Of a stretch of DNA of 64,000 nucleotides, positions 1 through 64,000 are shown piece by piece; position 1 is the first letter of the stretch, and each line of letters opens with the position of its first letter. The notes beneath the pieces are model-generated. The model worked only from the letters and a program-made list of their open reading frames with translations. It had not been told where the DNA came from and ran no database searches. The position numbers and the translations under genes were made by a program. The stretch is from Bacteroidia bacterium (lineage in GTDB: Bacteria > Bacteroidota > Bacteroidia > J057): positions 124,001 to 188,000 of the forward strand of contig JAWPMV010000005.1 of the NCBI GenBank assembly GCA_033391075.1, in the 5' to 3' direction.

Positions 1-1
1 T

Positions 2-73
2 GGCAGTCAAAATAATGCGAGAAATGAGGTTCGCAAGGCAATCCGGGAGAAGCAGGCTCAAGTCAGTGATTAA
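2..73 (+). CDS. C-terminal end of an unidentified protein (partial)
   Basis: The window opens inside a reading frame that runs 23 codons to a TAA at 71-73, ending in a charged, helical-looking tail (...REKQAQVSD). Too little is present to name the family. A strong hairpin terminator lies about 150 bases downstream on the same strand, which supports this being the end of a real transcription unit. The next gene on this strand is the sugar transferase at 707. Confidence 0.5.
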   Translation, partial: GSQNNARNEVRKAIREKQAQVSD

Positions 74-223
74 GTCCGTCTCTATTAATTTAGAACTGTC
101 TATACATGAAATAGCTACCTAGTTTCTCTATCCGGGAAAGTTTCCGATCTGCTGCTAGGTAAGCGAACAGAATAAAAAATAATTCGATTTGGGGAGACTC
201 AATCCCCAATATCTGAATTTATC

Positions 224-263
224 ATTGCCGGCTCCTGCATTTTCTGCGGAGCCGGCAATTTTT
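224..263 (+). terminator. Rho-independent terminator
   Basis: A perfect 12-bp stem (ATTGCCGGCTCC at 224-235 pairing with GGAGCCGGCAAT at 248-259) with a 12-base loop is followed by a T run at 259-263. It is GC-rich inside an AT-rich region and suits termination of rightward transcription from the gene ending at 73. A weaker 7-bp hairpin (TTGGGGA at 189-195 with TCCCCAA at 203-209) precedes it. Confidence 0.8.
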
Positions 264-706
264 GTCACGATTCATCTCTTTTTAATTAGTTCGGAAAGGG
301 AATGAAAAGACAACATTGGTAACGAGCTGATTCCCATTCAAAAAAATAGGATTTAAACTCATCCCTTCTATACTACCGTTCACCCAGAGTATTCTACTGT
401 TCCTCCGAAAAATTGAACATTTCAAGGCAAAAAAACATTAGCCAGCTTTTTTAAGATTACCTTTAGACCAAGGAAATATTAGGTACTTTTTTAATTTTTA
501 AATACATCCATAATAAAGTAGCAGGCAGGATAACTGCATGGCTCCGGAAGTACTAAAAATTAAGCTTATTCGAATTTTGATACTTGTGTTTATCCCCCGT
601 AACTTCTTAAATAGGCAGATTCAAGTATTGCTCTGGCATAAGATTTCCGTACAGCCAAAACGACTCTATAATCTAATTGGGTTTAGAGTTCTAAATGTAA
701 TCAGGA
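264..706. other. AT-rich intergenic region without a recognisable gene
   Basis: About 440 bases between the terminator and the sugar transferase gene. No convincing coding sequence is seen on either strand. A 59-codon open frame at 538-717 overlaps the next gene start and has random-looking basic composition. The region presumably holds the promoter of the transferase, but no clear Bacteroidota -7 box (TAnnTTTG) could be assigned. Confidence 0.5.
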
Positions 707-2116
707 ATGATTGTTAAAAAACAGAGGATAGTCTTTGCCTATTTAATAATTGAACTTCTCTTACTCAATCTCGCGTATATTCCATTTTATATGGGAAGAT
801 TCGGCGAAATACTTCAACCCTCCTTTTGGGGAAACTTTATTCAATCTCCTCTTTTCGCCTTCATCCTGTTCAATCTTAGCTGGTTACTGATTGTCGCCTT
901 TAAAGGGGCAAATGAAATCTATTTAAGTGAGAATCATTTGAAAAGATTTAAGCACCTGACGATCAATATTCTCGGTTATATGGGGATACTTTCCTCACTT
1001 ATGCTTGTATTTGAGGTAATCGACTTTGAATGGCAACTGCTGATTTTGCCCCTCAGCCTTTTTGCCGTGCTCAATTTTCTCAGTTTTGCCTGGATTTCAA
1101 AAGTTTTCAGATCGAAAATAAGAGAACAAGCCTTCGGCTCAAATTTACTCATTATCGGTGACGGGAAAAGTGGTAGAGAAGTGATGAATTTTAGCAAAAA
1201 CAACCAACATCTGGGCTATGGCGTCCTGGGATATGTAGTAGATGAGGAAGGAAAGCTGGGAACAAATCAGGAAATTAATGTATTGGGAGAATTAAAAGAC
1301 TTAGGACAAATTCTCGACAATGTACCTGTTCATGAGATGGTCATCACCTTGCCACGTGAAGAAGATGAAAAAATCCGTCATGCAATAGAAGAGGCCAACT
1401 ATAGAGGAATTCGCATAAGCATGATCCAGGACAATCCGGAATGGATGGGACATAATTTCAAGGACTATAGACTGGGAGATTTGAACATTATGCAGTTGCG
1501 ACAAACGCCTCTGGATGATTTCAAACGCTTTATGCTAAAGAAGGTATTTGATACCCTATTTGCATTGGCAGTCCTGGTCCTCTTATCTCCCGTCTATCTT
1601 ATCATAGGATTGATGATCGTCATTGAATCGGGCTTTCCGGTTTTCTATACTCCTACAAGGAAAAGGGAAGCAGGCATGACTTTTAAATGCTATAAATTCC
1701 GGACCATGAATGTGTGTGATGATCCGAATGCAGGTACAAAATCAACTGTCAAAGACGATCCCCGGCTAACCAAAATGGGGAAATTTCTCCGTAAAAAGGA
1801 TTTGGATGAATTACCCCAATTTTTCAATGTTCTCAAAGGAGAAATGAGTGTTGTGGGTCCTCGGCCCCATCGTGTTCATTTGAAGCAGGACTTTAGAAGT
1901 GTCGTGCAGGAGTACATGGTCAGGCATTATGTCAAACCCGGCATTACCGGTTGGGCACAGGTAAATGGATGGCGTGGTCCTACAGTTACCCAGGAACAAA
2001 AAGAGGAACGGATCAAGCACGACCTTTGGTACATTGAAAACTGGAGTTTTTGGCTAGATGTAAAAATTGTCTTTCTGACAGTCTTCGGAAAGAAAACCCG
2101 CAAGAATGCATTTTAA
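707..2116 (+). CDS. Exopolysaccharide polyprenyl-phosphate sugar-1-phosphate transferase (WcaJ/WbaP type)
   Basis: Predicted inner-membrane enzyme that starts a polysaccharide repeat unit by moving a sugar-1-phosphate from an NDP-sugar to undecaprenyl phosphate. The 469 residues show four hydrophobic segments in the first 135, a soluble CoA-binding-like region with a glycine-rich loop (GDGKSG, 151-156), a fifth membrane segment near 282-305, and the conserved catalytic half. That half carries KFRTM (330-334), DELPQ (367-371), SVVGPRP (381-387) and PGITGWAQ (411-418), which are hallmarks of the bacterial sugar transferase family. Length is normal for full-length WcaJ proteins. The sugar donor cannot be told from sequence. 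No other glycosyltransferases lie nearby, so the rest of the capsule/EPS cluster may lie to the left. Confidence 0.93.
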   Translation: MIVKKQRIVFAYLIIELLLLNLAYIPFYMGRFGEILQPSFWGNFIQSPLFAFILFNLSWLLIVAFKGANEIYLSENHLKRFKHLTINILGYMGILSSLMLVFEVIDFEWQLLILPLSLFAVLNFLSFAWISKVFRSKIREQAFGSNLLIIGDGKSGREVMNFSKNNQHLGYGVLGYVVDEEGKLGTNQEINVLGELKDLGQILDNVPVHEMVITLPREEDEKIRHAIEEANYRGIRISMIQDNPEWMGHNFKDYRLGDLNIMQLRQTPLDDFKRFMLKKVFDTLFALAVLVLLSPVYLIIGLMIVIESGFPVFYTPTRKREAGMTFKCYKFRTMNVCDDPNAGTKSTVKDDPRLTKMGKFLRKKDLDELPQFFNVLKGEMSVVGPRPHRVHLKQDFRSVVQEYMVRHYVKPGITGWAQVNGWRGPTVTQEQKEERIKHDLWYIENWSFWLDVKIVFLTVFGKKTRKNAF

Positions 2117-2133
2117 GCTATCAAAGCTCTCCC

Positions 2134-2880
2134 TTAAAAATAATCTTCAGCAGCTGGGCAAAATTTAAAGGCATAAATGATGTCCTGAATAGCCTGAATC
2201 TCATCCTGGCTAATATTTCTCTCAAAGTTTCCGCCCGAACCAATCAGGATAAGTTTTGCCTGCTCAGATTCAATCATATTCAGAATCATTGTGTGGGTAG
2301 TCGCATTGTACTTTTGGTCAAAAAATTCCCAATATGATTCTTCCTCCTTGCCATGAATAATTTCTGATTCAGGGGCAAAGGTATAATCTCTATCCTCGCA
2401 TTGAATCGTATAACCCAGAAGATCAAGGGGTTTATCTCCCTCATATTGTATGCGGAAACGAATCCAGTGTTCATTTTCTCTTTCGCCTAAATAAAGATGG
2501 AATGATTGCTTATTGGTGTATTGAGTTGTTGAGGAAGCATAATACCAGCTGATTCCTTCCTGTAAATCATAGTCTTTTCGGAGTCGAGCGAAAGCATCCT
2601 CTTTTTGTTCTTGTTTTTTCTGATAATCGCTCTGAAGGTTGTCCTTTGCCATAGAAATAATGGCATTGGCAAGCGATATATCTCGCTTCTCCTGAGATTC
2701 CGCAAGTACATGTACAGCATAGATACGGGCAGAATCCCAATTGTTTTGCTGCATATGCATACGCGCATCTTCAATACTATATCTGTGTTGAGATGAATTA
2801 GGAGTACAACTAAAAAGGGAGGTACTGAGGATTAAGAGAGTCAGGAGACGGCTTACGAATATGGGTATATAAAGGGGCAT
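2134..2880 (-). CDS. Hypothetical lipoprotein
   Basis: A 248-residue protein with an N-terminal hydrophobic stretch ending in LFSC (Cys 25), a typical lipoprotein signal, so it is probably anchored in the outer or inner membrane. Residues about 35-105 are charged and helical (YSIEDARMHMQQNNWDSARI...), resembling a TPR-like segment. The C-terminal half alternates aromatic and charged residues and looks like a beta-rich domain. I do not recognise a family. It is convergent with the sugar transferase (17 bases apart) and divergent from the CotH gene. Confidence 0.75.
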   Translation of the reverse strand: MPLYIPIFVSRLLTLLILSTSLFSCTPNSSQHRYSIEDARMHMQQNNWDSARIYAVHVLAESQEKRDISLANAIISMAKDNLQSDYQKKQEQKEDAFARLRKDYDLQEGISWYYASSTTQYTNKQSFHLYLGERENEHWIRFRIQYEGDKPLDLLGYTIQCEDRDYTFAPESEIIHGKEEESYWEFFDQKYNATTHTMILNMIESEQAKLILIGSGGNFERNISQDEIQAIQDIIYAFKFCPAAEDYF

Positions 2881-3226
2881 GTGTGAGAACGGAGTTTGTG
2901 CATCTCAAAAGTAAAAAGTCTTGCCGCTTTTTTCATGAGAAAAAGAATTCAAATATTACGTATTGTTTCCCTTCTGAAATAATACGCATAGGCCCAGACG
3001 TTAATTTTTTACATTTCAAAAACTATTTTATTGATGTAGAACACTTTTTTTATTAAAAATGTTACATAAGTATAAGTATGCGAGGGAATCCATTTAGGGG
3101 AAAGCTTCCTTATCTTTTATTAGGGTCAAGCCTGTTTGGGGAAATTCAACTGTAAATTTGTCGCTTTAAGGGCTTTTCCAATAAGTTCATTTGCGTAGAT
3201 TTTCACTTTCTTTCTATTTTAGTCCA
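2881..3226. other. Divergent intergenic region (lipoprotein / CotH)
   Basis: 346 bases separate two divergently oriented secreted-protein genes and should hold both promoters. On the plus strand TAAATTTG at 3153-3160 matches the Bacteroidota -7 consensus TAnnTTTG and lies 66 bases before the CotH ATG. The nearest upstream TTTG (3135-3138) is only 14 bases away, too close for a standard -33 box, so the assignment is weak. No small gene is evident. Confidence 0.35.
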
Positions 3227-4840
3227 ATGAAGCTGAACTTGCTCTTTTTCTTCTTCCTGATTATAAATTCTTTTCCAGCAATAGCCCAGGAAATTCTCGA
3301 TTCTTCTCCCCTACCCATCGTTGTCATCAATACGCAGGGACAAATCATTCTGGATGATCCTCGGATACAAGCCAGAATGGGTATTATCACCAATGAAGAT
3401 GGCAATCGGAACCTTTTGAGTGATCCATTCAATGAGTATGATGGCCGCATAAGCATAGAGATCCGGGGATCTTCGTCTCAGCTGTTCCCCAAGAAAGGTT
3501 ATGGACTGGAAACCCAAATGCCCGATGGAAGCAATAGAAATGTATCTCTGCTCGGTATGCCCAAGGAAAATGACTGGATACTTCATGGTCCCTTCTCCGA
3601 TAAATCTCTGCTTAGAAATCATTTAGCCTTTTCTCTGGGAGCCAAACTGGGGCAATATACCCCAAGGACGCGCCTGGTGGAATTGATCCTGAATGAAGAT
3701 TATCAGGGCATATACCTACTCATGGAAAAGATCAAGCGGGATGATGATAGAGTTGATATTGAAAAACTCTCTCCTACGACCCTGAGTACTGATTCCCTTT
3801 CGGGAGGCTATATTATCAAGTTAGATAAAGGGACCGGTTCGGGTGCATGGCAGGGTTGGAACAGCCAGGCCGGTAGTTTTTTCCAATATGACTATCCAGA
3901 TTCAGAAGATATAAATGCCGCCCAGGAGGTATATATCCAAAGCTATGTAGATTCGATGGAAGAAGCCCTTTTCAGTCCGCTTTATCAGGATTCAGAAATA
4001 GGCTACCGTAAATTTTTGGATGAAGCATCCTTCATCAATTTTATTCTGATCAATGAATTGAGCAAAAATGTAGATGGGTATAGACTCTCCACCTTTTTTC
4101 ACAAAGAGAGGGGGGGCAAATTAAAAGCAGGGCCTATCTGGGATTATAATTTGGCCTTTGGCAATGCGAATTATTGTTCGGGATCAGGAACCTTCGGCTG
4201 GGGATTGAATTTCAATCAATTTTGCCCGGGAGATGGAGCCAATATCAACAACTATTGGGATCGCCTGTTAACGGATCCTGCTTTTGGGAAAGCAGTGGGT
4301 GAAAGGTGGGCTGATTTAAGAGAAGGTAGTTTCCATACCGACAGCATCATGTCTCTCATCGATAACTTCCAGCTTCAAATGGATGACGCAGTTGAGCGCA
4401 ACTTCGATCGCTGGCCAATTTTGGGTACCTGGATTTGGCCCAATGTGGAAGTAGCAGCTTCCTATCCGGGAGAAATTCAATACCTCAAAGACTGGATAAG
4501 AGACCGCCTGGATTGGATGGATCAAAATATGCCCTTTATTAGTAAACAGGTTCTCGGAGTATATAGTCGGCCATCCATTAGTGTATATCCCAATCCCTTC
4601 GAAAATGAGATAAACCTCAATGTTACCAGTACCATTAGTGATGAACTGATTTTAGAGGTTCTGGATCTTCGTGGTAAAGTCGTTCGGGAACTGGAGATTA
4701 TCCGAGAGTCTGGCTTTACCCTGATTTATCAATGGGATGGGAAAAGCTCAAACGGTACAGATCCGGGATCAGGTATTTATCTCTATCGTCTACGGAAAGG
4801 AGAAATTCTCATTGAAAACGGAAAGTTGATCAGGAAATAA
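3227..4840 (+). CDS. Secreted CotH-kinase family protein with T9SS sorting domain
   Basis: CotH proteins are atypical kinases, known to phosphorylate spore-coat proteins in Bacillus; in Bacteroidota they are secreted and mostly uncharacterised. An ATG at 3227 is preferred over an upstream in-frame TTG because it directly gives a signal peptide (MKLNLLFFFFLII...AIAQ). The product is 537 residues. The CotH core includes IEIRGSSSQ, NDWILHGPFSDKSLLRN, YQGIYLLMEKIKR and GPIWDYNLAFGN. The last roughly 80 residues (VYPNPFENEINL to YLYRLRKGE...IRK) form a type A type IX secretion sorting domain, so the protein is exported by the T9SS and probably attached to the surface. It stops one base before the convergent serC stop. 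Confidence 0.9.
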   Translation: MKLNLLFFFFLIINSFPAIAQEILDSSPLPIVVINTQGQIILDDPRIQARMGIITNEDGNRNLLSDPFNEYDGRISIEIRGSSSQLFPKKGYGLETQMPDGSNRNVSLLGMPKENDWILHGPFSDKSLLRNHLAFSLGAKLGQYTPRTRLVELILNEDYQGIYLLMEKIKRDDDRVDIEKLSPTTLSTDSLSGGYIIKLDKGTGSGAWQGWNSQAGSFFQYDYPDSEDINAAQEVYIQSYVDSMEEALFSPLYQDSEIGYRKFLDEASFINFILINELSKNVDGYRLSTFFHKERGGKLKAGPIWDYNLAFGNANYCSGSGTFGWGLNFNQFCPGDGANINNYWDRLLTDPAFGKAVGERWADLREGSFHTDSIMSLIDNFQLQMDDAVERNFDRWPILGTWIWPNVEVAASYPGEIQYLKDWIRDRLDWMDQNMPFISKQVLGVYSRPSISVYPNPFENEINLNVTSTISDELILEVLDLRGKVVRELEIIRESGFTLIYQWDGKSSNGTDPGSGIYLYRLRKGEILIENGKLIRK

Positions 4841-5929
4841 TCAGGCATTCCTTTTTTCAAAGGCTTTCATAAAGTTCACCAATTCCTCAACTCCTGCCAG
4901 AGGCATAGGATTATAAATACTTGCCCGCATGCCTCCCAGGGTACGGTAACCTTTCAGCGTTTTTAGGCCCACCTTATCTGCCTCAGCAATGAATTTAGCA
5001 TCCATCTCAGCATTTCTACTCCGAAATGGGACATTCATCAGAGAGCGATCCCTGCCTTTCACATTGGCATCAAAAAACGCTGATTCATCCAAAAAGTCAT
5101 AGAGCATTTGTGCCTTTTTTCGGTTCCTTTTTTCCATCTCAGCTACCCCACCCTGTCTGATCGTCCAGTCAAAAACCAATCCTGCCATATAAATAGAAAA
5201 ACATGGAGGTGTATTATAAGCAGACTTTTTGGCTGCATGTGTACTGTATTTCAGCATGAGGGGAGTTTGCTCCATTTCTTTACCTACCAGCTCTTTTCTG
5301 ACAATCACGAGGGTAAGACCGGCAGGTCCGATGTTTTTCTGTGCACCAGCATAGATCAATCCAAAATCATCCACTTTATATGCACGAGAAAGAATGTCTG
5401 AAGACATATCCGCTACCAGGGGAACGTTCCCGGTATCTGGAATGGAAGGCATACAGGTGCCGAAAATCGTATTGTTTGTAGTAATGTGAATATAATCCGC
5501 CTCCGAATCGAAGTTCAAATCTTCAATTGCCGGAATATAGTTATAGTTCTGATCGGCTGAGGAAGCCACTACCCGAACTTCTCCGTACCTGCGAGCTTCT
5601 CCAATGGCTTTCTTAGACCAGTTCCCGGTATCGAGGATATCGGCCTTTTTCGAATGCCTGAACAGATTGAGAGGAACCATGGAGAACTGGCTACTGGCTC
5701 CTCCTTGAAGAAAGAGAACATAATACTCTTCCCCAATTCCCATGAGCTTTCTGAGGCTTTCCTCTGCCCTATCCAGGATGTCAATAAAGTCAGCAGATCT
5801 GTGGCTCATTTCCATCACAGAGATTCCCCTTCCCTGGTAGTCCAGGAGTTCAGCTTGTGCATGTTCCAGCACCTCCTTAGGAAGGACTGCTGGCCCCGCT
5901 GAGAAATTATAGACCTTTTGCTTGTTCAT
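4841..5929 (-). CDS. serC: Phosphoserine aminotransferase
   Basis: PLP enzyme that converts 3-phosphohydroxypyruvate and glutamate to phosphoserine in serine synthesis, and can act in the pyridoxal-phosphate pathway. The ATG at 5929 gives 362 residues, the usual family length, starting MNKQKVYNFSAGPAVLP; the SAGPA motif near the N-terminus is diagnostic. An upstream TTG would add eight non-conserved residues. The PLP lysine is in AGAQKNIGPAG (Lys 198), with VADMSSD (Asp 174) as the cofactor-contacting aspartate. serA is not next to it. The gene ends immediately against the convergent CotH gene (stop codons at 4838-4840 and 4841-4843). Confidence 0.95.
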   Translation of the reverse strand: MNKQKVYNFSAGPAVLPKEVLEHAQAELLDYQGRGISVMEMSHRSADFIDILDRAEESLRKLMGIGEEYYVLFLQGGASSQFSMVPLNLFRHSKKADILDTGNWSKKAIGEARRYGEVRVVASSADQNYNYIPAIEDLNFDSEADYIHITTNNTIFGTCMPSIPDTGNVPLVADMSSDILSRAYKVDDFGLIYAGAQKNIGPAGLTLVIVRKELVGKEMEQTPLMLKYSTHAAKKSAYNTPPCFSIYMAGLVFDWTIRQGGVAEMEKRNRKKAQMLYDFLDESAFFDANVKGRDRSLMNVPFRSRNAEMDAKFIAEADKVGLKTLKGYRTLGGMRASIYNPMPLAGVEELVNFMKAFEKRNA

Positions 5930-6044
5930 CAGGCTTATTTTTGAGAGCGCCAAAATACTCTCATTCCCATATAAATAAAATATTTCTTTTCCGTCCTTGG
6001 CGAATTTTTCTCAACTTCCTTTAGATTTTTTTAATTCCAGAAGA

Positions 6045-6977
6045 ATGGACGCTATTACTACTGCTCAAACCAGCATACAAAACTATTTGGAAATCTTCCT
6101 TCTTGGCCTTATCATTTACGGTCTTATTGAGATCGCATACCTCTATTTTTTCCGCAAGTATAAAAAGATGCATGAATTTCGACAGAATGGGATCAATTTT
6201 CTCTTTGTCATCGGGATGAATGCCTTGATGTCGGTTTTAATTGGGACCATCGGATTGGCGGTCTTTAGTTTGTGGGGCTATACATATGCCATTTTCGAAA
6301 GCGATCTGAGCTGGTATTGGTGGATCTATGGCTTGCTGGTATATGAATTCTTCTACTGGGTTCAACATTGGTTGGCACATAAAGTCCGCTTTTTCTGGTG
6401 TCTGCATTCTCCTCATCATGCCCCAGAATCAATGAACATGTTTGTGGGCTTCAATCACAATTTCCTGGAAACCATTTTCTATATGCCATTCTTTTTTGGG
6501 TTTTTCCCGGCCTTGTTAGGGGTAAATCCTATTATCATTCTTGTAGTGGGAGCTGTTGATGCGATTTGGGGAAATTTGCTCCATATCAATGAGGAAGTGA
6601 TGCCGGGGAAATATGGTTTTTTGGAAAAGTTTTTACAAACGCCCTCTTATCATCGGGTGCATCATGCTCAAAACGTCCGCTATATGGACACCAACTACAA
6701 TTCTATGACCCTTTTTTGGGATTGGGTCCTGGGAACTTTACAGCCATTGCAAGCAGAGGAAAAAGTCAAATACGGTATTACCCGAGAGGTAGATACAGGA
6801 AGTTTCTGGGATGTACAATTTGGAGAATATGCCTTGCTGCTGAAGGATATTTGGAAGGCGCCGGGTCTAAGAAACAAACTTCTATATCTGGCCATGCCTC
6901 CGGGTTGGTCGCATGAAGGAGAGCACAAAACCGTGAAAGTTCTAAAGGGGCAGTTAAAAGAAAAAGAATTAGCCTAA
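6045..6977 (+). CDS. Sterol desaturase / fatty acid hydroxylase family membrane protein
   Basis: Integral membrane di-iron oxygenase of the fatty acid hydroxylase superfamily; members hydroxylate or desaturate lipids, sterols or carotenoids. An ATG at 6045 (310 residues) is chosen over an upstream TTG. Hydrophobic segments near 12-36, 50-75, 90-106 and 145-172 flank the histidine clusters HWLAH (108-112), HSPHH (121-125), HNFLE (138), HINEE (180) and HRVHH (203-207), which are the expected iron ligands. The substrate is unknown; ornithine- or hydroxy-lipid synthesis are options. Its last 9 bases overlap the end of the convergent epimerase gene. Confidence 0.88.
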   Translation: MDAITTAQTSIQNYLEIFLLGLIIYGLIEIAYLYFFRKYKKMHEFRQNGINFLFVIGMNALMSVLIGTIGLAVFSLWGYTYAIFESDLSWYWWIYGLLVYEFFYWVQHWLAHKVRFFWCLHSPHHAPESMNMFVGFNHNFLETIFYMPFFFGFFPALLGVNPIIILVVGAVDAIWGNLLHINEEVMPGKYGFLEKFLQTPSYHRVHHAQNVRYMDTNYNSMTLFWDWVLGTLQPLQAEEKVKYGITREVDTGSFWDVQFGEYALLLKDIWKAPGLRNKLLYLAMPPGWSHEGEHKTVKVLKGQLKEKELA

Positions 6978-8159
6978 AGAGATCTTTTGTAAACTTTGAG
7001 CGCATTGAAACAAACCTCTGGGAACATGAAAGCATCCTTTCCATTTACCTCCTTTGAGGCTTAGCAAAGGGCTACCGCTTCTAGTTAGGTATCCATACCA
7101 TTCGCCATATTCAGGATCAGAGAAATGAGTCCAGGCATACTCATGGATCCGTTTAAACCAAGTCCAACATGCAGCATCCCCACTAAATAGATAGGCTTTG
7201 GAAAGGGCTACCAGTGTCTCCAGATGAACCCACCAAAGCTTTTGATCCCATTCCAGTTGTTCTGTTGGATGTCCTTTTCGATCCAGAAAGTAAAAGATGC
7301 CTCCAAATTCTTTATCCCATCCATATTCCAGCATAAATAGCATTCGGTCTTTTGCCAGTTCCATCAAAGCCTTATCAGATTTCCTTTCCGCCAAATCCAT
7401 GATAAACCACATAGCCTCTATGGCATGTCCAGGATTGAGAAGTCGACCAGAAAAACTATCAGACAAGTTGCCATTAGGACCCACATTTTCCAATATCAAT
7501 CCTGATTCCTCATCATAAAAAACCTCCATGACTTCATGGATAACTGTTTCTATGGTTTGTTCTACAAATTCCTTTTCCAGCAAATCTTCCAGTTCCAATG
7601 AAAGATTGCAAAGGATCATAGGTAAGGCAAAATTTTTCAACTCACGACTAGCCGGATAGGCCTTATTGAATTTGCCTTTGGGATTGTTTTGTCTCTGAAG
7701 AATATTGGCGAAAGTTTGCTGAGCAATGACTGCATATTTTTCTTCTCCACTGGCCAGGGCATATTGTCCCATAGCCATGCTCGCAAAGCAATCTGAAAAA
7801 ATATTATAGGGCTGTACCAAAGCTTGCCCGCTTCGGTCCAAAGAGAAGTACCAATTGCCCTCCTGATCTCTGCCATGTTTCTCGAGGAAGTGAATTCCAT
7901 GAGCAGATAAGCTCAACCATTCCGGATTTTTTTGAAGTCGATTATACAGCATGCTAAAGGTCCAGGCTTGCCTTCCCTGTAGCCACATAAACTTATCCGT
8001 ATCATATACCTTTCCTTCTCGACTCAGGCAGCTAAAATATCCTCCGTACTCACGATCAATCGAGTATTTTTCCCAAAAGGGAATAACCCTTTGCCTTAAT
8101 TCGGCATCATAAAGTCTGGAAAGTGAAGCGGCTTCTTCTTGGATTGCTGCAGGGAACAT
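6969..8159 (-). CDS. N-acylglucosamine 2-epimerase (AGE/RnBP family)
   Basis: Cytoplasmic (alpha/alpha)6-barrel enzyme that interconverts GlcNAc and ManNAc, or epimerises related sugars at C2. The 396 residues resemble the animal RnBP subgroup closely: SIDREYGGYFSCL (33-45), MWLQGRQAW (58-66) and KGCFHVPR (374-381). The two histidines expected to catalyse proton transfer are in NPGHAIEA (His 245) and FHVPR (His 378). No signal peptide is present. It is the last gene of the leftward run susC-susD-FG-GAP-DUF4434-epimerase. With GH92 and GH130 nearby, a role in processing GlcNAc or ManNAc released from mannose-bearing glycans is plausible; cellobiose or mannobiose epimerase activity is less likely given the RnBP-like signatures. 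Confidence 0.85.
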   Translation of the reverse strand: MFPAAIQEEAASLSRLYDAELRQRVIPFWEKYSIDREYGGYFSCLSREGKVYDTDKFMWLQGRQAWTFSMLYNRLQKNPEWLSLSAHGIHFLEKHGRDQEGNWYFSLDRSGQALVQPYNIFSDCFASMAMGQYALASGEEKYAVIAQQTFANILQRQNNPKGKFNKAYPASRELKNFALPMILCNLSLELEDLLEKEFVEQTIETVIHEVMEVFYDEESGLILENVGPNGNLSDSFSGRLLNPGHAIEAMWFIMDLAERKSDKALMELAKDRMLFMLEYGWDKEFGGIFYFLDRKGHPTEQLEWDQKLWWVHLETLVALSKAYLFSGDAACWTWFKRIHEYAWTHFSDPEYGEWYGYLTRSGSPLLSLKGGKWKGCFHVPRGLFQCAQSLQKISLG

Positions 8160-8163
8160 TTGC

Positions 8164-9105
8164 TCAGGATTTGATCTCTTGGAGAAATTCTTGGTAACGA
8201 TTATATAGGTGGCCCGCCTGAGGATAGGCAGATTGCGGACTCATAAAATGAGAGAATTCGAAGGTAATGGCTTTCTCTAATCCGGCGGCTTTTGCTGCTT
8301 CCAGTTTCCGCCTGAGTTTGTCCCATTTTATAGGCAGAAATTTGATGGGCATGTCACGGTCAAAACTCTCTGCATTGGTCCAGGAGCGGATGCCATAGCG
8401 ATCAGCCATTTCTTTGTTCAGGGCAAAATAGTCTGCCAATTGATGGAGCTCTACATGTCCATCCTGAAAGGCTACAATATCGACCACTTCCTTTATGCCA
8501 TCAAATATCTCGGACCATTCTTCTTCATGCTGCTTGAGAGAGACACTTTCTGCCTTTTCCAGATTTGCCTTGCTACTGAGAATAGCTTTGGTCCCGTCTA
8601 TATAGGGAGAAATCAAAGTCGGCAAGCCTCCTGATATTTCTTTGCAATGTTTTGCCAGGGTTTTGTAGAGGGTTATAATGCTTCCCGTTCTTCGGCTTAC
8701 CTCCTGGGAAAGATACCAGCCTTTAAAGGCTTTCTTCTTTCCATACATTTCCCAGACCTCATCAATCACCCGTAAATTGATCTCCGTTTCTTTCTGAAAA
8801 TTCCCTTCTTCCCACCAGTATTTTCCTGAGTCGTATAAACCAAAATAAAAGCTCATCTCGAATTTCTCCGCAAGATTCAGGAAGAGCTCCAATAGATCCA
8901 CATAGGGCCTGTAGGCTCCTTCTTCCTGAATCAGGTATCTGGAGGGATAAGTCAATTGACGTTTGTAACCGGAGCGGATCAGAATCACCGTATCAATTCC
9001 GACTTTTTTCATATGCTGAAAGTCGGCTTCCCATTCTTCTTTTCCCCAATTTTGATGAGGAATATCATGAGATATTTCGTCCAGAAAAGTCCCGCTTATT
9101 TTCAC
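8164..9105 (-). CDS. DUF4434 TIM-barrel protein, glycoside hydrolase-like
   Basis: A 313-residue protein without signal peptide, so probably cytoplasmic. The N-terminus (KISGTFLDEI) and the pattern VDTVILIRSGY/YPSRYL...DLLELFLNLAEKFEMSFYFGLYDSG are typical of DUF4434, a TIM-barrel family distantly related to glycoside hydrolases. FKGWYLSQEV near 143 and FEFSHFMSP near 287 lie at strand ends and could supply acidic catalytic residues. The likely start is GTG at 9105, because the upstream FG-GAP gene stops nine bases before it and conserved sequence begins at residue 2. It lies 4 bases upstream of the epimerase, so the two are probably co-translated. The reaction is unknown. Confidence 0.8.
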   Translation of the reverse strand: MKISGTFLDEISHDIPHQNWGKEEWEADFQHMKKVGIDTVILIRSGYKRQLTYPSRYLIQEEGAYRPYVDLLELFLNLAEKFEMSFYFGLYDSGKYWWEEGNFQKETEINLRVIDEVWEMYGKKKAFKGWYLSQEVSRRTGSIITLYKTLAKHCKEISGGLPTLISPYIDGTKAILSSKANLEKAESVSLKQHEEEWSEIFDGIKEVVDIVAFQDGHVELHQLADYFALNKEMADRYGIRSWTNAESFDRDMPIKFLPIKWDKLRRKLEAAKAAGLEKAITFEFSHFMSPQSAYPQAGHLYNRYQEFLQEIKS

Positions 9106-9114
9106 AGTAGTAAA

Positions 9115-12100
9115 TTAAGGAGTAGGAGTAAACTGGTAAAGCTTCAAGGGGAAATCGCTTCGCCCAAAGAGCAAGCGGGGAGATTCAGAATCTTTGTCAA
9201 GAATACGGATCGCTCGTGTCTCTCCTTTCACATTCAGTCCACTTTTTGTAGGGGAAAGTGCAGAGAAATTTCCGCTACCATCTCCCAACAAAACAATGCC
9301 ATGATTGGCATCATATCGACCAAATTTCACCCGGGTTCCATATAAATTACCAGCAAGAATAAGGTCTTTATTCGAATCTCCATTTACATCCAAGACTTCA
9401 ATTGCGTAAATAGGAGAAAGCTGAGCTTCCAGTGGAAGAGCGTTTATCTCAAAATTCAGATTTCCTTTATTCTTGATATAGATACTTCTGAGTTCGACAG
9501 CCTTGAGGTAGCCGGCATCTTTTCTTTCCTCCTCTGTAAAGATATCCTGAAACTGTTGGTCTGCATAATCCTGATAGCGAACATAGCGGGATTTCAACAT
9601 CGGTAATTGGGCAAGTAGATCATCTTTAGAGACCATGGGATAGGACTTTCCTTCTATATAGTAGCAAAGGATAGGATCAATAGCTGAGTTCTGATCAAAG
9701 TCTTTATAGTAAAGCTCAACGGGTTCTGTCGGACTTGCTTTTATTTGGCTATTCAGGCCCAGATTGCCGACAATCATATCCATATCTCCATCCTGATCCA
9801 TATCGGCAATTTCCAGACTGTTCCACCAGCCTTCACTATTGGGCAGGCTCACAAACTCTTCGGTCCCATTTATCCAATACCTTATCGCTTCCCAATCTCC
9901 TACAAAAACAAGGTCAGCTTGCTCATCTCCATTCAAATCTGTCCAACTAGCATCTGTAATCATGCCCATTTCCTTCCAGCGAGGATGTGTATCGGCCGTA
10001 AAGTTTCCTTTTCCATCATTAATTAGCATGTATGAGGGTGCAGATAGCGGATAAGTTCCTGGAATCTGACGTGCTCCGATAAAGAGATCTATATCTCCAT
10101 CACCATCTACATCTGCAGGAGCTACTACTCCCCCACTTATCAGCATTTCTGGAAGCGCACTTTCGGCCTTGACCCAGTTGCTATTTCTATCATTAATATA
10201 AAGTCTATCCTGCAAGGCCTCATCTGCACTTGTATATTCACTACCTCCGCTTAGCACATAAAGATCCAGGTCTTTGTCTCCATCTACGTCAAAAAAGATA
10301 GCATCCACATCTTCAGCTTCCTGGTCATTGAGAAAAATCGCCTTGGAACTACTTCCAAAACTTCCATCCATTTTTTGTAAAAGGATTTGAGCCGGAGAAT
10401 CTTTGGCTCCTCCCAGAAAGACATCCTCTCTTCCATCGCCATTTACATCTCCTACTGCCAAAGCTGGGCCTTCTGTAGAGAAGAAATGATGCAAAAGAGG
10501 TTGTTGGTTAAAATCATTGTGATTGTTTTCGGTATGCCTGCCCCATTCGCCTTCAATTTCGGAGAAATAAGCGGTAGTTGGTTGGGAATCTCTCGTCTGA
10601 GTATCTTCCTGTTTGATTTCTATCCGTGTATCGATCGCTGGCTTTTCATGTACCGAATAGCTTCCGTCCGGCCAGTTGATATGAATCTTTTTTACTACTG
10701 AATCCTTACCCAACCCAAAGGTGAGGATAGGTTCAACCGAGGATTGAAATCCTCTGCTTGTCATGACTTGCTGTGTGAGCTTTTTATCCTTGAGTTCGAG
10801 CGTTACTTCCGCCCCAATAGCCATGGTGTTAAATTTTGCTCCTTCCAGTTTTAACTGGAGAAAGTGATTTCCGCTTTTTTCCCGGCTATAATTCCGATAT
10901 ACAGAAGCCACTTCATTGATATTGTTGACCACCAGATCAAGGTCGCCATCCAAATCCAAATCTGCATAAGCAGCTCCATTGGAGAGATGATCGCCTCCCA
11001 GTCCCCACTCATCAGCCTGGTTCACAAAGCTTAGGTCGCCCTGGTTCTGGTAGAGATAATTGGGGGCTTTGATCGCAGGGATATTTGCGAGAAGTTCAGC
11101 AACTGCTACTTCTTTATTCTCCTTCTCAGCTTTGATTTGTTCGTCGGCTGCAAAAGCAAGAAAATCCATATTGGTATAATCGCTTTCATAGCCATTGCTG
11201 ATAAAAATGTCTTTCCATCCATCCAAGTCATAATCTGCGATCAGGGCTGACCAACTCCAATCGGTATTGGAGATGCCTGAAATTTGTCCAACTTCTACAA
11301 AGGAGTTTCCCTGATTGAGCTGGAGCATATTTCTCATGCTTTGATGGTGAAAGCCGGCATCAATCAGCATTTGGTATTTTTGGTAATTGTCTGAGCCGGA
11401 AGTCATCTTTTGGCGTTCATGCCCTTCGGGCAACATATCCAGGCTTATGATATCCGGCATACCGTCATTATTCAGGTCCGCTACATCTGAACCCATAGAA
11501 AACATGGATACATGATCTGTAAAGTCCCTGATACTCTCCCTGAAGCTGCCATCTTTTTGATTGATGTATAGATAGTCCTCTTCATTATAATCATTGGAAA
11601 TATACATGTCCAGCCAGCCATCCCGATTTACATCTGCTATAGAGATCCCTAAACCAAATCCTAAAGCATTGGTGATGAGTCCTGCATCTTTGGTGACATT
11701 TGTAAAGCCAAAACCCGGAGGGCTTCCTGCCGCATTGACCAACTCACTGCGATAAAGTTTATCTCCATAAAAGGGATTATGTCCTTTTTTATTAGAGGGG
11801 AGAAAGCGGCTGAATCCCGCATATTCCTGGACCGAGTGATTGAGCACGTAGAGGTCCAAATCGCCATCTCTGTCATAATCAAAGAATGCGGCCTGGCTTC
11901 CATAGCCATTGTCATGCACATCGGTCACTATTGCCATCTCAACAAATTCAACAGCTTTACCATTTGTTTCTTTACCCTTATTGACGAAAAGAAGATTTTC
12001 CCTTCTCATCGGAAGATTTGCTGCCGAGCGACTGACGTAGATATCCATCCAGCCATCTCCATTTGCATCGGCCATCGTAACCCCTGTATTCCATAATCCT

Positions 12101-12420
12101 GCAGCTGCAACTCCTGCCTCTTCTGCCACTTCTTCAAATTCCCAGTTTCCTTTATTCAGATAAAGACGACTTGCCACCATATTTCCAGTGAAATAGATAT
12201 CTGGCAATCCGTCATTATTCACATCTCCAATAGCTACTCCTCCGCCATTGTAGAAATATCCATAATTGAGTACATGAAATTCGGGAGATTCTCTCAAGAG
12301 GTTTTTGAAGGCTATGCCGGTTTGAGAAGGTGAGATTTCAACAAACAATGTCTCAGGAGTCTGAGTGCATCCGGCAATAAACAGGAGAAATCCTGCGATG
12401 AGAATCTTAGACAGAGACAT
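9115..12420 (-). CDS. FG-GAP/VCBS repeat lipoprotein with ASPIC/UnbV domain (CRTAC1-like)
   Basis: A 1101-residue surface lipoprotein: ATG at 12420 gives MSLSKILIAGFLLFIAGC with the lipid-modified Cys at 18; the longer frame would begin at TTG. Two blocks of FG-GAP repeats (about 40-500 and 660-1090) carry many DxDxDG calcium loops (DVNNDGLPDI, DYDRDGDLDL, DVDGDGDIDL). Between them lies an ASPIC/UnbV region (VTLELKDKKLTQQVMTSRGFQS...INWPDGS). Such proteins are abundant in Bacteroidota next to susCD and are thought to form beta-propellers for binding glycans or partners. It follows susD after a hairpin and precedes DUF4434 by 9 bases. Confidence 0.87.
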   Translation of the reverse strand: MSLSKILIAGFLLFIAGCTQTPETLFVEISPSQTGIAFKNLLRESPEFHVLNYGYFYNGGGVAIGDVNNDGLPDIYFTGNMVASRLYLNKGNWEFEEVAEEAGVAAAGLWNTGVTMADANGDGWMDIYVSRSAANLPMRRENLLFVNKGKETNGKAVEFVEMAIVTDVHDNGYGSQAAFFDYDRDGDLDLYVLNHSVQEYAGFSRFLPSNKKGHNPFYGDKLYRSELVNAAGSPPGFGFTNVTKDAGLITNALGFGLGISIADVNRDGWLDMYISNDYNEEDYLYINQKDGSFRESIRDFTDHVSMFSMGSDVADLNNDGMPDIISLDMLPEGHERQKMTSGSDNYQKYQMLIDAGFHHQSMRNMLQLNQGNSFVEVGQISGISNTDWSWSALIADYDLDGWKDIFISNGYESDYTNMDFLAFAADEQIKAEKENKEVAVAELLANIPAIKAPNYLYQNQGDLSFVNQADEWGLGGDHLSNGAAYADLDLDGDLDLVVNNINEVASVYRNYSREKSGNHFLQLKLEGAKFNTMAIGAEVTLELKDKKLTQQVMTSRGFQSSVEPILTFGLGKDSVVKKIHINWPDGSYSVHEKPAIDTRIEIKQEDTQTRDSQPTTAYFSEIEGEWGRHTENNHNDFNQQPLLHHFFSTEGPALAVGDVNGDGREDVFLGGAKDSPAQILLQKMDGSFGSSSKAIFLNDQEAEDVDAIFFDVDGDKDLDLYVLSGGSEYTSADEALQDRLYINDRNSNWVKAESALPEMLISGGVVAPADVDGDGDIDLFIGARQIPGTYPLSAPSYMLINDGKGNFTADTHPRWKEMGMITDASWTDLNGDEQADLVFVGDWEAIRYWINGTEEFVSLPNSEGWWNSLEIADMDQDGDMDMIVGNLGLNSQIKASPTEPVELYYKDFDQNSAIDPILCYYIEGKSYPMVSKDDLLAQLPMLKSRYVRYQDYADQQFQDIFTEEERKDAGYLKAVELRSIYIKNKGNLNFEINALPLEAQLSPIYAIEVLDVNGDSNKDLILAGNLYGTRVKFGRYDANHGIVLLGDGSGNFSALSPTKSGLNVKGETRAIRILDKDSESPRLLFGRSDFPLKLYQFTPTP

Positions 12421-12442
12421 AAGGGCTTTTAATGAAAATTGG

Positions 12443-12484
12443 AAAATAAAAAGTACCAACCAAGCGGTCGGTACTTTTTATTTT
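12443..12484 (-). terminator. Strong hairpin terminator between susD and the FG-GAP gene
   Basis: A perfect 15-bp inverted repeat (AAAATAAAAAGTACC at 12443-12457 and GGTACTTTTTATTTT at 12470-12484) can be extended inward by four more pairs including one G-U, leaving a 4-base loop. Read leftward it ends in a T-rich run and starts 13 bases after the susD stop. It probably ends or attenuates transcription after susCD, lowering expression of the downstream FG-GAP, DUF4434 and epimerase genes, or protects the susCD mRNA 3' end. Confidence 0.8.
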
Positions 12485-12497
12485 TGTGGAAATAGAA

Positions 12498-14075
12498 TTA
12501 CTTCTTATCCCACCATACTTTTGTGCTGTTTTTGTCACCACCGACTAACTCTGGATGACTTTGAGCCGCGGTAACAGCATCCGCGTTATTACTAAATTCA
12601 CCATCTACATAGGTCATTCTTCTGAAGATATCAGTCGTTCCCAAATCAGGATTGTCTGAATTCAACAGAGGATAAAGTTTAGGATATCCTGTTCTTCTCA
12701 CTTCTGCATAAGCTTCCCATCCATCCGGATAGATAGCGATCCACTTCTGCGTAATGATTTGTTCAAGCTGACGCTCAAAATCACCAGCGGCATCATATGC
12801 TACAGGGATATCAGAAGGAGGAGCAGAATTAGGTTCTGCAGGATCTCCACCAATTGCAGGAGTATTAGTACTTGCGATATAAGCATCTATATCACTAGCA
12901 GCTGCTCCGGCACGGTCTTCCATAGAAGCACGGATACCTGATTCATACAGGTCCTGAGCAGTTCCTCCCATGTTCCAACCACGGAGGGCACCTTCAGCAC
13001 GAAGGAAAAACACTTCTGCTCTTGTCATAATCTGGATAGCTGGATTAGATCCACCTTTACCTACTGGCAACCAGGACTGACCAATATCAGAGTTGTTTCC
13101 ATTCAATTCAGGAACTTTGTTCACTTTGGCCTGACCATTTCTCAAACCTTCATATAAGAATCCATCACCATCCTGATCACCAGAAGCGGCAGGACTGAAC
13201 ATGATACCCGCTCTTGGGTCTTCATATCCTTTCAGGATACTTTCCATCAAAGCACTCATACGAAACTCACCCCAGTTGGTGATAGTCGTATAAGGATTGA
13301 GAGAGTTTGCCGTAGTGATCATAAATGCGTTGTCAGCATTTACTTCCATAACTCCACCTGAGAAAGCTTTTTCAGCCTCAGATTGAGCTTTTGAAGGATT
13401 GGCATATGCAATTCTCATTGCCAGACGAAGGCGAAGAGAGTTTGCAAACTTGATCCACTGATCGACATCTCCTCCATAAATCTGGTCATTGGCTCCAAAG
13501 GCATTTCCTCCTCTGCTTGATTCCAGGGTAGCAATAGCTTCGTCAAGGGTAGTGAAGAAATCATTATAGATATCTTCCTGACTGTCATAAGATACGCTGG
13601 TCTCCCCGTTCCCAAATTGTGAGTAGATAATCGGACCCCAATAGTCAGTTTGACGATGGTAAGCCTGAACTCTCCAAACTTTGGCGATAGCTTCTTCCAG
13701 AGGAAGTCCGTTATCGCGGGCAAAGTCTTCAACAAATTTGATGTTAGGGGCTGCCTGTCCGTAGAAAGAAGACCAAGCCAGATCAATCCAGCGACCTACT
13801 TCTACATAACGGTCAGAGTCAAAGTTCGCTGCAGTCGTAGCAAAGTACTGGCTGTACAAATCAGAGAATAAACTCTGAGAGATTTGGAATCGCCAGTGCA
13901 ATCCGTGCATTCCGTAGTATTGCCCTCTGGCAAATGCCTGTCCCAAAAGAGAAGCATCTACATTCGTAGCAATCAAGGCATCAGGCCTTGTATTAAGTTC
14001 TTCAAAATCCCCGGTACAGTTGCTGGAAAGAGCACCTGCTAACAGGACAATGATTAAAAGCTTAAAGTATTTCAT
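12498..14075 (-). CDS. SusD/RagB family glycan-binding outer membrane lipoprotein (SusD-like 2)
   Basis: Surface lid protein that captures oligosaccharides or peptides for its SusC channel. The 525 residues start with a lipoprotein signal (Cys 20 in SSNC) followed by TGDFEELNTRPDA, an N-terminus typical of the SusD-like 2 Pfam group. The helical TPR-like core (GQAFARGQYYG, WRVQAYHRQTDYWGPI, IKFANSLRLRLAMRIAY) and the C-terminal ITQKWIAIYPDGWEAYAEVRRTGYP segment also fit. The gene starts 52 bases after the SusC stop and is clearly co-transcribed with it. The ligand cannot be read from sequence; the locus suggests a mannose- or fucose-containing glycan. Confidence 0.94.
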   Translation of the reverse strand: MKYFKLLIIVLLAGALSSNCTGDFEELNTRPDALIATNVDASLLGQAFARGQYYGMHGLHWRFQISQSLFSDLYSQYFATTAANFDSDRYVEVGRWIDLAWSSFYGQAAPNIKFVEDFARDNGLPLEEAIAKVWRVQAYHRQTDYWGPIIYSQFGNGETSVSYDSQEDIYNDFFTTLDEAIATLESSRGGNAFGANDQIYGGDVDQWIKFANSLRLRLAMRIAYANPSKAQSEAEKAFSGGVMEVNADNAFMITTANSLNPYTTITNWGEFRMSALMESILKGYEDPRAGIMFSPAASGDQDGDGFLYEGLRNGQAKVNKVPELNGNNSDIGQSWLPVGKGGSNPAIQIMTRAEVFFLRAEGALRGWNMGGTAQDLYESGIRASMEDRAGAAASDIDAYIASTNTPAIGGDPAEPNSAPPSDIPVAYDAAGDFERQLEQIITQKWIAIYPDGWEAYAEVRRTGYPKLYPLLNSDNPDLGTTDIFRRMTYVDGEFSNNADAVTAAQSHPELVGGDKNSTKVWWDKK

Positions 14076-14127
14076 GTTTCTGTCTATATGTCAATAAGTT
14101 AACAAACATATATGATTTTTGTTATAT

Positions 14128-17100
14128 CTAGAAGTCAATTTTTATACTTCCTCCGAAAGATCTCATCGTTGGAGGACCAAATGACTGGAATCCTTCAGCA
14201 GCTTTACCTGTTCCTACCAATACTTCCGGATCAAGATCACCAGCAGCATTATAGAAGAAGAAGAGGTTACGTCCGACTAAAGAAACGGTAACGCCTGTTA
14301 TAGCTGTTGTCTTAAGGGGCAATCTGTATCCAAGTACAAACTCACGTAATCTAACGTTGGTCGCACTTGTAGAGAAAGCTTCACCTACAGGAGCATTACG
14401 TCCACCAAAATTTCTCCAGAAATCCTCAGCAGTAGTTGCAATATTATTAGGCTCTCCGCTTTCGGTTACAGCTGTATACTCGTCAAAGAAACCGTCCTGA
14501 CCGAAGATTAAGCCACCTTCGCGCCCCTGAAGGGTTTGCTCAGTCAAACCATCTGCGTAGATAATTGCATTGGTAAGGGAAGTTACACTACCTCCTACTC
14601 TCGCATCTACCAGGAAGCTCAAGTTGATGGCTTTGTAAGAAATTTCATTTCTCAAACCACCTAACCAGTCAGGATTGTAGTTGGCAACCAGTTCGGTCAA
14701 TCCATTGGTTACCAATGGCAAGCCATTGTCTCCAACAATTACACGGCCTTGATCATCTTTCTGGAATCCACGGGAATAAACCTCACCCCAGGGTCTGCCT
14801 TGCTCGATACGGAATGAGCGTAGGAAGTCCTGAGCAACAGAAATACTGGGTCTTTGGTCATTGATCTGAACAACTGTACTTCTGTTACGAGTAAAGTTGA
14901 ACAAGATGTCCCACTGAAAATCAGAAGTTTGAACCGGACGTAAAGAAAGTACGGCTTCGATACCTTTATTTTCAACATCTCCCCCATTGGTAAAGAACTG
15001 AGAAGCTCCTGAACCTACAGGTAGAGCGATGGAGAATAACTGGTTTTTGGAGTTGGTCTGGTACCAGGTGAAGTCAAGTCCTACGCGGTTGTTGAAAAAG
15101 CGAAGGTCAGCTCCTAATTCCAAAGAAGTTGTTTCCTCAGGAAGCAAGTTCTCATTAGGAATCGTAGTACTCAAGGCCAGGAATCCATTATTTCCACCTG
15201 CACCTACACTAGCAGTACGCAAGGTTTGGAAAGGACCCGTATCATTACCCACAATCGCATAAGATCCTCTCAATTTAAAGAAAGTGATCCAGGTAGGCAT
15301 TTCTGTTAACTCAGAAAGGATAGCACTCAATCCAAATGATGGATAGAAGAATGATGCATTGTCCGTAGGCAAAGTAGAACTCCAGTCATTACGACCCGTT
15401 ATGTCGAAATAGATTGCGTCTTTATATCCCAACTGAGCAAAACCATAGATAGAATTTACATCTCTTGGAGAACCAAAGCTATGAGTCGCACGGTTATCAG
15501 AGGTGTTACCGATGGTAAAGAAGTTCGGTACAATCAATGCATCTCCTGTATTTGCACTCAAGGTAGATCCTCTTTCCTTACGAGTATTTGCTCCCAGATT
15601 TACATTCAAAGAAAGGTCATCTGTAAGGTACTTATCATAAGTAATCAAGAGGTCATTATTCCATTCGTAGAATTCTCCTCTACTTACGGTATAGCGTCCA
15701 TTGTCACCAATGATATAGTTATCTACCCAAAGTCTGTCTTCTCCCTGGCTTACAAAGCGGTCAAGAGAAGTACGAGCAAGAATAGAAATCTCATCCGTTA
15801 GCTGATATTTCAAGCTGGCAAATCCGATAATACGGTCTACATCTCTCTGATTGGTGGCACGATTGATCGACCAGTAAGGATTGGCTCCCCCGTTTGAACC
15901 GGGATTCCAATAGTGCTGTCTATTCGATCCTTCGGCATCTGTGTATTCAAAAATAGAAACATCTTCTGTTCTGATGTTTCTTGGAAGGCGTAGGGCATGA
16001 CGAACAGGATTGGCAAAGTTCTCACCCTGTGGCAACTGATTGTCTACATCTTCACGGATGTAGTTCAACTTTGTATCCAAGGTCAATTTATTGGCCAATT
16101 TATTGGTTATCCGGATGTGCGCATTGTGTCTACGGAGATTATTATTCGGGACAATCCCTTCGGCATCAGTGAATGTATAAGAGAAATACGTCTGGGTATT
16201 CTCCGTACCTGCATTAATGGCAAAGTTGGTTGCCCAGTTGTAACCCGTCTGGAAGAAATCACTTACGTTGTCGGGTTGAGCAGCTAGCGTATAAGATTGA
16301 GTTGGGAAATTTGGGTCTGGAGACCAGTGGTCAACCGTTGTTCCCATTCTTGGTCCCCAGGCTTGCTCTGAAGCTGGTGAATATTGACCTGTATTACCCT
16401 GTCCATACTCATTTTGGTATTCGGTCAGAATAATTGGCTGATTTGCCTGATAGGTTGTACTCACACTCACATTATATCCACCTGCAGTTCCGGACTTGGT
16501 AGTTATAACGATGGCTCCATTGTTTGCACGGTTACCATAAAGGGCCGCAGCATTAGGACCTTTCAATACGGAGATGGAAGCAATATCATCTGGATTCACA
16601 TCTGTGATATCCCCCAGAATCGGTACTCCATCTACGATGTAAAGCGGCTGACTGTTTCCTGCAATAGATCGGTTTCCTCTAAGGATGATCCGTGCGGGAG
16701 CGCCAACTCCTGCTCCTGAAGGGCTCACGGATATACCCGCAACCTTTCCGGATAGAGACTCTCCAACATTGAGGGCTCTGGCTTTTGATAAATCGTCAGT
16801 ATTTACATTTTGAGCAGCAGAGGTGAGTGATTTCGCATCACGTTCAATTCCAAGGGCGGTAATAACAACCTCTTCAGCTAGAGCATCTTCTACCTCCATA
16901 CTGACATTGACAGTTGTATTATCTCCCAATAGAACCTCCCGGGTGTTGTATCCGATGTAGCTAAATACCAGGGTTTCTCCGGCATTGGCTTCAACTTCAT
17001 ACTGACCTTGATTATTGGCCAGGGCACCACGGGTAGTTCCTTTTACTCTGACGGATGCACCCGCAAGGGCTTCTCCATCAGGACCTGTGATACTTCCTCT

Positions 17101-17256
17101 ATAGGTGGCTACTTCAGGAGCGAGCTCCGTAAGTACAGCTACCGAGGAATTTTCAACAGGTAATGTCTGGCCCATCATGCTTGAGGAACATAGAAAGACC
17201 AAACAGCTCAGAAATATCGATCTAAGGATATTTCTTGTGTTAGTACAAGTTACCAT
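14128..17256 (-). CDS. SusC/RagA family TonB-linked outer membrane transporter
   Basis: A 1042-residue TonB-dependent barrel, normal in length for SusC. Signal peptide about 1-30 (ending SSSMMGQ); a carboxypeptidase-regulatory-like domain about 50-125 (GSITGPDGEALAGASVRVKG, VFSYIGYNTREV); TonB plug about 130-255 (LSGKVAGISVSPSG, PLYIVDGVPI, ISVLKGPNAAALYG, GAIVITTKSG); then a 22-strand barrel ending in IKIDF with a terminal aromatic residue. It pairs with the susD gene downstream to import bound glycan fragments. No N-terminal STN anti-sigma signalling domain is present, so regulation by an ECF sigma factor is unlikely. The LacI-type gene upstream with palindromic sites is the likely regulator. 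Confidence 0.96.
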   Translation of the reverse strand: MVTCTNTRNILRSIFLSCLVFLCSSSMMGQTLPVENSSVAVLTELAPEVATYRGSITGPDGEALAGASVRVKGTTRGALANNQGQYEVEANAGETLVFSYIGYNTREVLLGDNTTVNVSMEVEDALAEEVVITALGIERDAKSLTSAAQNVNTDDLSKARALNVGESLSGKVAGISVSPSGAGVGAPARIILRGNRSIAGNSQPLYIVDGVPILGDITDVNPDDIASISVLKGPNAAALYGNRANNGAIVITTKSGTAGGYNVSVSTTYQANQPIILTEYQNEYGQGNTGQYSPASEQAWGPRMGTTVDHWSPDPNFPTQSYTLAAQPDNVSDFFQTGYNWATNFAINAGTENTQTYFSYTFTDAEGIVPNNNLRRHNAHIRITNKLANKLTLDTKLNYIREDVDNQLPQGENFANPVRHALRLPRNIRTEDVSIFEYTDAEGSNRQHYWNPGSNGGANPYWSINRATNQRDVDRIIGFASLKYQLTDEISILARTSLDRFVSQGEDRLWVDNYIIGDNGRYTVSRGEFYEWNNDLLITYDKYLTDDLSLNVNLGANTRKERGSTLSANTGDALIVPNFFTIGNTSDNRATHSFGSPRDVNSIYGFAQLGYKDAIYFDITGRNDWSSTLPTDNASFFYPSFGLSAILSELTEMPTWITFFKLRGSYAIVGNDTGPFQTLRTASVGAGGNNGFLALSTTIPNENLLPEETTSLELGADLRFFNNRVGLDFTWYQTNSKNQLFSIALPVGSGASQFFTNGGDVENKGIEAVLSLRPVQTSDFQWDILFNFTRNRSTVVQINDQRPSISVAQDFLRSFRIEQGRPWGEVYSRGFQKDDQGRVIVGDNGLPLVTNGLTELVANYNPDWLGGLRNEISYKAINLSFLVDARVGGSVTSLTNAIIYADGLTEQTLQGREGGLIFGQDGFFDEYTAVTESGEPNNIATTAEDFWRNFGGRNAPVGEAFSTSATNVRLREFVLGYRLPLKTTAITGVTVSLVGRNLFFFYNAAGDLDPEVLVGTGKAAEGFQSFGPPTMRSFGGSIKIDF

Positions 17257-17623
17257 AGTAATTAAATTAGTTTCCGTAGGCTAAATGTATTGTAAAGAAC
17301 GATGATTAGTAGTTTCTACTCCGATCAGCCAACCATGACGATCGGTATATTTTTTTTGCTAGTCGCAATCAGAAATGTGGTGGAAATAAAGTCTTGCAAT
17401 TAAGGCAGTATTGCAATCGAGTTGTGAAAATTTGATTGAGTTGCTGCAGTAGTGATAGTTAATCATAGCAATTCCTATAGTTACTGTAAGCCTTCCCCAC
17501 TGTTATTATTTCCTCTGTTTTTGGGGTTAAAACCCTGATTTTAACCTAAGTAGTCCTTCAAATTCAAGAAAATCTGTTAATTCTTTAAGATATCCTTTGA
17601 CAAGTATAATAAATTATTTTTTA
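17257..17623. promoter_or_regulatory. Upstream regulatory region of susC
   Basis: Part of the 455-base divergent gap between susC and the LacI-type gene. It contains a perfect 8-bp inverted repeat GGTTAAAA/TTTTAACC (17525-17532 and 17539-17546, 6-base loop) and a 6-bp CCGATC/GATCGG repeat near 17322-17346. No coding sequence is seen. The length allows a long susC 5' leader. I could not place a convincing TAnnTTTG box for susC. Confidence 0.45.
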
Positions 17624-17639
17624 TTGTGCACGTGCACAA
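17624..17639. promoter_or_regulatory. LacI-type operator candidate 1 (16-bp perfect palindrome)
   Basis: TTGTGCACGTGCACAA is a perfect 16-bp palindrome centred on CpG, the hallmark of LacI/GalR-family operators whose hinge helix inserts at a central CG. It lies 72 bases before the LacI-type start codon and about 370 bases upstream of susC, so the neighbouring regulator is the obvious candidate to bind it and control both directions. Confidence 0.75.
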
Positions 17640-17647
17640 CGCATTTT

Positions 17648-17657
17648 TGCACGTGCA
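17648..17657. promoter_or_regulatory. LacI-type operator candidate 2 (10-bp palindrome)
   Basis: TGCACGTGCA repeats the core of the neighbouring 16-bp palindrome. The two centres (17631.5 and 17652.5) are exactly 21 bp apart, two turns of DNA, so two regulator dimers would sit on the same face of the helix. It lies directly upstream of the presumed promoter of the LacI-type gene, implying autoregulation. Confidence 0.72.
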
Positions 17658-17696
17658 CACCTTTATATATCGGATACAAGATTTTCCAATTTTTTT

Positions 17697-17704
17697 TATA
17701 TTTG
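17697..17704 (+). promoter_or_regulatory. Candidate -7 promoter box of the LacI-type gene
   Basis: TATATTTG matches the Bacteroidota -7 consensus TAnnTTTG and ends only 7 bases before the ATG at 17712, which would give a leaderless or nearly leaderless mRNA. No clear -33 TTTG is visible at the right distance, so the assignment is tentative. Confidence 0.35.
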
Positions 17705-17711
17705 TTATGTA

Positions 17712-18791
17712 ATGGAAAAGAAAAGCTATACCATAAAGGATATAGCCAAGATGGCTAAGGTATCCAGAGGGACTGTTGACAGGGTCTTGCACAATAGGGG
17801 AAAAGTTTCAGAAGACGCTCTTATTCGAGTGAATGAAGTTTTAGAAAAAATTAATTATCACCCCAATCTTATCGCCAGAAGTCTAAAGAATAGCAAAGAC
17901 TACTACGTAGCTGTTCTTATGCCGGACTATCAGAGCGATGCATACTGGAAGACTTGTTACAAGGGCATTAAAGATGCTGCCAAAGAATTTAAATCTTATG
18001 GTGTGAGCATCGAGCTATACTTCTTCACGATAAGCGAAGCGGGCTCCTTTATGGAGGCCTTTGATAAAATTCTGGAAGCAAATCCTGATGGACTTGTACT
18101 AGTACCTGCCTTTTCCCAGGAAGCCAAAAAGGTATATCAAGTCTGTGAAGAAAGATCCATTGCATACAATACCTTCAATACCCCGCCAGAAGAAGGAGTG
18201 GAAGCTTCTTTTGTAGGACAGGATATGATACAAAGTGGCCGTCTGGGGGCAGAACTGCTCCATTTGCTTGACAAGGATGCCAGCAGACTCCTCATTGTTC
18301 ATATCAATGATGAAGAATTTGAAAATGCGATTCACCTTAAGAAAAAGGAAAGAGGTTTCCGGGCCTATCTTTCTGAACGTTCGGATATTGAAATTCTTCG
18401 ATTGAGCATCCAACATTCTGATATAGAAGATCAACTGGCGGAGATTCGAAAATTTTTGTTGGAAAACGAAAATATCTCAGGCATTTGGGTCAGTAGCTCC
18501 AAAGCCTTTGTAGTAGCAGAGGTATTAAGTGAGTTGAACCTAAGGATCAGCCTTGTGGGATATGACCTGATCGAAAAAAATACTCGATTTTTGCAAGAGG
18601 GAAATATCGATTTCCTCATCAATCAAAATCCTCGTTCCCAGGCATTCTTCTCGGTGGCCCATGTAGCAGAAACGCTCGCCTTCCAAAAAGAAATGCCCGA
18701 TGAACATTTACTACCCATAGATATCGTTAGTCGTGAGAATTTGATCTTTTATTTGAAAAATAAAAGAAACAGGACTAAACTCCTGATATAG
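17712..18791 (+). CDS. LacI/GalR family transcriptional regulator
   Basis: A 359-residue regulator with the classical N-terminal helix-turn-helix (YTIKDIAKMAKVSRGTVDRVLHN, about 6-28) and hinge helix NLIARSL. A periplasmic-binding-protein-like sensor domain follows from about 65 (YVAVLMPDYQSDAYWKTCYKGI, ANPDGLVLVPAF, SGIWVSSSKAFVVAEVL). Sensor domains of this type bind sugars or sugar phosphates and release DNA in response. It is divergent from susC and convergent with the mutarotase gene, with only one base between stops. Two CpG-centred palindromes in front of it are probable operators. The effector is unknown; L-fucose or mannose derivatives are reasonable guesses from the neighbours. Confidence 0.93.
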   Translation: MEKKSYTIKDIAKMAKVSRGTVDRVLHNRGKVSEDALIRVNEVLEKINYHPNLIARSLKNSKDYYVAVLMPDYQSDAYWKTCYKGIKDAAKEFKSYGVSIELYFFTISEAGSFMEAFDKILEANPDGLVLVPAFSQEAKKVYQVCEERSIAYNTFNTPPEEGVEASFVGQDMIQSGRLGAELLHLLDKDASRLLIVHINDEEFENAIHLKKKERGFRAYLSERSDIEILRLSIQHSDIEDQLAEIRKFLLENENISGIWVSSSKAFVVAEVLSELNLRISLVGYDLIEKNTRFLQEGNIDFLINQNPRSQAFFSVAHVAETLAFQKEMPDEHLLPIDIVSRENLIFYLKNKRNRTKLLI

Positions 18792-18792
18792 G

Positions 18793-19143
18793 CTATTGCT
18801 GGCTTAAATCGAAGATCTTTTCCATCAATATCCATTTTTCTCCTGCTTTTGCCCAGGGAAGGCTTTGTTGAAATTTCCACATAAGCTCTTCCCACTCCTG
18901 CACTTTGGGATTGCCAGCATCCAGACGTGATTTTTCTTCGAAATCAAATTTTTCGTCTACTTCCATAATCATAAACAATCGATTTCCGGAAAGAAAAATT
19001 TCCATAGACTCGATTCCCGATGCATAAATACTCTCTTTGATTTCGGGCCAAATCGCACCGGGAGCATGATAGGCTTTGTACTGGGTGATTAGCTCCGGAT
19101 TATCTTTCAAATCCAGGCACAGGCTAAATTTTCTAGAAGGCAT
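18793..19143 (-). CDS. L-fucose/L-rhamnose mutarotase (RhaM-like fold)
   Basis: Small cytoplasmic enzyme (116 residues) that interconverts alpha and beta anomers of a 6-deoxy-L-sugar. The sequence matches the RhaM-type dimeric alpha/beta family: FSLCLDLKDNPELITQYKAYH (conserved His), IWPEIKESI, MEIFLSGNRLFMIMEVD, NPKVQEWEELMW, PWAKAGEKWILMEKIF. The CLDLKDNPELI...YH and PWAKAGEKWILMEKIF pattern is, from family knowledge, the version found with oxidative L-fucose catabolic enzymes rather than with rhamnose isomerase, and no rhaA or rhaB is present here. It is divergent from the GH92 gene across 48 bases. Confidence 0.88.
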   Translation of the reverse strand: MPSRKFSLCLDLKDNPELITQYKAYHAPGAIWPEIKESIYASGIESMEIFLSGNRLFMIMEVDEKFDFEEKSRLDAGNPKVQEWEELMWKFQQSLPWAKAGEKWILMEKIFDLSQQ

Positions 19144-19191
19144 GTTCCCTTATTTTTCCAGAAGTTAGTGTTTTTGTCAAATAGCTCGCAC

Positions 19192-21435
19192 ATGATTAAG
19201 CATCTTTCCCAAATCACGTTCCTATTTATCCTCATTTCTTGCGGTTGTAGACCGAATGAGAGTCAAGAACAGTCTGTATTGGATTTCGTCGATCCTTTGA
19301 TCGGCACAGCTTTCCACGGCCATACCTTTCCAGGTCCAGTCCTTCCGCATGCGCGTATTCAGCCGGGACCCGACACCCATATTATGGGTTGGGATGCCAG
19401 CAGTGGATATCACTACGATGACAGCCTGCTTTATGGTTTTAGCCAAACCCATTTGAGTGGAACCGGGATAGGTGATATGGGAGATATTCTGATTCTGCCC
19501 TTTTTGGGGGAAGTGGGAGAAAACAAGCCCATAGCTGAACTAGATCATGAAAGCGAAGAGGCGGAAGCCGGATATTATGGGATAAAAGTTAAGCCCTGGG
19601 AAATATTTGCAGAAATGACGGCCACCTCCCATACTGCTATATATACATTCAGCTATCCGGCAAATGCCACTCCCCGTATAATGATCGATCTCGAACATAT
19701 CTTACAGCCCAATTGGGGACATAAATTGATTTCTTCTGAGATCAGGAAGGTTGATGATTATAGCCTGGAAGGATTTCGATTTACTTCTGGTTGGGCTAAA
19801 GATGATCCGATTTGGTTCCGCATCAGCTTTAATCAAGCCCTGGACAAGATAGATTTGAAAGTAGATGGTAATATGCAGGAAAATAGCGAGATCGCGCGAG
19901 CAACTGCTATGACTGCCTTTTTAAGTTTTGCTCCATCAGATCAAGCTTTGGAAGCACGAATCAGTGTTTCTTCAGTAGATAAATTGGGAGCGAGGCAAAA
20001 CCTGGAAAAAACAGTTTCCCTTTCTTTCGAACAACATAAAAAAGAGGCTCAAAGGAAATGGAAATCGGAATTGGACAAGATCCAGATCAAGACGGCAGAT
20101 GAAGCTATCAAAAAGAACTTTTATACCGCTCTGTATCATAGCAAGATCGCTCCCATGAATTTCACTGATCTGGATGGAAGGTTTCGGGGAATTGATCAGA
20201 AAATCTATACCAAAGGAGTCGAAGACAGCTATACCGTCTATTCTTTATGGGATGTGTTTCGGAGTTGGTATCCGCTCATGACGATCATTGAGCCTGACCG
20301 ATCCAGAAGCTGGGCTTATGATTTGTATGATCATTCGCAGAAAGGAGGCCTTCTACCAAAATGGGCCCTGAATGGAAATTATACGGGAACCATGGTGGGA
20401 TATCCTGCCGTTGCAATTTTGGCAGATGCTTATGCAAAGCGCATGATAGACTCCATCCCCGAGCAGCTGCTCGATGCAAGCGTCAAAGCATCCTCCTGGC
20501 AGGAGGATTTCAATCGAAAACATAGAGGAACACGGGCGGAACGTGTCATGCCTAAACAAATCTATTTCAAAGAAGCTCATGGATTCATCCCCGCCGATAG
20601 TAGTAATGCTTCCGTTTCCTATGGCCTGGAAATGGCCTACTATGATTGGTGTGTAGCAGAGATAGCAAAAGGCATGGCGAATAAAGAAGTAGAAGAAAAG
20701 TATCGAATAAAAGCAGCTGCCTATCAGAAGTACTTTGATCCGGGGGTAGGATTTATGCGAGGACTCAATATGGATGGAAGCAGAGCAACAAAATTCAATC
20801 CGCGCTTATCAGATCATGAGCATTCAGATTATATCGAAGGCAATGCCTGGCAATGGACCCCTTTGGTATTGCATGATCCGGAGGGTTTTAGAGAATTGCT
20901 GGGTGGGAAAGAAGCCCTGGGGATTTGGTTAGACTCTTTATTTACGACTTCTTCTGAGATAGCCGGGGAAAATGCTTCAGCAGATATCACCGGACTTATC
21001 GGGCAGTATGCCCATGGAAACGAACCCAGTCATCACGTTCCCTTTCTGTATCAATACTCAGATCGCCCCTGGAGGACACAGGAAGTTCTGGACCAGATCC
21101 TCTATGAATTCTACACCCCTACCCCAGATGGCATTATTGGAAATGAAGATTGTGGCCAAATGTCGGCCTGGTATGTTCTCAATGCCTTGGGATTGTATCA
21201 ATTGACTCCTGGTAAAGCAGAATTTCATATTGGAAGACCCCTTATTGAGGAAGCTAAGGTCTGGCAGGGGAAAGGCTACTTTCAGATAAAAGTCCATAAT
21301 AATTCCCGCCAACATAAGTATGTGGAAAAGGTGATGCTAAATGGGAAGGAGTTGCAGGAATGGAGAATTGATTATTCCGATTTACAGCCGGGTGCTATTA
21401 TTGAAATTTTCATGAGTGATAACAGAAATTCTTAG
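19192..21435 (+). CDS. GH92 family alpha-mannosidase, lipoprotein
   Basis: Calcium-dependent inverting exo-alpha-mannosidase family acting on N-glycans and alpha-mannans. The start is placed at ATG 19192 (747 residues) rather than an upstream GTG, because this gives a clean lipoprotein signal (MIKHLSQITFLFILISC, Cys 17), so the enzyme is membrane-anchored. Family motifs: DFVDPLIGT near the N-terminus, HTFPGPVLPHA, GWDASSGYHYDD, SLWDVFRSWYPLM, and the C-terminal GNEDCGQMSAWYVLNALG bearing the catalytic acid region. Full length. Most characterised GH92 enzymes cleave alpha-1,2/1,3/1,4/1,6-mannosides; the linkage here cannot be read. It stands alone in its orientation between mutarotase and a small membrane protein. 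Confidence 0.93.
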   Translation: MIKHLSQITFLFILISCGCRPNESQEQSVLDFVDPLIGTAFHGHTFPGPVLPHARIQPGPDTHIMGWDASSGYHYDDSLLYGFSQTHLSGTGIGDMGDILILPFLGEVGENKPIAELDHESEEAEAGYYGIKVKPWEIFAEMTATSHTAIYTFSYPANATPRIMIDLEHILQPNWGHKLISSEIRKVDDYSLEGFRFTSGWAKDDPIWFRISFNQALDKIDLKVDGNMQENSEIARATAMTAFLSFAPSDQALEARISVSSVDKLGARQNLEKTVSLSFEQHKKEAQRKWKSELDKIQIKTADEAIKKNFYTALYHSKIAPMNFTDLDGRFRGIDQKIYTKGVEDSYTVYSLWDVFRSWYPLMTIIEPDRSRSWAYDLYDHSQKGGLLPKWALNGNYTGTMVGYPAVAILADAYAKRMIDSIPEQLLDASVKASSWQEDFNRKHRGTRAERVMPKQIYFKEAHGFIPADSSNASVSYGLEMAYYDWCVAEIAKGMANKEVEEKYRIKAAAYQKYFDPGVGFMRGLNMDGSRATKFNPRLSDHEHSDYIEGNAWQWTPLVLHDPEGFRELLGGKEALGIWLDSLFTTSSEIAGENASADITGLIGQYAHGNEPSHHVPFLYQYSDRPWRTQEVLDQILYEFYTPTPDGIIGNEDCGQMSAWYVLNALGLYQLTPGKAEFHIGRPLIEEAKVWQGKGYFQIKVHNNSRQHKYVEKVMLNGKELQEWRIDYSDLQPGAIIEIFMSDNRNS

Positions 21436-21442
21436 AAAGTTT

Positions 21443-21613
21443 TTACCAAAGATTGAAGAGTAGAATAATTCCCAACATAATTGCTGAAATACCGCCTATT
21501 ATTAATCTAGTCCTTTTGAGCACATCGTATTCTTTTACTTCTTCCATTAAGTAGGCATTATTAAATGAATAAAGTCCGAGTATTATAAAAAGTACTCCTA
21601 GCAATTGTTCCAT
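21443..21613 (-). CDS. Small two-helix membrane protein (56 residues)
   Basis: Read directly from the sequence: ATG at 21613, TAA at 21443-21445. The product begins MEQLLGVLFIILGLYSFNNA, then a short charged loop (EEVKEYDVLKRTR), then a second hydrophobic helix (LIIGGISAIMLGIILLF). Two membrane helices with a basic KRTR at the inner edge form a coherent protein, unlike chance frames. Its architecture resembles small Imm17-type or other two-helix proteins of Bacteroidota, but I do not recognise a definite family. It lies 7 bases after the convergent GH92 gene ends. Confidence 0.7.
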   Translation of the reverse strand: MEQLLGVLFIILGLYSFNNAYLMEEVKEYDVLKRTRLIIGGISAIMLGIILLFNLW

Positions 21614-21679
21614 AATAAATTCAATATCTTAGGGAAGTTTTGAATTGAAACAATCTGTTCGTAATGGTAAGTAGAGGGC

Positions 21680-21777
21680 AAGGAGATTGCTTCACTTCGT
21701 TCGCAATGACAGGCTGATTTGCCTCCTCACTCGAGCTGTCATTGCGAGCTCTTATTAAAGAGCGAAGCAATCCCCTT
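21680..21777. repeat. REP/MITE-like inverted repeat (TCATTGCGA...GAAGCAATC type)
   Basis: Two arms face each other: 21680-21712 contains GATTGCTTC and CGCAATGACAG, and 21736-21777 contains CTGTCATTGCG and GAAGCAATC. The matching blocks pair perfectly (11 bp and 9 bp) across a 23-base centre. The right arm also encloses its own hairpin GCTCTT/AAGAGC (21748-21763). The sequence type recurs in intergenic regions of many bacteria, so this is probably a dispersed non-coding palindromic repeat. It sits between the small membrane protein and the haem c lipoprotein gene. Confidence 0.75.
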
Positions 21778-21797
21778 GATGTTAATCATAGACTTTC

Positions 21798-24700
21798 CTA
21801 ATGTGCAGCCTCCTTCAGTCCAGATAAAAAGGCTACCAAATCTCTGATCTCTCTTTTTGTCAGGATATTTCCCATTGCAGGCATACTGGAAGGAACATTG
21901 ATCCTTTCGGCTACCTTATTTTTCGGGACTTCCCTCATATCATTTTCTGCCACCCGGATGGTGAGACTTCTGTTCGTCTCTTTCATTAGCACTCCTACCA
22001 CTGGCTCTCCTTCTTTCAACCTTAAGGTTACAACTCCAAAACCGGGCGCATAGGCGGCACTGGGATCAATCATGGACTCAAGAATCTGTTTTTTACTCAA
22101 TCTTTTACCCACATCGGCCAGTCCGGGGCCAGCATTTCCTCCAAATTCAAAGACTGCATGACAGCGTACGCATTGGGCCTGCTCATGTCGATAGAAAACA
22201 TTTCTTCCTCTTCTCGCATTTCCTCCATACAGAGTTTCCTCATATTCTGCCAGTAGCCCCTCTCCTTTAGAAGCATGATAAGCCTTCAATTTCTCCATGA
22301 GTTGAGGATTGTTTTGGGTTTCTACGGCTTCCACCACATCCAAACGTAAATCTCTCGCTACCCTCCCTCTGATCAAATCATTGAGGGGCTTCTCTAACGC
22401 TTTTATCGCTGCTTCGCTATTATAAGTCGCGAGGGCTGCAAGGGAAGCCATCTTTTCTTGATTAGTCCCTTTGGCCAATACCGAGCTAAACAAATCAACT
22501 GCTTTGGCCTCCTCAATATCGGATTCAGGTAAAATACTAAGGGCTGTAGACCGTACTGCATTGTTCTTGCTACCCAGAGCGAGTTCAAGCGCCTCATCCA
22601 GTCTACTTGCTTTCAAACTTTTCAAGGCCTGAAGAGATGCTACCTGGACATCTTCTGTTTCCTCACCTTCCAAATGGTCAAATAACATAGTCTCAACTTC
22701 CTGTAATCCCAGTTTCGCACTCGCAGCGATGGCTGCAATACGAACAGCTTGTTCTTCGTCTTTGAAAAGCTCCTTATACAAAGTTTTGAACTTATTTACG
22801 ACGGGCAAGCTATCTCTTACTACTTCTCCTCTATATCTACCATCTACTCTGTCCAGAACTGAAGGCCTGGCAAAGCCCCCGAGAGTCGCTAAGGCTTCTG
22901 CTCTCAATTCAGGACTGGCTGAACCTCTTTGCACATAGTCTGCAAGGTTTTGTAGGTTTTTCTCTTTCCCGACCCTGAGGTTGGCATTTATGGCTCTGCG
23001 TATCAGGGCTTCATTGGAGAATCTTTCTTCATTCAGGATATCTGCCAGGGCAGGCAATGCCGCTTCGATGGACCAGTCATCATTGATGCCACGAGCAGCT
23101 TCTGTAACGATAAACTCATCTTTGTCCTGAAGGAAACAAACGATGCCCGGATCTTGCATTCTTCGGAGGGCAACGACAGCTGCAATTCTAAGAGCTGTAG
23201 AAGGATGATTGCATAAATCCACCAGGCCTTGAGAATTTTCTATGCGAGAAAGAGCGATGATTCCACCATGACGCAACCAGGCATCTTCATCATTATTTTC
23301 CTCCAACATATTCAGAATTGGATCAAAGGCTTTCTTTTCTGCAGTTCTGCCTAAAGCTTCCGTGGCAAAAAATCGAATACGCGGGTTTTGATGTTTAAGT
23401 AAAGAGATCAATTTTTCATTGGCTCCTTCATATCGGACATCCCCTAGAAGTTTGGCAGCCTGAGCGATTATTTCATCATCTCCATCATCAAGTAAGGGAA
23501 CCAAAGCCCGAGCATAAGAAGCTTTCTTTCTGGCCATTTGAGCTATTCCCCAAATACCATGCACGCGTGCCAATTGATGTTCTTTTTGTTCGGTGGCCGA
23601 AACCAGGGTTTCGAATCCTTCATTTCCTCTTTTCACTAATTCGAATTGAGCTTTTTGACGGATGCGCATATCCTGATGTTGCAGTAGATTTGTCAATTCT
23701 GCTCCACTTCTTTCCGCCAGATTAGCGGTCATCAGACTTTCCGTTTCTTTGCGGATTTCAGAATCAGCCCCCTCAGCTACATCCAATTTCCAAATGCGCC
23801 CTTTGTACTTTGTCGTCCATCCATCGATCCAGTCTCCAAAATATAAAGCACCATCAGGACCGAAATCCAGACCGGTAGGCAGTAAGCCACTTGCAATAAT
23901 TCTTGTGCTGTCCAATTCAAAAGATGCGCCCTTAGGTTTTAGGGTAAAGGCATGTATAGGAGAACTGGCTGGAGTACCTCTGAATTCTGATATGAAAAAG
24001 TGATTATACCATTCTTCTCCTAATGCAGTACCGGGATTGTAAACCATACCGGTAGGTCCATTGACGTAGTTTTGGATACAGGGTAAAATATAAGCAGGTT
24101 GATCATCCCATCGCGGAATATTTAATCCCTCATCCATCCAGACCTTGTAGCCATTATTTTCAGGATCTGTGTATTTCCCGAATTGCCAATTGGTCCGCCA
24201 GCCGGTATCCGAGCCATTGATCAGGTAAACCAGTCTTTCTCTTTCGCCTCTATGGTCTCCATCATTGTCTTCAGAGATAAGGTTCCCATACTGATCAAAC
24301 ACAAACTCATGGGTATTTCTCAAGCCGCGGGAATAGACTTCAAAATTACTTCCATCAGGATCAGCCCTGACGATCACTCCCTGATTGGGATATTTCCAAC
24401 GTTTGCCTTCCTTATCAAGCACATTCATGCCTATATCTCCTATCCCCCACCAAATGCGTCCGTCAGGTCCCATTTTCGCTCCAGACATTCCGTGAGCACC
24501 AAAGCCAATGTGTACCGCAAATCCATGACTGATAGATTCACGGGTGTCTGCAATTCCATCTCCATCTATATCTTCTGTTCTCCAAAAATCGGGGCCAACC
24601 GGGATATAGACTTTCCCATCAAAAACTTCTACTCCATTTGCCAAATCGGTTATCTCTTCATGGAAATCTTCGATATACATTTGTGCTCGATCCGCAATTC

Positions 24701-25211
24701 CGTCTCCGGAGGAATCTTCCACAAACCATATTTGTTCCTTTTCTACGGTAAGGTCTCGCCAATCAAGGGTACTATCCTGGTTGAGATCTTTGAGAAATCT
24801 TTTGCCCTGTTCATTTTCTTCGGCGAATGTTTCCCTTAGGAATTTTCTCCGGTCTTCCACACTCTGCCAGGAAATGGATTGCGTCATCCAATCTCTATGT
24901 CCACGAATGTCAAACTCAGAATTTGTAAGGCGGTTAGCTTTGCTGTAAAAGATTCTGCCCTTATCATCGATACTAATTGCGATAGGGTCTGTCATCAAAG
25001 AATCAGATGCCCATAGACTCAGTTCCAATCCGTCTGCAATTTCGGCGGCAACTTCTCCTCGGATCTCTTCTGCGATTTCAGCAGCTCTACTATCCTCTAG
25101 TTTCAATACTTTTCTGGGGTAAGTAAATCTTTCTAATTTCTTCTCTTCATTGCATGAACTAAAGATTGATAAAGTGATCAATCCTGCAATGAGAATAGCT
25201 ATTTTTTTCAT
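21798..25211 (-). CDS. PVC-type haem c lipoprotein: beta-propeller, HEAT repeats, cytochrome c
   Basis: A 1137-residue lipoprotein (Cys 20 in IFSSC). Residues about 55-480 form a dehydrogenase-like beta-propeller (GLELSLWASDSLMTDPIAISIDDKGRI, GADGMSG-like GAHGMSGAKMGPDGRIWWGIGD, GPDGALYFGDW). About 500-950 is a run of HEAT-like helical repeats (RIRFFATEALGRTA, LRIAAVVALRRM). The C-terminus is a class I cytochrome c domain with CVRCH at 1014-1018 and a candidate Met axial ligand in SMPAMG near 1110. Proteins of this plan are thought to be periplasmic or surface sugar or alcohol oxidases passing electrons to respiration, but the substrate is unproven. It is co-directional with the symporter gene 33 bases upstream. 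Confidence 0.87.
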   Translation of the reverse strand: MKKIAILIAGLITLSIFSSCNEEKKLERFTYPRKVLKLEDSRAAEIAEEIRGEVAAEIADGLELSLWASDSLMTDPIAISIDDKGRIFYSKANRLTNSEFDIRGHRDWMTQSISWQSVEDRRKFLRETFAEENEQGKRFLKDLNQDSTLDWRDLTVEKEQIWFVEDSSGDGIADRAQMYIEDFHEEITDLANGVEVFDGKVYIPVGPDFWRTEDIDGDGIADTRESISHGFAVHIGFGAHGMSGAKMGPDGRIWWGIGDIGMNVLDKEGKRWKYPNQGVIVRADPDGSNFEVYSRGLRNTHEFVFDQYGNLISEDNDGDHRGERERLVYLINGSDTGWRTNWQFGKYTDPENNGYKVWMDEGLNIPRWDDQPAYILPCIQNYVNGPTGMVYNPGTALGEEWYNHFFISEFRGTPASSPIHAFTLKPKGASFELDSTRIIASGLLPTGLDFGPDGALYFGDWIDGWTTKYKGRIWKLDVAEGADSEIRKETESLMTANLAERSGAELTNLLQHQDMRIRQKAQFELVKRGNEGFETLVSATEQKEHQLARVHGIWGIAQMARKKASYARALVPLLDDGDDEIIAQAAKLLGDVRYEGANEKLISLLKHQNPRIRFFATEALGRTAEKKAFDPILNMLEENNDEDAWLRHGGIIALSRIENSQGLVDLCNHPSTALRIAAVVALRRMQDPGIVCFLQDKDEFIVTEAARGINDDWSIEAALPALADILNEERFSNEALIRRAINANLRVGKEKNLQNLADYVQRGSASPELRAEALATLGGFARPSVLDRVDGRYRGEVVRDSLPVVNKFKTLYKELFKDEEQAVRIAAIAASAKLGLQEVETMLFDHLEGEETEDVQVASLQALKSLKASRLDEALELALGSKNNAVRSTALSILPESDIEEAKAVDLFSSVLAKGTNQEKMASLAALATYNSEAAIKALEKPLNDLIRGRVARDLRLDVVEAVETQNNPQLMEKLKAYHASKGEGLLAEYEETLYGGNARRGRNVFYRHEQAQCVRCHAVFEFGGNAGPGLADVGKRLSKKQILESMIDPSAAYAPGFGVVTLRLKEGEPVVGVLMKETNRSLTIRVAENDMREVPKNKVAERINVPSSMPAMGNILTKREIRDLVAFLSGLKEAAH

Positions 25212-25244
25212 GTGCAGTGTAGTGTAATGTATATAGACGGTTTT

Positions 25245-27104
25245 TTAAACCTTTGATTTTTTCTCTTCTATCAGACTCAAATCTGCTTTATGTAAATGGT
25301 CATACCAATTTACTTTGAGGAAATATGTTCCCAGCAGGAATACCAGAAAGGCTATCCAGAAAGGTCCAAATTCCTTGATCATAATATAGATTGGCATAAT
25401 GGTTAATGTCATTTGCCAGATTATACCGACAATCACATTTAAAGAATCTCTGCCAAGGTCATTATTTGGTTCAAAGCCAGGATCATCTCTTTTGAGGTCC
25501 TCAATAATGGGGTTCCAAAATCCCCAGGGTCGGGTTTGTTTGTAGAAGCTTTTAAGTACTTCACGATTATCGGGAGGACTAATAAAAGTACCAAGGATAC
25601 ATCCACCGAATGAGAAGGCAAGGATAATGGGGAAAAGATAAATAGCAGAGGTATCCGGAAACAAACCAGGGACAAAAGTAGCGGCTATCAATCCCGCCAA
25701 CATGCCGAGAAAATATCCAAAGCCATTGAATCGCCACCAAATCCACTTCAATACATTTGCGGCAGCATACCCTCCATAGAGAGCTGAAGTAATCCAAACG
25801 GTCAGTGCATTAATCGAATCGGCAAAAAATCCGCCAAATACCCCTATTACAACCAGGATAAGAGAAGAGATATAACTATAGCGAACATAGGTTTTGTCGG
25901 AAGCATGGGGATTGATGTACTTTTTATATAAATCATTTACCACATAAGCCGGAGCAGAATTGATAAAGGCGGCAAAAGTACTCATGAAGGCCGCCAATAA
26001 TCCAGCTAGCAATAAACCTTTGAATCCTACTGGAACGAATCTCTCAATTGCGAGGGGAAGTACGGTTTCAAAATCGATATTACTCCCCATAGCCTCAAAT
26101 TCAGGGATCAGGAAAACCAGTGCGAGTACGGTAAAACCTGTAACCATCAAGTATCGCGGGAAATACAAAACCAACATGGTAAGCCCACTCATTTTAGCAG
26201 CCTCTGAGGGCGTACGAGTTGAAAGAATTCTTTGCATGTCATAACTCGGTACTGGACCTGCCAGACTGGCAAAGATGCCTTTGAATATCATCATCATGAC
26301 CAGATAGCCAATCAATTCGAAGCCATCCTGATCAATTTTATCATTGACAGAATCCAGGTATCCTGTCCAATCCAGGTTAAGCTCCCAACCAAAAAATAGT
26401 TCTTTCCAACCTGCGGGAACTGCTTCTGAAATTTGATCAGCACTCACACTTGTAAAAGCGATATAGGCAATCACCAGACAGGAGATGGTCATAATTACAA
26501 ACTGTATCACCTCGGTAAGTACCACGCTATACATTCCCCCTTTGATGACATACAAAGTGGTAATAGCGATAATGAGCATCGCATAGGATTCTGCCGAACT
26601 AAAATTTAAAGAAGCCAGACTAAAAGACAGATCCCAGGGGAAAAATATTTCGGCGAACTTCCCAATTCCGACAAAGAAATAGGCGATGAATCCAAAGACA
26701 CTTATGATTGCAAATACGGTAACGATAATGTGTGAAAGTCGAGCTCCTCGTTCTTCACCAAAGCGATGGGTGATCCATTGGGCTCCTGTCATGACATTGG
26801 ACCTTCGCAGCCAGACGGCAAGGAAGACCATGACAAATACCTGATTCCAGACGGGCCAAAGCCAGGGAATCCATGCACTTTTTAATCCATAGACAAAAAG
26901 GATGGTGACTGTCCACATAGTCCCTGAGATATCAAACATTCCCGATGCGTTTGAAAGGCCCAGGAAATACCATTTTATTTGATTATCCCCTAAAAAATAG
27001 GAATTTAGATTTTTGGAAGCTTTCTTCGAAATCCAAAAGCCAATGAAGATAGTGAAAATCAGGTAGGCAAGGATTATGCTTATATCGATCGGATGTAGGC
27101 TCAT
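25245..27104 (-). CDS. Sodium:solute symporter (SSS family)
   Basis: A 619-residue inner-membrane transporter with about 13-14 hydrophobic helices. It starts with the typical SSS N-terminus ([52 protein letters not shown]), including YFLG and the conserved GMFD/S region. TKGGMYSV-like [16 protein letters not shown] near 185-200 is another SSS signature. It is longer than minimal SSS proteins because of a C-terminal extension ending in [12 protein letters not shown]. In glycan loci of Bacteroidota such transporters import monosaccharides or uronates with sodium. Probably in one transcript with the downstream haem lipoprotein; divergent from GH130 with only 38 bases between starts. Confidence 0.92.
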
Positions 27105-27142
27105 GTAGTAGCAAGGAATTTTCCTTAAAAGTATGCATAAAT

Positions 27143-28105
27143 ATGGATATTAACATTCCCTGGGAAGATCGGCCGGAGGGATTCGGCGATATTTTGTGGA
27201 GATACTCCCAAAATCCGGTTATCGGCCGATATCATATACCTAGTTCGAATAGCATCTTCAATAGTGCAGTCGTTCCATTCGGAGAAGGATTTGCAGGAGT
27301 TTTTCGCTGTGATAATCGCAGTGTCCAGATGAATATCCATGCAGGATTTAGTAAAGAAGGGCTCAATTGGGAAATTGAGGATACCCCTATCCAAATGCAA
27401 TCAGACCATCCGGAGATTCTCCACTCCAGTTATAAATACGATCCAAGGGTCTGCAAGATTGACGATAAATATTGGGTGAGCTGGTGCAATGGGTACTATG
27501 GTCCTACTATCGGCATTGCGTATACCTATGACTTCAAGACTTTTCATCAATGCGAAAATGCCCTTTTGCCATTTAACCGAAATGGTGTTCTTTTTCCTCA
27601 GAAAATACAGGGAAAATATGCTTTGATCAGTCGACCCAGTGATAATGGACATACCCCTTTTGGAGATATCTTTCTGAGTTATAGTCCTGACATGAAATAT
27701 TGGGGAGAGCATCGAATGGTCATGCAGGTTAGTCCGTTTGAGGAAAGTGGATGGCAGAGTTTAAAAATTGGAGCGGGTCCGGTTCCCATTTACACAGAAG
27801 AAGGTTGGCTCTTTATTTACCATGGAGTGATCAATACTGCCAATGGGTATAGATATTCGATGGGAGCGGCCATCCTCGATTTGGAAGATCCCTCAAAGGT
27901 CCTCTACCGTAGCCGACGTTATTTACTCGCCCCTGCAGAATTATATGAATTGACTGGCGATGTTCCCAATGTAGTCTTCCCTTGTGCAGCCTTGCAAGAG
28001 GGAGATAAACTAGCCATTTATTATGGAGCGGCGGATACCGTTACCGCTTTGGCGTTTGGCTATGTATCTGAGATTCTGGCCTTCATCAAAGAACATAATT
28101 TCTAA
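27143..28105 (+). CDS. GH130 family beta-mannoside phosphorylase
   Basis: Inverting phosphorylases that split Man-beta-1,4-GlcNAc, Man-beta-1,4-Glc or mannooligosaccharides into mannose-1-phosphate and an acceptor. The 320 residues form a five-bladed propeller without signal peptide, so cytoplasmic. Key segments: [34 protein letters not shown] (Asp 100 in the general-acid position), [32 protein letters not shown] and LFIYHGV (phosphate-side His). The length and the [20 protein letters not shown] pattern resemble the GH130_2 subgroup, which includes N-glycan-processing Man-GlcNAc phosphorylases. Its last 4 bases overlap the end of the convergent MocR gene. Confidence 0.9.
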
Positions 28106-29574
28106 GAAAGTTTGGCTTGTATTCCATCTCTCAGGATTCCAAAGGCCTGATCTAATTCCTTTTTAGTTAGAGAAGCAAATCCCAAGCGACAAGCATTTTG
28201 TTTTTTCCCGATTTCATTGAAGATGGTTCCGCTGGATAGAAAGAGTCCGCGTTCCAACAAGTCTTTACTCAGTTCTATCAAATTGAGTTTCTTATCAAAC
28301 TTGGTCCATATCGCCATACCACCCGCCGGTTTTCTAAAACTGAGATAGTCAGAAAATTCCTCTTCCAGAATCTGGCAGGCATAATCCCTTCTTTCCTTAT
28401 ATAGTTTCCATGATTTCCGCAAATGTCTCCGCAAACTTCCGTCTTCGATCAGATCTCCCATGCTTTGCTCTAGCACGATATCCCCTTGGCGGTCTATAAG
28501 GCGTCTCAATTTGGGAAGTTCTTTAATTACCCGTTTGGGAGCCACCAAATACCCCACCCGAAAAGCTGGAGCCAATACTTTGGTGAAAGATCCCAAATAC
28601 AAAACCCGATCTTTTTGTTCGGCACTGGCCAGGGGAAGAATCGGGGTGTTTTTATAATGGTAGTCATAGTCATAATCGTCCTCTAAAATGAGGAAGTTGA
28701 ATCGCTCTGCCAGACTTAGTAGTTGAATTCTTCGCTCAGGACTAAGGGTGACGGTCGTTGGATGATGGTGATGGGAGGTTAGGTAAATGGCCCGGATTTT
28801 TTCCTTCCGACAAAGCTCTTCTATAGCCTCCGTTTGCAAGCCATTTTCATCCACAGGCACTTTCCTCAATTCTGCTCCGAAATGTGTGAGAATGGTATTT
28901 GCCGTTTGGTAATTGCTTTCTCCTACAATCACTTTATCTCCCTTCCTGACACTAACCAAAATAGATAAGTGAATGGCCATAATCGTCCCCCGGGTAATCA
29001 TGATGTTTTCTTCATCTATATTTAGGCCCCTGCTTTCATTCAAAAGTTTCACCAAATGCTCTTTCAGCTTTTTGTTACCAGCTGCATCCGTATAGGTCAG
29101 TCTTTTCTTATGAGCTAAGTGCCTCATATTGCGCGCATAAGCCCTGGCCAATTCATCTATAGGTGCAAGCCTGATGTCGGGAAGACCATCGTCAAAAGAA
29201 AGAGGATGCTCAAAGGAATAAGGTGCCGAAAGTTCCGGGTATTCATAGAATGAAAATGCTTCTTTCCCTGAACCTTCATATGTATCCCCTTCCTGCCAAT
29301 TACTAGGAGTGGAAACAGGCAGGCTTTCAACCACGAAGGCGCCTTTATTAGGAATGATCTCTATCCAACCTATAGCTTGTAATTCCTCGAGGGCCTTTAC
29401 AACTGTATTGCGGTGGACATTGAGGCTTTGAGAAAGACTTCTGGAGCCGGGAAGCTTAGCAGAAGGCTGCAATTGACCTCGCTGAATAATCAGGATCAAT
29501 TGATTGACAATCTGAAGGAAAACCGGATGATTGGAGTTCCGATCTAATTTGATAAGATTTTTATAAGGCAGCAT
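28102..29574 (-). CDS. MocR-type regulator (GntR HTH fused to aminotransferase domain)
   Basis: 490 residues. The N-terminal winged helix of GntR type (about 10-80: [48 protein letters not shown]) joins a fold type I PLP domain (about 130-490) with [33 protein letters not shown] (PLP-binding Lys in SFTK) and a C-terminal FGILRDGI region. Members regulate vitamin B6, GABA or amino-acid genes, using PLP-bound ligand as signal. It is divergent from a PNPOx-like gene 104 bases away, a frequent arrangement that points to that gene as target. Confidence 0.92.
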
Positions 29575-29678
29575 ATCCGGACTATCTAAGTTATAAAAAC
29601 TGGCATACGTGAGGGTACCGGAAATCTATTAGCTTTACTTCATAATTGCAAATCAGCCACTCTAAGAATTCAAATAAT

Positions 29679-30335
29679 ATGTCTGATTCTTATTCAATTG
29701 ATAGTAGAAATAAAGTAAAGCGAATCCCCAAACGCGGGCATTATGACCGCGAAACTGTCCATCAAATCCTGGATGCAAGTTTCCTTTGTCATATCGGATT
29801 TGTGGTAGATGGACAACCTTATGTGATTCCAACTTCTTATGGGAGAAAAGGAGATACCATTTATCTGCATGGGGCTAGTACCAGTCGGATGATGGTAAAT
29901 CTTTCAGAAGGAATCCCGGTTTGTATTACGGTTACCCATTTTGATGGGCTGGTATTGGCCAGGTCTGCTTTTCACCATTCCATGAATTATCGCTCAGCTG
30001 TTGTATTCGGTACAGCCCATTTGGTGGAAGGGGAAGAAAAAGAAGAAGGACTTCGCATTGTATCTGAACAAATACTTGAAGGTCGATGGGAAGAAAGCCG
30101 TGGGCCTAAAGCGAATGAACTGAAAGCAACCACAGTATTGAGGGTAGACATAGATACGGCCTCAGCCAAGATCAGAACAGGTGGACCGGGCGATGATAAG
30201 CCGGATTACGAGCTCCCCATTTGGGCAGGAGTCGTGCCAGCCAAAATCGTTTATGGCCAACCGGAGGCTGATCCCTTGCTTACAAAAGGGATTCCTCTAG
30301 CTGATAGTGTGAAGGATTTGCTTAAAGCTGAGTAA
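29679..30335 (+). CDS. Pyridoxamine 5'-phosphate oxidase-like flavin-binding protein
   Basis: A 218-residue split-barrel protein; the ATG at 29679 is preferred to an upstream TTG. VKRIPKRGHYDRETVHQILD and the core FLCHIGFVVDGQPYVIPTSYGRKGDTIYLHGA are characteristic of the NimA/PNPOx-related group that binds FMN or related cofactors. It is not a canonical PdxH, which has a different C-terminal motif. Probably a cytosolic flavin- or haem-binding reductase of unknown substrate. Its divergent MocR neighbour is the likely regulator. The 3' end overlaps the convergent DUF5107 gene by 14 bases. Confidence 0.87.
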   Translation: MSDSYSIDSRNKVKRIPKRGHYDRETVHQILDASFLCHIGFVVDGQPYVIPTSYGRKGDTIYLHGASTSRMMVNLSEGIPVCITVTHFDGLVLARSAFHHSMNYRSAVVFGTAHLVEGEEKEEGLRIVSEQILEGRWEESRGPKANELKATTVLRVDIDTASAKIRTGGPGDDKPDYELPIWAGVVPAKIVYGQPEADPLLTKGIPLADSVKDLLKAE

Positions 30336-33300
30336 TTTTCTCTAAGAACAAGACCAATTCGCTATTCGCAAATAGCGAATTGACTCTGCTAATCTCCTTA
30401 GCTTTTCTATCATCACCCACGAAACTTGCTGCTATCCAGCGAGTAGAAACGCTCTTTCCATGTGTACTATTGAGCAGATTATCAAGCAATTGCATAGCCT
30501 CTTTTTCTTTACCCAGCTTTCTCAAAGCTACTAAAGAGGTGAGATTATGGATGTTTGAACGCTCAGGATGCTGCATCGCATAGGCTGCGCAAGCTTCCCA
30601 ATGAGCCTTGGCTTCTTTTTCTTTGCCTAGGCTCTCATAGGCATATCCCAGGAGGTAGTCGGAGATTCTTTCATCCGGATCAAAGGGCTTACCAACGCCC
30701 AGATTCTCCGGCCATTGTTTAGAATCAAGCAGTATTTTTATTGCTTTTTCAAAAGCGACTTTTGCCGCCTTTTTATGGCCTTTCTTTTCAAGCAGTTCCC
30801 ATGCGGCATAATGATGTGCTCGCTCATAGAGTCTTCTGCCTGCGGATGCTCCTTCAAAAGGAAGTACCTGCAGGCTTTTCAATTGTGCAATGGCCTGTTG
30901 ATACAAGCCCGAATTGATCAAAGCTTCCGCATAATCCATTCCTACTGCATAATTATTCGGAAACTCTCTATGGGCTCTATCCGCCATTTTTAGGGCTTCA
31001 TCAGCCGGTTTATTTTGCTTCAAGTAAAGGTTTAAGCTCCTCCAGTTTCTCCAATCTTCTTTACCTACTTCAAAGGCCCTTTCCAAATCCACATACGCGT
31101 CTTTATCTCTCACTTCTTTCAGGATATGAGCTCGACTTTGATAAAAGGGAGCAAAATTGATCCGCGATTCTCTAGCATCTATGCCTTCCAAGAGATCAGC
31201 AGCTTTTTCTCCCCTGCCCAGACCCCATAGATTCAAGGCCAAATAATAACGAGATTTCCAATGCGTGCTTTGCTCATTCATCCACCTCAAGGCGTTTAAA
31301 CTTTCTCTCCTATAGGGAAATACCAGAGCAGGATCAGCACGCTCTATCTTCTCTGATTCTCCTTCTACTCCCAGAAAAGCTCTCCATAGATGGATCATCG
31401 GATGATCAGGCGCCAAAGCCAATAGCTGTTTGCACTCTTCCAACTGTCCCTTGTTCCAGTAATTGATCGCTAATTCCAGAAAGGTCTGATAGCGCAATTC
31501 TGATCGATGCTTTTTCAGGAATCTCTCCCTTGCCATTTCATTAGGATTATTGAGGAAACTTTCAAAAGCCAGGAAATGATTGAGTGGATCCATATCCTGA
31601 ATTTGTTGATGGCTTGTTTTCAGTAACTCATTATTTCCTTCCTTTCGAGCCAAAATTGCCAGCACTTCCCATGCATGAATATTGTAGCGGTTAAAGTCCA
31701 GGGATTTCCCTGCATAGCTTGTGGCCTTTTTATGCTTTCCTTCGCTGAGGTATATTTCGGCCATTTGTGCATAGGCATTTGACCGAAATGCCAGGGATCG
31801 AGCAGCCCATCCAAAAGCTTCCTTTGCATTGAGTTTGTCTCCTTTTGCCCGATAAGTAATTCCCGCCAGGTAATTGGCCTCTGGATGATAAGTGTCAATT
31901 TTCAACACCTTGTGAATATGCTTCAAGGCTTTCTTATAAGATGCACTACGGAAATTGAGCTCTGCCATAGCCAGATGAGTTCCTATGTGCTGCCCTTCAA
32001 GTTCTAAAGCTTTGTGAAACTTCTCTTTGGCTAAGGAGAAGTTTCGATATTTCATCTCTTCCATTCCTTGTCTATAGAGTCGCTCAACAGAATTAAGGAC
32101 CGGGCGATCCTTATCACTATCAAAAGAACGCTCTATCAGTCTATCATCAGGATCACGGGTGTAATGTAGATCCCATTCTGGCAGCTTAATTTCAAAGTCT
32201 TCTCCTTCCAGCTTAAAGGATTGCTTGAAGACCTCCATTGCTTTAAGTTTTAGTTTTTGTGATTTCAGAATATTCCCATTTTGTAGCACAGATAAATTGG
32301 CTTCAGAATCCTGGAAAGGGTGTAAAGCGATATTCAGCATCCCCTTTTCTACACTTACTGCCATAGCAGCATGTTCTGATACATCAGACAGGCCTCCGAG
32401 TTCTTTTACCGGAAACCAAAGTTCCGACCAGATATCGTGTCCGTGTGCCTCAAAGTTTGCCTGGGTGACAGGATTGACATGAGCGCCAGGGGAATACTGA
32501 ACAAAGAGGCGGCCTGCCTGGAATTCGATATACTGTCCATCCGTATCAGTGAGCAGGTCTTCCCAAATGCCTCCGGAACGAGACAAAGCCCACAACCACA
32601 ATTTTTGTCCGGGGATAGCTTCATATTCTCCCCAATGCCCAAAGCCATATCCGGCATCATGGTAGTAACCGCCAAAAAAGTCATTGAATTCGCCCACAAC
32701 ATGATAAGACTTACTAGGCCCAAAGGCATTTTCCTTATACTTTGACAAATCTCTTCCCATGGCATCATAGGGCCATGATTTGGCTTCTCCGGGATGTGTC
32801 AGGTATTGATCTCCTGGTGTGTAGAATTCAAAATCCTCTCTTGCAGGAGCAGCAGCCGTCATCCAATTGTAATAAGCCTGGCTAATTGGACTGGGATTGT
32901 ACCAATGAACTTTGGTTTCAAAGAGGGCTTTATCTTTGGGTAAAATAATCTGCACACGCCATTGAGTACGTGAGGGTAAGTCGATATTGCCGACGGTACA
33001 ACTAACACTGCCATCTGGGTGTTCTTGCATCACATAGTCCACAGGAGTAGCCGTTGAAGGATGATGCCCGATTATGCCGAAATTGAATTCTATTCCGCCG
33101 GATGTCCAGGGGCCACGCATAGAAATATTGCGAAATTTCATCACTTCATTTCGGTAGATAAATTCTTCTCCTGTGGTTTTGTCGATTGCTCCCCATACCT
33201 TACCTCCCACTTCTGGAAGGACATAAACTTCGACCAGATCATTCTCCAGTTTTACCACCTTCCATTCTTTATCTACAGCCTCTGAACTATAGCCCTCGTA

Positions 33301-33483
33301 TTTGTGATAGGGATAAATTTTGGGATTGGAGGTCAGAATGGGAATAGGATCAGGGTCTGAAAAAGGATAGGTCTTAAGCGTTCGAACTTCTTCCGTAATT
33401 TTTGCATCCTGAGCCTTGATACTCAGACTGAGAAAGGAACAAGCGATTCCTAAAAGATATGGCAGGAAAGTAGTAGCATTCAT
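30322..33483 (-). CDS. Secreted DUF5107 protein with TPR repeats
   Basis: A 1053-residue protein with a signal peptide ending SLSIKAQ. Residues about 55-350 form the DUF5107 domain (VKLENDLVEVYVLPEVGGKVWGAIDKTTGEEFIYRN, GPWTSGGIEFNFGIIGH, WYNPSPISQAYYNWMTAA), a galactose-mutarotase/GH-like beta-sandwich fold. From about 460 onward there are many TPR repeats (YRNFSLAKEKFHKALELEGQHIGTHLAMAEL and similar). Likely periplasmic. DUF5107-TPR proteins recur in glycan loci of Bacteroidota, where a glycan-binding or glycosidase role is suspected. Last gene of the leftward cluster, 34 bases after the small symporter-associated ORF. Confidence 0.85.
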   Translation of the reverse strand: MNATTFLPYLLGIACSFLSLSIKAQDAKITEEVRTLKTYPFSDPDPIPILTSNPKIYPYHKYEGYSSEAVDKEWKVVKLENDLVEVYVLPEVGGKVWGAIDKTTGEEFIYRNEVMKFRNISMRGPWTSGGIEFNFGIIGHHPSTATPVDYVMQEHPDGSVSCTVGNIDLPSRTQWRVQIILPKDKALFETKVHWYNPSPISQAYYNWMTAAAPAREDFEFYTPGDQYLTHPGEAKSWPYDAMGRDLSKYKENAFGPSKSYHVVGEFNDFFGGYYHDAGYGFGHWGEYEAIPGQKLWLWALSRSGGIWEDLLTDTDGQYIEFQAGRLFVQYSPGAHVNPVTQANFEAHGHDIWSELWFPVKELGGLSDVSEHAAMAVSVEKGMLNIALHPFQDSEANLSVLQNGNILKSQKLKLKAMEVFKQSFKLEGEDFEIKLPEWDLHYTRDPDDRLIERSFDSDKDRPVLNSVERLYRQGMEEMKYRNFSLAKEKFHKALELEGQHIGTHLAMAELNFRSASYKKALKHIHKVLKIDTYHPEANYLAGITYRAKGDKLNAKEAFGWAARSLAFRSNAYAQMAEIYLSEGKHKKATSYAGKSLDFNRYNIHAWEVLAILARKEGNNELLKTSHQQIQDMDPLNHFLAFESFLNNPNEMARERFLKKHRSELRYQTFLELAINYWNKGQLEECKQLLALAPDHPMIHLWRAFLGVEGESEKIERADPALVFPYRRESLNALRWMNEQSTHWKSRYYLALNLWGLGRGEKAADLLEGIDARESRINFAPFYQSRAHILKEVRDKDAYVDLERAFEVGKEDWRNWRSLNLYLKQNKPADEALKMADRAHREFPNNYAVGMDYAEALINSGLYQQAIAQLKSLQVLPFEGASAGRRLYERAHHYAAWELLEKKGHKKAAKVAFEKAIKILLDSKQWPENLGVGKPFDPDERISDYLLGYAYESLGKEKEAKAHWEACAAYAMQHPERSNIHNLTSLVALRKLGKEKEAMQLLDNLLNSTHGKSVSTRWIAASFVGDDRKAKEISRVNSLFANSELVLFLEKITQL

Positions 33484-33517
33484 TGATTCAATATTTATGC
33501 CTGTGAATTCCGTGTAT

Positions 33518-33640
33518 TTAGTTTTTCTTCTGCTTCAAGAGTGAACGAATATTTTTAAATCCTCCTACAGCTACTATTCCTGTAGCCAGGATATACCAAA
33601 TGAGGCTGGATGCAATAAGAAGGAGCCAAAATATTTTCAT
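33518..33640 (-). CDS. 40-residue membrane protein, probable symporter small accessory subunit
   Basis: Read directly: ATG at 33640, TAA at 33518-33520. The product begins MKIFWLLLIASSLIWYILA, continues TGIVAVGGFKNIRSLLKQ and ends with KKN: one membrane helix followed by a basic tail. It starts 11 bases after the SSS symporter stop, in the same orientation, so it is almost certainly co-translated. Very small single-helix proteins directly downstream of SSS or NSS transporters are known as accessory subunits (for example MetS). Assignment rests on size, position and helix pattern. Confidence 0.68.
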   Translation of the reverse strand: MKIFWLLLIASSLIWYILATGIVAVGGFKNIRSLLKQKKN

Positions 33641-33651
33641 ATCTGCACTTA

Positions 33652-35130
33652 TTATTCTGTTTGTTTTCCGAATCGTCTTTTTGCGTGGGAAGCAGCAATC
33701 ATTGCCAGGGCCGTCAGAAGATAGGTAGCAATCCCGGATTTATATGGGCCTATTTGTTCGGCCAAGTCTGAAGTGCTTTCCATTTGCTGCAAAAGCAGAA
33801 AACTGATCGGAATAATACTTCCAACAAAGATGGCAGCCATCGCCCCCCAATTATTTGCTTTATCCCAATAGCAAGCAGCAATCAAAATTACTGACATACT
33901 CGCCAAATAAATCGTGCCCGTAACCTGCATATATACCCATAGATCTCCTTTTAGAGGATACCACAATCCATAGAGAAGTAGAAAAATCCCTATGCCAGCG
34001 ACCAACATACGGTTTACATAAAGGCTCTTTTTTTCCGACCACTGATTTTTGTGAAAAGGTTGAAGTATGTCATTGTAAATAACAGAGCTCCAGGCTAATA
34101 GATAAGAAGAATTGGTTGACATATCGGCAGCTAACATAGCAGCAACAACAATTCCCAATAAGCCTATAGGAACTTTAGCTGCAATCAGCTGAGGCATTGC
34201 CAGAATATCCTTTTCTGGTAATTCTCCGAGCTCGGAAAAGTAGTAAAAGGCAGCTATCCCAAAGACTGCGGGCAGAGCAAAACGAACGATCCAGTAAGGA
34301 GCAGTTCCAATATAGATTTTCTGGGCTATTTTGGCATTTTTCGCTGCCAATACCCTTGCAATAATGGTTTGCCAGGTAAGGATCACTGCAAAGGCAACAA
34401 GAAAATCAAGTATAACTCTATCCCAACCATACTGTCCATCAACAAAGGGATTGAAGGCTGGGGCTCCATAGCTTTCTTCTAAATGCAAGACCAGATTTTC
34501 CCACCCAAATCCAAAAATGAATAAGAGGCTTACGGAGATCAAGCCGATATTCATCATAATGAATTGCAGATAATCTGTAACCAGTACAGACAGCATTCCT
34601 CCGAGTATAGTATAAACAGCTACTATCAAGAGCAATGCCGTCATCAATATTTCCAGATAGGCTGTATCTATTCCCAGAACCAGGGTTAGGAAATCTCCTC
34701 CCATTCTGAGAAATACTCCCATATTTAGTAATCCTCCCAAAACAATGACCAGACCACTGGCCCAGCGAACCTTGCTGCCAAATTTCTGTTCAAATAACTC
34801 GGGGATGGTTATAACTCCCTGCTCTCTGAGCGGTTTTATGCAGAAGCCTGTCCAGCCTACCACAAACATCGCCAAAGCCAGAGCAATACCCGGAGTGATC
34901 CCTGCGAAACCGTATTTGTATCCAAGTTCGGCATTGGCCATACAACTTACGATTCCAAACTCAGTAGCCGCCAAAGAAGCGATCCCCAAATACAGATCAA
35001 CTTTCCGACCTGCAAGTAAATAGTCATTTACATTTTGAACGTACTTTCTGACCCATATACCAAGCGTCAAAGTACCGATGATATAGAGGACTAAAATACT
35101 TCCGTCAATATAGACATTAAAATTGCTCAT
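33652..35130 (-). CDS. Sodium:solute symporter (SSS family)
   Basis: A 492-residue, roughly 13-helix sodium-coupled transporter. The N-terminus VYIDGSILVLYIIGTLTLGIWVRKYVQNVNDYLLAGRKVDLYLGIASLAATEFG contains the family YLLAGR signature, and ILGGMLSVLVTDYLQFIMM is the usual SSS motif near helix 5. AAMLAADMSTNSSYLLAWSS near 330-350 lies in the sodium/substrate-binding helix region. It has no recognisable C-terminal kinase or other domain. It is followed by a tiny membrane protein that may be its partner and lies 42 bases after the CBM9-like gene in the reverse sense. The substrate is presumably the compound handled by the operon enzymes. Confidence 0.92.
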   Translation of the reverse strand: MSNFNVYIDGSILVLYIIGTLTLGIWVRKYVQNVNDYLLAGRKVDLYLGIASLAATEFGIVSCMANAELGYKYGFAGITPGIALALAMFVVGWTGFCIKPLREQGVITIPELFEQKFGSKVRWASGLVIVLGGLLNMGVFLRMGGDFLTLVLGIDTAYLEILMTALLLIVAVYTILGGMLSVLVTDYLQFIMMNIGLISVSLLFIFGFGWENLVLHLEESYGAPAFNPFVDGQYGWDRVILDFLVAFAVILTWQTIIARVLAAKNAKIAQKIYIGTAPYWIVRFALPAVFGIAAFYYFSELGELPEKDILAMPQLIAAKVPIGLLGIVVAAMLAADMSTNSSYLLAWSSVIYNDILQPFHKNQWSEKKSLYVNRMLVAGIGIFLLLYGLWYPLKGDLWVYMQVTGTIYLASMSVILIAACYWDKANNWGAMAAIFVGSIIPISFLLLQQMESTSDLAEQIGPYKSGIATYLLTALAMIAASHAKRRFGKQTE

Positions 35131-35172
35131 CAGGGATTAAGTATTGGATCAAAAACAGAAAGCTAAATCCGT

Positions 35173-35868
35173 CTATTCCAACAACTTAATTGTTCCAAAA
35201 GAGGATGGAATATGAAAATCAGGGGTTTCAGAATCAGGCATGATCCAGGAAATCCATTTCACCTTAATTTCCTCCTCTTCCTTTACATATTCACCCCGAT
35301 ACAAGCCGGCTTTTAATATATTCCCATCTTTCATTCCCAGCATCTCCAGTGATTTGATACTTATTGCTCCTTCCAGGATATATCCTCCTTTATAAAGAGA
35401 GGCATAAATCTGTATCCCACCTTCCGGCCAATTCCAATCTGAATCAATATTTCGATGGTATCTGCCTTCAGAGTCGTACATCCTCCCAAGCGCATCCATT
35501 TCGAGTGAATAGTAGGGATTCATCTCATCATCTGATTTGAAAAAAATCTCTACCCGATCTGAAGCTACTGCCTGCATTTCAAGAGAAAGACTGCTATCCA
35601 TTTGGGTGATTATATCCGGATCCTGGGCATTATACCGGAAAAAGAAATAGTCCTCATTCCAGAGGGCACGAAATTCTGTCTCCGGTGCTGCTTCTTCTCG
35701 CCAGGGGTAAGAGAAATTTGTCAGACTATTGGCTTCTCCCCAGAGAGGATCGTCGCCCCGGCCGCTAAGCAAAACCCCTTTGGCTTCTGTCTTTTTGACC
35801 AGATAGACATTGGGATCGATTTCCTCACAGGCAAGAAATGGCAGGAATAGCAGGAGTAGGTATTTCAT
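35173..35868 (-). CDS. CBM9-like carbohydrate-binding lipoprotein
   Basis: A 231-residue lipoprotein (signal MKYLLLLFLPFLAC, Cys 14) whose body matches the family 9-like carbohydrate-binding fold seen in DOMON/CBM9 proteins: DDPLWGEANSLTNFSYPW, TEFRALWNEDYFFFRYNAQDPDI, SDRVEIFFKSDDEMNPYYSLEMDALGR, ILEGAISIKSLEMLGM. No catalytic domain is attached. Likely a surface or periplasmic binding protein that helps capture the sugar or sugar derivative used by this operon. It lies between the creatininase-family gene (53 bases) and the SSS symporter. Confidence 0.82.
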   Translation of the reverse strand: MKYLLLLFLPFLACEEIDPNVYLVKKTEAKGVLLSGRGDDPLWGEANSLTNFSYPWREEAAPETEFRALWNEDYFFFRYNAQDPDIITQMDSSLSLEMQAVASDRVEIFFKSDDEMNPYYSLEMDALGRMYDSEGRYHRNIDSDWNWPEGGIQIYASLYKGGYILEGAISIKSLEMLGMKDGNILKAGLYRGEYVKEEEEIKVKWISWIMPDSETPDFHIPSSFGTIKLLE

Positions 35869-35921
35869 AGTAAAGGATGTAGCTCAGTACTTAAGATCGG
35901 TCTAAAGATTCAAATATCCAA

Positions 35922-36677
35922 TCAGCTGGTATAGAGGCTTGAAACAATGATTTTGAGTTTTTCCAAGATGAGTTTGCTGATTTTCTCTCCTTTTGCTTTA
36001 CTGGCGAAAGATGGATCACCATAAACGCCTCCCGGAGTCATTTGCTTCATGCTGCGAAAAAAGGAAGCTTGTGATCCATAAATCATATCTCCTTCTGCCC
36101 AATCAAAAGTTGGCTGATTTTCTTTGGGTTTTACCTTATCCAAATGGACCAGCTCAGGAGCAATTTGCAGCATCAGAGAGGTTTCGAATTCTCCGGCATG
36201 GCCAGCTCCTCCCCGCCCCGATTCATTGAGCGCTTTCAATTCTTCTATCGCCAATTTCCACCAGGTAGCAAACACCAGATTGATATCCGGATTTCTATGC
36301 CCAAATATTTCAAAGAAACTCTGTCCTATTGCCTGATTACCGCCATGGCTGTTCAGGAGAATCAGGTTTTTGAAACCATGGCGAACTACAGAGCTCGCAA
36401 TGCCTTTCAATTGTGCCAGCAAAGTTTCATGAGGCACTGATAGTGAACCTGCGAAATCCAGATGATGCTCAGAACAGCCAATCTGAATCATCGGAAGAAT
36501 AAGCACCTTATCTGGTATGGCAGTATGTAAAAGTTGGCAGAAATGCTCTCCGATCATACGATCAGTTGCCAAAGGCAAATGAGCCCCATGCTGCTCAGTA
36601 GCTGAAACTGACATGATCACCGGAATCCGCCGATCCAGTTTATCGATCTCATAGGTAGTCAATTGATCCCAATACAT
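35922..36677 (-). CDS. Creatininase family amidohydrolase
   Basis: A 251-residue cytosolic metal hydrolase. Metal ligands expected for the family are visible: SATEQHGAHLPLATD (Glu 28, His 30, His 33, Asp 39), LLNSHGGNQ and GHAGEFETSLM with the second His/Glu pair. Members open cyclic amides (creatinine) or act on formamides in riboflavin-, F420- or mycofactocin-like pathways. The operon context with an enolase-like protein, RidA fusion and aldolase suggests a lactam or amide hydrolysis step in a catabolic route, but no specific substrate can be assigned. Only one base separates it from the RidA-fusion gene. Confidence 0.87.
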   Translation of the reverse strand: MYWDQLTTYEIDKLDRRIPVIMSVSATEQHGAHLPLATDRMIGEHFCQLLHTAIPDKVLILPMIQIGCSEHHLDFAGSLSVPHETLLAQLKGIASSVVRHGFKNLILLNSHGGNQAIGQSFFEIFGHRNPDINLVFATWWKLAIEELKALNESGRGGAGHAGEFETSLMLQIAPELVHLDKVKPKENQPTFDWAEGDMIYGSQASFFRSMKQMTPGGVYGDPSFASKAKGEKISKLILEKLKIIVSSLYTS

Positions 36678-36678
36678 A

Positions 36679-37563
36679 TTATTTCTTTAAAGCCCACATT
36701 TCAATTTCAACTAAAAGAGTCATTAGCAGCGGAGTCTGAACAGCCGTTCGGACCGGGAGAGGAGTACGAAAGTAGGTTTTATAGACTTCGTTGAATCGAG
36801 GCCAATTGTCCAGGTCCGTCAGGTATACATTCACCTTAAATACATCATCGAGCCCAATGCCTGCTGTCTCCAATTGCTTTCGACAATTTTCCAGGGTAGC
36901 ATGTGCCTGGGTTTCAATATCCTCTCCTATTACAGTCCCTGAGGGGTCAATAGCAGCCTGTCCTGATATGACAACCAATTTTCCCGGATTTACTTCCAAT
37001 ACAGGAGAATAAGGTCCCGCAGTTATATGCTGGGAAGCTCCTTCCGGAGTTTGAATACCTGGTAAAGGAGAGTTTTGTTCCCATCCCATAGGATATGGCA
37101 TATAACCGGTGAATCCTGCAATTTTCCATTTCCCTTCTTCTTTGATGCATCTATACAGGGTTTGCCAGTTCAAGCGAGTTTTACTCCCATCTTTTTTACT
37201 GATATAGCCATCAAATTTTTTATGAATGAGAGCTACCGCTCCCTGAATTTCAATATCTCGCATTTGGGTTGCCTCATACAGGGCTTTCTCCGGATCTTCA
37301 GCCCATTCTTCCTGGCCAAAATCTTTTGCCTGCTTTAGCCATTCAGTTTTATAGGCTTCTAAAGTTGGGAAACTGATTTTCCAGCTATCAGGATTGTGTT
37401 TTCCCCCGGCATCAATTCCCACAAAATTTTCAGGGATAAAATCATCAGCGACCATTTCCCAACTTTCTTTACAAAAGGCAATGATGTCTCTTTCTACCAA
37501 CATATGCCATATTTGGTAGCGATCGGGATCTGATTGGGGAAAGGGGTTTTGGTAAAAACTCAT
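36679..37563 (-). CDS. NTF2/SnoaL-like domain fused to RidA (enamine/imine deaminase)
   Basis: 294 residues in two parts. Residues about 1-150 (MLVERDIIAFCKESWEMVADDFI, WQTLYRCIKEEGKWKIAGFTGYMPY) have the cone-shaped NTF2/SnoaL-like pattern with the characteristic GKWKIAGF strand. Residues about 165-294 (LVVISGQAAIDPSGTVIGEDIETQAHATLENCRKQLETAGIG, VFKVNVYLTDLDNWPRFNEVY, PVRTAVQTPLL, VEIEMWALKK) are a complete RidA/YjgF domain, including the conserved Arg in PVRTAVQ. RidA hydrolyses reactive enamines or imines. Fusion to an NTF2-like domain suggests a pathway-specific, substrate-channelling version. Its ATG overlaps the enolase TGA (ATGA), giving translational coupling. Confidence 0.82.
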   Translation of the reverse strand: MSFYQNPFPQSDPDRYQIWHMLVERDIIAFCKESWEMVADDFIPENFVGIDAGGKHNPDSWKISFPTLEAYKTEWLKQAKDFGQEEWAEDPEKALYEATQMRDIEIQGAVALIHKKFDGYISKKDGSKTRLNWQTLYRCIKEEGKWKIAGFTGYMPYPMGWEQNSPLPGIQTPEGASQHITAGPYSPVLEVNPGKLVVISGQAAIDPSGTVIGEDIETQAHATLENCRKQLETAGIGLDDVFKVNVYLTDLDNWPRFNEVYKTYFRTPLPVRTAVQTPLLMTLLVEIEMWALKK

Positions 37564-38690
37564 GAATATTCTTTTTCAGTTTGAAGGTAATGTCTGATAG
37601 CATCCATATCGGGTTCAACTCCTAATCCTTTCCCTTCCGGGAGATAGACATAGGGAGGCTCTATTTTCAGGGGTTCTTTCAACAAATCATGGCTACGTAT
37701 CAATCGACCAAATATATCTCCAGGCCAAATACAAGATTCTGCTGCCGCACAGGAATGCACATACATGGCTTCAAGAATTCCCAGGTCTATCTCCGATCCA
37801 TGCCAGGAAGGAAGACCTGCTGCATGGGCAATATGGTCGAGTCTTTGGAAGTTGGCCAGACCGCCATTGAAGTTGAAACCGTCAACAGCTGCATGTTGAA
37901 TGGTTTGTATGCTGTCTTTGATTCTTTGGCCGTGAAGGATGTAGGGCAATGAAACGTGCAGGACAATGGGAACCGAGCTAAAATTGCGCAATCTTGCATA
38001 TTCGTCCAACATCCATCTGGGTAAGGGATCTTCCAGACAAAGCACATTGCCCACCTCTGCCAAAGCAGCAGCTCGCTTACGCACTTCTCCCGGATATAGC
38101 CAACGTTCATTGGGGTCGAGTATGACCTGCATGCCAGGAGCTGCTTCATGTATCGCTTTACACCAGGCTTCTACATCATCGTCCAAATCTGTTTTGAATT
38201 TCACACAGTCATAGCCTTGCTCCGCAAAGCCTTTCGCCAAATCTCCAATTTCCCCTAACTCCCGATGACTGGACCAGGCTCCTACACGAATCTTCTCTTG
38301 CACAGGCCCTCCCAGTAGATCAACGACCCTCAAATTATGGGCCTTTGCATAAGCATCCCAAATCGCGCATTCAAAACCATCGTATTCCCGGCAAAAAGTA
38401 AAGGGAAGTTTCTGTAAGCTTAAATTTCGGATATCCTGTCCAAGCAAAATATCTATGATACTTTCTAGCTGCTTCCAATTATGATCCCGGTACAATTCTC
38501 CCCAACCGACAATTCCATTATCCAATTCCATCCTAAGGATCAGCTTGGGAAGTTCATCAAACTGCAAACTCCAGCCGGATTTAGCGCCTACTGGCAGTTT
38601 ATGCAAGGGTTTGTTGATGGTCTTGCTTTGAATACTGCCTGGATGAGCAGGAACAATGACCTCATAGCAATTGAAGCGCTTTATCTTCAT
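37560..38690 (-). CDS. Enolase-superfamily protein, mandelate racemase/dehydratase type, atypical active site
   Basis: 376 residues from ATG 38690, chosen because an earlier in-frame ATG would run back into the upstream SDR gene. The capping domain and barrel are intact. The first-acid KxK motif is present (VKFKTD, Lys 164 and 166), as are two metal ligands, ILDPNERW (Asp 192) and LEDP (Glu 220), and the barrel His (SWHG, His 297). By comparison with mandelate-racemase-group dehydratases, the third metal Glu is replaced (PIVLHVS where PxxTGE is usual) and the Asp of the His-Asp dyad is Asn 275 (GFNFNGG). Dehydratase or epimerase function is therefore uncertain. L-fuconate dehydratase is possible by context but the usual residues argue against assuming it. 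Confidence 0.8.
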   Translation of the reverse strand: MKIKRFNCYEVIVPAHPGSIQSKTINKPLHKLPVGAKSGWSLQFDELPKLILRMELDNGIVGWGELYRDHNWKQLESIIDILLGQDIRNLSLQKLPFTFCREYDGFECAIWDAYAKAHNLRVVDLLGGPVQEKIRVGAWSSHRELGEIGDLAKGFAEQGYDCVKFKTDLDDDVEAWCKAIHEAAPGMQVILDPNERWLYPGEVRKRAAALAEVGNVLCLEDPLPRWMLDEYARLRNFSSVPIVLHVSLPYILHGQRIKDSIQTIQHAAVDGFNFNGGLANFQRLDHIAHAAGLPSWHGSEIDLGILEAMYVHSCAAAESCIWPGDIFGRLIRSHDLLKEPLKIEPPYVYLPEGKGLGVEPDMDAIRHYLQTEKEYS

Positions 38691-38700
38691 AGGTGCATGA

Positions 38701-39492
38701 TTATTTTCCTTCAATGAAATCTCGATTATGCAGCATAATGGTCGTTCCGGCATCCACATATAAGGTTTGTCCTGTTACGGATGCGCTCATTTCAGATATA
38801 AGGAAGGCAGCCACATTTCCGCAGTGTCTCGGAAGAATAGGTTCAGGAATGGCTTGCTGATAATTGACAAAATCGGATAGATACTGATCGGGGTCTTCGT
38901 TCCAGTTCTTGATCAGCTCATAATTCTGCTCTGCATGAACCAGACCTGGCCCTAGCGCATTTACCCGTATACCTTCCTTGCCGAGTTCATAAGCCATTCC
39001 TTTGGTCAAACCTTCAACTGCATTTTTAGCACTACAGTAAATCGCAAAACCCGGTTGGGTGGAATAAGCATGGACGGAAGAAATATTGACGATGCTAGCT
39101 CTTTTGCCTTTTCCTATCAATTGCCGCACAAAAGCTCGAGAAACATACCATACGGCTCGGATATCGATACTATATAATCTGTCAAAGTCCTCAGGTTCAG
39201 CCAGATGTGCTTTCTTACTTAAACCAACTCCCGCATTATTTACCAAAGCTGTGATGGTACCCACCTCAGCTGCTATTTGAGCAAACATGGCATCCACTTC
39301 CTCATCTTTGCTGATATCAGCTACAATGGCGAGGGCATTGGGATATTTTTTTGCAGCTTCTTGAGCTTTCTCAGCATCTACATCATTGATGATGAGTCTT
39401 GCTCCCATTTCGGCAAGCACCTCGCAAACTCCTCCTCCCACTCCCCATCCTGCTCCGCCTGTGACAAGTACACTTTGATTAGCTAAGTTCAT
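38701..39492 (-). CDS. SDR family oxidoreductase
   Basis: A 263-residue classical short-chain dehydrogenase. VTGGAGWGVGGGVCEVL is a slightly unusual cofactor loop with extra glycines; NDVDAEKAQ after the second strand carries an Asp that favours NAD. NNAGV, NISSVHAYS and the catalytic YCSAK tetrad are all present. It probably oxidises a sugar acid or hydroxy acid. It lies between the RraA-like gene (20 bases) and the enolase-like gene (10 bases). It could be the 2-keto-3-deoxy-L-fuconate dehydrogenase of the locus, or belong to the separate pathway of this operon. Confidence 0.88.
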   Translation of the reverse strand: MNLANQSVLVTGGAGWGVGGGVCEVLAEMGARLIINDVDAEKAQEAAKKYPNALAIVADISKDEEVDAMFAQIAAEVGTITALVNNAGVGLSKKAHLAEPEDFDRLYSIDIRAVWYVSRAFVRQLIGKGKRASIVNISSVHAYSTQPGFAIYCSAKNAVEGLTKGMAYELGKEGIRVNALGPGLVHAEQNYELIKNWNEDPDQYLSDFVNYQQAIPEPILPRHCGNVAAFLISEMSASVTGQTLYVDAGTTIMLHNRDFIEGK

Positions 39493-39512
39493 GTTGTTTT
39501 GTTTATGAGCGA

Positions 39513-40205
39513 TTACATGATGCCAAATTTTTTAAACGCTTCAACAGCTCCCATTCCATTGATGATGGCTTTTTGCACCAACTTCTCCCCTTCTGCTTTC
39601 TCGATAGCGAGTCGAATGATTTCTTCCTCAGCCTCTTGCGGAATGATGCATACTCCATCCCGATCTCCAAAGACCAAATCCCCTGGCTTGATCTTAACTC
39701 CATTCATTTCAATTGGAACCCGGAAGTCAATCACCTTGCCTCTCGGCCCCTGGTCTTGTGCATAACTGCCATAGGAAAAAGTTGGGAAATTAAGATCTAA
39801 TATGCCATTTGTATCTCGGACATAGCCATCCAGGACGGCACCTGCTGCACCTAGTTTGAGTGCCCTTGTGCTCATGAGTTCGCCCCACAAAGCATAAGTC
39901 GGAGAAGATCCCGTACAGATATATACCTCATGCCTTTTGAGGTCATCCAGTGCCTCCAGCATCAAGCCAAAAGATTTTTGCATAATTGGGTTGACAGAAG
40001 CAGAGGAAATTTCTTCGAAACAATCCGCTTCCAGTACTGGCATAGCACGCCCGACCAAACGCATGTCTGAACGTAAAGGCTGGATTTTAGGACTGAGAAA
40101 TTGATGAAGGAGGCCCAATTTATCCATTACATCTCCGATTACGGCAGAGAATAATTTCTCCTTCATAAGCAGGATGAGCTCTGAATCATTTTTCCAAGCG
40201 TGCAT
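39513..40205 (-). CDS. RraA-like aldolase/decarboxylase family protein
   Basis: 230 residues. The conserved core GELMSTRALKLGAAGAVLDGYVRDTNGI and the later FGDRDGVCIIP match the RraA/HMG aldolase family, including the Arg-Asp pair (VRD) that binds carboxylate substrate and metal. Class II HMG/CHA aldolases cleave 4-hydroxy-2-oxo acids to pyruvate and also decarboxylate oxaloacetate; RraA proper regulates RNase E but lacks the catalytic Asp. The presence of VRDTN and GDRDGV favours an enzyme. First gene after a 190-base gap, so probably the head of its own transcription unit. Confidence 0.85.
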   Translation of the reverse strand: MHAWKNDSELILLMKEKLFSAVIGDVMDKLGLLHQFLSPKIQPLRSDMRLVGRAMPVLEADCFEEISSASVNPIMQKSFGLMLEALDDLKRHEVYICTGSSPTYALWGELMSTRALKLGAAGAVLDGYVRDTNGILDLNFPTFSYGSYAQDQGPRGKVIDFRVPIEMNGVKIKPGDLVFGDRDGVCIIPQEAEEEIIRLAIEKAEGEKLVQKAIINGMGAVEAFKKFGIM

Positions 40206-40395
40206 AGTAGTAGTTTTATATAGCTTTCTCCTGCTTTTTAAGGCAGGACATTTTCTTTTCTGTATCTCTGTACCTTCTTTTCACAAAAAGGCAGCTACAG
40301 ATCATCGGGATTTTTAAGCAAGTCTTCCATTCCTAGCCTTTAACCAAATCCTTAGAGGGAGCGGCAATGAATCTTGAACTTGCTTATACTTAAAG
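40206..40395. other. Probable promoter gap splitting the leftward cluster
   Basis: The largest gap (190 bases) in the 21-kb leftward gene run. Close to the RraA-like start there is a 6-bp TCCTGC/GCAGGA hairpin (40229-40234 and 40243-40248) that would lie in the 5' leader. No coding sequence and no convincing -7 box were found. It likely separates the fucose unit from the downstream operon. Confidence 0.4.
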
Positions 40396-41976
40396 TTAAT
40401 CTTTGCTCATTTCCCCATTGGTCATTCGCCAAATGCCAAGCGGATTAGCACTTTTCAAGGCATCGGGTAAGAGGAAATCAGGAAAATCCTGATAACAAAC
40501 CGGTCTGGCAAATCGATTGATGGCATTGGTTCCTACGGAAGTACTTTGAGGTGCAGTAGTTGCTGGATAGGGTCCCCCATGAACCATAGCATGACAAACC
40601 TCTACGCCTGTCGGATATCCATTGACAATGAGACGGCCGACTTTCCTTTCCAATAAAGCAAAGAGGTCTGCATATTTTCTGAAGTCTTCCTCTGTACCAT
40701 GAACCGTTGCAGTCAAGTGCCCTTCCAGATTTCGGGCAGCTTCCATCATTTCCTCTTTGGAGGAACTTTGGACCAGCAAACTTGAAGGACCAAATACTTC
40801 TTCTGCCCATTCCTGTTTCCCATGAAAATCATTCATTTGGGTGAAGAATACCTGGGACTTTACTCCTGCTGTCGTTGCCGTTTCTTTGCCTGTTGCCAAG
40901 GTTGAAATCTTGCTTTCTCCTGCCAGGGCATTTGCGCCCTTTTCGTAAGCCGATTTAATTCCAGACGTCAACATAGTTCCGGCTTCTATATCTGAAATAC
41001 TGGCTACCAATTCATTTTTGAAGACTTCGGTGCGCGTATTATCGGGCAGGAATACCAGGCCGGGATTGGTACAAAATTGTCCTACCCCCAGATTGATAGA
41101 ACCCGCCAGCGATTTAGCGATATTTTCTGCCTGGGCTTCTATTGCTCCTGGCAAAAGAAATACAGGATTCGTACTTCCCATTTCTGCAAAAACGGGAATA
41201 GGAACCTCTCTTTGATTCGCTATATCAAACAAAGCCTTTCCTCCTCTAAATGAACCCGTAAATCCAATGGCATGGATCAAGGGATGTTTTACCAAATAGC
41301 CCCCTACTTCATGACTTGCTCCCTGAACCATAGAAAATACACCTTCCGGCATACCTGTTTTCTGGGCTGCAGAAATAATCGCTCTTGCCACCAATTCTGA
41401 AGTGCCGGGATGTGCAGGATGACCTTTTACAACAACTGTGCAGCCGGCCGCCAATGCAGAAGCTGTATCTCCACCCGCTACTGAAAAGGCTAAGGGGAAA
41501 TTGCTGGCGCCAAATACTCCTACAGGTCCCAAAGGGCGCATCATATGGCGAATATCAGCTTTAGGAATAGGCTGGCGATCAGGAATTGCTGTTTCTATTC
41601 TGGCATCTACCCATGAACCTTCTCTAACAAGCTTTGCAAAGAGTTTCATTTGGTTCATCGTTCTTCCTCTCTCTCCCTGAATACGACCTTGTGGTAGCGC
41701 TGTTTCGGCCATTGCCCGCTCAACCAAAGTATCTCCTAATGCTAAAATTTCATCTGCTATTTGTTCGAGGAATTTGGCCCTTGCTTCCGGCTGAATATTG
41801 CGATAGGCAGGAAAAGCTTTCTCAGCAGCTTTTACGGCTTCATCCACTTCACTTTCTGTAGCTTCTGAAAATGCCGTTGCTAAATTTTCTCCGCTTTTGG
41901 GATTTATTCCATAGAATTGCTGACTACTTTTTTGGGAAGTCTGATTGCCTATGAATTGAGTACCAAGTAGATCCAT
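40396..41976 (-). CDS. Aldehyde dehydrogenase, 2-oxoglutarate semialdehyde dehydrogenase-like (NADP type)
   Basis: 526 residues, longer than ordinary ALDHs and typical of the group that oxidises alpha-ketoglutarate semialdehyde in pentose, hydroxyproline and sugar-acid pathways. Motifs: GPVGVFGASNFPLAFSVAGG, VVVKGHPAHPGTSE (cofactor Lys), EMGSTNPVFLLPG (catalytic Glu) and GVGQFCTNPGLVF (nucleophile Cys). EEVFGPSSLLV is the usual late motif. It may oxidise a semialdehyde or a lactaldehyde made by the neighbouring route. It lies 12 bases after the kinase gene. Confidence 0.9.
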   Translation of the reverse strand: MDLLGTQFIGNQTSQKSSQQFYGINPKSGENLATAFSEATESEVDEAVKAAEKAFPAYRNIQPEARAKFLEQIADEILALGDTLVERAMAETALPQGRIQGERGRTMNQMKLFAKLVREGSWVDARIETAIPDRQPIPKADIRHMMRPLGPVGVFGASNFPLAFSVAGGDTASALAAGCTVVVKGHPAHPGTSELVARAIISAAQKTGMPEGVFSMVQGASHEVGGYLVKHPLIHAIGFTGSFRGGKALFDIANQREVPIPVFAEMGSTNPVFLLPGAIEAQAENIAKSLAGSINLGVGQFCTNPGLVFLPDNTRTEVFKNELVASISDIEAGTMLTSGIKSAYEKGANALAGESKISTLATGKETATTAGVKSQVFFTQMNDFHGKQEWAEEVFGPSSLLVQSSSKEEMMEAARNLEGHLTATVHGTEEDFRKYADLFALLERKVGRLIVNGYPTGVEVCHAMVHGGPYPATTAPQSTSVGTNAINRFARPVCYQDFPDFLLPDALKSANPLGIWRMTNGEMSKD

Positions 41977-41988
41977 GTGTAGATTTCT

Positions 41989-43065
41989 TTATATATATTT
42001 TTGAATAATCTCTGTGAGTTCTTTTTCCTCGGCTAATATACGCTTACAAAGGTATAATTGGGCCTTTGCGCGCTGAAGATTTTGGCCGGCGAAGTGGGTT
42101 TTATAATAAATGTCTCCCTCTAGGTAATCAGTGAGGAATCGAATGCCCATCAAGTAAGCAAATAAAGCCCCGGAAACTGCCAGCAATTCGATTTCCTTTT
42201 CGCCTAAACTTTCCCGAGTCTCAGCTAAAAAACCAGCAGCGAAAGCTTCAAAGCGTTCCATATCCAACACTATCTTTTCCAAATCTTCTTCATCTTCCGG
42301 AGCGGTGCAGACTGTGGTTCTGATTCCATCTCCAAAATCATAATGCACATAGCCCGGCATGACTGTATCCAGATCGATAACACATCGACCCTTACCTCTT
42401 TTCGTCAGAAGCACATTATTGAATTTGGTATCATTGTGGGTAACCCGCATGGGTATGAGCCCTTGCTCTCCTGCCTTCTGAATTCGGGATACACTTTCTG
42501 TAACCGAAAAAGCATAATCAATGAGCTCTTTACATTCCTTTACCCTATTCACTTTATCCTCCTCAACAGCTACCCTAAGATTTCTTATTCGAAAGCCGAC
42601 ATGATGAAAATCAGGAATGGTATCAACCAGCTTTTCAACCGGAAAATCCGCCAGGCTTCGCATAAATATCCCAAAGGAACGGGCTCCTTCAAATATTTGT
42701 TCAGGGGTTTCTGCAATATCATAGGAAATCAGTTCACTTTTGAAATCAAACATTCGCCAATAACATCCTTCTGAATCTCTGACAAAGGGTTTGCCCTTTA
42801 TACTTAAGATTACTTCCAGACTTTCCTGATCACTCTCTTTAGCAAAAACCTCCTCAAGATGCTGACAAACCAAATGGATATTGTTCATCATCCCATCCAC
42901 ATCTTTGAAGATATGATGGTTGATCTTTTGGAGCAGGTAGTCTTTGCCGCAGGTGTCTTTATTTATTAGGCGAAAAGTTTCATTGATGTGCCCGCTACCA
43001 AAAGGAAGAGCTTCTTTTATCTCTCCCTTGATCTGAAAACAGTTGATCAATGATTTTATATCCAT
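41989..43065 (-). CDS. Sugar kinase of the phosphotransferase (APH) fold, NahK-like
   Basis: 358 residues. FGSGHINETFRLI near the N-terminus and LLQKINHHIFKDVDGMMNNI resemble N-acetylhexosamine 1-kinase (NahK), which phosphorylates GlcNAc or GalNAc at C1. The catalytic loop is RVTHNDTKFNNVLL (HNDxxxxN) and the metal Asp is in VIDLDTVMPGYVHYDFGDGIR, both in close agreement with NahK-type sequences. Such kinases in Bacteroidota often sit with sulfatases and esterases in glycan clusters. Substrate inferred, not proven. Confidence 0.82.
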   Translation of the reverse strand: MDIKSLINCFQIKGEIKEALPFGSGHINETFRLINKDTCGKDYLLQKINHHIFKDVDGMMNNIHLVCQHLEEVFAKESDQESLEVILSIKGKPFVRDSEGCYWRMFDFKSELISYDIAETPEQIFEGARSFGIFMRSLADFPVEKLVDTIPDFHHVGFRIRNLRVAVEEDKVNRVKECKELIDYAFSVTESVSRIQKAGEQGLIPMRVTHNDTKFNNVLLTKRGKGRCVIDLDTVMPGYVHYDFGDGIRTTVCTAPEDEEDLEKIVLDMERFEAFAAGFLAETRESLGEKEIELLAVSGALFAYLMGIRFLTDYLEGDIYYKTHFAGQNLQRAKAQLYLCKRILAEEKELTEIIQKYI

Positions 43066-43079
43066 CTGAAAACGTGTTG

Positions 43080-43140
43080 GTGTGTTGGCGTGTTGGAGTT
43101 GAATCGAAGATTGACGCCGTACTCCAAAGCGCCAATACGT
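43080..43140. repeat. Imperfect intergenic inverted repeat
   Basis: GTGTTGGCGTGTTGGAGT-like sequence at 43080-43099 pairs with ACTCCAAAGCGCCAATACGT at 43121-43140 (15 of 20 positions) across 21 bases. It lies between the esterase stop at 43141 and the kinase start at 43065, so it fills almost the whole gap inside a co-directional gene pair, like an mRNA-stabilising hairpin or degenerate dispersed repeat. Confidence 0.5.
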
Positions 43141-44748
43141 TTATTCTAAGTGTTTAAGCAATTCCTCTGCGAATCTTTTTCCTAATTCTAATTGTCCTTC
43201 GGTATTATAATGGACTTCGTCTTTATTCTTTGCCAAACCTTCTGTTTCGATCATATAAACAGCCTCCATTTCATCTGCAATCCTTCTTTGGGCTTCATTT
43301 ACAATATCAAGTGCCGCATACCTTTCAATTGGCGGATTGACCCGGGCAAAAATAATCGGAAGTTTTTCTTCTCCCAGTCTTTTTCTGACTTCTTCTATAA
43401 ACTTTTTGAAATTGACATAATAATCCTTTCCAGCTTCTGGAATACGGGCATCCCGCTCTCCTTGCATCCAGAGTAAAGCCTTGACCTCAGGATCATGTAA
43501 ATTTCGTATGCTATCGATGTAGTGGAAGAAGGTTTTGAACATATTCCCAAAGCGTTCATTGCCTGTGATTTTGGCCTTTTCCTCCGAATATTCAGGTGCC
43601 CAATCCAGGAGGGAAGATCCTCCTATGGCATATTTCAGAAAGAATACAGGCTGATGATGAATGGGCATTCGGGTGGACATTTCCTTGATCAGGCTTTTTT
43701 CCGGTCCAAATTTCTTTACAATGATGTCCCCATTCCCATTCATCCCATAGTTGAGGTAATGCATATCCATTGGATAGGATTCCTGGGCTTCATAGATCCC
43801 CTGTCCAACCATGTTGGACTGTCCGCCCATTAGAATCAACATAGGCTCAGGCGAAGCAGATTTTACCGTATCTCCTCGGATATAGCCCACATATTTCCGC
43901 CAGGCGACAGATCGGATATCACGTTTGGATGCGATTGACAAAAACAGGGGATCTTTGCTGAAATCTGCTTCTTTAAGCCCTTTCGTATTGTCCATATTTA
44001 CTCCCAAAGATTCCGCAATTATCCGAGCCATGAGTAGATGTCCTTCCCTGCTGGGATGTATTCCATCCTGTGCATAGCTGAAATTTGCCTTTTCTTTTCT
44101 CTTTTCGGCTATTCGCTCATTCATTTTCGAATGAAGATCAATCAGTTGAAGTTTCTCTCCGGACAAGCTATTGAGATAATCTACATAATCTCCCAAGACC
44201 TGGTCGTAATCCTCAAAGGGCGTTTTATATCCAAATTCAGCTGCGTCTTTAGCGACAAGTCGACTCCTAATCGGGAGTTTGTCAAAGGGAGGAGGACTGA
44301 TTAACACCAATTCTGCTCCCCGGGCAGCTACTTTTTCTCTTAAATCCTGGATACCTGATTGAAAAGCTTGCATTCGATCATGGGACTGGGGATGATAAAT
44401 CCCATCATTCATCCCATAACAGGCAAATACTACGTCTGGCTGAATCTCTGTCAATGCTCTCTCCAATCTTTCCTTCAAACAAGGTCGGGGAAAGGGATGA
44501 TCGGGCTCCGTCAGGCAAGAAACTGTTTCACTGGATAAACCAATGCTGATTATGTCTGTCTCTAGCTCCGGATAATTCTTTTCCAGGATATAGCTGAGGT
44601 AATCCACATAATAGCCCGCTTGGGTAATGCTATTGCCAAGAATGAGAACCTTTTTATCCTTGAAATAGCGGTCTATCGGATCTTGTTTGTCCTGACAGGA
44701 AAAGAGAAGGACTGACAGGATCAGAATCAGGGAAACGTAATTTTTCAT
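43141..44748 (-). CDS. Two-domain carbohydrate esterase: SGNH/GDSL hydrolase plus sialate O-acetylesterase-like domain
   Basis: A lipoprotein of 535 residues (MKNYVSLILILSVLLFSC, Cys 18; an ATG four codons upstream is also possible). Residues about 32-245 form an SGNH esterase: KKVLILGNSITQAGYY with catalytic Ser 40, ACYGMNDG for block III, and DGIHPSREGH for the Asp/His pair. Residues about 295-535 form a second esterase of the SASA (DUF303) family: MLILMGGQSNMVGQG with its Ser, LLWMQGERDA and IIFARVNP. Both classes remove acetyl groups from sugars. Two esterases in one protein imply a heavily O-acetylated substrate. It sits between a sulfatase and the NahK-like kinase. Confidence 0.88.
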   Translation of the reverse strand: MKNYVSLILILSVLLFSCQDKQDPIDRYFKDKKVLILGNSITQAGYYVDYLSYILEKNYPELETDIISIGLSSETVSCLTEPDHPFPRPCLKERLERALTEIQPDVVFACYGMNDGIYHPQSHDRMQAFQSGIQDLREKVAARGAELVLISPPPFDKLPIRSRLVAKDAAEFGYKTPFEDYDQVLGDYVDYLNSLSGEKLQLIDLHSKMNERIAEKRKEKANFSYAQDGIHPSREGHLLMARIIAESLGVNMDNTKGLKEADFSKDPLFLSIASKRDIRSVAWRKYVGYIRGDTVKSASPEPMLILMGGQSNMVGQGIYEAQESYPMDMHYLNYGMNGNGDIIVKKFGPEKSLIKEMSTRMPIHHQPVFFLKYAIGGSSLLDWAPEYSEEKAKITGNERFGNMFKTFFHYIDSIRNLHDPEVKALLWMQGERDARIPEAGKDYYVNFKKFIEEVRKRLGEEKLPIIFARVNPPIERYAALDIVNEAQRRIADEMEAVYMIETEGLAKNKDEVHYNTEGQLELGKRFAEELLKHLE

Positions 44749-44781
44749 GAATGAATTCATTGATTTGGGCTAATCAGTGTA

Positions 44782-44827
44782 TTAGTGTTGTAGTTTTGAA
44801 GTTTGTAAAAGGGAACTACAACACTAA
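44782..44827. repeat. Perfect 14-bp inverted repeat in intergenic gap
   Basis: TTAGTGTTGTAGTT at 44782-44795 pairs perfectly with AACTACAACACTAA at 44814-44827 across 18 bases. It occupies the gap between the upstream sulfatase stop and the esterase start. Without a clear leftward T run it is more likely an mRNA-stabilising or REP-like hairpin than a strict terminator. Confidence 0.6.
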
Positions 44828-44845
44828 AACACAACAACACTTCCT

Positions 44846-46384
44846 CTAGAAAGTCTCGACTTTATACTCCTTCTGCAAGGCCGTCAATTTCTCTTTCAGT
44901 TCCGCGATACGGCTTGCTTGCGATGGATCTCCTATCAGATTTTTCATCTCTCCGGGATCGCTTTCCAAATCGTAGAGCTCCCAGCTATCAATATCCTCAT
45001 AGAAATGAATCAGCTTATAGCGATCTGTCCGAATGCCATAATGCTTCTTCGTGCCATGCTCATTTGGGAATTCATAGTAATGGTAGTAAAGCGCCTCGCG
45101 TATATCCTCCTCTTTCTTTTGAAGTAAAGCTTTGAGGGAAATGCCTTGCATATCTCCGGGGATTTCAACCCCTGCAAAGTCAAGCATAGTCGGCGCATAA
45201 TCGATGTTTTGCACCAACTCCTCAATCTCTCCAGCCTGGAAACCTTTGGGATATCTCATTAGCAAGGGAGTCCGGAAGGACTCTTCATACATAAAGCGCT
45301 TGTCAAACCAACCATGTTCGCCCATATAAAAGCCTTGATCAGAGGTATAAATCACAAGTGTATTTTCGCTCAGGCCCTTTTCATCAAGATAATCCAATAG
45401 ACGACCCACATTATTATCTACCGATTGGACACATTTGAGGTAGTCCTGCATGTAGCGTTGGTATTTCCAAAGAGCCAGTTCTTCCCCTACTCTCTTTTTA
45501 GCCAGAAAATCCTTGATAATCGGATCATAATATTCATTCCAGGCTGTTTTCTGGGCTTCATTCATGCGACCGTACATACGCTCGTAGGCTTTGCGGTATT
45601 TGGTCTTAAGTACTCCTCCCTCATCCAGCATTTTCAAATCGTAAACCAAATCCATATCCCGATCGATTCCCATCACATGCGCAGCGGCAGCTTCTCTTCC
45701 TTCATAGTCATCAAAGTAATTGTCAGGTACTTCAAATTCGACTCCTTCAAATTCATCCAGCAATGAGGTATCAGGCATCCAGATCCGATGGGTTGCTTTG
45801 TGGTGGACGAATAGGGCAAAGGGTTTTTCCTGATCTCTTCCATCCAGCCAGGAAAGGGCTTTATCCGTAATCACATCGGTTACATATCCTTCCGATCTTT
45901 TCCGTTCTCCATTTTCGATAAAGTCGGTATTGTAATAATTGCCCTGACCAATCAGCACCTCATAATGGTCGAAGCCCGTAGGTTTTGAACGCAGATGCCA
46001 TTTTCCGGTGATGGCTGTCTGATAATCAGCCGCTTGCAGCAACTTAGGCAAAGTAACTTGAGAGCTGTCAAAGCGAGTACCATTGTCAAGATGTCCATTG
46101 GTATGGCTGTGTTTACCCGTCAGCATAACGGCTCTACTGGGCGCACAAATAGAATTGCTTACAAAGCTGTTTCGAAAGATGATTCCCTCTTTGCCGATCC
46201 GGTCCAAATTTGGGGTTTGGATAAAACGATCATCATAGGCACTCAAGCTTTGATATGAGTGGTCATCCGTCATGATGAAGAGAATATTGGGTTTTTGATG
46301 TTCTTTTGCAGCAGTAGTTTCCTCTTTCTGACAGGAAAATATACTAAGCAAGATAAGACAACTTATAGCGTGTAGTGGTTTCAT
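44846..46384 (-). CDS. Formylglycine-dependent sulfatase (S1 family), lipoprotein
   Basis: 512 residues with lipoprotein signal (Cys 18 in LLSIFSC). PNILFIMTDDHSYQSLSAY supplies metal Asp 40 and Asp 41; CAPSRAVMLTGKH (80-92) is the canonical CxPSR motif whose Cys becomes formylglycine; GKWHL and the late YTSDQGFYMGEHGWFDK (second metal site) complete the active site. The C-terminal subdomain ends ELYDLESDPGEMKNL, typical of S1. It probably removes sulfate from a fucose- or hexosamine-containing glycan outside the inner membrane. Located 4 bases after the FAH gene. The S1 subfamily number cannot be assigned by eye. Confidence 0.94.
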   Translation of the reverse strand: MKPLHAISCLILLSIFSCQKEETTAAKEHQKPNILFIMTDDHSYQSLSAYDDRFIQTPNLDRIGKEGIIFRNSFVSNSICAPSRAVMLTGKHSHTNGHLDNGTRFDSSQVTLPKLLQAADYQTAITGKWHLRSKPTGFDHYEVLIGQGNYYNTDFIENGERKRSEGYVTDVITDKALSWLDGRDQEKPFALFVHHKATHRIWMPDTSLLDEFEGVEFEVPDNYFDDYEGREAAAAHVMGIDRDMDLVYDLKMLDEGGVLKTKYRKAYERMYGRMNEAQKTAWNEYYDPIIKDFLAKKRVGEELALWKYQRYMQDYLKCVQSVDNNVGRLLDYLDEKGLSENTLVIYTSDQGFYMGEHGWFDKRFMYEESFRTPLLMRYPKGFQAGEIEELVQNIDYAPTMLDFAGVEIPGDMQGISLKALLQKKEEDIREALYYHYYEFPNEHGTKKHYGIRTDRYKLIHFYEDIDSWELYDLESDPGEMKNLIGDPSQASRIAELKEKLTALQKEYKVETF

Positions 46385-46388
46385 AATT

Positions 46389-47225
46389 TCAGGATCGGGT
46401 TCCGACTTTATTGACTAATTCGCCAATACCGTCAATCTTAATATAGATCATATCTCCTTCTTGCAAGGTGAAAGTTTCATCAGGAACCAGGCAGGTTCCT
46501 GTCATCAGGAAACAACCTTTGGGGAAATTGCATTCGCGAAATAAATAACCCACCAATTCCGTATGACTTCTTTTCATCATACTTATCTGGACCTCGTCTT
46601 TATACATGCTTTCGCCAGCCCTGATTATTTCCATTTGTATCAGCGTATCTGGCGAAATGGGATGTTCCGTAATATATAAACAGGGACCCAGGCCTGCACA
46701 TCTTTCATAGGTTTTGGCTTGAGGCAGGTAGAGCGGATTTTCTCCTTCGATGCTCCTCGAACTCATATCATTTCCGATGGTATATCCCTCTATGCTTCCA
46801 TGGGAATTGCAAAAGAGAGTAAGCTCCGGCTCAGGCACATCCCAGCTCGAATCCCGTCGAATATTTACCACATCTCCTGAACCAACCGTCCGGGCTGCAG
46901 TAGCCTTAAAAAATATCTCAGGTCTTTCGGCTTCATACACGCGATCATAAAAATCACCTCCTCCGGCTTCTTCTGCTTCCCGCATTCGCTCCTGTTTACT
47001 TCTCAAATAGGTAACGCCCGCTGCCCATACTTCCTGCCCTCCTATGGGTGGCTCTTTGCCCAATTTTGGTTTTTCATCCAACTCTTCCCAATTCTGCACA
47101 TCGGATGAAAGGAAAGCAAAAAGTCCTTTGCGGTTTATCAATTGATCCCAATCCATATCCGATCGGCGATACCAATTGCCCTCTTTTTCAAGAATGGCAG
47201 CTTCTTCGTGTTTATATAGTCTCAT
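46389..47225 (-). CDS. FAH-family hydrolase, probable 2,4-diketo-3-deoxy-L-fuconate hydrolase
   Basis: 278 residues. The catalytic fumarylacetoacetate-hydrolase core is intact: [51 protein letters not shown] with the metal Glu pair, and [25 protein letters not shown] (metal Asp). In oxidative L-fucose catabolism an enzyme of this family splits 2,4-diketo-3-deoxy-L-fuconate into pyruvate and L-lactate. The neighbours FucP, lactonase and SDR support that role. Its start overlaps the last 14 bases of the upstream sulfatase. Confidence 0.85.
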
Positions 47226-48729
47226 TGTATAAAGGAGATAAATCCAGGGTGTCTTTCATTTGTGTTTGAAGATCCATAAGCTCCAGAAACATATTAGCGG
47301 TACGTTCATGGTAAACCGGATTACTTGCGAGATCCGTAATTTCTTTAGGGTCTTCCTTGATATCAAACAGTTTGATTTTTTTTGCTTTGGGATAAACCAC
47401 CAATTTAAATCCATCCTTTCTGATCATTCTTTGTAAGTCTCGGTAAGCTCCATAGACCGCATCCAAATGACCCTCTTTTTGAGTGCCTTTCGCCATCCCT
47501 AGCAAACTTTGGAAATAAACGTATTCGGGTTTTTCGATTCCGGCAACTTCTAATCCCGTTGCCATTAAATCCTGTAGGTAGACATCTTCAGAAATTTTGC
47601 TTCCCGCAGGAATCTCAGGCCCTGCTATCATCAATGGAACCCGCACACTATGGTCGTACATGTTTTGCTTTCCGATCAGTCCGTGGTTCCCTACAGAAAG
47701 TCCATGATCGGCAGAAAAGAAGATATAGGTATTGTCCATTTTACCAGAAGCTTCAAGCGCATCCAATATCTTCCCCACTTGTTCATCCAGATGAGTGATA
47801 ATTGCATAGTATTCCTGGATATGGGTTTTGACAGCATATTTTGTTCGGGGGAAAGGCGCTAAAGCTTCATCCCGTAATCCCGGACTACAACCGATGCTAT
47901 CCTTCTCAGGATAGAGAGGCATAAAACTATCGGGGACTTTGATCTTATCGAGGGGATATTTATCAACAAAGGATTGGGGAGCCTGTCGCGGATCATGTGG
48001 GGCATTAAAAGCCAGGTACATAAAGAATGGATTTTCCTTCTTAGCAGCTGCCTGTATATAATCCAGTCCATCGTCTTTTAAAACTTCACTCCAGTGTTTA
48101 CCTCCTTGCCAAAATCCTCCAAAACTGGTATCAGCCGGAGACCAACTCTTATCATTTTCATCATTAGGGCGATGGTAACCTACCGGCATCAGCGCCTTCA
48201 AATCAAGATCATTTCCGTTTTTCTCTGTCAGCACCTTCCCTTCATTTCTTCGGAAAGCTGGCCAGCTATCTCTGGGCATGCCGGGTCTTATATGGCGTGC
48301 CTCATCAAATACATAATCTGCGGGTGCAACTATATGCCATTTGCCGGACATATAGGTATCATATCCATTTCGAGCCATAATACGTCCCCAGGTTTGGGAC
48401 ATTACCACAGAATCCTTTTTGCGAAAGCCTTGTTCTACTTCCCAGGCAGGCCATAGAGATCTTCCAGACATGAGCATGGTTCGGGAAGCCGCACAAATTG
48501 CTCCATGCCATCCACCCATATTATAGGCATGCGTAAAAGTAGCTCCTCTGGCAGCAATTCGGTCCAGGTTGGGCGTTTCTATGGTGGAATTTCCGAGGGC
48601 TCTTACTGCTTCGTAGCTTAAATCATCCGCAAAAAGAAAGAGAATATTGGGTGCTCCTTTTTCCACCTCTTGCCCGGCTTCACAAGAGAAAAGGAGGGCC
48701 AATAGTGATATAGCTAGTAGTTTTTTCAT
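47212..48729 (-). CDS. Formylglycine-dependent sulfatase with CAASR motif, lipoprotein
   Basis: 505 residues, signal with Cys 16 (LLALLFSC). Metal Asp 35/36 in [10 protein letters not shown]. The modification motif reads CAASR (79-83) instead of CxPSR; Ala at the Pro position is tolerated by formylglycine-generating enzymes in known cases, so activity is plausible. [26 protein letters not shown] and the usual C-terminal region are present. It differs clearly from the other sulfatase here, so the two probably attack different sulfate positions. No sulfatase-maturing enzyme is encoded in the window. Confidence 0.92.
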
Positions 48730-48763
48730 GTATAAAGAAATTGAGGAAAGTATTCAAGGGAAA

Positions 48764-50026
48764 TTAAGCAGGATGCTGGGCATGTTTCTGAGCCTGTATA
48801 CTGTAGTAGTAAATGATAGCGAAGCATAAAAGTGGAACAATGTAAGAGAGATTTATACTATCCCATCCATCTGAAACCTGTCCCATGACCATTGGTAGCA
48901 AAGCGCCTCCCAGGATCGCCATGATCAAACCAGAACCACCAATCTTGCGATCTTCTCCTAATCCTTCTGATGCAAGACCAAAAATGGTTGGGAACATCAA
49001 GGACATACAGCCGGAAATGCCGATCAAACATACAACACCTACGCCCCCTCCGGCAAACATTACTCCCGCAGATAAGAGAATCGCTGCAATCGAGCAGTAT
49101 CCCAATAATTTCGAAGGACTAATCCTCTCCATCAACCAGGTAAAGACAAAGCGTGAGAGAGTAAAGAGTACCAAAGCAGCTATATAATAGCTGGAAGAAT
49201 CTTCTTCATTAAGCGAAAGTTCTTGCATGACATAGCGAATGGTAAAGGACCAGACGCAAATTTGAGCTCCCACATAAAAAAACTGAGCGATAACTCCCCA
49301 TACATAATTACGATTTTTCAATAAGCGCCTGAACGTTGGGCCGAAATCAAGCCTTTTATCCGAATCACTGGCCACAGGCATTTTAGTCGCCATAAAATAG
49401 AGCGCTAACAGGATCAGAAAAACTGCCAATCCCACATAGGGACCCATAACTGCTGAAAGTTCTTCTGCCTGAACTGCTTCCAATTGTTCTGTGCCCATGG
49501 CTGCCCGTTCCGTTTCTGAAAACTCCTGCAGATTGGATAAAATGAAGTATTTACTCAAAATCACCCCAGTAATTGAGCCCAGTGGGTTGAAAGACTGTGC
49601 GAGGTTCAAGCGTCGGGTTCCGCTTGCCGGATCACCCATAGCAATGATGTAGGGATTGGCGGTAGTCTCCAAAATGGAAAGCCCACCGGCCAGCACAAAA
49701 AGGGCAATCAAAAAGTGCCCATAAACCATACTTTGACTAGCAGGATAAAAGAGAAGTGCTCCGGCGGCAAACAAACTTAACCCCAAAATTACTCCCGTTT
49801 TATAGGAATATTTTTTGATAAAGATGGCTGCAGGAATCGCCAGACAAAAGTATGATCCATAGAAGGCGACCTGTATCCAGGAGGTTTGAAAATCAGTCAT
49901 TGACATGATTTTCTTAAAGGCAGCCAATAAGGTATCCGTCATATTGTTGGCCAGCCCCCAAAGAAAGAAGAGGGAAGTAACCAAAATAAAGGGCACCAAA
50001 AACTGTTTTGTAATAGTTTTATTCAT
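48764..50026 (-). CDS. fucP: L-fucose:proton symporter family permease (MFS, FucP type)
   Basis: 420 residues with 12 hydrophobic helices. The start FILVTSLFFLWGLANNMTDTLLAAFKKIMSMTDFQTSWIQVAFYGSYF is the hallmark of the FucP branch (FFLWG, N/D in helix 1, Q in helix 2), and LSILETTANPYIIAMG followed by RRLNLAQSFNPLGSITG is the other signature. Family members carry L-fucose, glucose/galactose or GlcNAc. The lactonase, SDR and FAH genes beside it favour L-fucose. Placed 23 bases after the SDR gene and 34 before the sulfatase. Confidence 0.92.
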   Translation of the reverse strand: MNKTITKQFLVPFILVTSLFFLWGLANNMTDTLLAAFKKIMSMTDFQTSWIQVAFYGSYFCLAIPAAIFIKKYSYKTGVILGLSLFAAGALLFYPASQSMVYGHFLIALFVLAGGLSILETTANPYIIAMGDPASGTRRLNLAQSFNPLGSITGVILSKYFILSNLQEFSETERAAMGTEQLEAVQAEELSAVMGPYVGLAVFLILLALYFMATKMPVASDSDKRLDFGPTFRRLLKNRNYVWGVIAQFFYVGAQICVWSFTIRYVMQELSLNEEDSSSYYIAALVLFTLSRFVFTWLMERISPSKLLGYCSIAAILLSAGVMFAGGGVGVVCLIGISGCMSLMFPTIFGLASEGLGEDRKIGGSGLIMAILGGALLPMVMGQVSDGWDSINLSYIVPLLCFAIIYYYSIQAQKHAQHPA

Positions 50027-50049
50027 TGTAGTAGTTTATAGCAAATCCG

Positions 50050-50847
50050 TTAAGGGTCCTTCAGCACAGATAGCGCACGATCCAAATGCGCATAGCCTCC
50101 ATCCACAAATATGTGTTGTCCAGTGATGTGCGATGATCGCGATGATAATAAAAATAAGGCAGTATCTGCAATTTCTTCTGCTTTTGTCATGCGATTTCCC
50201 AAAGGTATCCGACTTTCTATTTCCGCAACCTTCTTTTCAGGCTCATCAAAGCTATTAATCCATCTTTTGTACATAGCCGTCATGACTTCGGCCGGAACAA
50301 TGCTATTCACCCGGATACCATACTTCAATAATTCAACGGCCCACTCTCGTGTCAATGCCAGTTGTGCTCCTTTTGCTGCAGCATATGGAGAAGTTCCCCC
50401 TTGGCCGGTAAAAGCAGTTTTCGAACTTAAATTGAGGATAACGCCTTTGTTTTTTTTCAATTCGGCCAGGCAGTAGTGAGCCATGAAATAATAGTGATGA
50501 AGATTGTTCTCCAGAGATTTCATCCATTTTTCAGGGCTTCCCTCTTCTAAACTGATTCCATCATTTCCTCCCGCATTATTCACCAGCCCATCAATTCTCC
50601 CATAGATGTTCAGACATCTATCTACGACCGCTTTACAACTTTCTCCACTCCCCAGATTTTGGAACATAAAATGAGCCTTTCCCTCCTTGCTTTCTATCTC
50701 CTCAAGCAATCCCTTAGCAGCCTCCTCTGCCCTACCGGCAATGAAACTTATTCCGCCTTCAAGCGCAATCGCCTTTGCAATTGCCCTGCCTATTCCTTCT
50801 GCGCCTCCGGTAATGATGAAGACCTTATTTTTTATCCCGAGATCCAT
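50050..50847 (-). CDS. SDR family dehydrogenase, probable L-fucose dehydrogenase
   Basis: 265 residues. MDLGIKNKVFIITGGAEGIGRAIA has the TGGxxGIG NAD(P) loop; NNAGG, LNLSSKTA and SPYAAAKGA (catalytic Tyr and Lys) complete the classical SDR set. From family knowledge, SDRs with the MDLxxKxKV start next to a fuconolactonase oxidise L-fucose to L-fucono-lactone. The alternative is 2-keto-3-deoxy-fuconate dehydrogenase, the other SDR step of the pathway. One base separates it from the lactonase gene, so the pair is co-translated. Confidence 0.87.
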   Translation of the reverse strand: MDLGIKNKVFIITGGAEGIGRAIAKAIALEGGISFIAGRAEEAAKGLLEEIESKEGKAHFMFQNLGSGESCKAVVDRCLNIYGRIDGLVNNAGGNDGISLEEGSPEKWMKSLENNLHHYYFMAHYCLAELKKNKGVILNLSSKTAFTGQGGTSPYAAAKGAQLALTREWAVELLKYGIRVNSIVPAEVMTAMYKRWINSFDEPEKKVAEIESRIPLGNRMTKAEEIADTALFLLSSRSSHITGQHIFVDGGYAHLDRALSVLKDP

Positions 50848-50848
50848 A

Positions 50849-51679
50849 TCAAAGTTTGTAATAGCTTATCGCATTTCCTCCAAATATCTTTGCTTTATCC
50901 TCATCTGTATATCCCTGAAAATAGTGATCAACTATGCCTTTTGTTTCTCCATAGCTTTCGCTCCCCAGCAAACAAACCGGCCAATCGGAACCAAACATGA
51001 TGCGATCAATTCCAAATGAGTCCACAATCACATCTAGAAAAGGAAGAAAATCTTCGTATTTCCACTGCTTCCAATCTGCTTCCGTCACCATACCCGAAAT
51101 TTTGCAATAGAGATGTTCATACTGAGCGAGTTCCTGAATGCCTGCTTCCCAATTTTTTGTTGGCCCTGCATTCATCATAGGCTTGGCTATATGGTCCAAA
51201 ACGAAGGCCTGGGAATCAAAATACTCAAGGAATTTGAGAGTAGAAGGAAGTTGTTTTTCAAATATCAGGATATCATAGCTATAGCCATATTCAAAGCATT
51301 TCTTTACCCCTCTGATAAATGAATTCTGAAGCATAAACTGATCATCCGGCTCATCCTGCAATACATGTCGAAATCCCTTCATTTTAGGGAAAGTCTTATA
51401 TCTTTCCAGTTCTTCTTCAACTTTTTCCGAACGAAGATCCACCCAACCTACGAGCCCTTTTATGAAATCATGTTTCTCTGCCAATCCAATCAGGTAGTCA
51501 TTTTCCTCCAGACTTTGCCGCGCCTGAACACTGACACAAGCATCTATTCCTTGCTCATCCAGGAGGGTTTGCAAGTCTTCTGGCCCAAAGGATTTTCTGA
51601 TTTCTGGCATCTCATGAGAGATCCAGCCATATTCAGTTGGGCTGTAATTCCAGAAGTGTTGGTGAGAATCTACGCGCAT
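50849..51679 (-). CDS. Amidohydrolase-2 family lactonase, probable L-fucono-1,5-lactonase
   Basis: 276 residues of the amidohydrolase-related TIM-barrel group. MRVDSHQHFWNYSPTEYGWI carries the HxH metal pair (His 6, His 8) and the FWxYxPxEYxWI run seen in sugar lactonases. VLDHIAKP and FGSDWPV (Asp near 240) supply further catalytic positions. It would open the lactone made by the SDR dehydrogenase. First gene of the long leftward cluster, divergent from the metallo-beta-lactamase-fold gene across 100 bases that should hold both promoters. Confidence 0.88.
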   Translation of the reverse strand: MRVDSHQHFWNYSPTEYGWISHEMPEIRKSFGPEDLQTLLDEQGIDACVSVQARQSLEENDYLIGLAEKHDFIKGLVGWVDLRSEKVEEELERYKTFPKMKGFRHVLQDEPDDQFMLQNSFIRGVKKCFEYGYSYDILIFEKQLPSTLKFLEYFDSQAFVLDHIAKPMMNAGPTKNWEAGIQELAQYEHLYCKISGMVTEADWKQWKYEDFLPFLDVIVDSFGIDRIMFGSDWPVCLLGSESYGETKGIVDHYFQGYTDEDKAKIFGGNAISYYKL

Positions 51680-51779
51680 GAGCCGGGCATTTATAAAACC
51701 AATATAATTAAGTCCCGAGAAAGTTGAGGATTTAATTGAAAAGCTTGTAGAAATCGATGCCAGCTAATTAGCTTTAGTT

Positions 51780-52601
51780 ATGAAACTCCTTTCCCACTTC
51801 GAGTTTGAACATGTAAAGGGATACAAAATGGGATCCAGCATTTTTGGAAAACCCAAAATGATGGTCCATTCATTTTTTGTAGATGGCTTACTTATCGATA
51901 CCGGACATAGCAATATGAGGAAGGAGTTTATGGAAGCGATTTCCAGCTTTGACATAGCGCAGGTTTTTATCACCCATCATCATGAAGATCATTCGGGAAA
52001 TATCGATCCTGTTCAAAAGAAATTGAAGCTGCCTGTTTATGCGCATAGTCTGTGTGTAGAAACCATGAAGAGTCCTCCCTCAATTAGCCCTGCTCAGTGG
52101 TTGAGCTGGGGTCCCAGAAATGCCAATCACAACTTAATCGCTAAAGATGAGGAGATAGAAACGGAGAAATACCATTTTGATATCATTCCTATCCCCGGAC
52201 ATGCGCATGATATGGTGGCATTACATGAGAAAAATGAAGGATGGCTTTTTTCTGCTGACCTCTTTGTCAGTACCTATATCCGCTTCTTTATGCGAGCAGA
52301 AAGCATGAAAGGACAAATTGCGTCCATCAAAAAAATTCTCGCTCTTGATTTCGACCGCCTGTTTTGTTGCCACAATCCACAAATGGAAGGTGGGAAGGAC
52401 AAGCTCAGAAGCAAACTCGCTTTTTTTGAAGATTTCTATGGAACAGTTGCTGAACTTTATAAAAAATCCTATTCCGTAGTAGCTATTCAAAAAGAGATGA
52501 AGGTGAAGCCTATGCATACGGTTGCTATCTTATCATTGGGTAATCTTTCCGCAAAGAATATGATCCGATCAGTGATCAGAGACCTTGATAAGGTCGATTA
52601 G
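51780..52601 (+). CDS. Metallo-beta-lactamase-fold hydrolase
   Basis: 273 residues, no signal peptide. THHHEDHSGN (65-73) is the HxHxDH zinc motif; LIDTGHSN, PIPGHAHDMVALHE (third metal His) and the late CCHNPQMEGG (bridging region) fit the family, followed by an all-helical C-terminal segment as in glyoxalase II-like or LACTB2-like enzymes. The substrate is unknown. TAGCTTTA at 51769-51776, one base off the TAnnTTTG -7 box, ends four bases before the ATG, hinting at a leaderless transcript. Confidence 0.85.
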   Translation: MKLLSHFEFEHVKGYKMGSSIFGKPKMMVHSFFVDGLLIDTGHSNMRKEFMEAISSFDIAQVFITHHHEDHSGNIDPVQKKLKLPVYAHSLCVETMKSPPSISPAQWLSWGPRNANHNLIAKDEEIETEKYHFDIIPIPGHAHDMVALHEKNEGWLFSADLFVSTYIRFFMRAESMKGQIASIKKILALDFDRLFCCHNPQMEGGKDKLRSKLAFFEDFYGTVAELYKKSYSVVAIQKEMKVKPMHTVAILSLGNLSAKNMIRSVIRDLDKVD

Positions 52602-52712
52602 TTCTACACAATTCCCTGCCTATCCATTTTAATATCTCGAAATTAAATCCTAAGTTTCTAAGGACTTAAGGTCAAAACTACTATTATCAAACTTGTTCTT
52701 AACAGGATCTGT

Positions 52713-55700
52713 ATGACTATCACTACTCACAGACTATCAGGTATCGCCCTCATGGGCTCACTTTTATGCTTGAGCTTTCTGCTTTATACCTGCTCCCCTA
52801 CCAAAACAAAATGGCCGGATAATTCCCCTAGAAAAATTGAGGTATTATTCCTTGGCCACGACTCAGAACATCACAATTCTGAGGCCTATATGCCGATCCT
52901 GGCCTCAGCCCTAGCCAATAAGGGGATCAATTTCACCTATACAGAAAGCCCTGAATCTCTCAAGGATGACTTTCTGGCAGATTTTGATGCCCTCATGATT
53001 TATGCCAATCATGATGAAATCAGCAAGAGTCAGGAAAAAGCTTTGCTGAGTTTTGTTGCTGAAGGGAAAGGCCTTTTGCCCATCCATTGTGCTTCCTATT
53101 GTTTTAGAAATTCCGATGAATATGTGGAATTGGTGGGAGCTCAATTCAAGGATCATGGAACAGGGGTTTTTAGATCAGATATCATTGAAGATCAAAAAGA
53201 TCATCCGGTTTTGGCCGGATTTGAGGGCTTTGAAAGTTGGGACGAAACCTATGTGCATAGCCAGCATAATGAAGATCGTACGTTGTTGATGGAAAGAAAA
53301 GAAGGAGATCATACAGAAGCCTGGACCTGGGTGAGAAATTATAAGAAAGGCCGTGTATTTTATACTGCTTCCGGACATGATGAAAGGACTTGGTTAGAAC
53401 CGCAGTTTCATAAATTGATGAAAAATGCCATCGTCTGGTCCGTTGGGGAGAGGGTACAGAATCTATGGAAACAATTGCCCTCATTTCCCACCCATACTTA
53501 TACGGAGGCAGTCATTCCCAATTATGAAAAACGCGATCCTGCCCCTATGCTTCAAGCGCCCCTATCGGCTGAAGAGTCTCAAAAACTCATGCAAATTCCT
53601 CCTGGATTCGAATTGGAATTATTTGCCCAGGAGCCAGACATTATCAATCCTATTTCTATGGCCTGGGACGAAAGAGGCAGATTATGGGTGATTGAAACCG
53701 TTGATTATCCCAATACGGTTCGGGATGAGGACGGCATTGGAGATGACAGAATCAAAATCGTAGAAGATACAGATGGAGATGGAAAAGCGGATAAATTCAC
53801 GGTTTTTGCTGACAAACTCAATATCCCTACCAGCCTGGTTTTTGCCAATGATGGTGTTATTGTTTCTCAGGCTCCTCATTTTCTTTTCCTCAAGGATACA
53901 GATGGAGATGACAAGGCGGATATACGGGAAGAAATCATTACAGGATGGGGAACCTTCGATACCCATGCTGGGCCTTCCAACCTTGCCTATGGCCACGACA
54001 ATATGATCTGGGGATCGGTAGGCTATTCAGGCTTTAAAGGCAGTATAAATGGGGCTCAATATCAATTTGGACAAGGCTTCTATCGCTTTCGTCCGGATGT
54101 CTCCCATTTTGAATATATGACACGCACGACCAACAACACCTGGGGCTTGGGATTTACCGAAGACTTTCAGGTATTTGGTTCGACCGCGAATAATACACAT
54201 AGCGTATATATGGCCATTCCTGACCGCTACTATGAAGGGGTAAAAGGAATGCCCCGCTTTGGCAGTAAGAAGATTGACGGCCATTATTCTTTTCATCCCA
54301 TAACTGATAAGGTCCGACAGGTAGATGTTTTTGGAGGATTTACAGCAGCTGCAGGTTTTAATCTATATACAGCTCGCAACTATCCCGAGGAGTACTGGAA
54401 CAAAGTCGGTTTTGTATGCGCTCCTACCGGTAGACTGGTTCATAAAGCTGTACTCTCTCCGGATGGAGCAGGATATACTGAAACAGATGGCTGGAACATG
54501 GTCGCAAGCAATGACAATTGGTTTGGGCCGGTAGATGCAGAGGTGGGTCCTGACGGAGATTTATGGGTATTGGATTGGTACAATTTCATTATCCAGCATA
54601 ATCCTACCCCTACAGGTTTTGAAAACGGCAAAGGAAATGCTCATATCAATCCCTTGAGAGATAAACTGCATGGAAGGATTTATCGACTGAAATACAAAGG
54701 GGCACCCACTTACACACCTTTACATCTGAGTAAAGATGACCCCAATGCTCTGATTGCAGCGCTTTCTCATGATAATATGTTCTGGCGGGTAACAGCTCAG
54801 CGTTTGTTAGTTGAAAGAGGAGAAAAGGATGTGGTTTCAGATTTGATATCGCTTGGCAAGTCTGCCAGGAAAGATGCCATTGGATTAAAACCAGCTTTGC
54901 ATCATGCACTATGGACCCTTCATGGATTGGGGGAAATGAATGGATCTAATGAGGAAGCTTTGGATTTGGCGAAAGCTGCTTTGCAAGATGAAGTTCCTGC
55001 CATTCGAAGGACAGCCCTCATGGTCCTTCCCAGAATTTCTGAAGGCAATGACGCAATTTTCGCAGCGAATATGCTCGAAGATACAGATTTGAATGTGAGG
55101 CTGAATACCGTACTAGCCATGGCGGATATGCCTGCTTCAGAAGAATTGGGAAGCAAACTATATGAGCTAAGCAAAAAGGAAGAATGGGTCAATGATCTTT
55201 GGTTATCTCGTGCCCTTTATTGTGCAGCAGTAAAGCATCAGAATGGTTTTTGGCAAGCCTATAAAAATGATCCGAACGCTGGAGGAGAAAAAGTCATAGA
55301 CGAAAAAGAGATCGATTGGATCAATACAACAGATTTTGCTGACTGGCAAAAAGTTGAGCTCCCCAATATGATGGCCCAGATGGATAGAGGATATTGGGAT
55401 GGGATACTTTGGTTTAAACGAAATATAGAAGTCTCCTCGGAAGATGCTGGCAAAGCTGCTATGCTCCATTTAGGCCCAATTTATGATTCTGATTCAGCCT
55501 ATGTAAATGGAAAATGGATAGGAGGAATCCGAAGTGGATATAATACGCCCCGTTCTTATAAAATACCGAGAGGTCTTCTTAGAGAAGGGGCAAATACCAT
55601 TACGGTTAAACTATGGGATTATGGCGGAAGTGGTGGTTTCAGAGGCCTGGAGCAGGATATGAAGGTAGAAATTGACGGGATAATCAGTTCGATAGCTGGA

Positions 55701-56228
55701 GAATGGTTTGTTGAAGCAGAAGAAGAATTTCTCAATGCCCATTCGAAGTTATTTGGCCCCGAAAAATCCATGGCCGAGTTCTTTGGTGAGTTTTATGGAG
55801 AAAATAGTTCGGATATGATGGCGACCAAAGTAGAAGCCGATGTGGTGCTAGAATTAGGAGTTGTAATCAATGAGATGAAATATGATCAATCCGAATTGGT
55901 AGTAGAAGCCGGGCAAAGCGTTGAAATTGTATTTAATAATACCGATTTCATGCAGCACAATTTACTGATCTTGAATCCGGGTAGTCTGGAAGAAGTAGGT
56001 GCTGCTGCCGATCTCCTGGCAACTGAGCAAGATGCCGCAGAGAGAAATTATGTGCCGGATTCCCAAAACATCCTCTACTCTACTGCTTTGGTCAATCCGA
56101 ATTCCAGTGTAAGTTTGAGATTTACTGCTCCGGATAAGCCGGGAGAATATCCTTTTGTTTGTACCTTCCCGGGACACTGGAGGCAGATGAATGGAATTCT
56201 AAAAGTCGTACCCAAGAAAAGCGTTTAG
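52713..56228 (+). CDS. ThuA / beta-propeller / HEAT / sugar-binding / cupredoxin fusion lipoprotein
   Basis: 1171 residues, lipoprotein signal ending LLYTC. Residues about 42-245: ThuA-like glutamine-amidotransferase fold (VLFLGHDSEHHNSEAYMPILA, IHCASYCFR, VFYTASGHDERTW). About 300-680: PVC-type dehydrogenase propeller (PPGFELELFAQEPDI, GDGKADKFTVFAD, GPDGDLWVLDWYNF). About 690-840: HEAT repeats. About 860-1015: galactose-binding-like sandwich (DWQKVELPNMMAQMDRGYWDGILWFKR). About 1050-1165: a cupredoxin with all type 1 copper ligands, His 1082, Cys 1150, His 1155, Met 1159, in azurin spacing. No CxxCH haem motif occurs. Likely a surface sugar-oxidising or binding complex using copper for electron transfer. 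Four bases precede the epimerase gene. Confidence 0.88.
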   Translation: MTITTHRLSGIALMGSLLCLSFLLYTCSPTKTKWPDNSPRKIEVLFLGHDSEHHNSEAYMPILASALANKGINFTYTESPESLKDDFLADFDALMIYANHDEISKSQEKALLSFVAEGKGLLPIHCASYCFRNSDEYVELVGAQFKDHGTGVFRSDIIEDQKDHPVLAGFEGFESWDETYVHSQHNEDRTLLMERKEGDHTEAWTWVRNYKKGRVFYTASGHDERTWLEPQFHKLMKNAIVWSVGERVQNLWKQLPSFPTHTYTEAVIPNYEKRDPAPMLQAPLSAEESQKLMQIPPGFELELFAQEPDIINPISMAWDERGRLWVIETVDYPNTVRDEDGIGDDRIKIVEDTDGDGKADKFTVFADKLNIPTSLVFANDGVIVSQAPHFLFLKDTDGDDKADIREEIITGWGTFDTHAGPSNLAYGHDNMIWGSVGYSGFKGSINGAQYQFGQGFYRFRPDVSHFEYMTRTTNNTWGLGFTEDFQVFGSTANNTHSVYMAIPDRYYEGVKGMPRFGSKKIDGHYSFHPITDKVRQVDVFGGFTAAAGFNLYTARNYPEEYWNKVGFVCAPTGRLVHKAVLSPDGAGYTETDGWNMVASNDNWFGPVDAEVGPDGDLWVLDWYNFIIQHNPTPTGFENGKGNAHINPLRDKLHGRIYRLKYKGAPTYTPLHLSKDDPNALIAALSHDNMFWRVTAQRLLVERGEKDVVSDLISLGKSARKDAIGLKPALHHALWTLHGLGEMNGSNEEALDLAKAALQDEVPAIRRTALMVLPRISEGNDAIFAANMLEDTDLNVRLNTVLAMADMPASEELGSKLYELSKKEEWVNDLWLSRALYCAAVKHQNGFWQAYKNDPNAGGEKVIDEKEIDWINTTDFADWQKVELPNMMAQMDRGYWDGILWFKRNIEVSSEDAGKAAMLHLGPIYDSDSAYVNGKWIGGIRSGYNTPRSYKIPRGLLREGANTITVKLWDYGGSGGFRGLEQDMKVEIDGIISSIAGEWFVEAEEEFLNAHSKLFGPEKSMAEFFGEFYGENSSDMMATKVEADVVLELGVVINEMKYDQSELVVEAGQSVEIVFNNTDFMQHNLLILNPGSLEEVGAAADLLATEQDAAERNYVPDSQNILYSTALVNPNSSVSLRFTAPDKPGEYPFVCTFPGHWRQMNGILKVVPKKSV

Positions 56229-56232
56229 ATAA

Positions 56233-57084
56233 ATGGTAACATTTGCAGCCAGCACCTGGCTTTGGACCTCGCCCTTTCAAAAAGACAGCCTTCATTTATT
56301 GGAGAAAGTCAAGCATATGGGCTTTGATGCAGTAGAAATTCCGGTCGAGTATCCAGAATTGATCGATGTATCAGGGACTAAAAAAGTTCTGGATGATTTG
56401 GATTTGGACGTTGTCGTATGTGGAGCTTTTGGGCCGAGTAGGGATTTGACGAATGAAGATTCCAAAATTCATGAGACTTGTTTTCAGTATATCCGCGAAT
56501 GTTTTGACATTTGCAATGCCTGGGGAGCAGGTTTTTTGGTTGGGCCGATGTATGCAGCAGTAGGGAAAGCCCGCATGTTGAGTCCGGAGGATCGAAAAAA
56601 AGAATGGGAATTGGCGGTGAAAAATCTGGGCAAGGTCTGCGAAATGGCAGGTGCAGAAGGATTATCCATTGCCATAGAACCTTTGAACCGTTTCGAAACG
56701 GATTTGGTGAATACAGCAGAGGATGTGATGCGGCTTGTCAAAGACATCAATCATCCTTCAGCCAAAGTAATCCTGGATAGTTTTCATATGACGATAGAGG
56801 AAAGGAATCTGAAAACAGCTTTTGAAACAGTAGGAGAAAAGCTGATACATGTACAGGTATCCGAAAATTACCGAGGGACACCTGGCACAGGATTGACTCC
56901 CTGGAATGAGCTCAAAGCAGGCATAGATAGCATCGGATATGAAGGCGTAGTCTCCATCGAAAGCTTCACTCCAGAATTGAAAGAATTGGCCGGAGCTGTC
57001 TGTTTTTGGAAGCCTATGGCCGAAAGCCAGGACGCTTTTGCCACGAATGGATTGGCATTTTTGAAAGATTTATTTGCTAAATAA
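56233..57084 (+). CDS. Sugar isomerase/epimerase of the xylose isomerase-like TIM barrel family
   Basis: 283 residues, cytosolic. Resembles D-psicose/tagatose 3-epimerase proteins: IAIEPLNRFETD (metal Glu), VILDSFHM (metal Asp and His), VQVSENYRGTPGTG and the last ligand Glu in GVVSIESF. These four positions match the Glu-Asp-His-Glu manganese site of the family. It would interconvert ketoses or related keto-sugars at C3. Four bases after the ThuA/propeller gene and 172 before the oxidoreductase; the three probably form a unit for a keto-sugar derivative. Confidence 0.88.
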   Translation: MVTFAASTWLWTSPFQKDSLHLLEKVKHMGFDAVEIPVEYPELIDVSGTKKVLDDLDLDVVVCGAFGPSRDLTNEDSKIHETCFQYIRECFDICNAWGAGFLVGPMYAAVGKARMLSPEDRKKEWELAVKNLGKVCEMAGAEGLSIAIEPLNRFETDLVNTAEDVMRLVKDINHPSAKVILDSFHMTIEERNLKTAFETVGEKLIHVQVSENYRGTPGTGLTPWNELKAGIDSIGYEGVVSIESFTPELKELAGAVCFWKPMAESQDAFATNGLAFLKDLFAK

Positions 57085-57256
57085 ATTAATGTTAGAATCA
57101 AAATAGGCGCGTTGGGGATGGAACGAAAATGTAGCGGATGGAAATGCGGGATAGCCTTGGTTTTTTCGTTCCGATTTTGTGCAACTTTTCTAAAAAGTTG
57201 CGAAAAAAGCTCAATTATTAAGCGTAAAATAAATAGAAAACTTTGAACTAGAATAC
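57085..57256. repeat. Structured intergenic element with nested hairpins
   Basis: GGAACGAAAA (57120-57129) pairs with TTTTCGTTCC (57163-57172), followed at once by GCAACTTTT/AAAAGTTGC (57181-57189 and 57193-57201, 3-base loop). The intervening GTAGCGGATGGAAATGCGGGATAGCC is rich in purines. The arrangement looks like a dispersed repeat unit of Bacteroidota intergenic regions rather than a simple terminator, since no T run follows on the plus strand. Confidence 0.5.
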
Positions 57257-58369
57257 ATGGAAAAGAAACAATGGAAGGTCGCAATCATCGGCCTTGGCTT
57301 CGGTGCCGAATTTATCCCCATTTACCAAAAGCACCCTTCAGCCAATATGTATGCGATCTGCCAACGAACCGAAAGCAAACTCAATGAAATCGGCGATACT
57401 TTTGGAATAGAGAAGCGCTATACCAGTTATGAAGAGCTGCTCAAAGATCCTGAAATCGACATGGTTCATATCAATACGCCGATTCCCGATCATGCCCCTC
57501 AATCTATTGCAGCCCTGGAAGCCGGCAAACATGTAGCTTGTACGGTTCCTATGGCAACCAGCGTAGAAGATTGCAAAAAGATTGTGGAACTCACCCAAAA
57601 AACCGGCCTCACCTATATGATGATGGAAACGGTAGTATATAGTCGGGAGTTTTTGTTTGTAAAGGAAATGTATGAGAAAGGAGAAATGGGCAAGCTCCAA
57701 TTCCTCCGAGCCTCTCACCAACAGGAAATGGCCGGATGGCCTGGCTATTGGGAAGGACTGCCTCCCATGTACTATGCGACGCATTGTGTTGGTCCGGTAT
57801 TGGCTTTGCCGGGCAAACAGGCGGAGAAAGTTTCCTGTATAGGTTCCGGTAGAATTGATGAAGAACTCATCAAAGTTTACGGTTCTCCTTTTGCCATCGA
57901 ATCCTGCCATATCCAAATGAAGGATTCAGATTTGGGCGCAGAGATTACTCGATCCCTCTTTAACACTGCTCGCCAATATCGGGAGAGTTTTGATGTATAT
58001 GGATCGAAAAAGTCTTTTGAGTGGACGCTCATTGAGCATGAGCCTTCTGTCATTCATACAGGAGAAAGCCCTGAGTTGGTTAAAATTCCGGACTATGCTC
58101 ACCTTCTTCCCAAGGAAATTCAGCATTTCACCACAGGTGGAGTCTATGATGATGATGACAATCAGCATTTGTCTTTCATCCAAGGCGCGGGACATGGGGG
58201 ATCGCATCCTCATTTGGTTCATGAATTTCTAGATGCCCTGGATAATAAAAGAGATCCCTATCCCAATGCAGTTGAATCAGCCAATATTACCTGTGTAGGA
58301 ATTTTGGCACATGAATCAGCTATGCAGGGAGGTAAAACCCTGGATATGCCGGCTTTCACCTTGAAATAA
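57257..58369 (+). CDS. Gfo/Idh/MocA family oxidoreductase
   Basis: 370 residues. Rossmann start VAIIGLGFGAEFIPIYQK (Gly 12, 14, 16), then IDMVHINTPIPDHAPQSIAALEAGKHVACTVPMATS. The usual EKP motif with its active-site Lys is replaced by TVP, so this is a variant subgroup. The C-terminal substrate domain contains GGVYDDDDNQHLSFIQGAGHGGSHPHLVHEFLDAL. Family members oxidise sugars or sugar acids with NAD(P); by context it may work on the keto-sugar handled by the preceding epimerase. The hairpin terminator immediately after it ends the unit. Confidence 0.9.
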   Translation: MEKKQWKVAIIGLGFGAEFIPIYQKHPSANMYAICQRTESKLNEIGDTFGIEKRYTSYEELLKDPEIDMVHINTPIPDHAPQSIAALEAGKHVACTVPMATSVEDCKKIVELTQKTGLTYMMMETVVYSREFLFVKEMYEKGEMGKLQFLRASHQQEMAGWPGYWEGLPPMYYATHCVGPVLALPGKQAEKVSCIGSGRIDEELIKVYGSPFAIESCHIQMKDSDLGAEITRSLFNTARQYRESFDVYGSKKSFEWTLIEHEPSVIHTGESPELVKIPDYAHLLPKEIQHFTTGGVYDDDDNQHLSFIQGAGHGGSHPHLVHEFLDALDNKRDPYPNAVESANITCVGILAHESAMQGGKTLDMPAFTLK

Positions 58370-58393
58370 TATTATTTGAAAAAATAATCTTGT

Positions 58394-58425
58394 AAAGCGG
58401 GGCAGATTTCAATCTGCCCCGCTTT
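58394..58425. terminator. Bidirectional hairpin terminator
   Basis: AAAGCGGGGCAGATT (58394-58408) pairs perfectly with AATCTGCCCCGCTTT (58411-58425), a 15-bp repeat with a 2-base centre. The A-rich and T-rich outer ends suit termination in both directions between the oxidoreductase (ending 58369) and the convergent propeller gene (ending 58429). Confidence 0.88.
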
Positions 58426-58428
58426 CAT

Positions 58429-61400
58429 TTATTCCAATTCAAATACCTTCATCTTTGCATCCTCGATCAATTGCCTGAACTCCGGGAGTGCCCGATTGAC
58501 CAGGTCCATATAGCGAATATCAAATGCTCGGTATTGATTTTTCAAATCCGCCCATCTTTCCAATTCGCCGCCTGAAGGACGGGCATTCTGGCCGATGATC
58601 ACTCGATAGAGACGGATGATATGATTGGTGAATAGTCTCGGATAGTTAATCTCATCCTGGCTAACTTCTACCTTACGTTGGTAGATCATATCTTCAAGAT
58701 CCAGTAGATTTTTTCTTAATTGAGTTGCTGCAGTTTTAATCTCGGGACTCGCCTTATTTTCCTTGCCCTCTTCTAACAGTAAATCTAGCTGTTTCCGCAG
58801 CTTGCGCATTTGACGGATACGATTTTGCGATTGATTGATCACAGCTTTTACTTCTTCTGCCAAAGAGAAATTGGCTTTCAAATCTTCATCCGAAACTTCC
58901 CAGCGCGGATCTTTTTTAATCCGAAAACTCTGCTCCTGAATATCTCCTCCAAAATCGATACGAACCGTATAATTTCCTGTTGCTGCTCTCTGACCGGAGC
59001 CCGGATAGCGCATATCCATCATCACCAAATCCTCCAAAAGTTCAGGAGCCGGATAAAGGAGGTTCCAGGACCAGCTATTCATTCCTTTGCTAATCTTCCA
59101 GGGCTCCTTTTCATCTTTGTTAGAAAGTTTTTTGATGCTTCTCCCCTCTTCATCCCAAATTTCCAGGGTATAGGCTTTATTGGTATCCTGCTCCGTGAGA
59201 TAGAAATGTATTTCAGCCCTGTAAGGCGCTGCATCCGGTGCAGTATTTCCCCTAAAGCCTCCTAAATTACTTCTATACGTATCCGAGATCTCCAATAAGT
59301 GATCCTTATTTCCGGAATCAAAGTTGGCCAATTGATAGATGGGGGAAAGATCATCCATGATCCAGAATCCTCTCCCTTGGGTACTTATGATGAGATCATT
59401 TTGATAAATCTCCATATCGGTGATGGGTGTATGAGGAAGGTTTTGCTGAAAGGATTGCCAACTTCTTCCTTCGTCAAATGAGAGGTACATACCAAATTCG
59501 GTACCCGCATATAGCAGGCCTTTTTCTTTGGGATCCTCACAAACAACCCGGACAAAATGATCAGCTGGAATGCCATTAGTTCCATCCGTCAGCAGTTGCC
59601 AATTCATGCCGTGATTATCGGTCTGGAAGATATAAGGCTTGAAGTCACCATCTCTATATCTGTAAACCGCTATGAAAGCCCTTCCATCTGCATGGGGAGA
59701 AAGTTCGATGCTATTGATAGTACCTTCTTCAGGCATAGAGGGAGGGGTAATATCATTCCAGCTTTCTCCTCCATCCGTTGTGATATGCAATTTTCCATCA
59801 TCGCTGCCCGCCCAAAGCGTATTGGGGTCCGTGGGAGATTCTTCGAAGGCAAAAATGCTACTGTATACTTCCACTCCCGTTGCATCATGTTGAATAGGAC
59901 CTCCGGGGATGTCCTGATAGGCATCAATGTCCTGGGTCAGGTCGGGACTGATGATCTCCCAGCTTTGGCCTTCATTATTGGATTTGTGAACGTAGTTTGA
60001 TGTATGATAAATGACTGTAGGGTCATGCTTAGAAATGCGAATGGGGAAATTCCACTGCCAGCGATACTTGAGGTTTCTTTGCTCGGTTCCTTCTGTATAA
60101 TGCGGATAGGCACCTACATCCCTTCTTTCATTGGTTTTGAGATTTACTCGCGTAATGATCCCACTATAAGTCGTTGCATAAATGATGTTAGGATCATTGG
60201 GATGAACAGTTATATCCGCACTTTCGCCCCCGCCTACACTCAACCAGGCCTGTTTGGGATCAAGTCCACCAGAAGTACGGCTTGGGACTGAGATAGTTGT
60301 ATTGTCCTGCTGACCTGCATAAAGGCGATAAGGGAATTGATTGTCAATCGTGAGCCGATAAAATTCAGAAGTAGGTTGATTATTCTGGGTGGACCATGTT
60401 TTACCAGCATTCAAGCTAATCGTTGCTCCTCCATCATTGCTATTGATCATGATGTTGGGATCATTGGGATTGATCCAAAGGTCATGTGTATCCCCATGTG
60501 GAACGCGATAGCGATGGCTGAAATTTTCCCCTCCATCTATGGATTTAAAGAAATTTACATTGGTAACGTAAACGGTATTTTCGTCTTTTGGATCTGCAAA
60601 GATTCGGCTATAGTACCAGCCCCTCTGACGCAGATTATGATCTCTATTTATTCGACTAAAACTTTTTCCTCCATCATCCGAACGATATACTCCTGCCGCT
60701 TCTTCTTTGGCTGCTTGTTGGATGACCCAGATTCTATTGTGGTTTACGGGTGAAATGGCAATCCCGATTTTACCGATCAGTCCTGTCGGCAATCCATTTT
60801 CAATCTTCTTCCAGCTATCTCCCCCATCTACTGATTTGTATAAACCACCTGTCATTCCTCCATCAATCAGGGTCCAGGGCTTTCTTTCCACTCTCCACAT
60901 ACCTGCATAAAGCACCTCAGGATTGACGGGATCCATCGCAATATCCACCGCACCTGTTGTATCGTTCAGGAATAGGACCTGTTCCCAGTTTTCCCCTCCA
61001 TCTGTACTTCTATAAACCCCTCTTTCTTTATTGGGCCTAAACACATTTCCCAAAGCAGCTACATAGACCAAGTCAGGATTTTGGGGATGAATAATCACAT
61101 CTCCAATTTGCCCGCACTCCTTCAGCCCCATATGTTTCCAGCTTTTTCCTTCATCCAAAGACTTATAAATGCCTATTCCTGCAGAGACATTTCCACGAGG
61201 ACTATCAGAACCCGTACCTACAAAAATGGTAGAGGGTACCGAAGAAGAAACTGCAATAGAACCGATAGAACCACATGCGATTTGGCCATCTGATAAATTG
61301 GTCCAGTTTTGTCCGGCATCAGTAGTTTTCCAAACTCCTCCGCCAGTACTTCCCATATAGAAGGTATAGGGTTTAGCGGGAACTCCAGAGACGGCTGTCG

Positions 61401-61548
61401 AACGTCCCCCGCGATAGGGGCCGACAAATCTGTACTCCATTTTTGAGAGAAAAGAATCAACTCGCGTAGAGGATTCAGCTTGCTGGCCATAGGTAGGGAA
61501 ATAGCCCAACAGGCAAATAGAAAGGAATAGGTAGGATAGTAGTTTCAT
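58429..61548 (-). CDS. Secreted BNR/VPS10-like propeller protein
   Basis: 1039 residues with signal peptide (FPTYGQ). Repeated BNR-type Asp-box units (STDGGENWEQ, SVDGGDSWKK, SDDGGKSFSR, TTDGGESWND) across about 35-700 form large beta-propellers like VPS10/sortilin and the broad glycosyl hydrolase-annotated group. The C-terminal 250 residues are a beta domain (YTLEIWDEEGRSIKKLSNK) and a coiled helical tail (NRIRQMRKLRKQLDLLLEE). No sialidase FRIP motif or catalytic triad is evident, so sialidase activity should not be assumed. Likely periplasmic or surface protein of unknown binding target. Confidence 0.82.
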   Translation of the reverse strand: MKLLSYLFLSICLLGYFPTYGQQAESSTRVDSFLSKMEYRFVGPYRGGRSTAVSGVPAKPYTFYMGSTGGGVWKTTDAGQNWTNLSDGQIACGSIGSIAVSSSVPSTIFVGTGSDSPRGNVSAGIGIYKSLDEGKSWKHMGLKECGQIGDVIIHPQNPDLVYVAALGNVFRPNKERGVYRSTDGGENWEQVLFLNDTTGAVDIAMDPVNPEVLYAGMWRVERKPWTLIDGGMTGGLYKSVDGGDSWKKIENGLPTGLIGKIGIAISPVNHNRIWVIQQAAKEEAAGVYRSDDGGKSFSRINRDHNLRQRGWYYSRIFADPKDENTVYVTNVNFFKSIDGGENFSHRYRVPHGDTHDLWINPNDPNIMINSNDGGATISLNAGKTWSTQNNQPTSEFYRLTIDNQFPYRLYAGQQDNTTISVPSRTSGGLDPKQAWLSVGGGESADITVHPNDPNIIYATTYSGIITRVNLKTNERRDVGAYPHYTEGTEQRNLKYRWQWNFPIRISKHDPTVIYHTSNYVHKSNNEGQSWEIISPDLTQDIDAYQDIPGGPIQHDATGVEVYSSIFAFEESPTDPNTLWAGSDDGKLHITTDGGESWNDITPPSMPEEGTINSIELSPHADGRAFIAVYRYRDGDFKPYIFQTDNHGMNWQLLTDGTNGIPADHFVRVVCEDPKEKGLLYAGTEFGMYLSFDEGRSWQSFQQNLPHTPITDMEIYQNDLIISTQGRGFWIMDDLSPIYQLANFDSGNKDHLLEISDTYRSNLGGFRGNTAPDAAPYRAEIHFYLTEQDTNKAYTLEIWDEEGRSIKKLSNKDEKEPWKISKGMNSWSWNLLYPAPELLEDLVMMDMRYPGSGQRAATGNYTVRIDFGGDIQEQSFRIKKDPRWEVSDEDLKANFSLAEEVKAVINQSQNRIRQMRKLRKQLDLLLEEGKENKASPEIKTAATQLRKNLLDLEDMIYQRKVEVSQDEINYPRLFTNHIIRLYRVIIGQNARPSGGELERWADLKNQYRAFDIRYMDLVNRALPEFRQLIEDAKMKVFELE

Positions 61549-61760
61549 AGATTTCGATCTTCTAGGCCGAAATTAGCTAATTTTAGGAGAATTAATGATG
61601 CCCTGGCCCAAGAGTTTGGAAGCTCAACACATTTCAGCCTATAGAAAAATAGCAAATGCAGGAATATTGGCATAATGTTGAAATTGCTGTATTTTGCTGA
61701 GGTATTGCTCAACGCAAAGGACTACTACTATAAAACCTTTGCGCGGATAAGAAACATCAA
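61549..61760. promoter_or_regulatory. Divergent upstream region with 8-bp inverted repeat
   Basis: Upstream region of both the BNR protein and the APC-Usp gene. CGCAAAGG (61713-61720) and CCTTTGCG (61736-61743) form a perfect inverted repeat with a 15-base spacer, ending 17 bases before the APC-Usp ATG. It could be a regulator site or a leader hairpin. No gene is seen. Confidence 0.4.
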
Positions 61761-63959
61761 ATGGAAAAATCTACGCAAGGCCATGCGAAAATACATGCGG
61801 AGCTGAGCCGGGATATGGGTCTAAGTACGATCCTGGCAATTGGAGTGGGAACGATGATCGCGGCAGGAATATTTACCCTCTCTGGATTGGCTATACGCAA
61901 TGTGGGATCAGCAGCCATCCTTTCCTTTTTTCTGGCAGCTATTGTTGCCGTTTTTACAGCTCTAACTTATTGTGAATTTGTATCCATATACCCCAATTCG
62001 GGAGAAGGATATTTATATGCAAGAAAAACCTATCCAGCTCCTCTCGCCTATTTTGTGGGCTGGGCCCTGGTTTTGGGATATTGTTCTTCCTGCGCTTTTT
62101 ACATTGCCAGTCTTGCTTCTTATTTTAATGAATTTATCTGGCATCCACCGATAGAGACCCTATTCGGACTTATTTGTCTGGCGATTCTCACCTTACTAAA
62201 TATAAAAGGGACAGAGGAAAGCGGGCGATTCCAGATCATCGTCACCGTGGGCAAAGTCTTGCTGCTTTTGTGGTTTGTATTTGGAGGATTGAGTGAAGTA
62301 AGTGTAGACAGGTTTATCGAGAAATTCAGTACAGATATTGTTGATATCAGTGGGACTGCAGCATTGGTATTTATCACCTTTTTTGGGTTTTCGGCGATTG
62401 CGGCTACTGCGGGAGAAGTAAAGAATCCTGTCAAGAATATCCCCAAAGCTATATTCCTGTCTATGGGCATCGTGACAGCTTTATATGTATTAGTGGTTTT
62501 AGTAGTGGAAGTGGCAGATTTGGAGGAATATACAGAAGCCGCAATGGGAATTGCTGCGAAAAAGTACCTGGGTGAGATTGGAGGAACAGTAATTGTTTTA
62601 GGGGGAATTTTCTCCATGGTTTCAGCCTCAAATGCCTCTATTATGGCAGGTTCGCGAGTAACCATGGCCATGAGTCAATTGGGACATTTTCCCAGTGCAT
62701 TTGGAGCAATCAGTTCGAGGACCAAAACGCCCATTGTTGCGGTGATGTTGGTAGGAGGAACCATCATGATATTTGCCATCAGTCTATCCCTGGAAGATCT
62801 CACTCATTTCGCCAATATTGTCTTATTGCTGGTTTTGACCCTGGTAAATGCAGCCCTGATTATTCACCGGAAAAAATACCCGGATATAGAGCGTCCCTTC
62901 AAAGTCCCCTTGGTACCCCTGATCCCTATTTTAGGGATTTTCGCCAATCTTTATCTTCTCTACCAGAATGTCCAGCATCTTGCACCTTCCATGATGGCTT
63001 TAGCTAGCTTGATGTTAGGATTTTTAGGCTTCCTGGCATGGAAAGGAAGTCAGGCAGAAGAAGAGGCCATAGAAGGTGAACCTTCCAAGGTAGCTATGGG
63101 ACGTTATGCAACTAAAGAAGCCAAATTTAGAATACTGGTTCCCCTTTCCAATCCACGAACGGTTGAACCCCTTATAGATTTAGCCGCAGGAATAGGAAAA
63201 GACCGAGAAGCCGAAATTGTAGCTTTACGGGTAGCACTTATCCCGGATCAAGCCATCCCCGATGATGAGGAAGTATATGTACAGAAGGAGCAAGCGATAC
63301 TTGATTTGGCACACAAAACTGCCCATAGCTATAACATGCCTATTACCTCCTTACTCAGGATAGGACATAATGCAGCCAGAGCCATTTTGGAAACAGCCAG
63401 AGAACAACATTGTGATCTCATTTTGATGGGATGGAAAGGCTATAGTACCAAAGCCCAGATGATGTTGGGAGAAGTTACTGAAGCGGTCATCAATAATGCA
63501 AAAACAGACATCATGCTGGTAAAGCTGTCTGGAAAACGCGATTTGAAAAAATTCCTTCTTCCAAGTGCTGGAGGACAGCATGCCAAGCTGGCGAGTTCCT
63601 ATGTGGCTTCCATCGTGAAAGAGTCAGGAGGATCTCTAACCCTGGGAGGAGTTGTTTCACCCGGCTCGGATACAGATGAAATCAGTGAAAGACTGGGGGC
63701 TTCGATAGCCGAGATCATGGATAAAGATCAGATCAATCTGGATACCATGATTATTGAGCATAATGATGTTGCAGAAGGAATTATTGGAGCTGCTGAGGAT
63801 TATGATGCTGTGGTTGTAGGTGCTGCCGGAGCGGGTTATTTCCAGCAAATCCTGTTTGGAAGTATTCCGGAAACCATTGCAAAAGGAACAGATAAGACGG
63901 TAATTCTGGTCAAACAATACGATCGGGTCAAGTCTCTGATAGAAAGGATCATGGGCTAA
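61761..63959 (+). CDS. APC family amino acid permease fused to two universal stress protein domains
   Basis: 732 residues. About 20-435 is a 12-helix APC permease (LSTILAIGVGTMIAAGIFTLSG, a substrate-binding GxG in helix 1; YPNSGEGYLYARKTYPAPLAYFVGW; SASNASIMAGSRVTMAMSQLG). The C-terminal 290 residues hold two Usp domains; the first contains DLILMGWKG and the second VVVGAAGAGYFQQILFGSIPETIAKG, close to the GxxGxn(S) ATP-binding loop of Usp proteins. Tandem Usp domains on APC or CPA transporters are thought to sense nucleotides and gate the carrier. Substrate unknown; cationic or neutral amino acids are usual. Confidence 0.9.
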   Translation: MEKSTQGHAKIHAELSRDMGLSTILAIGVGTMIAAGIFTLSGLAIRNVGSAAILSFFLAAIVAVFTALTYCEFVSIYPNSGEGYLYARKTYPAPLAYFVGWALVLGYCSSCAFYIASLASYFNEFIWHPPIETLFGLICLAILTLLNIKGTEESGRFQIIVTVGKVLLLLWFVFGGLSEVSVDRFIEKFSTDIVDISGTAALVFITFFGFSAIAATAGEVKNPVKNIPKAIFLSMGIVTALYVLVVLVVEVADLEEYTEAAMGIAAKKYLGEIGGTVIVLGGIFSMVSASNASIMAGSRVTMAMSQLGHFPSAFGAISSRTKTPIVAVMLVGGTIMIFAISLSLEDLTHFANIVLLLVLTLVNAALIIHRKKYPDIERPFKVPLVPLIPILGIFANLYLLYQNVQHLAPSMMALASLMLGFLGFLAWKGSQAEEEAIEGEPSKVAMGRYATKEAKFRILVPLSNPRTVEPLIDLAAGIGKDREAEIVALRVALIPDQAIPDDEEVYVQKEQAILDLAHKTAHSYNMPITSLLRIGHNAARAILETAREQHCDLILMGWKGYSTKAQMMLGEVTEAVINNAKTDIMLVKLSGKRDLKKFLLPSAGGQHAKLASSYVASIVKESGGSLTLGGVVSPGSDTDEISERLGASIAEIMDKDQINLDTMIIEHNDVAEGIIGAAEDYDAVVVGAAGAGYFQQILFGSIPETIAKGTDKTVILVKQYDRVKSLIERIMG

Positions 63960-64000
63960 TTGAGGAAATCCCTCGGAATCCGTATCTTTTCATTGGAAAG

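Follow-up and report, generated by a model that had tools for sequence, protein, structure and literature searches.

A recurrent bacterial gene cassette proposed to break down N-acetylhexosamines by a non-phosphorylative, oxidative route

Introduction

Catabolism of the common amino sugars GlcNAc, GalNAc, ManNAc, and MurNAc is stated to begin with phosphorylation (PMC9537276). The closest described system to ours is the Ong pathway of Pseudoalteromonas prydzensis ACAM 620, which handles oxidised chitin, employs an SSS transporter, and converts GlcNAc1A to KDG (PMC9537276). Without the RidA protein of this pathway, OngD, there is no growth on GlcNAc1A (PMC9537276).

Here, we describe a gene cassette in a 64,000-nucleotide stretch of Bacteroidia bacterium DNA, hereafter the window (contig JAWPMV010000005.1, positions 124,001 to 188,000). 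We propose that, through this cassette, an N-acetylhexosamine (GlcNAc, GalNAc, or ManNAc) or the corresponding aldonic acid is degraded oxidatively and without phosphorylation, and we put the probability of this at about one half. Non-phosphorylative pathways for acid sugars (for example galactonate and fuconate) use enolase-superfamily dehydratases. In common with these pathways, our scheme has a dehydrogenase, an enolase-type dehydratase, a 2-keto-3-deoxy acid, and an aldolase. Conversely, the proposed substrate bears nitrogen, an amide hydrolase and RidA are needed, and the third-ligand position of the enolase is histidine. RidA requires an imine or enamine, and enolase action on a 2-amido acid could furnish one.

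The Ong pathway shares with the proposed route an SSS importer, an amide hydrolase, deamination to a 2-keto-3-deoxyaldonate, and RidA. An SSS transporter and RidA are both in the window cluster. Elsewhere, the systems differ. OngB is related to D-aminoacylases and OngC depends on PLP, whereas the cassette has an enolase and a creatininase-family hydrolase. None of the eight cassette genes belongs to a PLP deaminase or D-aminoacylase family; the PLP protein encoded closest by in the window, a GntR-aminotransferase fusion (28102-29574), lies outside the operon. The Ong pathway has KdgK where the window cassette has RraA, and no PfkB protein was found among 30 window ORFs scanned; a related locus, L061, carries RraA together with a KdgK-like gene. 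A further difference is that RidA in the window is part of a fusion protein. Finally, the window SDR suggests intracellular oxidation, whereas the Ong pathway uses an LPMO.

Results

Eight genes form one operon

The cassette runs from the RraA-like gene to a micro-protein gene, with all eight genes on the minus strand (Table 1). Intergenic spacings, in order from the micro-protein to RraA, are 11, 42, 53, 1, -4, 10, and 20 bases. Hence, the tightly packed eight-gene unit of the original prediction, with gaps of -4 to about 50 bases, is borne out at every position. We conclude that the operon is real, and the data support the eight genes being one functional unit. Note that the enolase start was set by homology; the longest ORF would begin at 38759.

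Table 1. Cassette genes and their same-strand neighbours in the window
Feature	Coordinates	Strand	Evidence
RraA-like / class II pyruvate-aldolase family protein, 230 aa	39513..40205	-	PF03737 1.9e-32
Short-chain dehydrogenase/reductase (SDR), 263 aa	38701..39492	-	PF13561 (adh_short_C2) 8.7e-52
Divergent enolase-superfamily enzyme, 376 aa	37560..38690	-	PF13378 (MR_MLE_C) 1.9e-29
Two-domain RidA fusion, 294 aa	36679..37563	-	PF01042 (Ribonuc_L-PSP) 2.1e-26, residues 181-292
Creatininase-family metallohydrolase, 251 aa	35922..36677	-	PF02633 2e-61
CBM9-like protein, probable lipoprotein, 231 aa	35173..35868	-	PF06452 (CBM9_1) 1.4e-19
Sodium:solute symporter (SSS), 492 aa	33652..35130	-	PF00474 (SSF) 1e-37
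Single-helix membrane micro-protein, 40 aa	33518..33640	-	ORF; no Pfam family match
Aldehyde dehydrogenase (ALDH)	40396..41976	-	PF00171 1.4e-53; 190 bases upstream of RraA
N-acetylhexosamine 1-kinase (NahK) homologue	41989..43065	-	4wh1 E 2.3e-71 over 342 residues
DUF5107-TPR protein	30322..33483	-	PF17128 1e-127; 34 bases downstream of micro-protein

The same-strand run extends further, with the ALDH and NahK homologue genes upstream and the DUF5107-TPR gene downstream. The Bacteroidota -7 promoter motif, TANNTTTG, was sought as a sign of a separate promoter and is absent from the 190 bases before RraA. The ALDH has no tblastn match in any of 36 cassette loci and so is not a core member; it could possibly act on released glyceraldehyde or lactaldehyde. 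The DUF5107-TPR protein is a possible operon member. L046 has a relative ahead of the enolase gene, and in L037 and L039 relatives lie on the downstream side of the cassette; DUF5107 is not mentioned among the literature matches listed.

The five enzymes recur together in distant bacteria

All five enzymes (RraA, SDR, enolase, RidA fusion, and creatininase-family protein) occur together in 20 of the 36 loci, and in 16 of the 25 that have enough flank. By title, carriers are Saprospiraceae, Flavobacteriaceae, Chitinophagaceae, Thalassotalea, Opitutales, and Embleya, many being MAGs. Since the set is found again in distant bacteria, its co-occurrence exceeds chance. Hence, a survey of neighbourhoods that could have refuted the original prediction instead finds the association conserved. 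Over all 36 loci, the SDR, RidA fusion, and creatininase-family genes are each present in 28, the RraA-like gene in 24, and the CBM9-like gene in 8.

The set is not always complete. Among the 25 flanked loci, RraA is absent from seven, SDR from four, RidA from four (L044, L046, L051, and L058), and the creatininase-family gene from three (L046, L059, and L065). These steps may therefore come from elsewhere or be dispensable. In L046, the enolase is accompanied by a NahK-like gene only. In L064, a Bauldia MAG, the enolase is without other core genes, in a stretch that ends about 300 bases past it.

Distance matrices, compared among the five core genes with Embleya left out, correlate with r between 0.58 and 0.86, and none of 1000 permutations gave as high a value for any of the 10 gene pairs; a shared species tree can also produce correlated distances. 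The enolase was not found in 12 other genomes of the same family (1e-60), or in 394 other genomes of the class sample (1e-70). No paper describing this gene set is among the literature matches listed. Separately, glutamate synthase genes adjoin four flavobacterial cassettes (L048-L050 and L066), as judged by scanning small-subunit-type domains and by the sequence of the large subunit. We treat this adjacency as shared ancestry, carrying no evidence on function.

The enolase-superfamily enzyme has an unusual active site

Both PF13378 and PF02746 score above cut-off in the window enolase. The predicted structure has an enolase fold (pTM 0.90) and, in Foldseek, matches 2zc8 (E 7.3e-25). A capping domain, a modified TIM barrel, and beta-2 lysines K164 and K166 place the protein in the enolase superfamily. 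In an alignment of 34 sequences, with L068 dropped, K164, K166, D192, N194, E220, H245, N275, and H297 are invariant.

The third metal ligand, on beta-5, is usually Asp (MLE type) or Glu (MR type). At this position the cassette enzymes have H245, in all 34 sequences, followed by V/I246, whereas ten comparison enolases show Asp-Glu or Gly-Glu. Glucarate dehydratase has Asn at this site; hence, the third ligand is not strictly acidic among known members. By alignment, histidine may be the third metal ligand here. The beta-6 catalytic lysine of the muconate-lactonizing and N-acylamino acid racemase subgroup is also missing. Its column holds N275 in the window protein and in all nine cassette enolases sampled, and this residue is invariant in the 34. 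Because residue numbers coincide, D270 and H297 were first taken for the mandelate-racemase His/Asp pair. This assignment was dropped, since alignments put N275, not D270, in the beta-6 column. We propose that the enzyme is an N-acetylhexosaminate dehydratase.

RidA is fused to a separate N-terminal domain

The fusion consists of an N-terminal alpha+beta domain (about residues 1-160) and RidA (about 165-294). The latter belongs to the Rid family. It scores 92.7 bits for PF01042 (cut-off 27.3), has the Rid fold (VIA-align Z 17.4 to RutC), and carries the active-site arginine, R272, whose alignment column shows at least 90% conservation across 29 rows. It scores 82.5 bits for TIGR00004, under the cut-off of 106.25. 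We propose that the fusion is an imine/enamine hydrolase.

An NTF2-RidA fusion had been predicted. While the RidA domain is as expected, the NTF2 label is not established by Pfam: none of seven such N-terminal domains scanned reached a cut-off. A sub-threshold DUF4440 match (E 0.051) occurs in one unfused relative, but unrelated matches, also sub-threshold, to DUF1133 (0.0056) and DUF6014 (0.0076) are as strong or stronger. The AlphaFold model has a confident, separate alpha+beta N-terminal domain. By eye, its helix-strand order is compatible with an NTF2-like fold, while structure-match lists for the whole fusion are taken up by RidA. The domain is possibly NTF2-like.

In L044, and on Rhizobiaceae plasmids, the N-terminal domain is unfused; on the plasmids it is beside a separate RidA gene. 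Plasmid cluster L034 contains the domain (57% identity), RidA, a D-TA-type PLP enzyme, an M81 hydrolase, an SDR, and a MurR/RpiR regulator. The domain, RidA, and SDR are also present in L035 and L036. The rhizobial set thus resembles the cassette in that the domain adjoins RidA, and it includes a hydrolase and, as a potential maker of an enamine, a PLP enzyme. It differs in that the domains are unfused, with the PLP enzyme and M81 hydrolase replacing the enolase and creatininase-family protein; no RraA relative was found there at 1e-5.

The remaining cassette proteins

The creatininase-family protein scores 207.9 bits for PF02633 (cut-off 31.3), and E28, H30, D39, and H111, presumably metal ligands, are invariant in 26 aligned sequences, L068 being left out. 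It falls under the cut-offs for creatininase sensu stricto (TIGR04448, 93.4 bits against 235), IolN (66 bits against 245), and MftE. We propose that it deacetylates an acetamido intermediate, with lactonase activity as the alternative.

For the SDR, NCBIfam and PDB matches do not settle the substrate. N-acylmannosamine dehydrogenase, an SDR known from Flavobacterium, is not among its 27 PDB matches at 1e-25. Oxidation of N-acetylhexosamine at C1 is the proposed role. In the RraA-like protein, G127-x-x-R130-D131 is invariant across 18 sequences (the window and 17 of 21 found; L040, L049, L050, and L056 were not aligned), and retro-aldol cleavage of 2-keto-3-deoxyaldonate is proposed.

The SSS protein, with SGLT1 and 5nv9 as PDB relatives, is the proposed substrate importer. 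Immediately after SSS, 10 of 12 SSS-bearing loci have a one-helix ORF of 42-53 aa, recognised by position and by eye; tblastn itself recovers the micro-protein in three (L059, L062, and L066). We propose that the 40-aa window protein is a small SSS partner. The CBM9-like protein begins, by eye, with a lipobox-like sequence and is probably a lipoprotein.

Neighbouring genes hint at N-acetylhexosamines

In the window, the gene at 41989-43065 resembles NahK of known structure and has no NCBIfam match. In L046, a 33% NahK homologue directly follows the enolase. In L063, the SSS position is taken by a NagP/GluP-type MFS; the best-scoring model is NagP (362 of 625 bits, below cut-off), and the cut-off of the glucose/galactose model gluP is passed (277 against 202.55). 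GH20 occurs in L052 and, by clustering, L054; GH109 is present in L038 as well as L052, with a further case in L060 recognised by clustering. These neighbours, which hint at N-acetylhexosamines, are absent from most loci, and some of them were selected by eye.

Clustering covered 117 of 142 neighbours from 29 loci; of the other 25, one was a truncated 529-aa piece and 24 exceeded 690 aa. The set was drawn without L033, L043, L045, L064, L004, and L068 (no full enolase), and L047 (no neighbour). Gfo/Idh/MocA proteins were commonest (12), with just three GH109_C.

As to the product, a PfkB gene lies 1 base after RraA in L061. Its best model is KdgK (286 bits, next best 88.5), though below the cut-off of 400. 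Genome G000 gives no strong match to KdgK, the best reaching 57.7 bits, which makes direct aldol cleavage plausible in that genome. This genome also has a nagB match above cut-off, the ordinary amino-sugar route.

Discussion

From the gene set, its conservation, conserved residues, and neighbours, we infer the following reactions and substrates. The sugar would be imported by SSS and the micro-protein, then oxidised at C1 by the SDR to a lactone or N-acetylhexosaminate. The enolase-superfamily enzyme would take water from C2-C3, giving a 2-acetamido-2-enoate, from which the creatininase-family metallohydrolase would remove acetate. The resulting 2-amino-enoate (enamine/imine) would be hydrolysed by the fused RidA, yielding 2-keto-3-deoxyaldonate and ammonia. 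The N-terminal domain of the fusion may handle the unstable intermediate at this step. Finally, RraA would cleave 2-keto-3-deoxyaldonate to pyruvate and glyceraldehyde. We know of no measured activity for any close homologue of the cassette enzymes. Their families do suit the predicted chemistry: an elimination that supplies RidA with an enamine, hydrolysis of an amide, and cleavage of the RraA type. An amino- or lactam-bearing substrate had been suggested; the neighbourhood favours the amino-sugar type, while we saw no gene arguing for a lactam ring. A simpler account of the amide hydrolase is an ordinary N-acetyl group borne by a hexosamine acid.

The same pathway could run with the amide step first. 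In this order, which we think unlikely though worth weighing, the creatininase-family protein deacetylates N-acetylhexosaminate, and the free hexosaminate is taken up by the enolase, whose product RidA deaminates. The rhizobial set, with its PLP enzyme, would use a free amine. The Ong pathway also proceeds by deacetylation, then deamination (OngB then OngC; PMC9537276), but the gene order of enolase, RidA fusion, and creatininase-family protein gives no argument for an early amide step. Less probable again, the creatininase-family protein may be a lactonase opening the C1 lactone made by the SDR. Deacetylation would then take place elsewhere or fall to the N-terminal domain of the fusion. IolN, matched weakly here, is a family member that hydrolyses a sugar-derived ring, and the cassette offers no other lactonase candidate. 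Against this, aldonolactones also open without an enzyme, and the cassette would be left without a candidate deacetylase.

We consider it improbable, slightly more so than a lactonase, that the substrate is another amino-bearing acid, such as N-acetylhexosaminuronate, a hydroxylated amino acid, or a lactam-bearing sugar acid. Any N-acyl beta-hydroxy amino acid would suit the enzyme families of the enolase, RidA, and creatininase-type proteins, and matches of the SDR and SSS fix no specificity. However, the NahK, NagP-like, KdgK-like, GH20, and GH109 neighbours suit N-acetylhexosamines, and we saw no lactam-specific gene. A last possibility is that the adjacent fucose-type module (46389-51679) draws its missing L-fuconate dehydratase from the enolase, and its missing 2-keto-3-deoxy-L-fuconate dehydrogenase from the SDR. 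This is very improbable and, despite an upstream, same-strand FAH protein, amidohydrolase, and SDR, and no second enolase-family gene among 30 window ORFs scanned, we reject it: none of the 36 cassette loci has a homologue of the amidohydrolase or FAH protein (1e-15), RidA and the creatininase-family protein would have no role, and genome G000 has nine other enolase-superfamily genes.

Returning to N-acetylhexosamine breakdown, we tentatively suggest, at somewhat short of even odds, that this is a new route present in several phyla. In it, a metal-dependent enolase-superfamily enzyme with a histidine third ligand would replace a PLP enzyme as the source of enamine, and a RidA fused to a new domain would be dedicated to the pathway rather than to damage control. 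If this is true, bacteria would have a second, unrelated solution to oxidative amino-sugar breakdown, relying on a metal enzyme at the point where PLP serves in the Ong pathway, and the view that such catabolism starts from phosphorylated sugars would be broadened. RidA would gain a dedicated metabolic step, and the scattered annotations RraA, creatininase, and mandelate racemase would be accounted for.

Operon layout and surroundings

The eight genes of the original prediction, a catabolic operon, lie where it had placed them, on the minus strand throughout, with gaps of 11, 42, 53, 1, -4, 10, and 20 bases. Pfam supports the families named, with two exceptions: the micro-protein and the N-terminal half of the supposed "NTF2-RidA" fusion matched nothing above cut-off. 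Upstream, 190 bases precede same-strand ALDH, kinase, esterase, and sulfatase genes, then a fucose-type module. Downstream, 34 bases separate the operon from a same-strand DUF5107-TPR gene; the PDB relative of its product, 5cd6, carries no name beyond TPR-domain containing protein. The fucose-type module and its two sulfatases suggest that the whole locus feeds on a sulfated, fucosylated, HexNAc-bearing glycan. The genome (G000) comprises 9.49 Mb in five contigs, with the window on C5 (529 kb); its relatives suggest that it belongs to the Bacteroidota.

Features of the operon, its surroundings, and loci in this and other genomes
Feature	Stretch	Position	Remark
DUF5107-TPR protein	window	30322-33483	relatives directly before enolase in L046, downstream in L037 and L039
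Micro-protein	window (-)	33518-33640	
SSS	window (-)	33652-35130	
CBM9	window (-)	35173-35868	
Creatininase family	window (-)	35922-36677	
RidA fusion	window (-)	36679-37563	
Enolase	window (-)	37560-38690	
SDR	window (-)	38701-39492	
RraA	window (-)	39513-40205	
539-aa protein	window	43141-44760	GDSL esterase half and SASA (sialic acid acetylesterase-type) half
Fucose-type module	window	46389-51679	FAH, SDR, amidohydrolase_2, and MFS genes, two sulfatases
1171-aa protein	window	52713-56228	ThuA, DUF7133, HEAT-like repeats, plastocyanin-type copper domain
Second creatininase-family gene	L002 (G000:C1:5275658-5279359)	1501-2202	PF02633 at 8.9e-54
Enolase/RidA-fusion deletion	L004 (G171:C70:129104-132931)	1495-2706	
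Unfused N-terminal-domain relative (36%)	L005 (G261:C1:1714002-1717460)	1495-1965	between NeuB and Epimerase_2-like gene
TonB receptor and tryptophan-halogenase family gene, Thalassotalea MAG	L061	14965-19277	just downstream of cassette
Cassette, Arenibacter sp. F26102	L068	9941-12434	

Recurrence of the cassette

A scan of genome contigs, with two enolases as queries, identified 34 loci. Their titles include Saprospiraceae, Lewinella, Flavobacteriaceae (Ulvibacterium, Flagellimonas, Arenibacter, Flaviramulus), Chitinophagaceae, Cyclobacteriaceae, Bacteroidales, Thalassotalea, Bauldia, and Opitutales, among others. Since most are MAG contigs, isolated unexpected titles may stem from binning errors; in the Bauldia stretch, the enolase alone is visible among cassette genes. 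Plasmid records were searched by tblastn with the RidA fusion, requiring a complete fusion and coverage of at least 80% of the query at a single place. One record qualified, from Embleya sp. NBC_00888 (Actinomycetota). Here, the fusion is 53% identical and flanked by SDR, RraA, enolase (59-60%), and creatininase genes.

Adding Embleya (L033) and the G171 locus (L004) gave a set of 36, in which genes were counted by tblastn matches. The enolase is present in all 36 by construction, L004 carrying its N-terminal part only. RraA was found in 24 loci, the SDR in 28, the fusion's N-terminal domain in 30, RidA in 29, the creatininase in 28, and CBM9 in 8. SSS matches occur in 13 (11 at 64% or more, one at 34%, and one a distant symporter). 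All five core genes are present in 20/36 loci. Where the flanks reach 2.5 kb before and 3 kb past the enolase (25 loci), the full set occurs in 16. Among these 25, RraA is absent from 7, the SDR and RidA from 4 each, and the N-terminal domain and creatininase from 3 each; the absences are distributed over L041, L044, L046, L051, L058, L059, L060, L065, and L068.

Two loci look damaged. In L004, an in-frame deletion with a shared Ile-Trp at its junction fuses the first ~111 enolase residues to residue ~20 of the RidA fusion. A search of the rest of G171 for the missing enolase barrel gave only a 29% paralogue; the deletion is either real decay or assembly collapse. In L068, the cassette is decaying: the enolase has lost its middle, the creatininase is shortened, and a RidA remnant stands separately. 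An intact MFS gene adjoins it.

The distance matrices of the five core proteins are correlated with one another (r 0.58-0.86; 19-27 shared loci, Embleya excluded), and 0/1000 permutations were as high for each of the ten pairs. These values indicate a common history that is possibly vertical. The SSS correlates less (0.47-0.57). The enolase was found in 0/12 other same-family genomes at 1e-60 and 0/394 other genomes of the class sample at 1e-70; the full RidA fusion occurs in 1/394 other genomes of the phylum sample, G171. We conclude that the cassette is rare and patchy, likely through putative horizontal spread.

Properties of the cassette proteins

The AlphaFold model of the enolase (pTM 0.90) retrieved enolase-superfamily structures throughout the best 50 Foldseek matches listed. 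The top match among these is N-acylamino acid racemase 2zc8, sharing 23% identity, and no match stands out clearly. Across 34 aligned sequences (the broken L068 gene omitted), K164, K166, D192, N194, E220, H245, N275, and H297 are invariant. In profile alignments to PDB sequences, H245 aligns to the Asp of the "ADES" motif. Positions 245-246 are His-Val/Ile in cassette enolases, whereas ten comparison enolases (nine others of G000 and one of G171) have DE or GE; column 275 in the latter is Asp (7), Lys (2), or Asn (1). The functional roles of these positions, including that of third metal ligand, are taken as general background. Because of these residues, the enolase looks, by sequence alignment, like neither a standard mandelate-racemase nor a standard muconate-lactonizing type, and His may serve as its third metal ligand.

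The C-terminal domain of the fusion has the RidA fold (Z 17.4 to RutC, 125 residues, 2.1 A), and its conserved Arg lies in PVRTAV. The N-terminal domain is modelled as a confident, separate alpha+beta unit. The two are fused in 28/36 loci and are separate, adjacent genes on Rhizobiaceae plasmids (L034, L035, L036). L044 has the N-terminal domain without any RidA, and in L068 it stands apart from the decayed RidA. This pattern of fusion and fission suggests that both domains act on one common intermediate. In G261, the unfused relative has a biosynthetic setting; the neighbouring Epimerase_2-like gene is weakly UDP-GlcNAc 2-epimerase-like, below its cut-off.

The creatininase-family protein scores above the Pfam cut-off and far below those for creatininase, MftE, and IolN. 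With conserved metal-type residues, it is a relative and not creatininase itself. RraA retains its Arg-Asp motif, and NCBIfam and PDB matches gave no specific assignment for the SDR. Solved relatives of the SSS are SGLT1, symporter 5nv9, which we take to be a sialic acid transporter, and vSGLT-type and choline transporters.

The "micro-subunit" of the original prediction is a recurring feature, since a one-helix ORF of 42-53 residues directly follows the SSS in 10 of the 12 loci with an SSS at that place. Note that resemblance was assessed visually and from position, and that the ten include close relatives; tblastn with the window micro-protein detects the ORF in three. None follows the SSS at L038, and L047 ends there. 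The ORF is also absent from L063, where an MFS stands for the SSS. These single-helix proteins (40-53 aa; the window and 10 related loci) are possibly an undescribed small symporter subunit.

A putative route for amino-sugar breakdown

Enolases of this superfamily abstract a proton in a carboxylate-dependent manner, and so need an acid as substrate. RidA acts on an imine or enamine, and RraA-type aldolases cleave 4-hydroxy-2-oxo acids. The simplest molecule engaging all five enzymes is an N-acetylhexosaminate. This would be produced by the SDR and dehydrated by the enolase to a 2-acetamido-2-enoate. The creatininase-family enzyme would then take off acetate, RidA would release ammonia, and RraA would yield pyruvate and glyceraldehyde. 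Alternatively, deacetylation could precede dehydration, or the creatininase-family enzyme could be a lactonase instead of a deacetylase.

Substrate clues, several picked by eye among neighbours, lean towards N-acetylhexosamines. In the window, the upstream kinase gene matches N-acetylhexosamine 1-kinase at 2e-71; L046 carries a 33% relative immediately after the enolase. The L063 MFS scores best against the NCBIfam model of the GlcNAc transporter NagP, at 362 bits, short of the cut-off of 625; its score against the glucose/galactose model gluP is lower (277 bits) but exceeds that model's cut-off of 202.55. GH20 adjoins L052 and, by clustering, L054; GH109 adjoins L052, L038, and, by clustering, L060. 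However, two results count against N-acetylhexosamines: a tally of 117 neighbouring genes, which includes 12 Gfo/Idh/MocA proteins, 6 additional SDRs, and 4 sulfatases but no more than 3 GH109_C, and a nagB match above cut-off in G000. In L061, a PfkB kinase begins 1 base after RraA; its best model is KdgK (286 bits, cut-off 400; next best 88.5), which points to a 2-keto-3-deoxygluconate-like product.

The Ong pathway for GlcNAc1A comprises OngB (deacetylase), OngC (PLP deaminase), KdgK, an SSS importer, and the RidA protein OngD, which is described there as essential for growth on GlcNAc1A, with its role unknown (PMC9537276). The cassette putatively works similarly, yet is not a member of this pathway, because the window operon lacks OngB, OngC, and KdgK types. 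The rhizobial cluster has the same N-terminal domain and RidA alongside a PLP enzyme and an M81 hydrolase, and resembles an intermediate form. No description of the cassette gene set appeared among the literature matches listed. We rate the cassette as a putative second, enolase-based way of breaking down amino sugars oxidatively.
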